Shown here in pieces: positions 1 to 36,367 of a DNA stretch of 36,367 nucleotides; positions within the stretch are counted from its first letter, which is position 1; each line of letters begins with the position of its first letter. The stretch spans positions 1-36,367 of the forward strand of contig JAIQEZ010000039.1 in NCBI GenBank assembly GCA_020073545.1. Direction: 5' to 3'. The notes under the pieces were generated by a model. The model saw only the letters and a program-made list of their open reading frames with translations. It made no database searches and was not told the origin of the DNA. This DNA is from Terriglobia bacterium. GTDB taxonomy: Bacteria > Acidobacteriota > Terriglobia > UBA7540. The position numbers and the translations under genes were made by a program.

Positions 1-2
1 AC

Positions 3-44
3 AACTTGATGCGGATGACGAAACTGCTGGGGGCGAACGCCTGA
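3..44 (+). CDS. C-terminal tail of an unidentified gene (partial)
   Basis: An open frame enters from the window edge and stops with TGA at 42-44, giving a tail ending in KLLGANA. Only 13 codons are visible, so no family can be named. It is called because the frame is open to the edge and a T-run follows about 120 bp later, but a chance open frame of this length is quite possible. Confidence 0.25.
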   Translation, partial: NLMRMTKLLGANA

Positions 45-138
45 ACGCCCTCCCGAAGCGTTACGGTCCGATCCAGAAAGCCGCAAGAACCCACAGAGTA
101 AGGTGGGCGGGAGGGGTTCCGAACCGGCGCCCCTTCGG

Positions 139-170
139 CTCCATCGCCGACTGGAGGTGCGGATTTTTTT
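139..170 (+). terminator. Possible weak terminator: short hairpin then T7
   Basis: CTCCA (139-143) can pair with TGGAG (152-156), and a run of seven T follows at 164-170. The stem is only 5 bp and lies 7 nt from the T-run, so this is a poor fit to a classical intrinsic terminator. The surrounding sequence 105-135 also contains GC-rich self-complementary tracts. Confidence 0.25.
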
Positions 171-185
171 GTTAACTGCCATTTT

Positions 186-455
186 TCAGCGACCTGCTAG
201 TAGCAGAAGGCCGCCCACACTCGCCGCGGCGAGCCAGTTTTTACGATGGGGACGCGGCACGCCCCGCCCCCGCGCGAACGCGTAGAGAACCGACCCCGCG
301 ACCAGAAACCGCGTGCCCGCCATAAAAAAGGGCGGGATCGTCTCGATCGCGAATTTGATCGCCAGGTAAGTCGATCCCCAGAGGAAATAGATGGCGGCGA
401 ATGCCAGCACAACTTTGACGGCCGGGGGATGGCCGGTTTTCGGATGGTCAACCAC
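186..455 (-). pseudogene. EamA/DMT-family permease, N-terminal remnant
   Basis: The start is GTG at 455, with a strong Shine-Dalgarno GAGGAGG about 7 nt upstream. The protein runs 89 residues and shows the family's opening: a short polar N-terminus, then a first helix containing IYFLWGSTYLAIKFAIETIP and a second containing FFMAGTRFLVAGSVLYAFAR, which is typical of drug/metabolite transporters of the RhaT/EamA type. Family members are about 280-300 residues with ten helices; this one stops after the start of a third helix (LLLLAGR, stop at 186-188). No continuation is visible in the following sequence, so it is a deletion remnant and not just a nonsense mutant. The good ribosome site suggests recent loss. 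A function as a short transporter is unlikely. Confidence 0.7.
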
Positions 456-730
456 GCCGACCTCCTCTGCGGAGGGTCGAGGGACTATCCACTGGCAGGA
501 TCCCTGTCTCCTTCACGGTTTCAAGCACGATGGTCGTGCGCATGGCGTCTTGCGAATGTTGTTTCAGAACATCCCAAACGTCAAGATCGACCTCGATTGA
601 CCTGGGAGGCGCTTCTTGCCTCCTCCTGGGCCCCAGCCGCTCGACGCCCCCCGGCAAGGAACAGCCTTGACCTTTTGGAAGCGACTGGGAGTATGATGTG
701 CTCGGCGTCAAGCAGCACTTCGCAGCGACA
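456..730. other. Intergenic interval without a supported gene
   Basis: About 275 bp between the divergently oriented permease remnant and the exported SRPBCC-like gene. A minus-strand open frame crosses it, with a stretch reading IEVDLDVWDVLKQHS and later DSPSTLRR that faintly recalls SeqA/antitoxin-type N-termini, but it overlaps the downstream gene and has no convincing start. I see no clear promoter. Confidence 0.3.
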
Positions 731-1594
731 ATGCAGAACCTCCCTTCCGCCCCGACTCTTGCCTTGTTTTTTGTTTTGGGAATGTTCTCACCCCAAACCC
801 CTAATGTCCTGACTGCGGAGCTGAAGCCGGAAACGCTCGCAGCCTTTGGACGGTACGTGCAGGTCAGCGAGGTGCGCATCGAGAAAGAATTGACCCGGCC
901 CGGGGCATTTCTCTACATCGAGGGGTTACCCGAACCCAAGCGTTCGGAAGCGCTTGGAATTGCACGAAGGGGCGAAGTCTATATGGAACAACTCCGCGCT
1001 CGGGACGCCTCGGGCACGCCGATCGAGGCCCCCGATGGGTTGATCCACCACTGGATCGGCGCAGTCTTCATCCCTGGAGTAAGCCTGCGGCAGGTCCTGA
1101 ATTTGGTCGAAGACTATGACCATCATCAGGACATCTACAAACCCGAGGTTATCCGCTCGCGTTTAGTCAAACAGCAGGGAAACGATTATAGGATCTATTA
1201 TCGGTTGAGGAAAAAGAAGGTCATCACGGTCACGCTGAACACCGACCATGACGTGCAGTACCTTCCTGTGGACTCGACGCATTGCCACAGCCGTTCCGTC
1301 GCAACGCGTATTGCTGAGGTCGTCGACGCCGACCAGCCCGACGAGCACGAAAAGCCCATAGGGCACGACGGCGGATTCCTGTGGCGCATGAACTCCTACT
1401 GGCGATTCGAGGAGAAAGACCAGGGCGTATACGTCGAGGTCGAATCTATTTCGCTGACGCGTGACATCCCGACAGGCTTTGGCTGGTTGATCAAACCGTT
1501 TGTGACCAGCATTCCGCGCGAATCCCTGCTCATGACGCTCGGCGCGACGCGCTCGGCCCTGGAAGCTCGCCTTCACGCCGCTCCACAAAAATAG
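731..1594 (+). CDS. Exported START/SRPBCC-like protein
   Basis: This encodes 287 residues from ATG 731; an upstream in-frame GTG at 698 is possible, but the ATG start puts a hydrophobic signal-like segment (LALFFVLGMF) at the N-terminus. After cleavage the body resembles a helix-grip lipid-binding (START/SRPBCC) fold: a WIGAVFIPG strand, an amphipathic segment with VLNLVEDYDHHQDIYKPEV, then alternating strands ending in a C-terminal helix (LGATRSALEARL). SRPBCC proteins bind hydrophobic ligands in a central cavity; which ligand is unknown here. It is convergent with the fucosidase gene, with a hairpin between them. I infer the fold from the pattern of the segments and have not run a search. 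No catalytic residues are recognisable. Confidence 0.6.
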   Translation: MQNLPSAPTLALFFVLGMFSPQTPNVLTAELKPETLAAFGRYVQVSEVRIEKELTRPGAFLYIEGLPEPKRSEALGIARRGEVYMEQLRARDASGTPIEAPDGLIHHWIGAVFIPGVSLRQVLNLVEDYDHHQDIYKPEVIRSRLVKQQGNDYRIYYRLRKKKVITVTLNTDHDVQYLPVDSTHCHSRSVATRIAEVVDADQPDEHEKPIGHDGGFLWRMNSYWRFEEKDQGVYVEVESISLTRDIPTGFGWLIKPFVTSIPRESLLMTLGATRSALEARLHAAPQK

Positions 1595-1677
1595 ACTGGC
1601 AGCGCCAATCCTGAAGCAACTCCCCGGCCTTGAGTCCGCCGATTACCGTTTGTAGGCAGTTCGCTTTGGCAAAGCAG

Positions 1678-1696
1678 GGCCGAAGGGCGTTCGGCC
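1678..1696. terminator. Hairpin between convergent genes
   Basis: GGCCGAA (1678-1684) and TTCGGCC (1690-1696) form a perfect 7-bp stem with a 5-nt loop, placed between the ends of two convergent genes. There is no T-run on either side, so it may be a bidirectional stem-loop end or a small GC-rich repeat. Confidence 0.4.
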
Positions 1697-1757
1697 TTCC
1701 CGGGGCGAGCGCCGCGCGCCCTGCCATGGCAATCTTGGACCATTCTTGAACCCGCTG

Positions 1758-3116
1758 CTATGGTTCAGATCCATCATAGACTTGAAACTCGCGAATGCGG
1801 GGCACGTCGGTCGCCATCAGGATTCTCAGCCGCACACGCTCCGCAGTCGTTCTGCGGAATCTATCGATCTTCTTGTGGCCGAGGCTGGTTCCGGCGTGGA
1901 GGGTTTGCCAATTCCGGCCATCCCACGCTTGAATGTCGTACTTCTGGACTCGCTGCCCGTCATTTAGCCACTCCATCACCACCGTGCGATCAAAACCCAT
2001 AGGCTTGGGAAAAGTCACTTCCAGGACGGCGCTATGCGAGTTGGCCGGACCTGACCAAAAGGTGTCAGGATCACCATCGAAGGCCCAAAGGGGACTTTCT
2101 GCAGAATCAGCTTGGCTGGTGTCTGTCCGCGCCAGATTGTTTCCGTAGATCTTCTGGATAGCCTGCCCAAACTCCCTCAGGCGCGCGACGTCAACGTTGG
2201 GCAGTAAACCACGATCATCCGGCGCGAGGCCCAGAACCAATTGGGCGCCTCTGCCGACAGAGGTATGGTAAATATCGAGCAGTTTCTGGAGCGATTTGAG
2301 GCTTGCCTCGTCGTGAGGATGCCAGAACCAATGCCGCTCATGCAACGGCGTATCGCATTCGGCCGGGCGCCAGCGCAGATAGCCGAGCCGATCCACAACG
2401 TTCCAGTTCTCTTCCGGCGCCACGCCGTCTTCATTCCCAACCCAACGAATGTCGCCCCAGGGCATGAACCCGACATCTGCGAAGATCAGCGTATTGGGCT
2501 GATACGTGCGCAGCGTGCGGACGTAGCGCTCGAAGTCATAGACGTGCCCTTCGCTGCCTGCACCGTCGAGCCACCACTCCACGATATCTCCGTACCTGGT
2601 CACCAGTTGCTCAAGGTGGGTATTGTAAAAGCGGTCATACGCTGCGCTCAAACGGTAAGACGGTTCGTGGCGGTCCCAGGGCGAAAGGTATACGCCGAAC
2701 TTCAAGCCGTGCTTCCGGCAAGCCTCCGCAACGTCTCTCACCAAGTCCCCCTTGCCGTTCTTCCAGGGACCGCTTTCCACGCTGTACTTCGTTCGGTCAC
2801 TCGGAAAGAGGCAAAAGCCATCGTGGTGCTTGGCGACGAGTATCAGGTATCGGGCGCCTGCAGCTTTCGCCGCAAGGACCCACTGCTCCGGATCAAGCTG
2901 TTTGGGGTTGAACACCGACGGATCAACCGTGCCATCACCCCACTCCTTGTCGGTAAAGGTGTTCAGGCCAAAGTGAATGATGACACCGATCTCCAGGTCC
3001 TGCCATTCAACCTGCTGGGGACGGGGCTTGATTTCCGAGAAATTCTGGCCTAGAGCTTGCGCCGCTGCGATCAGGAGCATGAGCGGCACGCGAACGTATA
3101 TTCTGCGAGTCGGCAT
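1758..3116 (-). CDS. Secreted alpha-L-fucosidase, GH29, with C-terminal discoidin-like domain
   Basis: This encodes 452 residues, with ATG at 3116 and GAGG 5 nt upstream. Residues 1-23 are a signal peptide ending ALGQ. The GH29 retaining alpha-L-fucosidase TIM barrel follows: GVIIHFGLNTFTDKEWG, YLILVAKHHDGFCLFPS, FGVYLSPWDRHEPSY, and VEWWLDGAG, whose Asp is at the position of the family nucleophile. From about residue 340 a beta-rich tail (DGDPDTFWSGP ... LEVTFPKPMGFDRTVVME) resembles the F5/8 type C (CBM32-like) carbohydrate-binding domain common behind GH29 enzymes. It would release terminal L-fucose from glycans in the periplasm or outside the cell. It lies 43 bp behind the RND pump gene on the same strand and could be cotranscribed, although the functional link is not obvious. 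The acid/base residue cannot be fixed by eye. Confidence 0.9.
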   Translation of the reverse strand: MPTRRIYVRVPLMLLIAAAQALGQNFSEIKPRPQQVEWQDLEIGVIIHFGLNTFTDKEWGDGTVDPSVFNPKQLDPEQWVLAAKAAGARYLILVAKHHDGFCLFPSDRTKYSVESGPWKNGKGDLVRDVAEACRKHGLKFGVYLSPWDRHEPSYRLSAAYDRFYNTHLEQLVTRYGDIVEWWLDGAGSEGHVYDFERYVRTLRTYQPNTLIFADVGFMPWGDIRWVGNEDGVAPEENWNVVDRLGYLRWRPAECDTPLHERHWFWHPHDEASLKSLQKLLDIYHTSVGRGAQLVLGLAPDDRGLLPNVDVARLREFGQAIQKIYGNNLARTDTSQADSAESPLWAFDGDPDTFWSGPANSHSAVLEVTFPKPMGFDRTVVMEWLNDGQRVQKYDIQAWDGRNWQTLHAGTSLGHKKIDRFRRTTAERVRLRILMATDVPRIREFQVYDGSEP

Positions 3117-3159
3117 AGCAGCCTCATCTGGGAGAAGTCAAGGCGACGGATGGTAGTCG

Positions 3160-6100
3160 CTACGAAGACCGGCGTTCCAGTAAAGAGTATAACGCCGGCA
3201 TCACCAGGAGCGTGATGAACGTGGAAACGGTCAGCCCGCCGATCACCGCCAGGGCGAGCGGCTTCTGCAATTCCGCCCCGGAGCCCAGGCCGAGAGCGAG
3301 AGGGAGCAATCCGAAGAGCGTGCAGAGTGTGGTCATGAGAATCGGCCGCACGCGGATCTTGCCGGCAGCCACCAATGCTTCGGCCAGGGGCATCCCTTGC
3401 TCTTCCCAAAGCTTGTGCACGTAATCGAAAAGGATGATGCCGTTTTTCACAACCAGCCCCACCATCAGGATGATTCCCATGAACGAGGAGACATTCAGGG
3501 CCGTCCCGGTGACCAGCAGCATGGCAAACACTCCCAGGACCGACAGCGGGGCGGCCGACATGATGATGAGCGCCGGCAGGAAAGCCCGGAACTGAATCAC
3601 CAGGACAATGAAGACCGCGCCGAGCGCCAGCGCCAGAACGGAAAGCAAATCGCGGAAAGAGCTTTGCTGGCTCTCGTAGAGCCCGCCGATTTCGTAGGTG
3701 GTTCCCACCGGGAAACGGATGCTGCTCAGGACGCTCTGGACATCGCGGATGGCGCTTCCGAGCCCGCGATTTTCAAGTCGCGCCTGCAGATCCACCATCA
3801 ATCGCCCGTTCTCGCGCAGCAATTCATTTTCTCCCTGCACGGATTCCATGCGAGCTAGTGCAGAGAGCGGCACGATCTGCTTCGCCGGCGCCAGAATGGG
3901 AAACTGGCGCACGTCATCGTAGTTGTAGCGAAACGAATCCGGAAAGCGCACGCGGATACCGATGGTCCGGTCGGTCTGCCGCAGCGCCGTTTCCTCCAAT
4001 CCCAGGAGCCCGGCGCTCACCTGTTGCGAAACCTGCTCAACGGTCAAGCCCAGACGCCCGGCGGCAACGGCATCCACGTTGATGACGCTCTCGGGATTGC
4101 CTTTCTGAATTCCGATGAAATCAACAATCCCCGGAATCTGTTGAATCTTGGGCCCAATTTCATCCGCAAGCTGCTCGAGGACCTGCCTGTTGCTTCCAAA
4201 GATCTTTACTTCCACCGGGCTCGGATTGCCCTCCATGTCACCAATCATGTCTTGCAGGACTTGGATGAATTCGATGCGCACCCCGGGCACGGTCCGCAAG
4301 ATATTCGCGCGGAGTGTGTCCATGGTCTCTTCGATTCCGCGCTTGCGCTGCGAGCGTGGTTTCAACTTGACGACGATTTCGCCGGTATTTTGCTCCGTGG
4401 CAAACGGCCCCATCTCCGCCCCGGTGCGCCGCAAGAAGGAAGCGGTCTCCGGCATGGCGCGAACCTGTTCCTCGATGAGGTGGTCAAGGCGATTGGTCTC
4501 CGCCAGTGAAGTCCCTGGAGGCGTCCAGTTGTCCAGGACGAACCCACCCTCGTCCATGCTCGGCAGAAATCCCGTTTCCAACCGCGTGTAAAGGAAAATG
4601 CTGAGCGCCATGGAAACTGCGACCGCAGCCGCTACCAGAGCGCGACGCCTAAGCGCCCAACGAACCAGCCATTCGTAACCACGGTAAACGGGCTGAATGA
4701 ATCGCTCCGACTTCGGCTGGTGAAGTCGAGGCGACAGGAATTGCTCGGAGAGAAGAGGAATCAGCGTGAGGGCAAGGATCAGTGAGAGGGTTACGGAAAT
4801 AACCAGCGTCAGGCAAAGCGCTGAGAAGAATTCACCCACCACGCCCTTGAGGAGGCTCAGCGGCGCAAAGACCACGACGGTGGTTGCCGTCGACCCGATC
4901 ACTGGTCCCACCAGTTCCTGGGTGCCCTTCTCGGCAGCCTCGGGAGGGGAGTCGCCGAGGCCGAGGTGTCGATAGATGTTCTCAATGATGACAACGGCGT
5001 CATCGATGATCAGGCCGATGGCGATAGCCAACCCACCCAACGACATCAAATTCAGCGTGCCGCCAAAGAGTTTCATGAAAAAGAAAGTCCCCACGACAGC
5101 GATGGGCAGAGAGGTGGCGGCGATGATCGTCGACCGGCCTTCCCGAAGAAACACGAAGAGAATGAGTACGGCCAGTAAGCCGCCAATCAAAACTGCGTCG
5201 CGCACGCTGGCGACGGCCTCGCGGACGAATTCCGCCAGGTCGTACACGACCGACAGGTGCAGCGTCGAGGGAATCGCCGACCCCAAATGGGCGGCTAGCT
5301 CCTTCACTTGACCCGCAACCTCGAGGATGTTTCCTCCGATCTGCCTTGAAATGCTGATGAGCGCCCCCGGCTGGCCATTCCCATAGACGAGGATGCGCGG
5401 ATCCTGGATGCCTTCGCGAACCTCCGCGACGTCGCGGAGGCGAATCGGTGATTGGTTCTCGACGGCCACAACGGTGTTGCGGATTTCCTCCAAATCGTGA
5501 AACTGGCCCGTGGCCAGAATGAGATATCGCGAGTAATCCTTGTCAAGTCTTCCCACGGAGTTGACTTGGTTGGTGGCACGCAGGCGGTCCGCAATTTCCA
5601 GCAGGGAGACCCGATGGGCGAGCATTTTCTGCGGGTCCACAATCACGGAAACTTCCCGCACCTCGCCCGCTTGCACTTCCACGAGCGATACACCCGGCAC
5701 CCGGCTAAACAGTGGACGCAGGTCGTAGTAGGCGTCATCGCGTAAATCCGCGCCGGGCACGTTCCCGCTGAGAACCATCATCAGGATGGGCCAAGTCGTG
5801 GGCGTGATGCGTTCGACGGAAATTTCCGTATCGGGGGGGAGCTCGCCGCGCACGTCGCTGATTCGCGCCTGCATGAGCTGCAGGGCGTATTGCATGTCCA
5901 TGTCGGGGTTGAACAGCACGGAAATCTCCGTCGCGCCCCGAATGGTGCGCGAACGCACGCGCTGCGCGCCCAGGACCGTCTTCGCCGACTCCTCCAGCGG
6001 CCGGGTCACGGTTAAGAGCATGTTTTGCGGGGAAAGGTCGCCCGAGTGCGCCAGGATGACGATGCGCGGGAACGACAACTCCGGATAAATGCCGCTGGGC

Positions 6101-6195
6101 AGACGATAAGCGGAAACCAAGCCGGCGATGATCAGGAGGGCCGTGAGCAGGTAGACGGCGCGGCGGTTCTGCCGGCAGAAGCGCACGACATTCAT
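3160..6195 (-). CDS. RND-family efflux pump inner-membrane subunit
   Basis: This encodes 1011 residues, close to the usual 1020-1050 for RND pumps. It shows the family plan: an N-terminal helix (VYLLTALLIIAGLVSAYRLP), a first periplasmic porter domain, a helix bundle with GLIIDDAVVIIENIYRHLG whose Asp pair matches the proton-relay positions, a second porter domain (GGFVLDNWTPPGTSLAETN), and a closing bundle ending in LLVMPALYSLLE. It should be a trimeric proton-driven exporter working with the adaptor and outer membrane channel encoded just upstream. The sequence is intermediate between heavy-metal (CusA/CzcA) and hydrophobe (AcrB/MdtB) types, so the substrate is not predicted. The ATG at 6195 overlaps the adaptor's TGA (ATGA), which implies translational coupling. 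Confidence 0.93.
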   Translation of the reverse strand: MNVVRFCRQNRRAVYLLTALLIIAGLVSAYRLPSGIYPELSFPRIVILAHSGDLSPQNMLLTVTRPLEESAKTVLGAQRVRSRTIRGATEISVLFNPDMDMQYALQLMQARISDVRGELPPDTEISVERITPTTWPILMMVLSGNVPGADLRDDAYYDLRPLFSRVPGVSLVEVQAGEVREVSVIVDPQKMLAHRVSLLEIADRLRATNQVNSVGRLDKDYSRYLILATGQFHDLEEIRNTVVAVENQSPIRLRDVAEVREGIQDPRILVYGNGQPGALISISRQIGGNILEVAGQVKELAAHLGSAIPSTLHLSVVYDLAEFVREAVASVRDAVLIGGLLAVLILFVFLREGRSTIIAATSLPIAVVGTFFFMKLFGGTLNLMSLGGLAIAIGLIIDDAVVIIENIYRHLGLGDSPPEAAEKGTQELVGPVIGSTATTVVVFAPLSLLKGVVGEFFSALCLTLVISVTLSLILALTLIPLLSEQFLSPRLHQPKSERFIQPVYRGYEWLVRWALRRRALVAAAVAVSMALSIFLYTRLETGFLPSMDEGGFVLDNWTPPGTSLAETNRLDHLIEEQVRAMPETASFLRRTGAEMGPFATEQNTGEIVVKLKPRSQRKRGIEETMDTLRANILRTVPGVRIEFIQVLQDMIGDMEGNPSPVEVKIFGSNRQVLEQLADEIGPKIQQIPGIVDFIGIQKGNPESVINVDAVAAGRLGLTVEQVSQQVSAGLLGLEETALRQTDRTIGIRVRFPDSFRYNYDDVRQFPILAPAKQIVPLSALARMESVQGENELLRENGRLMVDLQARLENRGLGSAIRDVQSVLSSIRFPVGTTYEIGGLYESQQSSFRDLLSVLALALGAVFIVLVIQFRAFLPALIIMSAAPLSVLGVFAMLLVTGTALNVSSFMGIILMVGLVVKNGIILFDYVHKLWEEQGMPLAEALVAAGKIRVRPILMTTLCTLFGLLPLALGLGSGAELQKPLALAVIGGLTVSTFITLLVMPALYSLLERRSS

Positions 6196-7328
6196 GGTTT
6201 GACCTTGATCTTTGCGCTCGCGCCCAGCCCGTACGCGCCGGTGAGAATCACGACTTCTCCTTCTCGCGCGCCGGAGAGCAACTCCACGCGGTCCTGAGTT
6301 TCGATTCCTAATTTCACGGGGACCGCCTCCGCCCTGTCTTCCTGAACGCGAAAGACGCGGGGCTGCCCGTCCGAATCGCGATAAATCGCCTGGGGCGCGA
6401 CCACCAGCGCGTGCGCATGGGTCTCGAGGGGAACCTGCGCGGTCAGGAACATCCCGAGCCGCAGGAGGCCCGCCCCGTTAGCGATGCGAATCCTGACGAG
6501 CCCCACGTTGGTGGAGGGATCGACGGCGGGCGAGATCGCCACCACGCGGCCGGCAAAACCCTTGCTCGGAAGAGCGTCTGTCAAAACGCGCAGGGTCTGG
6601 CCCACGCGGATTTCCTGCAAATAGACCGCCGGCACATTCCCGAAGAGTTCCACCTCGGCTGTATCCGCCACTTCGAAGATCGGCTGCGTGCCTGTGCCGT
6701 CGACCTGCTCGCCAGCGCTTACCAAGCGCTTGACGACCGTTCCGCTGAGGGGAGCCTTCACTTCCGTTCGCGAAAGCTGCAGGCGCGCCAGCGCCAGCGC
6801 GGACTGGGCTTGCTTGAGCGCGGCTTCTGCCACACGCTCCTGCGTGGTGGCGTCCTGCACATCCTTGCGGGCCGCGATACCTCGCTGAAACAGGTTCTCG
6901 TTGCGCGTCCGGCCGGCACGCGCATTCTCGAGACTCGCCTTGGCCTGATCGACGCTTGCCTGGGCTTGCTGAAGCTGATCTCGGAAGGAGCGGTTGTCGA
7001 TGTTTGCCAACACCGCGCCTTCCTTTACACGATCGCCTTCCGCCACCAACATTCCGGTGATGCGGCCTGGCACCAGAGCGCTCACTTTCACATCCTGATT
7101 GGGCAGGGCCGCAATGGTCCCGCTGACAGAAAGCATCAAACTGATATCGGCCCGGAGGACCTTGGTGAGCGTGACTTCGGCGACCGTCGTGGAAGAGTTA
7201 TCGGAGTTCTCTTCACCCTCATTGCCTGCGGGTGGCTTCGAGCACGCCAGCAGGCTCAGCAGAGCGAGGACCATCGCGCCGCGATACAACGTGAGGCAAG
7301 AAGATGAGCGTGTCGTAGGCATGAGCAT
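6192..7328 (-). CDS. Efflux periplasmic adaptor lipoprotein (HlyD/MFP family)
   Basis: This encodes 378 residues. A signal segment ends in the lipobox LLAC (VLALLSLLACSKP), so the mature protein is probably acylated and membrane-anchored. The membrane-fusion plan follows: a barrel strand VKVSALVPGRITGMLVAEGD, the lipoyl half-motif GAVLANIDNRSFRDQLQQAQ, an alpha-hairpin coiled coil (about residues 110-180), the second lipoyl half (RTEVKAPLSGTVVKRLVSAG), then beta-barrel and membrane-proximal domains to LGASAKIKVKP. It would bridge the RND pump and the TolC-like channel. The start ATG directly follows the TGA of the channel gene, and the stop overlaps the pump start, so the three genes form one tightly coupled translational unit. 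Confidence 0.93.
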   Translation of the reverse strand: MLMPTTRSSSCLTLYRGAMVLALLSLLACSKPPAGNEGEENSDNSSTTVAEVTLTKVLRADISLMLSVSGTIAALPNQDVKVSALVPGRITGMLVAEGDRVKEGAVLANIDNRSFRDQLQQAQASVDQAKASLENARAGRTRNENLFQRGIAARKDVQDATTQERVAEAALKQAQSALALARLQLSRTEVKAPLSGTVVKRLVSAGEQVDGTGTQPIFEVADTAEVELFGNVPAVYLQEIRVGQTLRVLTDALPSKGFAGRVVAISPAVDPSTNVGLVRIRIANGAGLLRLGMFLTAQVPLETHAHALVVAPQAIYRDSDGQPRVFRVQEDRAEAVPVKLGIETQDRVELLSGAREGEVVILTGAYGLGASAKIKVKP

Positions 7329-8555
7329 TCACTTCTGATCGATGGGTGTTCCCACAAGTTCTTCAACTCCCGCAAAAGTACTCTGGACACTCAAGAGACT
7401 CTGCAGGTAACTATGCTCCACGTCCTGAACGTTGCGCTGCGCTGTCAGAACCATCAGGATATCAGCTTTCCCGACACGGTAGCTTTCTTCCGCCAGGCTC
7501 TCGAGCTGCTGCGCCACGGGTACCAGGGATTCGCGGTACGTCTCGGCTTGCGTCCGCCGCGCGTCCAGGTCGTAATACGCGGTTTCAACCTGCGCCGCGA
7601 CCGACCGCTTCGTGGCAGCTTCCTGAGCATCGAGCAGGCGCTGGGTGGCTAGGGATTGCGCGATCTCTCCCTGGTTGCGGGTGAATAAGGGCAGCACCAG
7701 CGAGAGCTGGCCGCGCGGCCCGACTCGGAAGTCGTGTGGGGCATTAAAATCCAACCCAAATTCAAAATCCAGATTCGGAATCCGCTCGGCTTTTAACAAC
7801 GCACGACGACTTTCCTCGACCTTCTGCTCCTGCGCAACGTGTTGCAGATCCGGGTTGGAATTGTAAGCGAGTTGAATTAGTTCAGGAAGTGAAACGGTGG
7901 GTGGCAAGTCCTGAAGCGCCTCCCCAAGCTGCCATGGGGTCATGGCCGGCTCGTTGAGAAGGGCATTCAGTTGACTGAGCGAGACTCTCTCTTCTTGTTT
8001 CGCCACCTTGTAGTCTGACTGGGCGCGCGAGACTTCCAGCCCGGCCTGAATCACTTCCAGTTGCGGGACATCCCCGGCATCGAATCTTTCCTGGGCAATC
8101 TGGTGCAGCCGTTGGGCCAGCTCGAGGACGTGCTGCAGTCGCTGCGATTCTGCCTGCGAGAAGGAGAGTTGAAAGTAAGCCTCGCGCGTCCGCCGCCGGA
8201 TTTGTCGCTCCAGGCCGCCAATCTCGAGGTCGGTCAGCGCCCCCTCCTGATTCGCCACGTCAATCCGCCGGCCGCGCTTCCCGCCGAACTCAAAGGGCTG
8301 GCCGACGAACCATCCTTCGTGTGGTTCGTCGCGCAAGGCAGTAAAGTTGAAAGTCGGGTTGGGTCTCTGGCGCGCGATCTGGACACCTGCCCGCGAGACC
8401 GCCTGCCGCGCGCGCGCCGCAATCAGGTCGAGGTTCTGCTTGGCCGCGAGATCCAGGGCCATCTGCAGTGAGAGTCGCGCCGTTTGCTGCGCCATCGCCG
8501 TCCCACACACCAACACCACGACGGCCGCCGCCCACGCCCATACCCTCCCGCTCAT
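7329..8555 (-). CDS. TolC-type outer-membrane efflux channel
   Basis: This encodes 408 residues from ATG 8555; a longer reading to 8615 exists, but this start follows a GAGGGGAG ribosome site and opens with a clear signal peptide (VWAWAAAVVVLVCGTAMAQ). The mature part contains two OEP repeats: LSLQMALDLAAKQNLDLIAA with long helices (residues about 25-200), then LPELIQLAYNSNPDLQ and a second helical half (residues about 220-400) ending ELVGTPIDQK. Family members form trimeric barrel-plus-tunnel channels. It is the first gene of the pump operon, and its stop is immediately followed by the adaptor start. The 437-bp divergent gap upstream should hold the operon promoter. Confidence 0.92.
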   Translation of the reverse strand: MSGRVWAWAAAVVVLVCGTAMAQQTARLSLQMALDLAAKQNLDLIAARARQAVSRAGVQIARQRPNPTFNFTALRDEPHEGWFVGQPFEFGGKRGRRIDVANQEGALTDLEIGGLERQIRRRTREAYFQLSFSQAESQRLQHVLELAQRLHQIAQERFDAGDVPQLEVIQAGLEVSRAQSDYKVAKQEERVSLSQLNALLNEPAMTPWQLGEALQDLPPTVSLPELIQLAYNSNPDLQHVAQEQKVEESRRALLKAERIPNLDFEFGLDFNAPHDFRVGPRGQLSLVLPLFTRNQGEIAQSLATQRLLDAQEAATKRSVAAQVETAYYDLDARRTQAETYRESLVPVAQQLESLAEESYRVGKADILMVLTAQRNVQDVEHSYLQSLLSVQSTFAGVEELVGTPIDQK

Positions 8556-8992
8556 GGGGCACCACTCCCCTCGAAAAGTCTCGCTGGCTCTCACTTTGCC
8601 GCCCGAATCCCTCAAAGCATGGCCTAATCTTAACTGGACGATTCGAAAATGCCGAGAGTTTCTTTGAGGCCGAAGAAAACCCGAGCGCCGTCACCGCCGC
8701 AGCCATGCCAGGCAAGCTGACCAGGCACAAGCCGGACCTGCACAACACGCCACCCTTCGTTCCTGGCGAGGGCATGCGACCCGAGGCATTCTACCCCAGA
8801 CGTCTCACGCTGCAAGCAGCGATCGGCACCCGCTGTGGGCACGCCGAGGCCAAATTACCGCCCTGGCATTCTTTCACTAGATTTCGTTTCCCGTCACGAC
8901 TATTATCGCCCTCTCCTGAGCCGCTTCAGATCGGTCCCGGTCGCGGGCGCTTTCGGGATCGCTGCTCACAAGATGGTTTAGGGAGTTTCGAT
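8556..8992. promoter_or_regulatory. Divergent intergenic region between pump operon and DUF1080 gene
   Basis: 437 bp separate two divergently transcribed genes, so promoters for both should lie here. The only clear signals are the ribosome sites: GAGGGGAG before the channel gene and GGGAG (8981-8985) before the DUF1080 gene. I could not pick -35/-10 pairs with confidence, and no real coding frame is evident. Confidence 0.35.
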
Positions 8993-9646
8993 ATGAAACG
9001 TCTACTGGTGACGTTGTTTGGTTTGCTCATGGCTTTGCCGGCATGGGCTCAGGCGCCTGCGGGGGGCGGCTGGGTCTCACTCTTCAACGGAAGGGACCTG
9101 AGCGGCTGGAAAAACAACGGACGAGAGAAGTGGGTTGTAGACGACGGCACGATCCTGGGCGAGAGCACCGTGGGTCACTACGGTTACCTCACCACGGAGA
9201 AAACCTACAGCGACTTTGTGCTGCGTCTGAAATTCAAGTGCGAGACCGACGGCAACAGTGGGGTGTTCACCCGCTCCCGCATCACTCGAAACTCCGCCGA
9301 GACCGGGCCGGATATTGAAGGCATGCAGGTGGAAGTCGATCCCACCCGGCACACGGGCGGGATCTATGAGAGCGGGCGTCGCGGCTGGGTGGCGATGCCC
9401 GTGCCCGCTGGCGAGCAGGCCATCAAGCCACGCGACTGGAACGATCTCGAAATCGCCGCGGAGGGCCGCCATTACGTCACCCGCTTGAATGGCGTGCAGT
9501 GCGTGGACTTCATGGATCCCGATCCAAAGTTCACGGAGGGCGTTATCGGTTTACAGCTCCACACGGGCGGCGGGGTGAAGATCCGCTTCAAGGACATTTA
9601 CCTCCTGCCTCTCTCGACGAACCCCAGTATTACGCCCTCGAAATGA
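8993..9646 (+). CDS. Exported DUF1080 / 3-keto-disaccharide hydrolase family protein
   Basis: This encodes 217 residues; ATG 8993 follows GGGAG and starts a signal peptide (LLVTLFGLLMALPAWAQ). The mature protein opens with the family hallmark WVSLFNGRDLSGWK, followed by WVVDDGTILGES, FVLRLKFKCETDGNSGVFTR, a central DIEGMQVEVD strand, and the closing IGLQLHTGGGVKIRFKDIYL. This is the concanavalin-like jelly roll of PF06439, whose members include hydrolases or lyases of 3-keto-glycosides; here it is a single-domain version. Its neighbours are a Gfo/Idh/MocA oxidoreductase and a TIM-barrel epimerase, both with Tat signals. That is the expected company for a periplasmic oxidise-then-cleave route for sugars. 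The exact substrate is not determined. Confidence 0.88.
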   Translation: MKRLLVTLFGLLMALPAWAQAPAGGGWVSLFNGRDLSGWKNNGREKWVVDDGTILGESTVGHYGYLTTEKTYSDFVLRLKFKCETDGNSGVFTRSRITRNSAETGPDIEGMQVEVDPTRHTGGIYESGRRGWVAMPVPAGEQAIKPRDWNDLEIAAEGRHYVTRLNGVQCVDFMDPDPKFTEGVIGLQLHTGGGVKIRFKDIYLLPLSTNPSITPSK

Positions 9647-9767
9647 GAAGGCAAGGCACGATGGGTGAACGAGGATTGAACGCTTCCGAGGCATAACCCG
9701 CGTCATCGGCGCGGGGCAGGGAGATTCTCGACCCTCAGTTTTCAACCGGCTTAAAGGAGGATTTGAA

Positions 9768-11048
9768 ATGATCGACCAATCCAAGAGCAAGCTTGACCGA
9801 AGGGAATTCCTGGGCGCGGCCGCGGCAGCGAGCTTTATGATCATCCAGCCGCAGCTTGTGCGTGGGACGGCGGCGAACTCCCAGGTTCGCTTGGGAATTC
9901 TCGGCTGTGGGGGCCGTGGCACGGCCGTGGGTTCAGGTTTCGTGCAAGATGCCGGGGCGCGGGTCACCGCCCTCGCCGACCTGTTCAGCGACCAACTGGA
10001 GGCTGCGCACAAGCACTTCGACGAAATCCAGCAGGCGAAGGGCTACGCCGCCATCGACTCTTCACAACTTTTCAAAGGCCCTCACGCTTACAAGGAAATC
10101 GCCGCCTCGAAAGAAGTGGATTTCATTCTCATCACCACCCCGCCCTACTTCCACCCGCAGCATCTTGAGACGGTGGTCGAAGCCGGCAAGCACGTCTATT
10201 GCGAGAAGCCTGTGGCTGTGGACGTGCCGGGAGCCCATCACGTCATCCGCATCGGCGAGAGGGCACAGGGCAAGCTGAGTCTCGACGTGGGATTCCAGAT
10301 TCGCATGGCGCCGCCCATGGTGGAGTTGACGCGCCGCATCCACGAGGGCGCACTCGGTAAGATCGCTTGCGGCTTGGCTTACTACTATTGCGGTCACCTC
10401 GACCGGCCCGACTGGCCCAACGCCTCGCCCGAAGAGAAGCGGCTGCGCAACTGGGTTTGGGACCGCAAGCTTTCCGGCGACATCATTGTCGAGCAGAACA
10501 TCCACGTCATCGACATGTGTAATTGGATGCTGCAGGGGCACCCCGAAAAGGCCATGGGTACAGGCGGCCGCAAAGTTCGCACGGACGCGGGCGATTGCTG
10601 GGACAACTTCAACGTGATCTTTGTCTACCCGGGCGAAGTGCAGATCAGCTTCGGCTCCAGCCAATTCAACGATCCCACTTTTGACGCCGCCGTCTGCCTG
10701 TTCGGAAGCGAGGGGAGTTCTGAGGCGCACTACGACTGGCGCGTCAACATCGCCGGCAAAAACAAATGGGATGCGGGGTTGGGGCCCGCCAAAGAGGCGG
10801 AGCAATTCTCCGCCGCAGGAAAGTTCAAGGGCTCGCTCGACCAAGCCGACCCCGAAAAGCAGAAGGCGTTTGTCGCCAGCATCACCAGCGGCCAGTTCCA
10901 CAATCAAGCCGCGCTAGGCGCGGAATCGGCAATGAGCGCCATGCTCGGCCGCATGGCGGCTTACAGCGGCCAGCCGGCCACATGGGACGAACTGCAAAAG
11001 TCGAAAGAGGTGTACGAACCGAAGATCGATATCACGAAGCTCGCGTAA
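9768..11048 (+). CDS. Tat-exported Gfo/Idh/MocA-family oxidoreductase
   Basis: This encodes 426 residues with a strong ribosome site (AAAGGAGG, 9 nt spacing). The N-terminus has a twin-arginine signal, DRREFLGAAAAASFM. A Rossmann fold follows with the NAD(P) glycine motif LGILGCGGRGTAVGSGF, then the family signature CEKPVAVDVPG around residue 145-155, and a C-terminal alpha/beta sheet domain typical of this family. Tat export implies the protein folds with its nicotinamide cofactor in the cytoplasm before transport. Such enzymes can oxidise or reduce sugar hydroxyls, including C3 of glucosides. Spacing of 121 bp to the DUF1080 gene and 103 bp to the epimerase gene, all on one strand, supports a shared operon for keto-sugar metabolism. 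Confidence 0.9.
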   Translation: MIDQSKSKLDRREFLGAAAAASFMIIQPQLVRGTAANSQVRLGILGCGGRGTAVGSGFVQDAGARVTALADLFSDQLEAAHKHFDEIQQAKGYAAIDSSQLFKGPHAYKEIAASKEVDFILITTPPYFHPQHLETVVEAGKHVYCEKPVAVDVPGAHHVIRIGERAQGKLSLDVGFQIRMAPPMVELTRRIHEGALGKIACGLAYYYCGHLDRPDWPNASPEEKRLRNWVWDRKLSGDIIVEQNIHVIDMCNWMLQGHPEKAMGTGGRKVRTDAGDCWDNFNVIFVYPGEVQISFGSSQFNDPTFDAAVCLFGSEGSSEAHYDWRVNIAGKNKWDAGLGPAKEAEQFSAAGKFKGSLDQADPEKQKAFVASITSGQFHNQAALGAESAMSAMLGRMAAYSGQPATWDELQKSKEVYEPKIDITKLA

Positions 11049-11049
11049 T

Positions 11050-11132
11050 AGGTGTCAGGTTGTGGGTGCTAGGTGCTGGGGAAAACACCCAGAACCTCGC
11101 GCCTAACCCCTAAGCCCTAACCCCTGACACCT
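11050..11132. repeat. Long inverted repeat in an intra-operon gap
   Basis: AGGTGTCAGG (11050-11059) is perfectly complementary to CCTGACACCT (11123-11132). The interior also contains imperfectly complementary tracts, GGTGCTAGGTG against several CCTAACCCC-like units. It fills the 103-bp gap between two sugar genes and ends about 8 nt before the ribosome site GAGGAGG. It could be an mRNA stem that tunes processing or readthrough, or a copy of a dispersed palindromic repeat. Confidence 0.6.
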
Positions 11133-11151
11133 TGTTCTTGAGGAGGTCATC

Positions 11152-12072
11152 ATGAACCAACATTCTTCGCGTCGAGATTTCTTGAAGGTTTCTGTGGGCG
11201 CCGTGTGCGCGGCTCCCCTTGCGTCGCTAGGTTCGGCAGCAGCAGGTCTTGCCAGCGCGCCGCCCGCAGCCGCTCCTGCCGGCGCGGGCCTCAAGAAGGC
11301 CGTGCAGATCTACATGCTTCCCAAGGGCCTAAGCTACGCTGACCGCTTCAAGCTTGCCCGCGATGTAGGCTTCGAGGCAGTGGAAGCCCAGACCATTAAA
11401 GACCAGAAAGAGGCCGAAGAGATTAAGAAGGCCTCGGAGGACGCCAAACTCCCTATCCACTCTGTAATGAACATGGACCACTGGGAGTATCCGCTCTCCT
11501 CGGGTGATCCCGCCGTGGTGCAGAAATCCTTGGACGGCATGAAGACTTCGCTCCACAACGCCAAGCTCTGGGGCGCGGATACCGTGCTCCTCGTCCCGGC
11601 GGTCGTGGATCCCCAGACGAGTTACCAGGACGCCTGGACGCGCTCGCAAGAGCAGATCCGCACGCTTTTCCGGCTGACGGAAGAATTGAAGGTCGTGATC
11701 GCCGTCGAAGAAGTGTGGAACAAGTTCCTGCTCAGTCCGCTCGAGATGGCGAAGTACGTGGACGAGTTCCGGAGTCCCTGGATCAAGTCCTACTTCGACG
11801 TCGGTAACGTCGTGCTCTATGGCTATCCGCAGGACTGGATTCACACCCTCGGCAAGCGCATCGCGAAAGTTCACCTGAAGGATTTCAAGGTGGAAGGCGA
11901 AAGCTGGAAGTGGACCAACCTCGGCGACGGCGCCGTTGACTGGGCGGCGGTCCGCAAGGCGTTCGCCGACGTTGGCTACACCGGCTACGCGACGACCGAG
12001 CTCGAGGCCGGCGACGAGGCTTACCTGCGCGACTTGAGCAAGCGCGTCGATAAACTCGTCCTGGGTTTGTAG
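11152..12072 (+). CDS. Tat-exported sugar isomerase/epimerase-like TIM barrel protein
   Basis: This encodes 306 residues with GAGGAGG upstream. A twin-arginine signal is present (SSRRDFLKVSVGAVCAAP), ending near an Ala-rich stretch. The rest is a xylose-isomerase-like (AP endonuclease 2 superfamily) TIM barrel. Metal-site candidates are E in VIAVEEVWNKF, D in SYFDVGNVVLYG, H in KVHLKDFK, and the terminal E in YATTELEAGDE. Members epimerise or isomerise sugars, and some act as hydratases or lyases on 3-keto sugars. Together with the preceding oxidoreductase and DUF1080 protein, a periplasmic 3-keto sugar route is the most economical reading, but the substrate is inferred from context only. Confidence 0.88.
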   Translation: MNQHSSRRDFLKVSVGAVCAAPLASLGSAAAGLASAPPAAAPAGAGLKKAVQIYMLPKGLSYADRFKLARDVGFEAVEAQTIKDQKEAEEIKKASEDAKLPIHSVMNMDHWEYPLSSGDPAVVQKSLDGMKTSLHNAKLWGADTVLLVPAVVDPQTSYQDAWTRSQEQIRTLFRLTEELKVVIAVEEVWNKFLLSPLEMAKYVDEFRSPWIKSYFDVGNVVLYGYPQDWIHTLGKRIAKVHLKDFKVEGESWKWTNLGDGAVDWAAVRKAFADVGYTGYATTELEAGDEAYLRDLSKRVDKLVLGL

Positions 12073-12462
12073 CGTCGTTCAGGAACCGAGCCGCTTGCCA
12101 CGAAGGTTGCCGGAGCTGTTCTGGCCTGCCCCCTATCATTCCCGCCCCGACGCAATCGGGGCAGGCTCCAGCGGGGATCCAGGCTCGCCGCCACGACCCA
12201 TTCGCATCGACCATGGGGTGCCGCGTTCATCTCGCCCTCTGGATGTGTCGAGGCCAGGAATTGCAGCGCAAGGTTTGCCGTATAACCTTGCGGTTTTTCC
12301 ACATCGTTTCGGCGCGCTGTCGGAAGGAGCACACGGCGAGGAGAGCGTCTGTTGTGGCAGCCCGCTCGCAGACTCAGTTCCTGCGATCAAACAGAGATGA
12401 TGACCAAGCTCAGCGGCCAGGTGCTTGGGCCGCTGGACACACCAACTTATGGGAAGTGCCTC
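12073..12462. other. 390-bp intergenic region with a degenerate palindromic repeat
   Basis: It separates the epimerase gene from the GH43-like gene. A nested palindrome lies at about 12135-12183 and is annotated separately. Open frames in the rest show no family features. There is no obvious promoter, although the length suggests the GH43-like gene may have its own. Confidence 0.4.
12135..12183. repeat. dRS3/REP-like nested palindrome, degenerate copy
   Basis: The outer arms CATTCCCGC (12137-12145) and GCGGGGATCC (12171-12180) are near-complementary. Inside them, GCCCCGA (12144-12150) and TCGGGGC (12156-12162) make a perfect 7-bp stem with a 5-nt loop. The outer arms match those of the repeats at 35469-35560 and 36153-36178. 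Confidence 0.55.
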
Positions 12463-13473
12463 ATGAAGAAAGCGATAGCGTTGTGCGTTTTTGTTTTCTT
12501 TGTTCTCCCGCTCTTCACGGGTCTTATTTTGTGCTGCGGAGCGGAAGCTCCCGCCTTTCGGCCTGACCAAGTGTGGCTTGACGCCAGTGGCCAACCCATC
12601 CAGGCCCACGGTGGGGGAATCCTTCAATACGGCGGGACCTACTTCTGGTTCGGAGAGAACAAAGCGGGAAAGACTTACAACCACCGCGTGGACGTCATCG
12701 GGGTCTCCTGCTACTCCTCACGCGACCTGTACCACTGGAACAATGAAGGCGTGGTCCTGCCTGCCGTGAAAAACGATCCTGCAAGCGACCTGGCGCCGTC
12801 CAAGGTATTGGAACGTCCCAAGGTGGTTTACGACCGCCACACCAAGCAGTTTGTGATGTGGATGCATGTGGACACCGCGGACTACAAGTACGCCCGCGCC
12901 GGGGTGGCGGTGAGCAACAAACCCACGGGACCTTACGAGTACCTGGGCAGCTTTCGGCCCGACAACTCCATGAGCCGTGACCTGACGGTCTTCCAGGATG
13001 ACGATGGCAAAGCCTATCTCATCTTCGCGTCGGAGGATAACCGCACGATGCACATCACGCGACTCTCCGACAACTATCTCCGCCCTACGAATGAGACGGC
13101 GCGCGTCTTTATCGATCAATCCCGCGAAGCCCCGGCGATGTTCAAGCACGAGGGAAAGTATTTCCTGATCACTTCGGGGTGCACCGGCTGGGCTCCTAAC
13201 GCTGCCCAGTACGCGGTGGCTACGAATATTATGGGTCCCTGGCGAATCAAAGGGAATCTTACCACCGGGCCAGGTTCGGAAACGACCTTCGGTGCACAGA
13301 GCACCTTCGTACTGCGGGTAGCAGGAAAGCCGGGAGCCTTTATTTTCCTGGCGGACTGCTGGAATCCCGACGACCTGGGAGATTCCCGCTACGTCTGGCT
13401 ACCCATCGGCATCCATGGCGAGGATCTAAAGATAGAGTGGCGCGACCAATGGGATTTGTCAGTGTTTAAGTAG
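12463..13473 (+). CDS. Exported GH43-like hydrolase (exo-galactanase/beta-galactosidase type)
   Basis: This encodes 336 residues from ATG 12463; longer readings lack a signal sequence, while this one opens with a hydrophobic export segment (AIALCVFVFFVLPLFTGLIL). The five-bladed propeller features of clan GH-F are visible: IQAHGGGILQYGGTYFWFGE, VLERPKVVYDRHTKQFVMW, SRDLTVFQDDDGKAYLIF, and the later blade REAPAMFKHEGKYFLITSG, whose Glu is a good candidate for the general acid. The AHGGG...WFGE and RDLTVF.DDDG pattern is that of the exo-beta-1,3-galactanase/beta-galactosidase branch of GH43, a branch noted for an atypical catalytic base. With the GH29 fucosidase nearby, a galactan- or arabinogalactan-type substrate is possible, but this is inferred. 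Confidence 0.8.
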   Translation: MKKAIALCVFVFFVLPLFTGLILCCGAEAPAFRPDQVWLDASGQPIQAHGGGILQYGGTYFWFGENKAGKTYNHRVDVIGVSCYSSRDLYHWNNEGVVLPAVKNDPASDLAPSKVLERPKVVYDRHTKQFVMWMHVDTADYKYARAGVAVSNKPTGPYEYLGSFRPDNSMSRDLTVFQDDDGKAYLIFASEDNRTMHITRLSDNYLRPTNETARVFIDQSREAPAMFKHEGKYFLITSGCTGWAPNAAQYAVATNIMGPWRIKGNLTTGPGSETTFGAQSTFVLRVAGKPGAFIFLADCWNPDDLGDSRYVWLPIGIHGEDLKIEWRDQWDLSVFK

Positions 13474-13606
13474 GACGGGCCTGAGAGTGAGGACGCATTG
13501 CGTTCTATCCGATAGGTCGCACTTGATGACAGAGCGGGCAGCCCGTACCTCGCGCCCCGCCGCGGCATGTATGCGCCAGCAGCGGCATTTCTCCTCGCAA
13601 ACGGTT

Positions 13607-15847
13607 CTATCTTTGCGGTTTCAGGTAAATCACGCCCAGCGGGGGGAGGGTGAGTTCCACGTGGCAAGGCTGGTTATGCCACGCGAGGGGGAGGGCCTGG
13701 CGGCCCGCTCCATGGGTGACTCCGCTGCCGCCGAATTTCGCATCATCGGTATTCAGAATCTCGCGATAGAAGCACGCCTCCGGCACGCCCACAAGATAGC
13801 CCTGGCGCGGCACCGGCGTGAAGTTGCACACCACCACCAGATAGTCACCCGGTGTCTTGCCTTTGCGCAGGAAAGCGAGCACGGAATTGTCGGCATCGTG
13901 AGAATCGACCCATTCGAATCCCGTGTATTCGAAGTCGATTTCGTGCAGCGCCCGTTCCGCGCGGCAAAGGTGGTTCAGCTCCGCGACCAGTTCTTGCAGC
14001 TTGCGGTGGGGCTCGTAGTCGAGCAGGTTCCAGTCCAGGCTCTTCGCGGCGTCCCATTCGTTCCACTGTCCGAATTCCCCGCCCATGAAGAGCAGCTTCT
14101 TCCCCGGATGCGCGTAGAGAAAAGCGTAAAGCGCCCGCAGGTTCGCAAACTGCTGCCAGTAGTCGCCCGGCATTTTGGCCAGCAGCGCGCGCTTGCCGTG
14201 CACCACCTCGTCGTGCGAAAGCACCAGCACAAAGTTTTCGTTGAACGCGTAAAGCAACGAGAACGTCAGGTTGTTTTGGTGGTACTTGCGGAAGATGGGT
14301 TCGTTGGAAAAATACTGCAGCGTGTCGTGCATCCAGCCCATGTTCCACTTCAGGCTGAAGCCCAGCCCGCCGACGTAGGTGGGCCGCGAAACCATCGCCC
14401 ACGCGGTCGATTCCTCCGCGATGGTCAGGATGCCGGGATGACACTGGTGGGCTAGTTCGTTGAAGCGCTTGACGAAGTCGATTGCCTCCAGGTTTTCGTT
14501 GCCCCCGAAGGCGTTCGGCACCCATTCTCCGGCCTTGCGCGAGTAGTCCAGATAGAGCATTGACGCCACCGCGTCCACGCGCAGGCCGTCGACGTGATAC
14601 TTCTCCAGCCAAAACAGCGCGCTCGTCCAAAGGAAGTTTCTCACCTCGGTGCGGCCGTAGTTGAAGATGCGCGTGCCCCAATCCGGATGCTCGCGCAGGC
14701 GCGGATCCTCGTGCTCGAAAAGGTGCGTGCCGTCGAAAAACGCCAGGCCGTGGGCGTCGGAGGGGAAATGCGCCGGCACCCAGTCCAGGATCACGCCGAT
14801 CCCGCGCTGGTGCAGGTGATCCACGAAGTACATGAAATCTTCCGGCGTGCCGTGCCGGCTGGTGGGGGCGAAATAGCCCGTGGTCTGGTAGCCCCACGAT
14901 TCATCCAGTGGATGCTCCGTCACCGGCAGCAGCTGCACGTGCGTGAAGCCCATTTTCTGGACGTGGTCCGCCAGTTGCTCGGCAAGTTCGCGATAGTTCA
15001 GCACGCGATGGTTTTCTTCCGGCGCCCGCCGCCACGAGCCCAGGTGAACTTCGTACATCGCCACCGGCGCGTTCAAGCCCTGACGCGCGGAGCGCTCGGT
15101 CATCCATGCCTGGTCGTGCCAGGTGTAGCGGTTGATGTCGTAGACAACGGAGGCCGTCTTGGGCCGCAGCTCTGTATAGAAACCGAAGGGGTCGGTCTTC
15201 AGCCCCAGGTAATTATGGTAGCGCCCCTTGATTTCAAACTTGTAAATCTCCCCCTCCCGCAACTCGGGAATGAAAAGTTCCCACATGCCGCTCCCACCGC
15301 GCACGCGCATGGGGTGACGCCGGCCGTCCCAATCGTTGAAATTGCCCACTACGCTCACGCGCTGGGCGTTCGGCGCCCACACCGCAAACGCCACACCCCG
15401 CACGCCGGCGATTTCCGTCACATGTGCGCCCAGCTTCTCGTAAGTGTTGTGGTGCGTGCCCTCTGCCAGCAGGTGAAGATCGAAGTCCGACAAGAAAGGC
15501 GGGAATCGATAGGGATCCTCAAACTCGTGCTGGCCGGCGTATTCCGTCCGCAGGCGGTAGGGGAACATGGCTTGCTCGCCGGGGAAGACCGCTTCAAAGA
15601 ATCCGTTCGGGTGAATTCGCTGGAGTGGTACAACGCTACCCTCGTCCTGCCCGCGCAGCACCCAGGCATGATCCGCGCGGGGCAGGAACGCGCGAATCGC
15701 GACGGCCGACTTGCCTTCCACCTCAACCAAGTGCATCCCCAGGATGTGGAAGGGGTCGGCGTGCTCGGCCCGCAGGATAAGCTCGATCTCCTCCAGCGAT
15801 GCCGTGGTCTTAGCCAGGAGTTTAATTCGCGCTGCCATCTTTCCCAT
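13607..15847 (-). CDS. glgB: 1,4-alpha-glucan branching enzyme
   Basis: This encodes 746 residues from ATG 15847 ([11 protein letters not shown]); an internal ATG at 15838 is equally possible and the upstream extension to 15958 looks non-coding. The domain order is that of full-length GlgB: N1 domain ([11 protein letters not shown]), CBM48/N2 ([20 protein letters not shown]), a GH13 barrel, and an all-beta C-domain. Key motifs are [37 protein letters not shown] with the nucleophile Asp, [15 protein letters not shown] with the acid/base Glu, and [12 protein letters not shown] with the transition-state Asp. It cuts alpha-1,4 linkages and re-joins them as alpha-1,6 branches in glycogen. No other glycogen gene is in the window. 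The long open frames opposite it are GC-rich shadows. Confidence 0.97.
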
Positions 15848-15896
15848 TCTACATGAGGAAACCGCCGAGCGGGGAGAAAGCCAGTGCCAGCCCGGC

Positions 15897-16511
15897 TCAG
15901 ACGGCCAGGGAGGGCTCCGTCCCGCACTGCGGGAGGAGGCCTGGGCCCTCTCTTGCACGAAACCCGGTAACGGCGGGGTTGATACAGGCTGGGGAAAAAC
16001 TCGTAGGCGCTCTCATTCTGAGGAGTCCCGCCCTGACGGCCGCGAGCGCGTAGCCGATGGCGAAGCCCGACTGCATCAGGCCCAACGCCTTGCCGCGATG
16101 CTGGGCGGACCAGGTTTCGGAAACGAGCGCCGCCGTGGCCCACTCGCCTGCCATGCCCAGCCCGACGCCGAGGCGGAGGGCTGCCAGTTCCCATACTCCG
16201 CGCGAGAAGCCGCACGCCGCGGTGAATACCGAATAGACAATGATGCTCGCCCTGAGCGCCGCCCGGCGGCCAATGCGATCGGCAAGGAGGCCGAACAGAA
16301 TGCCGCCCAAGACGGAAGCGATGAGCGTGACGGAGGCGAGCAGGCCGGCTTACGAGGTGGTCAACTGCTACTCGCGCAGCAGTTCACGGATGCCCGTGGC
16401 GTAGAGCGTGACGTCCATGTCATCGAGCCTCCAGCCCAAGGTGCTGGCAGCCAGCGCGCGCCGTTCGCGCCACGAGCTGGAGACGAGAAATGCCAGAGGG
16501 TTTGAAGCCAT
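15897..16511 (-). pseudogene. Decayed MFS transporter (two in-frame stops, C-terminal deletion)
   Basis: Reading from ATG 16511, the frame gives a cytoplasmic N-terminus and first helix (ALAASTLGWRLDDMDVTLYA), then TAG at 16370-16368 and TAA at 16352-16350. It continues in the same frame with AGLLASVTLIASVLGGILFG, the loop motif LADRIGRRAALRAS and RLGVGLGMAGEWATAALVSE, which are hallmark segments of MFS sugar/acid symporters with a GxLaDRxGRR motif. After GYALAA at about 16030 the match ends and the frame reads unrelated sequence to a stop at 15897. Only about four of twelve helices remain. No frameshift is needed to join the parts, so the damage is two nonsense changes plus a deletion. An intact function is very unlikely. 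Confidence 0.82.
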
Positions 16512-16766
16512 CGGGAACCGGCAGTATACCTGAAGCGCGAGCCTAGGGGAGTGATGCAGGCTGGTTCGGCGCTGGGCCTTGCGGCCTGGAACCGGCCGGA
16601 ATCCATTTCCCGCTTGTTTCGCCGGAGGGTTTATGGTAGGTATAGCCCGCCGGTCATTAGTGTGTAGAGTCCCAACCGCGAGTGAAGGTGCAATTGCAGC
16701 AGATCTCGATGGGCTTGGTCGTAGCCAGGCCACGCCATCATCTGTTTTGCGAAAGGAGATAAGCGC

Positions 16767-17237
16767 ATGGCATTCTGTGCGAAGTGTGGTGCACAACTGG
16801 CCGAAGGTGTTACTTTCTGCGGCGGGTGTGGCGCGCCCGTGGGTGCGGCGCCGGGCGCGACGCCTCCCGCGGCAGCAAGTTCGGAGATGGCATCGAACGT
16901 GGCGGGGTTGTTGACTTACATCCTGGGGTTCATCACGGGGATCATTTTCCTGGTGATCGAGCCTTTTAAGAACGACAAGTTTGTGCGATTCCACGCCTTC
17001 CAGTCGATCTTTTTCAACGTGGCGATCGTGGCCTTCTGGATCATCTATACCATTCTCTCGACGATCCTAGGGATTGTTTCCTTCGGGGTCCTGGGGATCG
17101 TGATGGCGCTGGTGGGGCTGCTCATTTCGCTGTTGATCCTGGTGTACTGGATTTTCCTCATGTACAAGGCTTACAACTACGAGCAGTACATGATCCCCTA
17201 CATCGGCCAATTGGCGGCGAAGCAAGCGGGGCTGTGA
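16767..17237 (+). CDS. Zinc-ribbon DUF4870-type membrane protein
   Basis: This encodes 156 residues, with GAAAGGAG upstream of ATG 16767. Residues 1-25 form a zinc ribbon with two CxxC knuckles (FCAKCGAQL and FCGGCGAPV). An Ala/Pro linker follows, then a membrane domain: LLTYILGFITGIIFLVIEP, the polar NDKFVRFHAFQSIFFN segment that is the DUF4870/Tic20-like hallmark, and two more helices ending in YWIFLMYKAYNYEQ. The molecular role of the family is unknown. A similar cytoplasmic zinc ribbon heads the FHA-ABC fusion and the double-FHA protein encoded nearby, so it may be a shared docking element in this region. It appears monocistronic. Confidence 0.85.
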   Translation: MAFCAKCGAQLAEGVTFCGGCGAPVGAAPGATPPAAASSEMASNVAGLLTYILGFITGIIFLVIEPFKNDKFVRFHAFQSIFFNVAIVAFWIIYTILSTILGIVSFGVLGIVMALVGLLISLLILVYWIFLMYKAYNYEQYMIPYIGQLAAKQAGL

Positions 17238-17280
17238 CGCCGCGCGGACGGCGCGACATCTCAAGAGGTCGAGGGGCGGC

Positions 17281-17297
17281 GGGACATCTGCCGTCCC
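17281..17297 (+). terminator. Stem-loop downstream of the DUF4870 gene
   Basis: GGGAC (17281-17285) pairs with GTCCC (17293-17297) around a 7-nt loop, followed by TTAACTTTCT. It sits 44 bp after the stop codon, so it is a plausible transcription end, though the T-run is imperfect. Confidence 0.35.
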
Positions 17298-17343
17298 TTA
17301 ACTTTCTGGGGACACTTCCAGACGCAACTCTCCGCATTTCCTC

Positions 17344-17373
17344 TTGACAATTGAAGCCTGGGGGCGCAATTTA
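17344..17373 (+). promoter_or_regulatory. Candidate promoter of the DHH phosphoesterase gene
   Basis: A perfect TTGACA lies at 17344-17349, in an AT-richer stretch about 90 bp before the gene. At normal spacing the -10 candidates (CAATTT or AATTTA, 17367-17373) are poor, so only the -35 hexamer is convincing. Confidence 0.25.
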
Positions 17374-17439
17374 GGACGTTTCGCCTGCGCCGGGTGAGGC
17401 CGGATGTGGGAATACGGGGAAACCTCACCCTCATGAATC

Positions 17440-18402
17440 ATGGCTGTTCTGGTTTGTTTTCACGACCGGTGTTTCGACGGAGTATGCTCCGCGGCAGTCT
17501 TCACGCGCTTCTATCGGCAATGCGTCGACGCGAAGGCGGAATTCCGCTATCGCGGCCTGATGCACCGCGCCGGACAGTTGTTCGATGAGGGGCTGTTCGA
17601 CGCGGAAGAGAACGTGATCGTTGATTTCAAGTATTCCAGCTCCGACCACCTGACGTGGTGGTTCGATCATCACCAAAGCGCTTTCCTTACCGAGGCGGAC
17701 GCCGAGCACTTCCGGCGCGACCGGAGCGGGAAGAAATTCTACGGGCCGGACTTCCGCTCCTGCACCAAATTCATCGCGCACACCGCGAGCACGCGCTTCG
17801 GCTTCCGGGCGCCGGACCTGGAGGATTTGGTTCACTGGGCGGACCTGATCGACGGTGCACAATATCCGGATATTCGCACGGCCGTGGAAATGCACGAACC
17901 GGCCACACAGTTGACCCTGGTGATCGAGGGGGCGGGCGAAGCGGACTTCTGCGTGCGCCTGATTCCGGAACTTCTCTCGCGGCCGCTAAAGGAAATCGTC
18001 GCCCGTGCGCACATCCGGAAGGCCTTTGAAGACCTCTACAGTCAACATCTGAGGTCCATCGAGCTGATCCGTGGGCGCGCCGAACTGCACGACGGCGTGG
18101 TGTTCTTTGATGTCGCGGACCAGAACCTGGAGGGCTTCAACAAGTTCATTCCGTATTACCTTTTTCCTGGGGCGGTTTATAGCGTGGGTCTGAGCCGTTC
18201 GCAGGAGCGGATCAAGATCGCCGTAGGCAGCAACCCATGGAGCAGCGCCCCTAAGACGGCCAACCTGGCCAGCATCTGCGAGCGTTATGGAGGCGGCGGC
18301 CATGCCAAGGTGGCGGCGATCTCATTGCTTCCGACTGAGTTGGAGCGAGCGCGCAGCGTGGCGGCGCAGATTGTTCACGAGCTGCGCACCGGTTCCGGCT
18401 AG
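17440..18402 (+). CDS. DHH/DHHA1-family phosphoesterase
   Basis: This encodes 320 residues. The N-terminal DHH domain shows CFHDRCFDGVCSAAVF, the first metal motif, then ENVIVDFKYSS and the eponymous WWFDHHQSAF around residue 75. The C-terminal DHHA1 domain carries the substrate motif ERYGGGGHAKVAAISL near residue 285. The family includes nanoRNases, cyclic dinucleotide phosphodiesterases, RecJ and exopolyphosphatases, all using paired Mn/Mg ions; with no CBS or GGDEF parts, this is a compact cytoplasmic member. The Shine-Dalgarno is weak before ATG 17440, so the start is not certain. Placed just upstream of the phospho-signalling cluster, it might hydrolyse a cyclic nucleotide or its linear product, but that is only a contextual guess. 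Confidence 0.85.
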   Translation: MAVLVCFHDRCFDGVCSAAVFTRFYRQCVDAKAEFRYRGLMHRAGQLFDEGLFDAEENVIVDFKYSSSDHLTWWFDHHQSAFLTEADAEHFRRDRSGKKFYGPDFRSCTKFIAHTASTRFGFRAPDLEDLVHWADLIDGAQYPDIRTAVEMHEPATQLTLVIEGAGEADFCVRLIPELLSRPLKEIVARAHIRKAFEDLYSQHLRSIELIRGRAELHDGVVFFDVADQNLEGFNKFIPYYLFPGAVYSVGLSRSQERIKIAVGSNPWSSAPKTANLASICERYGGGGHAKVAAISLLPTELERARSVAAQIVHELRTGSG

Positions 18403-18854
18403 GCCGACAATCCGAGTTTGATTCTCCTGCCTGACGGGGTGCTGGAGCCTGCTCCCTCCCCCCTTTTCGCGCGGCGCGCCAGACAGATTCCGTGGGAACG
18501 GGGAAAGGAGGCCTTGCCCCGGGAGGGCCCCAGGCAAGGGGAAGCGAGACCCGGTCCGCAGGAATCCCCCTTGACTTTGCCCCCGACGGCGGGGCAGGGG
18601 AGCCTGCGGAAAGAACCGAGCGGCTTGATACCAACCAGAGCCTGTGGTAAGAAGGTATAGTCAATTCTATCCACGAGAGCCAGCCTCCTGGCGAACAGGC
18701 TGTTAGTGATTGACCAGTACGTGAGAGCGAGCCGGAGCGAAAGCGGAATCTCTTTTTGGGGTAAACTCGAGCTGATTCTCAAGTTGCACGCGCATCGACA
18801 GAAACCGATTTTACTTAGGTTGATAGTAACTGCAACCGGGGGAAGGTGATCGCC
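18403..18854. other. 450-bp intergenic region before the phospho-signalling cluster
   Basis: It is GC-rich with short stem-loops, for example TGCCCC (18578-18583) with GGGGCA (18591-18596). The last 120 bp before the phosphatase gene are AT-richer (CGATTTTACTTAGGTTGATA at about 18806-18825) and most likely hold its promoter, but no clear -35/-10 pair stands out. No supported coding frame was found. Confidence 0.35.
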
Positions 18855-19763
18855 GTGGCCGAGACGACGGGAAGTGATCCGAAGGCCATTCATGTAAAGT
18901 TGTTTGGGATGTCGGACATGGGTCGCGTCCGCAAGAACAACGAAGACAATTTTGTGATCTGCAATCTTACGACGGGAGAAGTGGGCCTTTCGCCCGCGCT
19001 GCTCGAGCACGATGTGGGGCCGTTCGGGTCATTGTTCATGGTGGCGGACGGGATGGGTGGCGAATCGAGCGGCGAGGTTGCCAGCCAACTTGCCGCGGTC
19101 ACCGTTCCCAAGCGCCTGTATGACAATTTGAAGTCGCTGGACACGGTCAGCGAGGCCAACTTCGTTATCCTTCTGCGCGAGGCCATTGAGTACGCCAATC
19201 AGATCATCTTTCAGAAGGCGCAGGCCAACCCTGCTTACCGTGGCATGGGGACCACGACGACGGCGGCGGCCCTCTTCGGTCAGTACCTCTTCGTGGGGCA
19301 AGTCGGAGATTCTCGCGCCTATCTGATCCGCAACAAACAGATCACCCAGTTGACCCGCGACCAGACGTTCCTGAACTACCTCAAAGAAATCGGCGCTGAG
19401 TTGCCGGCCGACCCTGAAAAGGACAGCCGCAAGAGCATCCTGACGCAGGCTGTGGGGAGCAGTGAGACGCTGGATGTGAAAGTCACCTACACGAAGGTGT
19501 ACCAGGGAGACCGAATCCTGCTGTGCAGCGATGGGCTGTACAACATGGTACCCCTGCCCGATCTCCTGGAGACGGCCAGTCGAGAGGATGGGCTGGCCGG
19601 CGGGTGCAAAGCACTTATCGAAAAGGCCAACGCCAACGGCGGGACCGACAACATCACGCTGGTCATGGTGGATTTTTCAGGGCCAGGGCTTCCCCCGCCG
19701 GATGCTGCCGCGTCCGTCGATTGCAAAGAATTCAACGAAGAAGATTTTAAACCGCGCACGTAG
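18855..19763 (+). CDS. PP2C-type Ser/Thr protein phosphatase
   Basis: This encodes 302 residues from GTG 18855, chosen because GGGGGAAGG ends 8 nt upstream; a GTG at 18846 would lie inside that site. All bacterial PP2C motifs are present: SDMGRVRKNNEDNF, LFMVADGMGGESSGEVAS, the MGTTTTAAALFG core, VGDSRAYLIRNKQITQLT, ILLCSDGLYNMV and GGTDNITLVMVDF. The acidic residues that bind the two catalytic metals are intact. It removes phosphate from Ser/Thr of proteins in the cytoplasm. It heads the plus-strand half of the signalling region, facing an operon with a Ser/Thr kinase, so it is the natural antagonist of that kinase. About 40 residues after the catalytic core are acidic and proline-containing with no known domain. 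Confidence 0.95.
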   Translation: MAETTGSDPKAIHVKLFGMSDMGRVRKNNEDNFVICNLTTGEVGLSPALLEHDVGPFGSLFMVADGMGGESSGEVASQLAAVTVPKRLYDNLKSLDTVSEANFVILLREAIEYANQIIFQKAQANPAYRGMGTTTTAAALFGQYLFVGQVGDSRAYLIRNKQITQLTRDQTFLNYLKEIGAELPADPEKDSRKSILTQAVGSSETLDVKVTYTKVYQGDRILLCSDGLYNMVPLPDLLETASREDGLAGGCKALIEKANANGGTDNITLVMVDFSGPGLPPPDAAASVDCKEFNEEDFKPRT

Positions 19764-19894
19764 AATCTCGAATTGGACTTGCGGAAGGGCCGTGCCCGCT
19801 CCTCGCTGGCAGGCGGGCGTACGGCTCAAAGCGGACGACGAGCTGACGCTTCCGCCCTGGTAGCGCGCTCACACGGACAGTGAGGTCCAAGGCC

Positions 19895-22800
19895 ATGAAA
19901 TGCTCGGGATGCGGCGAAGTGAATGAGGCAGGGTATCGGTTTTGCAGGGTTTGTGGCCACCCTCTGAGCGCGGCGGAGGAGGCTGCTGCCACGGTCGCCA
20001 TCCCCGTGGGCCCAAGCCCCAGCGAGGAGGCGGCTCCCACCGTGGCAGTCTCGACTCCGTCCGCAGCTCCCCCCGCTTTTCGGTTGCTCGCCACCTCGGG
20101 GCTTCTCTCCGGGCGCAATTTCAGCATTACGTCCAAAGGGCTGACTATCGGCCGCGATCATACCAATTGCCAGGTGGTGCTGGCAGATGACCAGGTCTCT
20201 CGACAGCATGCCTGGATTGGATTGAACGATGCCGGCCAAGTGGTGATCCGCGACAAGAATTCCGCCAACGGAACGTACGTCAATCAAGCGCGCATTCAGG
20301 AAGTGGTTTTGAAACCGACCGATGAAATTTCCATCGGCGCGGGCGCCAAGCATCTGTTTCGCATCGAGAGTTTCGTCTCTGCCCCCGCTGCAAAGGCGCC
20401 GTCGGCGGGGCGCGTGGCGGCAGCCGTGGCGGAAGAGGGTCAGTACAGCACTTCCGTGTTGAGTCAGGTGGATATCGCGGCGGCACAGGAAGAGGAAAAA
20501 ACCCGGGGCCGCACTGTGGCCATCAAGCTCACCGATCTGATGGCCCGGCCCCACGTCGAACTGATCGTTGACAAGTACGCCGTCAAGAGCGAGGACATTC
20601 CCGATACAGGGTTGGCTGTCGGCCGCGAGCCTTCCCGTTGCCAGGTGGTAATGGATCACCCCTCCGTGTCAGCGGTGCACGCGCAGTTTTCCGTCAAAGA
20701 CGGGAAAGTCCAGCTAACCGATCAATCAACCAACGGGACCTTCGTCAACGGAATTCGGGTCAAGACTGCTGAACTGCATGACGGCGATTACGTTACCTTC
20801 GGGCGGTACGCCGGCAAGTCTCTGATCTTTCGCTCCGGTCTGGAGCCGCAACTCAAGCTGGAAAGTATCGACCTGACCAAAGACCACCTGGTTATCGGTC
20901 GTGACCCCGACTGCGACGTGATCGTCGCCCATCCCATCGTCTCGAAAAAGCATGCCGAGATCGTCAAGCAGAATGGCAAGATTCTGATCGTCGATCTGGG
21001 CTCCACCAACGGGACTTTTGTCAATGGCATTCGGATCAAACGCCACGAACTCCAGGAACTGGACCGCGTGGTGATCGGCCCCTCGGAGCTCCATTTCCGG
21101 GGTGGAACCCTCTCGCATGTTCCCGACCGGCGGGTCGTGCGGCTGGATTCCGTGCACCTGAATTTCCAGGTGAGGGATCGCAATACGGGCAAGCCCAAAC
21201 TGCTGTTGGATGATCTTTCGCTGGTGGTCAAGCCGAAGGAACTGATTGGCCTGCTGGGGCCAAGCGGCGCGGGAAAATCCACTTTGATGAACGCGCTGAA
21301 CGGCTTTGTGAAACCTACCTCCGGCAAGGTGCTCTACAATGGCGTGGAGTTGTATCAGAACCTGGAGGCGCTGAAATCCACCATCGGATTCGTTCCGCAG
21401 GAAGACATCATGCACCGCCAGCTCACGGTCCGCCACTGCCTCTACTACGCGGCGAGACTGCGGTTGCCGGACGATATTTCCGACGATGAAATCAACCACC
21501 GCGTGGAAGAGATGCTGGAAATCCTGAAACTGGAACCGCAGCGGTGGGATAACCCGGTGGCGACGCTGAGTGGGGGCCAACGCAAACGCGTCAGCCTGGG
21601 AATCGAGCTTCTCCCCAAGCCTGGCGTGCTGTTTCTGGATGAGCCCACGGCCGGCCTGGATCCGCGCACCGAGACGCTGATGATGATGCTTTTCCGGCAA
21701 CTCGCCAACCAGGGCTCGACGATCATCATCACCACCCACTTGCTGGGGTCGTTCGGTGTGCTCGATAAAGTGGTGGTCCTCGTACAAGGGCGTCTTGCCT
21801 ATTACGGCCCGGGAACGAAACTTCTGGAGTATTTCAAGGCCGAATCTCCGCCCGACGTTTACGATGACTTGACGGATAACAACACCGAACCTTACGCGAA
21901 GGAGCTGAAGAAGAGATTTCAGGAGTCGTCCCAATACCGGGACCTGGTGATCGAGCCGCAGAAAAGCATTCCGGCGGAGCGTCCGGCTGCTGCGGTCCCA
22001 GGTCAGGCCCGGCCCCAGGGAAAGGGATTCAGCCTGCGCCAGTTCAACACCCTGCTGCAGCGCAGCTGGGAACTGAAATTCAGTGACCGGGCTCAAACCA
22101 TCCTGCTTTTCGTTCAGGCCCCGCTGGTGGCTTTACTCGTGGCCTTGATGGCGGGAGCACCCAACCAGGTGCAGACCATCTTCATGGCAATGTTCTCCGC
22201 GCTGTGGTTCGGCTGCTCGAATGCGGTTCGCGAGATCGTGGACGAGCAGACTATTTACAGACGGGAACGGCAGACCGGCCTGAAGATTCCTTCCTACATC
22301 CTTTCGAAACTCGTGGTCTTGTCTCTGGTGGCGTTGGCGCAGTGTGCTTCCGTCGTCCTCATCTGTCTGCTTGTCAATCACGCGCTCTCCTTGAGCCTGC
22401 CGGAAGCCGGCGCGGCCATCCTCATCATGTTCCTGGTCGCGGTGAACGGCACGCTGGTCGGTCTGCTGATCTCGAGTCTGGTCGCCACGCCCGAGAAAGC
22501 CTTGACGCTGTTTCCGCTCGTGCTGATTCCAGAACTCCTGCTTTGCGGTCTGTTCCTGCCGGTTCGTCCCATCCAAACGGTCATCCCAATCACCGTGGAA
22601 CAGCTCTTCGAAGGAAAGATGTTTGCGCAGCCGGAAGCGAAGGCCAAGGCGCAACAAACGGTGCACCCCTCCCCCGGTGAAGCGAATCCCACGGCGGCGC
22701 CGAGCGACCAGACCGCCCCCACCGGAGCGGAACAGGGCCGCTTTGCGCATCAAGTGGTGGGCGCGATGACGCCTTCGGAGCAGGTGACCAAGGCCTTCCA

Positions 22801-23161
22801 CAAATACACTCCTGCTCCGGTCGAGGGCATGGGGACGCCCATCCGCTGGCTTTCGACGCTGGCGATTTCACGCTGGGGTTTGGAAGCGCTGTCCGACCTC
22901 TGCCTGCACGGTGCGCATTCCACGCAGGACTACGCTTACAAGATCATCAACACCATCACGATTTCTCTGCATCCGGATGATGTGCAAAAGCTTGAGGAGG
23001 GTCTGGAGCAGTCGGCGGAGTCTGTCGCCGCCTCCGGTGCTTTCCCGCTTGCCTCGAGCTTCTGGAAGGACAAAGGGCCGTACCTGGGGATCATGACGGG
23101 TTACGCCTTTATGATGATTGTGATCATCCTGATCCTGATGAAACGCAAGGATGTGAAGTAG
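19895..23161 (+). CDS. Zinc ribbon + triple FHA + ABC ATPase/permease fusion
   Basis: This encodes 1088 residues from ATG 19895. The order is a zinc ribbon (KCSGCGEVN ... FCRVCGHPL, residues 1-30), FHA1 (TIGRDHTNC, VSRQHAWIG, NSANGTYVN, about 80-150), FHA2 (AVGREPSRC, VSAVHAQF, STNGTFVNG, about 235-300), FHA3 (VIGRDPDCD, VSKKHAEI, STNGTFVNG, about 330-390), then an ABCG-type ATPase with Walker A GPSGAGKST (about 455), signature LSGGQRKRVS, Walker B VLFLDEPTAGLD and ITTHLL. About six helices form an ABC-2 permease (about 730-1085). All three FHA domains keep the GR, SxxH and NG residues. The nearest known design is the mycobacterial FHA-FHA-ABC exporter Rv1747, controlled by a Ser/Thr kinase. 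The exported substrate is unknown. Confidence 0.95.
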   Translation: MKCSGCGEVNEAGYRFCRVCGHPLSAAEEAAATVAIPVGPSPSEEAAPTVAVSTPSAAPPAFRLLATSGLLSGRNFSITSKGLTIGRDHTNCQVVLADDQVSRQHAWIGLNDAGQVVIRDKNSANGTYVNQARIQEVVLKPTDEISIGAGAKHLFRIESFVSAPAAKAPSAGRVAAAVAEEGQYSTSVLSQVDIAAAQEEEKTRGRTVAIKLTDLMARPHVELIVDKYAVKSEDIPDTGLAVGREPSRCQVVMDHPSVSAVHAQFSVKDGKVQLTDQSTNGTFVNGIRVKTAELHDGDYVTFGRYAGKSLIFRSGLEPQLKLESIDLTKDHLVIGRDPDCDVIVAHPIVSKKHAEIVKQNGKILIVDLGSTNGTFVNGIRIKRHELQELDRVVIGPSELHFRGGTLSHVPDRRVVRLDSVHLNFQVRDRNTGKPKLLLDDLSLVVKPKELIGLLGPSGAGKSTLMNALNGFVKPTSGKVLYNGVELYQNLEALKSTIGFVPQEDIMHRQLTVRHCLYYAARLRLPDDISDDEINHRVEEMLEILKLEPQRWDNPVATLSGGQRKRVSLGIELLPKPGVLFLDEPTAGLDPRTETLMMMLFRQLANQGSTIIITTHLLGSFGVLDKVVVLVQGRLAYYGPGTKLLEYFKAESPPDVYDDLTDNNTEPYAKELKKRFQESSQYRDLVIEPQKSIPAERPAAAVPGQARPQGKGFSLRQFNTLLQRSWELKFSDRAQTILLFVQAPLVALLVALMAGAPNQVQTIFMAMFSALWFGCSNAVREIVDEQTIYRRERQTGLKIPSYILSKLVVLSLVALAQCASVVLICLLVNHALSLSLPEAGAAILIMFLVAVNGTLVGLLISSLVATPEKALTLFPLVLIPELLLCGLFLPVRPIQTVIPITVEQLFEGKMFAQPEAKAKAQQTVHPSPGEANPTAAPSDQTAPTGAEQGRFAHQVVGAMTPSEQVTKAFHKYTPAPVEGMGTPIRWLSTLAISRWGLEALSDLCLHGAHSTQDYAYKIINTITISLHPDDVQKLEEGLEQSAESVAASGAFPLASSFWKDKGPYLGIMTGYAFMMIVIILILMKRKDVK

Positions 23162-23187
23162 CACAGCCCCTGCACAAAGGAGTCAGC

Positions 23188-23550
23188 ATGGACAGCGGTT
23201 ATTCCACAGTTCGCAACCTGCTTTACATTGTTTTGGTGTTAACGGTGTTGTCAATCTTCGCGAACTTTTACGTCGCGTCACAACTGGCCCGGAACAGCGA
23301 CGAGCTGGCGCGCATGGGCCTGCTTCTCCAGAAACAGATGATGGGGACCGCCCTGCAACAGTCGCAGGAATTGCAGAAGAAAATGGAGCAGCTCAATCAG
23401 GACGCCGCGGGCATCGACGCGAAGCTGCAGAAGGCCCAGGACAGTTTTGTGGCGCGGATGAATGTCGAGCTCCCCAGGATCATGGACAACTACGTCAAGT
23501 CGCGCGCGCCGACAATTGAAAAGCAGGTCATGAAGCAAGTGCCGAGATAG
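23188..23550 (+). CDS. Small membrane-anchored coiled-coil protein
   Basis: This encodes 120 residues, with AAAGGAG before ATG 23188 and only 26 bp behind the FHA-ABC gene, so it is almost surely in the same operon. One N-terminal helix (LLYIVLVLTVLSIFANFYVA) anchors it. From about residue 45 to 100 a heptad-like, Gln/Lys/Leu-rich helix (LQQSQELQKKMEQLNQDAAG) predicts a coiled coil, and the tail is basic (KQVMKQVPR). No family is recognisable. The position suggests an accessory or assembly subunit of the FHA-ABC transporter, perhaps projecting into the periplasm, although the topology is not established. Confidence 0.75.
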   Translation: MDSGYSTVRNLLYIVLVLTVLSIFANFYVASQLARNSDELARMGLLLQKQMMGTALQQSQELQKKMEQLNQDAAGIDAKLQKAQDSFVARMNVELPRIMDNYVKSRAPTIEKQVMKQVPR

Positions 23551-23553
23551 CGC

Positions 23554-23570
23554 CGCCTGGGCAGCAGGCG
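23554..23570 (+). terminator. Stem-loop at the end of the FHA-ABC operon
   Basis: CGCCTG (23554-23559) and CAGGCG (23565-23570) form a 6-bp stem with a 5-nt loop, starting 4 bp after the stop codon. There is no T-run. A second GC-rich stem, CCGGG/CCCGG, lies at 23664-23677 in the same convergent gap. Confidence 0.4.
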
Positions 23571-23722
23571 AGTCGGCCAGGGCAACTCAGGGCGGGTCAG
23601 AGGCTCGACAACCCATCGAGGATCGGCAGAGTTTCGGGCACGCCCTCGGACTCGGGGGGGGAGCCGGGCCTGCCCGGACGAAGGCGGGCACAGCGGGGGA
23701 GACACCTGGTAGCGAACTTGCC

Positions 23723-24979
23723 TTACTCGAGGGTCTTCACTTCCACGCGGAAAAGCTGTTCACCCATGAAGAACTCGTCGCCGTCCGCGAGTTCCACTTC
23801 ATCGCGCACGCGGCGATAGACGCCGTTCCGGCTGCGCATATCCTGTAGAACGAAGCGTCCAGGTTGGGCCACGATGCGGGCGTGTGTTCCCGACATGTAA
23901 TGGTCGTCCGCGAAGATCAGCTCGCCCGTAGTCCGGCCCAGGGTAGTTTCCGGCTTCTCGAGCTTGAACTCCGCGACGATTTCTCCATTCAGCTTGATGT
24001 GCTCGAGCTTGGCCGTGACCGGTCCTTTTTGAAGTTTGGGCGGGCCGCTCCACATCACCGTGCCCTGCGCGGCATTCTTGCCTTGCGCCTCGTCGAGGCT
24101 TTGGGTGGTAAAGCGGAAGAGTTCGCGCCCCAGCAGGAAGATGTCGCCGGGGGAGAGCTCGCTGTCCTGCCTTTGCCGAACGAAGGACCCGTTCTGGCTG
24201 CCCTGGTCCCTCAAAAGAAGCTTGCCCTCGCGGACGACGAGGGAAGCATGCCGCGCTGAAAGCAGTTGATCTTGGGGATAGCTCAGTTCGCAGTTCTCGC
24301 GACCGATGAACGTCTCTTTCGTGATGACGACAGTTCTTCCTACCGATCCGTCCGGCTTCTTCTCCGTGATCTTGGCTTCGATCTGCACCACGTGCAGGCC
24401 TCTAAAAACCACGGTCCCTTCCGGTGAGGGTGCAGGGGGAGCTGCTGGCGGTCGGGGTGAAGGCGGCTTGGCAACCGGCGGAACGGGCGGCGCGGGCGGC
24501 GGAACCGCGGGCCTCGGAGGAACAGGAGGCTGCGGCGGAGGCGGAGCGGGCCTCGCCACAGGCGGCGTCGGCGGAGCCACCGGACGCGGTGGAGGAGGCA
24601 CCGCAGGCCGGGCCACGGGTGGCCGGGGGGGAGCAACAGGTTTCGGCGGAAGAGGCGGTCCTGCGGGCCGAGGGGGCGCCGCGGGCTGCTGGATCGGCGC
24701 GGGCGGAGGCGCCGCCTGGGGGGGTGCAGCCGGCAAAGGTGTGCCGCAGAACCCGCAGAACTTGCTTCCTGCGGGAAACGATTTGTGGCACTTCGGGCAC
24801 ATTACCTGCGGGACAACCGGCGCGGCCGGGGGGCGTGGAGCCGGCGCCGCGGACGTCGCCGCGCCGTGTAACGGTTTTCCGCAGCGCGCGCACGTCGGCA
24901 AGGACGCCGGATTCATATTCCCACAGGAGACGCACCGCATGTAACGGACGGTTCCTTGTTCGTTTGCGTCAGCGGTCAT
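23723..24979 (-). CDS. Double zinc-ribbon, proline-rich, double-FHA protein
   Basis: This encodes 418 residues from ATG 24979; ATG 24940, just before the first ribbon, is an alternative. Two zinc ribbons (RCVSCGNMN...CARCGKPL and MCPKCHKSF...CGFCGTPL) occupy residues 14-82. A Pro/Ala-rich linker follows to about residue 185, then two FHA domains: FHA1 (FIGRENCEL, LSARHASLV, SQNGSFV) and FHA2 (TLGRTTGEL, SGTHARIV, SRNGVYRRV). FHA domains bind phosphothreonine peptides. With no enzyme domain and no membrane helix, it looks like a cytoplasmic adaptor that links phosphorylated partners. It is the last gene of the minus-strand kinase operon, 34 bp behind the PHP-type gene. The linker is low complexity, which explains strongly biased base runs at 24420-24720. 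Confidence 0.9.
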   Translation of the reverse strand: MTADANEQGTVRYMRCVSCGNMNPASLPTCARCGKPLHGAATSAAPAPRPPAAPVVPQVMCPKCHKSFPAGSKFCGFCGTPLPAAPPQAAPPPAPIQQPAAPPRPAGPPLPPKPVAPPRPPVARPAVPPPPRPVAPPTPPVARPAPPPPQPPVPPRPAVPPPAPPVPPVAKPPSPRPPAAPPAPSPEGTVVFRGLHVVQIEAKITEKKPDGSVGRTVVITKETFIGRENCELSYPQDQLLSARHASLVVREGKLLLRDQGSQNGSFVRQRQDSELSPGDIFLLGRELFRFTTQSLDEAQGKNAAQGTVMWSGPPKLQKGPVTAKLEHIKLNGEIVAEFKLEKPETTLGRTTGELIFADDHYMSGTHARIVAQPGRFVLQDMRSRNGVYRRVRDEVELADGDEFFMGEQLFRVEVKTLE

Positions 24980-25013
24980 GTTGGATGCTCTCTTCGATTC
25001 TGATCGGCGTCAT

Positions 25014-26993
25014 CTAGTCGCCGGTGGCTCTTATCCAGATGGGGTTAGTATAGCAGCGAAACTCTTCCTTGGCGCTGTTTCGTGTGCTGGCCTCCAGCCG
25101 GACGTATTTCCATTCTTCCGAACCTTCTTTCAAGACTTGGCGAAGCTCGAAGGGCACAAGACCCTCGCTGGAGAGGCCTTTGGCGGAAGGCACGGGCACC
25201 TCCACAGGTTTCAGCTCACCGGTGCTGGTTCCCACAATCAGCCGGATAGATTGCAGGGGCCCAAATTCTTCACTGCTCACCCAGAGGAGTTGCAGAGCGG
25301 GGAGGGACTTCAGAGGGCAGGAGATATCCTGGCCGATGCCCACGTCTTCGGGGTCGCCGAGAGATCCGTTGGAGTTGCGATCGAAGCCGGCGATCAGAAG
25401 GGGACCGTTGCTTGCCACGCTGCGGCCATCACGCAGGGCACGCAGGACGTTCTCACCACGCGCCCCCATGCCCTCCGGCGCGTACGCTACGGTGGAGATC
25501 CGGCCGAGGGCGTTGTCCTCCGCATATCCGTTTAGGCCCCGCGACGGCTTGCCGATAAAGTCCACGACGTCCATGGTGGCTTCGTAGTTCAGGTCGCCAT
25601 GCGCATCTGAACCCGCGGCGAAGAAGGTCTTGAAGAGCGGAGCGTTCACCCCATCACTCCGAGGCCGGAGGCCGCGCTCGAGCAGCGGTTGCCACCCCGA
25701 CTTGATTCCTTGTTCCAGGCGTGCGTACTGGTCAGCGTCCTTATCGTGTTGGAAGCAGGCGCTCGCTTCCGCGTGGGGATGGATGCAGAAGGGGTCACGC
25801 ATGTCATCGGCAGTGGCCATCGTGGCACGGTTCCAAGGTTCGAGGCCGACCACACCTGCCTGGAGCTGCTTGCCATCCGCCGCGAGGAAATCCACGTCCA
25901 AGTCCCACTTTCCCCCGCGTATGACGGGGCTGATGGGGTCAAAGGGGTGGGCGGCGTACGCGAATCCGCCCGCCGCGACAATGCGCGCCAGAGCGTCCTT
26001 GAGGGGCATGGCTGCGGAGGCAATAGAGCCGTCGCCCGTCAAGACAACCGCGCTATCGACGTCGGTGGGATCTGGGAACCCCTTGTCGGGATCATCGGGT
26101 GACGGCGCCGCCACCATGTGGATGGTGACCAAGAAGGTGTCCTTGCCGGACGAGAGGGTCATCTCCTCGCCGCGAATCAGCATCACCCGGTCGTCCCGAT
26201 ACTTCTTGACGTCGTTCAACTCTTCCTTATAGCGTTCCGGAGAGAGGTCGGTGGAATGGTCGGCCAAGAGCAGCCAGTCCATCCCGGCCTGCAGAGCCGC
26301 CTGCTTGGTACCGTTGAGTGGGTACCCGCGCTCCGCAGGATTGTCGGTATAGGCGGTGTGGTAATGCATGTCACCTCGATACCAATTGGCAATCCGGGGA
26401 AGCGGCCCGGCATTCAGGCGAACGCGCAGATAAAAGTCCTGGTTCGGCCAATCCACGACCCGAAACGAGATCCAGAAGTCCGCTGAGGCGAACGGCCCGC
26501 CCAAGTAATGGCTGGCGAGAAAAGACTGAACCGCCTGGCGGGGCACTTCGAGAGTCTGCCTCAGCCGGTCCTGAATCACCAAGGGCTGGCCGTCCGTGCG
26601 CGCGTCAAAGGAAAACTCCTTGCTCGTTCCCAGCAGTAATGCCTCCTGGGTGAACTTATGCTGGGCGCCCGTGGGTTTCACATAAATGTTCACACCCTGT
26701 AGTTTTAGCGGGTCCCGCTGGACATAGCGGGAGACAGCAGAACCCGTGGTGTGGGCGGCCTTCTCGATACCGTTGATGACCTCCAGATAGATGGGGAGAT
26801 ACGCATCGTCAGCATTTCGCAGCGAGCGCGGCGCGTCAGCCCGGAAGAACACGCCGGTCTTTGAGAACTTCTCCTTGAGTTGGGACGTCAGGCTCTCCTG
26901 GGTTTGGGAAAAGGCTGGAGTGGAAGAGGTAAAACATGCCGCCAGGACGGCGGCGCAGACGAGAGAGTAAGAGTATCGGATGCATGGTTTCAT
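25014..26993 (-). CDS. Exported PHP-domain (CehA/McbA-type) metallohydrolase
   Basis: This encodes 659 residues from ATG 26993, which overlaps the upstream TGA as ATGA; the longer reading to 27029 would run into the neighbour. A signal sequence (SYSLVCAAVLAACFTSSTPA) is followed by an accessory beta-rich region (about 30-215). The PHP-type metal motifs come next: RGDMHYHTAYTD (HxH), WLLLADHSTD, YAAHPFDPI and AAGSDAHGDLN. CehA/McbA relatives hydrolyse carbamate or phosphoester-type bonds; several uncharacterised secreted ones occur in Acidobacteriota and Planctomycetes. The substrate here is unknown. Translational coupling to the degenerate protease gene suggests the two exported proteins act together. 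Confidence 0.85.
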   Translation of the reverse strand: MKPCIRYSYSLVCAAVLAACFTSSTPAFSQTQESLTSQLKEKFSKTGVFFRADAPRSLRNADDAYLPIYLEVINGIEKAAHTTGSAVSRYVQRDPLKLQGVNIYVKPTGAQHKFTQEALLLGTSKEFSFDARTDGQPLVIQDRLRQTLEVPRQAVQSFLASHYLGGPFASADFWISFRVVDWPNQDFYLRVRLNAGPLPRIANWYRGDMHYHTAYTDNPAERGYPLNGTKQAALQAGMDWLLLADHSTDLSPERYKEELNDVKKYRDDRVMLIRGEEMTLSSGKDTFLVTIHMVAAPSPDDPDKGFPDPTDVDSAVVLTGDGSIASAAMPLKDALARIVAAGGFAYAAHPFDPISPVIRGGKWDLDVDFLAADGKQLQAGVVGLEPWNRATMATADDMRDPFCIHPHAEASACFQHDKDADQYARLEQGIKSGWQPLLERGLRPRSDGVNAPLFKTFFAAGSDAHGDLNYEATMDVVDFIGKPSRGLNGYAEDNALGRISTVAYAPEGMGARGENVLRALRDGRSVASNGPLLIAGFDRNSNGSLGDPEDVGIGQDISCPLKSLPALQLLWVSSEEFGPLQSIRLIVGTSTGELKPVEVPVPSAKGLSSEGLVPFELRQVLKEGSEEWKYVRLEASTRNSAKEEFRCYTNPIWIRATGD

Positions 26994-28438
26994 GGGATCA
27001 GCTTTCGAGCAACTTGAATGGGGATGCACTGGTTGGCCGAGGCCGCCAATGCCACCACCTTACCATCGGCATTGAGCAAAGGTGCACCGGATTCGCCAGG
27101 GTCCACCTGATGTTCCATCACCACGGCGGCTCCTTGAAGTTCTACCTTGACGCTGAGAAGACGCGGTTCCGTTTGGGGCTGACTCACCCCGAAAGGATAA
27201 CTGCACAACACCAGCTTGGGATGGGCAGCGAGGTTGGCCGCCGAGTCCTCGAACGACAAGGGATGAAAGCCCGTTCCACTGAGCTGCAGCAAGGCCAGGT
27301 CCGATTCGCCTTCAGCGTGGAGATGCAGAGTGGCCCGCTCTGCGGAGTCCGGATCCTGGTAATCCTGTTGCACCATCTGGTCGGGCGGCGTCATCAGGAC
27401 CTTCAACGTCTGCTTTTCGGTGCTGAGGGCGGACTGAAAATCAGGTTGACCGTCCGCGGCCTTTACCTGGGCGCCGGCCGGCCAGGCGTAGGTCTTCACA
27501 CTGTCTTTGTCCATCTCCAGGTGTTGGTGCTCGATCAGGAAGGCGACCTGCGGGTCAAACTTCCAGGGTGCAACCACGCGTTTGGTGGTCAGCAGCTTTC
27601 CATCCGCACTCACCAAGAAACCGGTGCCGGATTGCGAGAAGGTTTCCGAGGCTTTGGACTTCGGGTCACGCACCACGTATTCCGTGTATAAGAGGTAGAG
27701 AGCGGGTCGTACCGCGACTCCCAGGGTCTGATCCTGATGCAACTTCGCCAGATGTTCCTTCGCCATGTTGAGGGCCGCGACGGAAGCAGGGTTCGTGAGG
27801 GTTAGCAGAATGTTGTCCGCCGTCATGCGGAGGAGGGGGTTGCCCTGGAAGAGGTTCAACGGCACCTGTTCGTTCAGGGTCACCGGGATCACGAGCTGTT
27901 TCGTCCGCAACGCGACTTTCTCCAGAGCGTTCAGCTTGACCTCGATGAAGCTTTGTCCCGTGACCTGGAGCTTGTCATTGTCCACCATTTCGCGGACCGG
28001 CTGCAGGGAGTCCAGGTCCGCAAAAACAATGGAACACTTGAGGGGGGCAGGGACGTCGACGGGGGTCTTATCCGAGAGTCTGAACTCCTGATCGAAGGTC
28101 TCAATGTGAACGGGAATCCCGCTCACCCGTACGTCCTGAAAGTACATTCGCTGGACCGTGGCGGCGCGGTCCACGGGCCGAATGCTGATCGCCAGATCGA
28201 GCAGCAGGCGGTCGAAGTTGATATCCCGAAAGGAGAAACTCTTGTAAACGGCCGGGTTGGGGGCGGGCTGGCCACCCTTGGTGGGAAGCTGGTAAATCTT
28301 GGCGCCGCGGAGCTCTTCCGGCAACTGGCCGGGCGGCTCGGTCTGTTGCGCAACCGCCGGCACGGAAAAAGCGACGACCGTCCATGCGATGGCGGCAAAA
28401 AGCCGAGAACGCGAAAGAATCGATGGTGGCGATAACAT
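26990..28438 (-). CDS. Exported trypsin-fold protein with a missing catalytic His (pseudoprotease)
   Basis: This encodes 482 residues with a signal peptide (FAAIAWTVVAFSVPAVAQ). The N-terminal 250 residues are unrecognised, with beta-rich segments. The C-terminal part reads like an HtrA/S1C trypsin fold: GTGFLVSADGKLLTTKRVV aligns with the usual G-S-G-F...L-T-x-x-H-V-V motif, so the catalytic His is replaced by Arg. ESDLALLQL supplies the Asp region, and DPGESGAPLLNADGKVVAL keeps the Ser of the GxSGxP motif. Without the His it should not be a conventional serine protease and may bind peptides or partners. No PDZ domain is seen. The stop overlaps the start of the PHP-type gene (ATGA), and the cyclase gene lies 40 bp upstream. 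Confidence 0.78.
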   Translation of the reverse strand: MLSPPSILSRSRLFAAIAWTVVAFSVPAVAQQTEPPGQLPEELRGAKIYQLPTKGGQPAPNPAVYKSFSFRDINFDRLLLDLAISIRPVDRAATVQRMYFQDVRVSGIPVHIETFDQEFRLSDKTPVDVPAPLKCSIVFADLDSLQPVREMVDNDKLQVTGQSFIEVKLNALEKVALRTKQLVIPVTLNEQVPLNLFQGNPLLRMTADNILLTLTNPASVAALNMAKEHLAKLHQDQTLGVAVRPALYLLYTEYVVRDPKSKASETFSQSGTGFLVSADGKLLTTKRVVAPWKFDPQVAFLIEHQHLEMDKDSVKTYAWPAGAQVKAADGQPDFQSALSTEKQTLKVLMTPPDQMVQQDYQDPDSAERATLHLHAEGESDLALLQLSGTGFHPLSFEDSAANLAAHPKLVLCSYPFGVSQPQTEPRLLSVKVELQGAAVVMEHQVDPGESGAPLLNADGKVVALAASANQCIPIQVARKLIP

Positions 28439-28478
28439 GCTGTGTGGACCCCCGAGGCCAAACCCGCGCAGGAGAAAT

Positions 28479-30131
28479 TCACCTGGGAAACCGCGCCGTG
28501 CCTTCAGTACTTTCTTGGGGGACGGAATCCTGCCAGCGGATCTCGTAAAGCTCCACGGGCGTTTCCTTGCCTTTCACGCGGATGGGTTCCAGGCGTTGCG
28601 CCGGTATGTGGCCGTTCAATTGCGAGTAGGTTGATTCGGAGATGAGGATTTGTTCTCCGGCCGCATTCGCGCACAGACGCGAGGCCAGGTTGACCGCATC
28701 TCCGATGACCGTGTAATCCATGCGCTTGGCGGAGCCGATGTTTCCGGCCGTCACCGGGCCGGTATTGATGCCCACCCCCATCAGGAGGCGTTGCTGGCCG
28801 CGGTTTTCCCACTCGCGATTGAGATGCGCCAGAGCCCGCTGCATCTCTACGGCGGTCTTGGCGGCACGCAGCGCGTCGTCGGGTTTGGGAAGCGGGGCTC
28901 CGTAAACGGCCATGATGCCGTCGCCCAGGTATTTGTCCAGCGTGCCTCCGCTTTCGAAGATGAGGTCGGTCATCTCCGAGAAGAATTCGTTCAGCAGTTC
29001 CACCACGGCTTGGGGTTCCATGTGTTCCGACATGCGGGTGAAACCGCGAATGTCGGAAAACAAGATGGTGGCGATCTGGTTCTCACCGCCCAGGTGGACT
29101 TGGTCGGGGCTGGCAAGAATCCTTTCGACATTGGCGGAGCTGAGGAAGCGCTCCAGCGCCTGGCGCTCCACGACGCGGCGGGCCAGCTCCTCATGCGAGC
29201 GGGCGTTATCAAAGCTGATGGCCGCCTCCGCCGCAATCACGGAAAAGATACTGAGTTCTTCCATGGAGAACGCATAGGGCTTGCTCAGGCAGTCGACATA
29301 AAAGAGCCCGAAAACGTGGTCTTTGTAAATCAGCGGGGAGCACATCGCCGAGCGGATGCCCGAGATGCGCAGGCTTTGGCTGGAGGAAAAGCGCTCGTCG
29401 CTGCCGACATCATGAATCAGCAGCGGCACGCGGTCGCTCATGACCCGATCGATCACCGTGGTGGAGAGGGCCACGCCGCGCGCCTGGGCTTTCATACTCT
29501 CGTCTTTGTAAAGGAGCACGGCGGGCTTGAATCCCTTCTTGTCGTCGCGGAGCATGACGAAGCCCCGTTCCACGTTCTCCATCTGAAACACCAGTTCCAT
29601 GACCCGGTGCATGACTTCTTCGGGTGTCAGAACGGAGGAGAGCGTCTTGCCGACGGCCAGGAGCAGTTTCAGGAGGTTGTTCTCGTGTTCCAGGGCCTTC
29701 AGCCGGTCCGGGATGGCCACCGGGCCCGTGGCGGCCATGGGCGAGGCAAGCCGCAGAGCTGTCCTGATGTCATCCGCGCCGACCAAACCGTCCACATCGG
29801 TCACGGAGCCGCCCCCGGCTTCAATGTGCAAGTCGTGCGAGCGCCCCGTCTCGTATTTGAGCTCGTACATGCCGATCCCGACCCGGTCCTGGTCGGAGAG
29901 GCCGTGCTCCTGAATCTGCGTGCCGTTCACGAAGGTTCCGTTCAAACTCCCGAGATCATTCAGCAGCGTGATATCACCGGGAAGCACGGTGACGCGCGCG
30001 TGGTGACGAGAGACACTGGGATGGCGCAGAATCAGGTCGTTGGACTCCGCCCGTCCGACACTGATCGTGGGACTGGAAATCTCGAAGATCTGCGTCCGGT
30101 CTGATGGATCGGTAATGACAAATCGAGCCAT
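28479..30131 (-). CDS. FHA-GAF-class III nucleotide cyclase
   Basis: This encodes 550 residues with no membrane segment. FHA domain: residues about 1-95 (ISVGRAESND, VSRHHARV, SLNGTFVNG). GAF domain: about 165-320 (VERGFVMLRDDKKG ... SAMCSPLIYKDHVFGLFYVD). Class III cyclase: about 350-535, with ILFSDIRGFTRMSE and YLGDGIMAVYG supplying the two metal Asp, and NLASRL supplying the transition-state Asn and Arg. The purine-selecting positions appear to be Lys (LDKYLGDG) and Thr (DYTVIGDAV), the usual pair of bacterial adenylate cyclases, so cAMP is the predicted product. The FHA domain would tether or switch it through a phosphothreonine made by the kinase two genes upstream. The C-terminal tail of about 20 residues is disordered. 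Confidence 0.93.
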   Translation of the reverse strand: MARFVITDPSDRTQIFEISSPTISVGRAESNDLILRHPSVSRHHARVTVLPGDITLLNDLGSLNGTFVNGTQIQEHGLSDQDRVGIGMYELKYETGRSHDLHIEAGGGSVTDVDGLVGADDIRTALRLASPMAATGPVAIPDRLKALEHENNLLKLLLAVGKTLSSVLTPEEVMHRVMELVFQMENVERGFVMLRDDKKGFKPAVLLYKDESMKAQARGVALSTTVIDRVMSDRVPLLIHDVGSDERFSSSQSLRISGIRSAMCSPLIYKDHVFGLFYVDCLSKPYAFSMEELSIFSVIAAEAAISFDNARSHEELARRVVERQALERFLSSANVERILASPDQVHLGGENQIATILFSDIRGFTRMSEHMEPQAVVELLNEFFSEMTDLIFESGGTLDKYLGDGIMAVYGAPLPKPDDALRAAKTAVEMQRALAHLNREWENRGQQRLLMGVGINTGPVTAGNIGSAKRMDYTVIGDAVNLASRLCANAAGEQILISESTYSQLNGHIPAQRLEPIRVKGKETPVELYEIRWQDSVPQESTEGTARFPR

Positions 30132-30145
30132 GAAGAGAGCCTAGG

Positions 30146-30811
30146 TTACTCCACGCGCACGACGTCAGAGAACTCCGGTTTCGCGCCGGCATTCATGGTG
30201 ACGACCCGGGCGCGCGCGTTGCCGGCGTCGACCACTTGGGTGACCTCGATGACCCCCACCCGGGTGTTGGGGTCCGTGGCTTTGTAAACGGCCAATCGCG
30301 ATCCCTGCTGAACGCCCTGAGCCGAGCCCATGTCGATCATTACATTCCCGCCGTCTACAGCAGTGATGTAACCCTGGGGCGCCTGGCGAGCCGGCACGGC
30401 CCCCGGACGCGTGACGTTGGCGGTCTCGGCCGGGGCTGCCGGTTGCTGCGCGGGCTGGCCGGTCAGCTTCTTGACAGCATTCTCAGTTTCGGCGCGCAAT
30501 TCCGTGAGCGCCGTCTTCAGCTTTGCGAAGTTCTCCTCGTTGCCGATGCGCAGGGAGGAGAGCATCTGGTCCAAGTCCTGAAGCGACCGCTGCTGGCGGA
30601 TGGTTACGGCCTGGAGTTGCGCCTGATTCTGTTTCAATTCCGCCAGTTGAGCGTTCAGCGCGGCCACCTGATTGCCCAGGGCCTGCATCTGGTCGAGTAC
30701 AGACTTGAACTGGTCGTCGAGATACTTTTGTTCATCCTCTTTCCACTTCGGCCACGCGCTGGGCGCCAAGAAGAGCAGCAAAAAGATGACAAACGTGATA
30801 CGACGGGTCAT
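30146..30811 (-). CDS. Exported coiled-coil protein with C-terminal beta domain
   Basis: This encodes 221 residues with GGAGG 7 nt before ATG 30811. A signal peptide (ITFVIFLLLFLAPSAWPKW) is followed by a long coiled coil (about 25-115, e.g. LGNQVAALNAQLAELKQNQA). A Pro/Ala hinge comes next, then a small beta domain, GYITAVDGGNVMIDMGSAQG ... VGVIEVTQVVDAGNARARVV, of the type found at the ends of several envelope proteins (FlgT-C/SH3-like). The trimeric or dimeric rod plus beta head suggests a periplasmic structural or sensing element. It lies between the kinase (48 bp) and the cyclase (14 bp) genes, so it belongs to that operon. No enzymatic motif is visible. Confidence 0.75.
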   Translation of the reverse strand: MTRRITFVIFLLLFLAPSAWPKWKEDEQKYLDDQFKSVLDQMQALGNQVAALNAQLAELKQNQAQLQAVTIRQQRSLQDLDQMLSSLRIGNEENFAKLKTALTELRAETENAVKKLTGQPAQQPAAPAETANVTRPGAVPARQAPQGYITAVDGGNVMIDMGSAQGVQQGSRLAVYKATDPNTRVGVIEVTQVVDAGNARARVVTMNAGAKPEFSDVVRVE

Positions 30812-30859
30812 GATCGAACCTCCACTGCGTTCCTGGGTGCTTCGCGAAGGGCGCCCGCG

Positions 30860-32788
30860 CTATTGGCTGGTGAGGTTGATATTGATGTTGGACGTCCCAC
30901 TCGCTGAAACGTCAACGTGCTGTTGAACCGGTCGGTACCCTGAAAGCGATATGGCCAGCGTATGCGGCCCAACGGCCAACCGAAAAGATGTGGGAGTCTG
31001 TCCGCCCACCGGCGACCCATCCGCCAGCACCGTGGCGCCCGGTGGGATGGTCCGGACTTCCACGATCCCCGTCCGGGTGACCTCACCAAGGTTTAACTTC
31101 TTGGTGAGGATAGCCCCACTCTTCAGCGTGAACGTCTTTTCGTAAGGTTCCGCCCCCGGCCGCTTCACGGTGTAAGTGTGGTCTCCGGCGCTCAAGGTGG
31201 CGCGCACGGGGCTGGGCCCATAGGATTTTCCATCAATCAGCACTTCCACTCCGGTGGGACTGGTCTCAATGTTGATTTCACCGCGGGGAGAGGAGAGATT
31301 GCCGACGACACTGTTGGTCTGGCCTCCTTCAATCGTCACGCTTTGCTGGAAATCCTCGTAGCCGTCCCTGGAAATGACCACGTTGTAGGTTCCCGCGGGA
31401 AGCCTGGCAATCGTATAAGGTGTCACCCAGCTTGGATCGCTCCGTCCGTCGAGGGAGATCTTCGCACCGGCGACGTTGGCGCTGACTAGAAGTTGTCCCA
31501 CCTTGGCCGCCGCGGGGGCGTGGGTTCGCTGCGGCTCCTGGGTCCGGGCGACCTCGGCTATGGGCGGAATCTCCGCGGACTTCGCCTCCGTCGGTTGGGT
31601 AGGAGTTGTGGCTTGTTGTGCAGTCACGGCAGGCGGCGTAGCCTCCGTAACGACCTGCGACGTGACGGGCTGAACCACGCGCTGGCCCTGTCCGCGCAAG
31701 AGGATGAAGTACCCCACGCCTCCCAATAACGCCACCACCAGGAGGCTGCCGAGGACCCACGCGATTTGGGGAATTCCCTGCGGGCGGGGCGGCGTCGGCC
31801 GAATCACGTGAATAACGGGGGGCCTCGTGACCGGCGTCTCCTCCACCGCGACCGGTGGGGGTTGGGGCGCCTGCTCCTGCATCGGAGGGGCAGGTTCGGC
31901 CGGGCCCACCGCCGTAGGGGCGGTCCTCAGAACCACCGTGCCCTGGGGTGAAGGCGCGCCGCCCAGGGTCCTGTAATTCCTCAGATCTTCTGCCAACTCG
32001 CGGCACGTCTGGTAACGTTCGTCAGAATTCTTGGCGAGCGCTTTGCTAATGACGTAGTTCAAGCCGGCATGAATTGTCCCGTCCAGTTCGCGTGGCGGGA
32101 TGGGGTTCTCATTGATAATTTTATAGATGACCGTAGTAATGTTTTGGCCGCCGAAGGGCTTTTCCCCCGTCACCAATTCGTAAAGGATCACGCCCAGCGA
32201 GAAGATGTCAGACCGGCCGTCGACTTGGCGCCCTTTGACCTGCTCGGGCGACATGTAATTCGGTGTGCCCAAAATCTGGCCGGCCTGCGTCATGCCCAGC
32301 GACATGATCTTGGCAATGCCAAAGTCGGTCAGTTTCACCAGCCCGTTCTGCAGGAGCATGATGTTGGCGGGCTTGATATCGCGATGCACAATCTTGTTCC
32401 GGTGAGCGTGGTCGAGGGCGCTGCAGACCTGGTCATAGATGGGCAGAATGGTCTCAAGGGGCAGGACGTTCTGTTCCTGGACGACCTGCTCGAGTGACTT
32501 GCCCTCCAGGAACTCCATGGCGAGAAAAAGGATGCCGCCGTCCTCGCCAAAATCGTACACGGTGATGATATTGGGATGGGTGAGAATTCCTGCGGCCTGC
32601 GCCTCCCGCTGGAAGCGTGCCTTGTACTCCTGGAACTCCTGCGGAGAAAGGCCCTCGGTGAGCATGGTCTTGATCGCCACCGTACGGCCAATGATCGGGT
32701 CGAACCCCTGGTACACGATCCCCATCGACCCACGGCCCAATTCACCGACGATCTGATAACGCCCTGCTTTGGTCAGTGCTTCGGCCAT
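30860..32788 (-). CDS. Membrane Ser/Thr protein kinase with three PEGA domains
   Basis: This encodes 642 residues with GAGG 5 nt before ATG 32788. The N-terminal Hanks-type kinase (about 10-270) has GELGRGSMGIVY, VAIKTM, IVHRDIKPANIML, LTDFGIAKI, the activation loop to GTPNYMSPEQ, and DIFSLGVILYELVTG; all catalytic residues are intact and it is an RD kinase. A Pro-rich juxtamembrane stretch leads to one helix (WVLGSLLVVALLGGVGYFIL, about 345-365). The periplasmic part has three PEGA repeats (GQLLVSANVAGAKISLDGR; GEINIETSPTGVEVLIDGK; GIVEVRTIPPGATVLADGS). PEGA domains are common surface and sensor modules in Acidobacteriota and Myxococcota. It is the first gene of a six-gene operon and the likely source of the phosphothreonines read by the FHA domains. 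Confidence 0.96.
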   Translation of the reverse strand: MAEALTKAGRYQIVGELGRGSMGIVYQGFDPIIGRTVAIKTMLTEGLSPQEFQEYKARFQREAQAAGILTHPNIITVYDFGEDGGILFLAMEFLEGKSLEQVVQEQNVLPLETILPIYDQVCSALDHAHRNKIVHRDIKPANIMLLQNGLVKLTDFGIAKIMSLGMTQAGQILGTPNYMSPEQVKGRQVDGRSDIFSLGVILYELVTGEKPFGGQNITTVIYKIINENPIPPRELDGTIHAGLNYVISKALAKNSDERYQTCRELAEDLRNYRTLGGAPSPQGTVVLRTAPTAVGPAEPAPPMQEQAPQPPPVAVEETPVTRPPVIHVIRPTPPRPQGIPQIAWVLGSLLVVALLGGVGYFILLRGQGQRVVQPVTSQVVTEATPPAVTAQQATTPTQPTEAKSAEIPPIAEVARTQEPQRTHAPAAAKVGQLLVSANVAGAKISLDGRSDPSWVTPYTIARLPAGTYNVVISRDGYEDFQQSVTIEGGQTNSVVGNLSSPRGEINIETSPTGVEVLIDGKSYGPSPVRATLSAGDHTYTVKRPGAEPYEKTFTLKSGAILTKKLNLGEVTRTGIVEVRTIPPGATVLADGSPVGGQTPTSFRLAVGPHTLAISLSGYRPVQQHVDVSASGTSNININLTSQ

Positions 32789-33138
32789 GTAGCCTCGCTT
32801 TCACACTCCCGGCCTGATCTCGTACGCGCGCCGGAGCAGATCCAGTGATGTTTTTACCTTTAGACCACCACCACGCGTCGGCCTCGCAAGGCTTCAGAAC
32901 GAAAGCCTTGTCAACAAACCAAGCCTAACTCAAGAGGTGGTGCAAGTCAACGCTAACCCCGCGTCCAGAGCGAGCGAAACTGAGCCGCGACGACATTACC
33001 ATCGTTAAACTATCCTAATATCGAAAAATCCCACTACGAAGATCCAAGTGCGCGGCGCCGACGTGCCGGGAGCCAGGAGTTTCGATTGAGTGTAGCTCAC
33101 CTGATTCAATTGACTCTGGGAGAACGCGGCCCTGCTCT
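32789..33138. promoter_or_regulatory. Region upstream of the kinase operon
   Basis: 350 bp between the RlpA gene and the kinase gene, both on the minus strand. It contains the perfect stem at 32887-32910 (listed separately) and an AT-rich patch around 33000-33025 (TTAAACTATCCTAATATCG). The kinase operon promoter must lie here or be read through from rlpA; I could not identify a convincing hexamer pair. No coding frame is supported. Confidence 0.35.
32887..32910. promoter_or_regulatory. Perfect 8-bp inverted repeat about 100 bp before the kinase start
   Basis: CAAGGCTT (32887-32894) and AAGCCTTG (32903-32910) flank an 8-nt spacer. On the minus strand, TTGACA overlaps its outer edge (32907-32912). 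It could be an operator or a stem-loop in the leader; it lacks a T-run. Confidence 0.4.
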
Positions 33139-33567
33139 CTACCGAAGATGCGATCTGGGGTAGCTGACGATCTCGACTTCGACAAGGGTCAAGCCTGCGT
33201 TCACAAAGTCGAGCCGCTTGGCCGCGGCCCAGGACACGTCGATCAGCCGCCCATCAATGCCGGGGCCGCGATCATTGACTCTCAGCAGAATGGACTTGAG
33301 ATTCACAAGGTTCGTGACACGGACGGTGGTGCCCAGCGGGAGTTCTCGGTGGGCAGCAGTAAGTCTATTCATGTCAAAGGCTTCGCCGCTGGCGGTGGCT
33401 TTGCCTTGATGCTTACTTCCGTACCAGCTCGCCACGCCAACTTCGCTTTTCGGCATCACCTGGAATATTACTGGCAACGGTCCAAGGAAAGCCGCTGGCC
33501 TTGCTTCGGACTTTGGTGACAGGGCAAGTACCCCCGCCAGCGCACAGCCCATAACCAGTTTCCTCAT
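33139..33567 (-). CDS. rlpA: Minimal RlpA-family septal ring/lytic transglycosylase-like protein
   Basis: This encodes 142 residues from ATG 33567, with GGAGG 5 nt upstream; the longer reading to 33717 has no ribosome site. An export signal (MRKLVMGCALAGVLALSP) contains a Cys preceded by VMG, a poor lipobox, so lipidation is uncertain. The double-psi beta-barrel core is complete: GVASWYGSKHQGKATASGE, MNRLTAAHRELPLGTTVRV, LLRVNDRGPGIDGRLIDVSW and AAAKRLDFVNAGLTLVEVEI, including the Asp/His positions linked to activity. RlpA proteins cleave naked glycan strands in peptidoglycan or bind them at septa. The SPOR domain that many carry is absent. It stands alone, upstream of the kinase operon on the same strand. 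Confidence 0.9.
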   Translation of the reverse strand: MRKLVMGCALAGVLALSPKSEARPAAFLGPLPVIFQVMPKSEVGVASWYGSKHQGKATASGEAFDMNRLTAAHRELPLGTTVRVTNLVNLKSILLRVNDRGPGIDGRLIDVSWAAAKRLDFVNAGLTLVEVEIVSYPRSHLR

Positions 33568-33744
33568 TCGACCTCCAGCTAGCGCTTCTCCCTGACTCCA
33601 GCGAAGGCTGAGTTCAGATGATACGAGGTGGGATTTGGAGCCTGAAGCGCCAAGCCCGACCGTTGCCTGCCGACTAGACACCCCCTCCCACACCCAACAT
33701 GGCTCGAATGGACCCAAGTAGAACTTCCCGCCAAAAGAGATCTC

Positions 33745-33772
33745 AGATTAACGAATTAAGGAATTCTAATCT
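33745..33772. promoter_or_regulatory. AT-rich nested palindrome, candidate operator
   Basis: AGATTA (33745-33750) pairs with TAATCT (33767-33772), and inside it GAATT (33753-33757) pairs with AATTC (33762-33766); only a 2-nt bulge breaks the symmetry. It is markedly AT-rich for this genome and lies 10-15 bp before a strong ribosome site. A regulator binding site or a leader stem are both possible. Confidence 0.45.
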
Positions 33773-33795
33773 TATCTGGTGGGAGGAGTTTTACA

Positions 33796-33834
33796 ATGGG
33801 CCGATGGTTCTACCGATATGGCACGAACGTCTAG
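33796..33834 (+). CDS. Possible 12-residue leader peptide
   Basis: GGGAGGAG (33781-33788) lies 7 nt before ATG 33796, the best ribosome site in this gap, and the frame ends at TAG after 12 codons (MGRWFYRYGTNV). The peptide is unusually rich in aromatic residues (Trp, Phe, two Tyr) and Arg. It could be a leader peptide or a broken gene start; with one sequence, chance cannot be excluded. Confidence 0.3.
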   Translation: MGRWFYRYGTNV

Positions 33835-34000
33835 TATGCAAGTGGTACCCTAGGGTGCTGTTTCAGGGCTGGACCCTCGCGACGGCGTTGTCACGGAGAA
33901 GAGTAAGCCGGAATGAGCACATTCAAGTTTGCGGTCGCCCCTCGGCCAAGTCCCGACTTGCGTTGAACCTCTTCCAGGAGTATTAATCGGTTTAGGTAGC

Positions 34001-34033
34001 GGAGCAGGGGCTCCAAAGGCGGAACCCAGCCCC
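34001..34033 (+). promoter_or_regulatory. Overlapping alternative stem-loops in the LssY_C gene leader
   Basis: GGAGC (34001-34005) can pair with GCTCC (34010-34014), and GGGGCT (34007-34012) can pair with AGCCCC (34028-34033). The two stems share bases, so they exclude each other, as in attenuators or riboswitch platforms. No known riboswitch class is recognised. Confidence 0.25.
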
Positions 34034-34070
34034 GCCCGGCAGATGCCGAACGAATGCTCAGAGGTGGAAC

Positions 34071-35390
34071 GTGACAAACCGCGCCATGACCGGATCTTTC
34101 GAAATCTGTTCTCTTCTCGGGTTCCGTCCCGGGGTGCAGCACAAGTTCTTGCCAGCTCTTGCTTTCATGGTTTTCTCGTTCGCGCATTTGACGGCCACAC
34201 CAGGCGCGCCGGGTCCGGCCTTTCCGATCGAGGACGCCAGCAACACCTTGGCGGCCGGAACGCCGCTTTACCTGCGGCTGGAGACCCCGGTTAGCACAAA
34301 AACTTCGCACCTCAATCAGGCTGTGAACGCCCGCGTGGTGCGCGAAGTCACGAACGGTCAAAGCGTGCTGGTTCCCATCGGTGCAGAAGTGAAAGGGAAA
34401 ATCGAGAAGCTGATTCCGACTTCTGAATCTACGGACCGCGCGCGCTTGTTGTTTCACTTTGACCAGCTGCTGATCCCGGGCCACGCCGCGCTCAAGCTGG
34501 CCGCGCACCTGACGGAGGTCGAGAACGCGCGGGAGACCGTCCTGGAGGATGGGACGATTCGAGGAGTCCTGGCCAGCGAGTTGCCGGTCTCGCATCTGGG
34601 TGATGCCTTGGACAAGCTGGGGGCAGCGGGCGCCGACCTGAAAAAGATGTCGGACAAAAATCTGGGAGTGGCCGATACATCGATTGATTATGCTGCGGGC
34701 GCGGACCTGATCCTGGCGCTGGATAAACCCCTGGCGGTGGATTCGACCTCACCGGCGGCCGCGGCGTCCGAGATCTCTCCGGACTTGGCGGATGCTATCC
34801 AGAAACTGCTCGCAGACGCGCCGCAGCGCGCCGAGGGAAAGAACAAATCGCCGGGCGACCCGCTCAATCTAGTCTTGGTCGGAAATGCCGACCAGATCCG
34901 CAAGGCCTTCCAGCAAGCGGGCTGGAGCGAAGCTGCGAAGAAGAACAGGAAGTCGGTGCTGGGCACGCTGCGCGCGGTGGCCAGCGAAGGGGGTTACGGG
35001 GAGGCTCCCGTCTCCGACCTCTACCTTTATGACCGCGCCGAAGATTTCGCCTTCGAAAAGATACTCAACACCTTCATGAAACGTCACCACCTGCGCCTGT
35101 GGCGTTCCCCGGTCACCACGCCCGATGGCCGTGAAATTTGGCTGGGCGCGGCGACGCACGACATCGGCCTGGACGTGCACCCCGGCGTGGTTTCACACGC
35201 TATCGATTCCGATCTCGATGCGGAGCGCGCTAAAGTCGGCGCCGACCTGATGGCCGGTGGGTCGGTGGCCACCGAACAGCTCGTGACCCGCCCCAATCCG
35301 CTCTCGGAGGGAAAGACCGCCACCGGGGGCACTTGGAAGACCAGCGGCCAGTTGCTGGTGATTGAGTTGAAGCCCTCAGGCACGAGCTGA
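34071..35390 (+). CDS. Exported protein with C-terminal LssY_C domain
   Basis: This encodes 439 residues from GTG 34071 (GAGG 6 nt upstream); ATG 34086 is an alternative. An export segment (FLPALAFMVFSFAHLTA) appears around residues 26-42. A beta-rich N-terminal domain follows (about 60-160: LAAGTPLYLRLETPVSTKTS, VLVPIGAEVKGKIEKLIP), resembling the barrel seen in TrbI-like or other acidobacterial surface proteins. From about residue 263 the LssY C-terminal domain is clear: DPLNLVLVGNADQIRKAFQQ, AGWSEA, VSDLYLYDRAEDFAFEK, REIWLGAATHDIGLDV and AIDSDLDAERAKVGADL. LssY_C also occurs fused to PAP2/DedA membrane proteins; its biochemical role is unknown. It appears monocistronic. Confidence 0.75.
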   Translation: MTNRAMTGSFEICSLLGFRPGVQHKFLPALAFMVFSFAHLTATPGAPGPAFPIEDASNTLAAGTPLYLRLETPVSTKTSHLNQAVNARVVREVTNGQSVLVPIGAEVKGKIEKLIPTSESTDRARLLFHFDQLLIPGHAALKLAAHLTEVENARETVLEDGTIRGVLASELPVSHLGDALDKLGAAGADLKKMSDKNLGVADTSIDYAAGADLILALDKPLAVDSTSPAAAASEISPDLADAIQKLLADAPQRAEGKNKSPGDPLNLVLVGNADQIRKAFQQAGWSEAAKKNRKSVLGTLRAVASEGGYGEAPVSDLYLYDRAEDFAFEKILNTFMKRHHLRLWRSPVTTPDGREIWLGAATHDIGLDVHPGVVSHAIDSDLDAERAKVGADLMAGGSVATEQLVTRPNPLSEGKTATGGTWKTSGQLLVIELKPSGTS

Positions 35391-35733
35391 CAGTAAGCTG
35401 TTAAACGCGGGTGGCGCCAACAAGCCGCAGTGTGGCATGTGCGTGGTTCGACGAAACTGCCACTGCACGTCATTCCCGCGAAACCCACCTGCTTACCGCA
35501 GGCAAGCTGCGCAGCCTGCCTGGGCTGCCTGCCGGCAGGCAGGGCAGGGCGGGAATCCCACCCGGGCTGCTCGTGCCCCGTGTTCCCGCGGGGGAGCGGA
35601 ATTCCATCGAACAAAGCGTCCCCCCGAGAGCGAATGCCCCATTGACGCGCTTCCGAGGCCCGAGGTATGTTTCCCTGCGGCGGAGCGGACCTTCCCTTCG
35701 TCCCTGGTTCGCAATCTGAACGTGAGGTCAACC
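35391..35733. other. 343-bp intergenic region dominated by a palindromic repeat
   Basis: It lies between the LssY_C gene and a small unknown gene. About a quarter is the composite repeat at 35469-35560. The rest shows no supported coding frame; the promoter of the downstream gene probably lies at about 35600-35730. Confidence 0.4.
35469..35560. repeat. dRS3/REP-like composite palindrome (expanded copy)
   Basis: The outer arms GTCATTCCCGCG (35469-35480) and GCGGGAATCCCA (35549-35560) enclose several short inverted repeats, including the perfect 14-bp palindrome GCCTGCCGGCAGGC (35527-35540) and nearby CCTGC/GCAGG tracts. The arms are the same as in the short copy at 36153-36178, but the spacer is about 70 nt longer, suggesting insertion of a second palindromic unit. 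Confidence 0.65.
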
Positions 35734-36075
35734 ATGGCCACGACACCTGCTTCCCCGACCGCGGCTGCCCTGCGAGTCGCCGGCAAGATCATCGACATGG
35801 TGGTGAAGGTTTCTGTGGACGCCACTCGTGCCTTGCCCTTGGCCTGCGCGCTCTACGCCGTGGAAAACTCCGAAGGCATGTGGTTATGCGCGTATTACGG
35901 CGCTAACCGCAGCGTCTTCGACTACCTCCCCCAAAAAGACAGCGAGATCGACGAAGCCAAACTGGGCATCGCCTTTCGCCACAAGCGCTTCATCCCCAAA
36001 GACCAGTACCAACCCGCCCATTGGGAAGAATTCAAGAAAGAGCAGTTCATGACCTATGGCGGGCATGGCGAGTAA
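35734..36075 (+). CDS. Small conserved-looking protein of unknown function
   Basis: This encodes 113 residues from ATG 35734, with GAGG 7 nt upstream; longer readings cross the repeat and lack a ribosome site. There is no signal peptide or membrane helix. A helical N-terminal third (ALRVAGKIIDMVVKVSVDAT) is followed by an aromatic, charged segment (MWLCAYYGANRSVFDYLPQK) and a C-terminal part rich in Lys, Glu and Pro (FIPKDQYQPAHWEEFKKEQF). I recognise no family. Codon use fits neighbouring genes and the ribosome site is good, so it is probably real. It lies between two copies of the palindromic repeat. Confidence 0.6.
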   Translation: MATTPASPTAAALRVAGKIIDMVVKVSVDATRALPLACALYAVENSEGMWLCAYYGANRSVFDYLPQKDSEIDEAKLGIAFRHKRFIPKDQYQPAHWEEFKKEQFMTYGGHGE

Positions 36076-36152
36076 GCCGTGGGCTTCTTCCAGCCTGCAG
36101 GCCGCAGATTGGTGTTGGTGTCATTTGGGCTGGAACGCCTTCGCAGCGCCGG

Positions 36153-36178
36153 TCATTCCCGCGAAAGCGGGAATCCAG
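36153..36178. repeat. dRS3-like palindrome (perfect short copy)
   Basis: ATTCCCGC (36155-36162), GAAA (36163-36166), GCGGGAAT (36167-36174): a perfect 8-bp stem with a tetraloop. This fits the pattern ATTCCC-N8-GGGAAT described for Neisseria dRS3 elements; flanking TC and CCAG are as in related copies elsewhere in the window. It lies about 35-60 bp outside the probable left end of the IS30-family element. Confidence 0.7.
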
Positions 36179-36240
36179 TCTGTCGGCCGCACGTTTCCGG
36201 AGGCTTGCGGAGTAGATTCGCTAAGTTCACGCTGCAAGTG

Positions 36241-36264
36241 CAACACCTTGTATAAGAGGTGTTG
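36241..36264 (+). promoter_or_regulatory. Stem-loop covering the transposase ribosome site
   Basis: CAACACCT (36241-36248) is perfectly complementary to AGGTGTTG (36257-36264), with an 8-nt loop containing a TATAAG (36251-36256) that could be a -10 box. The right arm includes the Shine-Dalgarno AGAGGTG, 2-9 nt before ATG 36267. If formed in longer transcripts, it would hide the ribosome site. Confidence 0.55.
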
Positions 36265-36266
36265 CG

Positions 36267-36367
36267 ATGGGCAAACATTATGCACAACTGACGGTGGAGG
36301 AGAGGGTCGAGATTTACCCTCTGCAGGCAGACGGTAAATCTCGACGGGTGATCGGGGCGGTCCTGGG
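36267..36367 (+). CDS. IS30-family transposase, N-terminal part
   Basis: ATG 36267 opens a frame that leaves the window after 33 codons (MGKHYAQLTVEERVEIYPLQ, then ADGKSRRVIGAVLG). This matches the IS30 transposase N-terminal helix-turn-helix pattern, in which a short basic-aromatic start is followed by L(S/T)xEER.EI and a second helix GKS.R.IA..LG that binds DNA. The DDE catalytic domain would lie beyond the edge, so intactness cannot be judged. Two substitutions from the usual pattern (YPLQ instead of xxLL, V-I-G-A for I-A-x-x) do not argue against function. Its position next to palindromic repeats fits the known preference of the family for palindromic targets. Confidence 0.8.
   Translation, partial: MGKHYAQLTVEERVEIYPLQADGKSRRVIGAVL

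Follow-up and report, generated by a model that had tools for sequence, protein, structure and literature searches.

Do nine adjacent genes in a Terriglobia bacterium, which supply a protein kinase, a phosphatase and several FHA proteins, form one signalling module, and how might such a module work? The main known cases of bacterial FHA networks are those of mycobacteria and of the T6SS, and for most Hanks-type kinases we know of no identified targets. The window, the whole stretch of 36,367 nucleotides that was analysed, is an entire contig (C28) of a 5.28-Mb genome (95.5% complete), six of whose nine FHA domains fall in the nine-gene locus. The named records among its relatives belong to MAGs of Acidobacteriota/Terriglobia that come from groundwater, soil and bog.

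Genes of the locus and their active sites

A first operon with the order DUF4870 - DHH-like - PP2C - FHA3-ABC - CC120 converges on a second one that reads Zn-FHA2 - PHP - TRYP - FHA-cyclase - CC221 - kinase (Table 1). A sequence-only reading had described nine adjacent genes with six FHA domains in total: all nine ORFs are present, the FHA count is correct, and apart from small corrections of start codons the description agrees with the Pfam and NCBIfam domain calls. These calls recover the PP2C, the exporter (three FHA domains, ABC NBD and ABC2 membrane domain), Zn-FHA2 (two FHA domains and zinc ribbons) and, further along the second operon, the trypsin-like protein, the FHA-GAF-class III cyclase fusion and the Pkinase with three PEGA domains.

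Active-site residues of the kinase, PP2C, ABC, cyclase and PHP proteins are kept across orthologs. These include VAIK, HRD and DFG in the kinase, NED, DGMGG and DN in the phosphatase, and the metal Asp, the Lys/Asp adenine pair and N..R in the FHA-cyclase; the exporter possesses both Walker A and the ABC signature. Earlier regular-expression searches that missed Walker A and the cyclase motifs were artefacts of the patterns. The most probable start of the exporter is ATG 19895 rather than GTG 19880, because the ortholog alignments begin at that Met. The start of PHP is most likely ATG 26993, which yields a 4-base ATGA overlap with the TRYP stop, a junction repeated in the orthologs L139, L141, L143 and L145.

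Table 1. Positions of the nine genes, their FHA domains and conserved linker threonines in the window.
Feature	Position	Strand	Remark
PP2C Ser/Thr phosphatase	18846..19763	+	metal ligands intact; acidic tail KEFxEEDF conserved
Exporter, 1093 aa: Zn ribbon, 3 FHA, ABC ATPase, ABC2 membrane domain	19880..23161	+	domain profiles
Exporter FHA domains	20144-20338, 20618-20803, 20891-21079	+	
Exporter linker Thr191, YSTSVLS (orthologs HTSLVS)	20450..20452	+	12/15 orthologs
Exporter linker Thr212, GRTVAIK (orthologs GGTVAIK)	20513..20515	+	14/15 orthologs
CC120, 120-aa TM and coiled-coil protein	23188..23550	+	single N-terminal TM helix
Zn-FHA2: double Zn ribbon, Pro-rich linkers, 2 FHA	23723..24979	-	domain profiles
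Zn-FHA2 FHA domains	24128-24310, 23765-23947	-	
Zn-FHA2 Thr307, (Q/E)GTxxW	24059..24061	-	17/17 orthologs
Zn-FHA2 Thr189, EGTVVF	24413..24415	-	16/17 orthologs
Zn-FHA2 Thr10, EQGT(V/I)RY	24950..24952	-	17/17 orthologs
PHP, exported CehA/McbA-type metallohydrolase	25014..27029	-	DxHxH, DH, GEE, SDAH ligands invariant in orthologs
TRYP, exported: N-terminal beta domain, trypsin-like pseudo-protease	26990..28438	-	catalytic His replaced; ATGA overlap of its stop with the PHP start
FHA-cyclase: FHA, GAF, class III cyclase	28479..30131	-	adenine-type Lys/Asp pair
CC221, 221-aa exported coiled coil, FlgT_C-like C-terminus	30146..30811	-	FlgT_C score below cut-off
Hanks-type kinase: Pro-rich juxtamembrane region, one TM helix, 3 PEGA outside	30860..32788	-	domain profiles
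Kinase juxtamembrane Thr284, QGTVVL	31937..31939	-	11/14 orthologs

TRYP had been called a pseudoprotease, and rightly so: every ortholog that covers the position of the catalytic His has Arg or Gln there, the catalytic Ser is additionally lost in some of them, and TRYP lacks the His-Asp-Ser triad of HtrA and trypsin. An AlphaFold model of low confidence (pLDDT 58.5) supports an HtrA-like fold for TRYP, and only weakly a LEA14-like (1xo8) N-terminal domain. PHP scores 76.7 bits against NF038032, slightly below the cut-off of 80; a Pfam search gave no match, a profile search of the PDB found no relative, and its AlphaFold model is poor (pLDDT 45.3). Export had been claimed for CC221, TRYP and PHP: the N-termini of all three look signal-peptide-like by eye, and a crude hydrophobicity cut upholds the claim for TRYP only. 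The solved structures closest to the FHA domains of Zn-FHA2 are GarA/OdhI; the NCBIfam profiles OdhI and FhaB score 45.5 and 67 bits, below their curated cut-offs of 200 and 125 bits.

Several neighbouring genes deserve mention. Immediately upstream of PP2C (16767-18402) lie genes for a DUF4870 protein with a zinc ribbon and for a DHH-like protein without Pfam hit; the pair keeps this place in most relatives, and both are possible extra module members. An LssY_C-domain protein (34071-35390) adjoins the kinase and is retained in several relatives. The same contig carries glycan genes (alpha-L-fucosidase, GH43, GlgB and a MocA-type oxidoreductase) and, by eye, an RND-type efflux set (1758-15958). 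Elsewhere the genome holds about a dozen further kinases, and its ten cNMP-binding domains could receive cAMP. A promoter/terminator scan gave signal no higher than chance.

Conserved threonine tags in variable linkers

An observation new in this analysis is that conserved Thr islands of the form (E/Q/G)-G-T-V-x-hydrophobic are found inside otherwise variable disordered linkers: three in Zn-FHA2, two in the exporter and a weaker one in the kinase. Compared with other linker columns, the conservation excess of the motif has p values of 0.001 (Zn-FHA2), 0.025 (exporter) and 0.13 (kinase); the kinase tag is the weakest, its excess being not significant and the tag being absent in G001. In shuffle tests within the genus Zn-FHA2 reached p<0.002, and the exporter linker, tested at a single site in each genome, about 0.05-0.1, for a tag that is short and was defined on the very proteins in which it was scored. 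Among the 14 of 15 genomic kinase matches that were read, only the locus kinase has the juxtamembrane tag. Nearly all tags possess a hydrophobic residue at +3, a feature enriched in PknA-dependent sites (PMC7164672).

Similar tags recur in more distant proteins, as a repeated KATVVY(S/T)G in an FHA-trypsin of G119 and as ETVYSG and PTVYTG in a kinase of G071. Linkers of acidobacterial FHA proteins of other families contain 6 tags versus 0.8 expected, compared with 2 versus 1.6 in neighbouring ORFs, a small sample. In the genome of the window itself (G000), another protein with two FHA domains (L003, contig C116) carries EGTMILD between them and may be a further client of the kinase. The C-terminal EGTARF of the FHA-cyclase is motif-like, but it is unconserved in orthologs and was rejected as a tag. 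From their sequence and by analogy we read the tags as candidate pThr docking sites for FHA domains, as in GarA and PknF-Rv1747; they could instead be processing, docking or kinase-substrate sites unread by FHA.

Recurrence among relatives and rival readings

Presence was surveyed in 61 related genomes and, at phylum scale, in 396; PP2C, Zn-FHA2, CC120 and CC221 were scored on retrieved contigs rather than genome-wide. All nine genes stand in order in G003 and G004; G006 shows the same order from the exporter end onward; elsewhere the order is partial on broken contigs, the whole covering eight genera of one Terriglobia family and one genome (G037) of a sister family. Such recurrence of the order speaks for more than chance. 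Rare co-occurrence of the two operons in relatives would have refuted the module, and the survey did not find it: an exporter ortholog occurs in 18 of the 61 genomes, and TRYP (16 genomes) and PHP (16 genomes) are confined to these 18, the other 43 possessing neither, save weak trypsin-domain matches in G045 and G053. The probability of this association by chance is 3e-6 at the genus level and 8e-13 at the genome level (relatedness uncorrected). Across the phylum, 3 of 396 genomes have TRYP, and FHA-exporters at 40-45% identity occur in 37 of 396; most of these exporters stand apart from the other genes of the set, and some lie near or adjacent to kinases.

More distant relatives present the genes in other groupings. 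G119, of another family, has one run of Zn-FHA2 - PP2C - DUF1571 - FHA3-ABC - FHA-TM-coiled coil - FHA-trypsin, and G258, of the same class but another family, has PP2C - FHA3-ABC - FHA-TM-coiled coil - TRYP. Judged by gene order, the second operon of the window includes a gene that in other families sits with the first; since TRYP shares one operon with PP2C and the exporter in G258 and G119, the pair appears to have arisen by the splitting of a single ancestral operon. Together with the co-occurrence, this sustains the claim of one functional module. The adjective "complete" is not supported. The locus of G027 lacks the FHA-cyclase, and G013, G019 and G029 have the cyclase but no exporter; CC221 adjoins the kinase in part of the relatives, and in several genomes the locus has no CC221. 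These two are the loosest members of the module. The FHA-TM-coiled-coil protein of G258 (L237:7053-8147, minus strand) occupies the operon position equivalent to that of CC120, and its C-terminus is matched by CC120 with E 8e-12, the sole match among 997 ORFs; CC120 resembles an FHA-less relative of it. G071 has Zn-FHA2 - PP2C - FHA-trypsin - FHA-kinase - kinase, and its FHA-trypsin (L172, 7990-9432, minus strand), with intact His and Ser beside two kinases and a PP2C, is a possible active counterpart of the pseudo-protease.

Three other readings have to be weighed. The locus might encode a kinase-controlled, Rv1747-like ABC exporter whose substrate is a lipid or glycan of the envelope, with PHP and the pseudo-protease as periplasmic partners for processing or quality control, the cyclase as a passenger, and no multi-protein cluster. 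We regard this as possible rather than probable: PP2C, exporter, TM-coiled coil and TRYP are the part held in common with G258 and G119, the cyclase is separable as described above, and Rv1747 affects PIM levels (PMC5549992), but a single exporter would not require as many as six FHA domains together with several tags, and in G049 the FHA-cyclase adjoins a kinase. It is improbable that the two operons are independent and neighbours by chance or shared ancestry. Their halves do lie on separate long contigs in G001 (contamination 8%) and G010, yet both genomes retain both halves; the restriction of PHP and TRYP to exporter-bearing genomes and the shared operon in G258 and G119 likewise speak against independence. 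A defence or conflict system made of kinase, cyclase and protease-like protein is hardly credible and was rejected, as the matching PADLOC profiles (PD-T4-6 kinases, Pycsar cyclases) fall on shared kinase and cyclase domains, neither a Pycsar effector nor a MoxR/vWA partner was found among the scanned proteins or within the nine genes, and the cross-genus order and exported parts better suit house-keeping signalling.

A proposed circuit and its known counterparts

We lean towards a membrane-anchored phospho-threonine signalling module with kinase-written tags, FHA readers, a PP2C eraser, clustering and switched outputs. The kinase would sense, or be gated by, something periplasmic via its three PEGA domains, perhaps assisted by the exported coiled coil, the pseudo-protease and the PHP enzyme, and would phosphorylate Thr in the G-T-V-x-hydrophobic tags of its own linker, of Zn-FHA2 and of the exporter. 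The six FHA domains would bind phosphorylated tags within and between molecules, so that exporter, Zn-FHA2 scaffold, kinase and FHA-cyclase may gather in a cluster. This cluster would switch export, along with cAMP synthesis where the cyclase is present, and PP2C would dissolve it. We infer this kinase-tag-FHA-PP2C circuit, from signal to outputs, by analogy with PknF/PstP/Rv1747 and GarA/OdhI. On the other hand, the writer of the tags could be any of the other genomic kinases, and many acidobacteria have the 40-45% identical FHA-exporters apart from the other genes of the set. We conclude that the module is real and conserved, and that the circuit is a strong hypothesis. A bolder version, which we offer tentatively and consider doubtful, posits a multivalent pThr tag-and-reader code, in which one writer and one eraser act on the tags and six FHA domains read them. 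Through it the exporter, the scaffold, the kinase and the adenylate cyclase would come together as a condensate-like signalosome at the membrane, which the conserved pseudo-protease would couple to the periplasm; such a system would be acidobacterial, older than the genus and undescribed. No description of this gene combination was found among open-licence papers.

Among known systems, the PpkA/PppA/Fha set of the T6SS likewise combines a kinase, a PP2C and FHA proteins. The earlier statement that T6SS genes are lacking agrees with a search of the genome for the sheath gene VipB/TssC (PF05943), which is absent, and the reading as a T6SS threonine phosphorylation pathway was rejected. The juxtamembrane region of PknB docks FhaA (PMC12077195), and the locus kinase similarly has a putative FHA dock, a candidate pThr within its disordered juxtamembrane linker; the ectodomain is PASTA in PknB and PEGA here. 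Zn-FHA2 recalls GarA, with its ETTS switch (PMC12321487), and OdhI in its conserved N-terminal Thr with hydrophobic +3 as well as in FHA domains to which theirs are the closest solved structures, but differs from them in having two FHA domains, zinc ribbons and three tags, and it shows no sign of a 2-oxoglutarate dehydrogenase link.

The closest parallel is PknF-Rv1747 with PstP, in which phosphorylation by PknF promotes condensation of Rv1747 and PstP reverses it (PMC9312465). Both systems place FHA domains ahead of an ABC ATPase that is fused to a membrane domain of ABC2 type, and both have a disordered FHA linker, a PP2C and a Hanks-type kinase gene nearby, which here stands at the far end of the same locus, in the convergent operon. 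They differ in phylum and in extent: PknF-Rv1747 is a two-gene operon in M. tuberculosis and Rv1747 has two FHA domains, whereas the acidobacterial exporter has three and a zinc ribbon, its PP2C gene lies beside it, the kinase bears a PEGA ectodomain, and an FHA scaffold, an FHA-cyclase, a PHP enzyme and a pseudo-protease are added in a nine-gene locus. We rate the module as a larger Rv1747/PknF-like variant, likened by its presumed working rather than by orthology. Because writer, eraser, readers and candidate sites share one conserved locus, a full pThr circuit becomes testable with defined peptides, and the idea of Rv1747 clustering becomes testable in a distant phylum.
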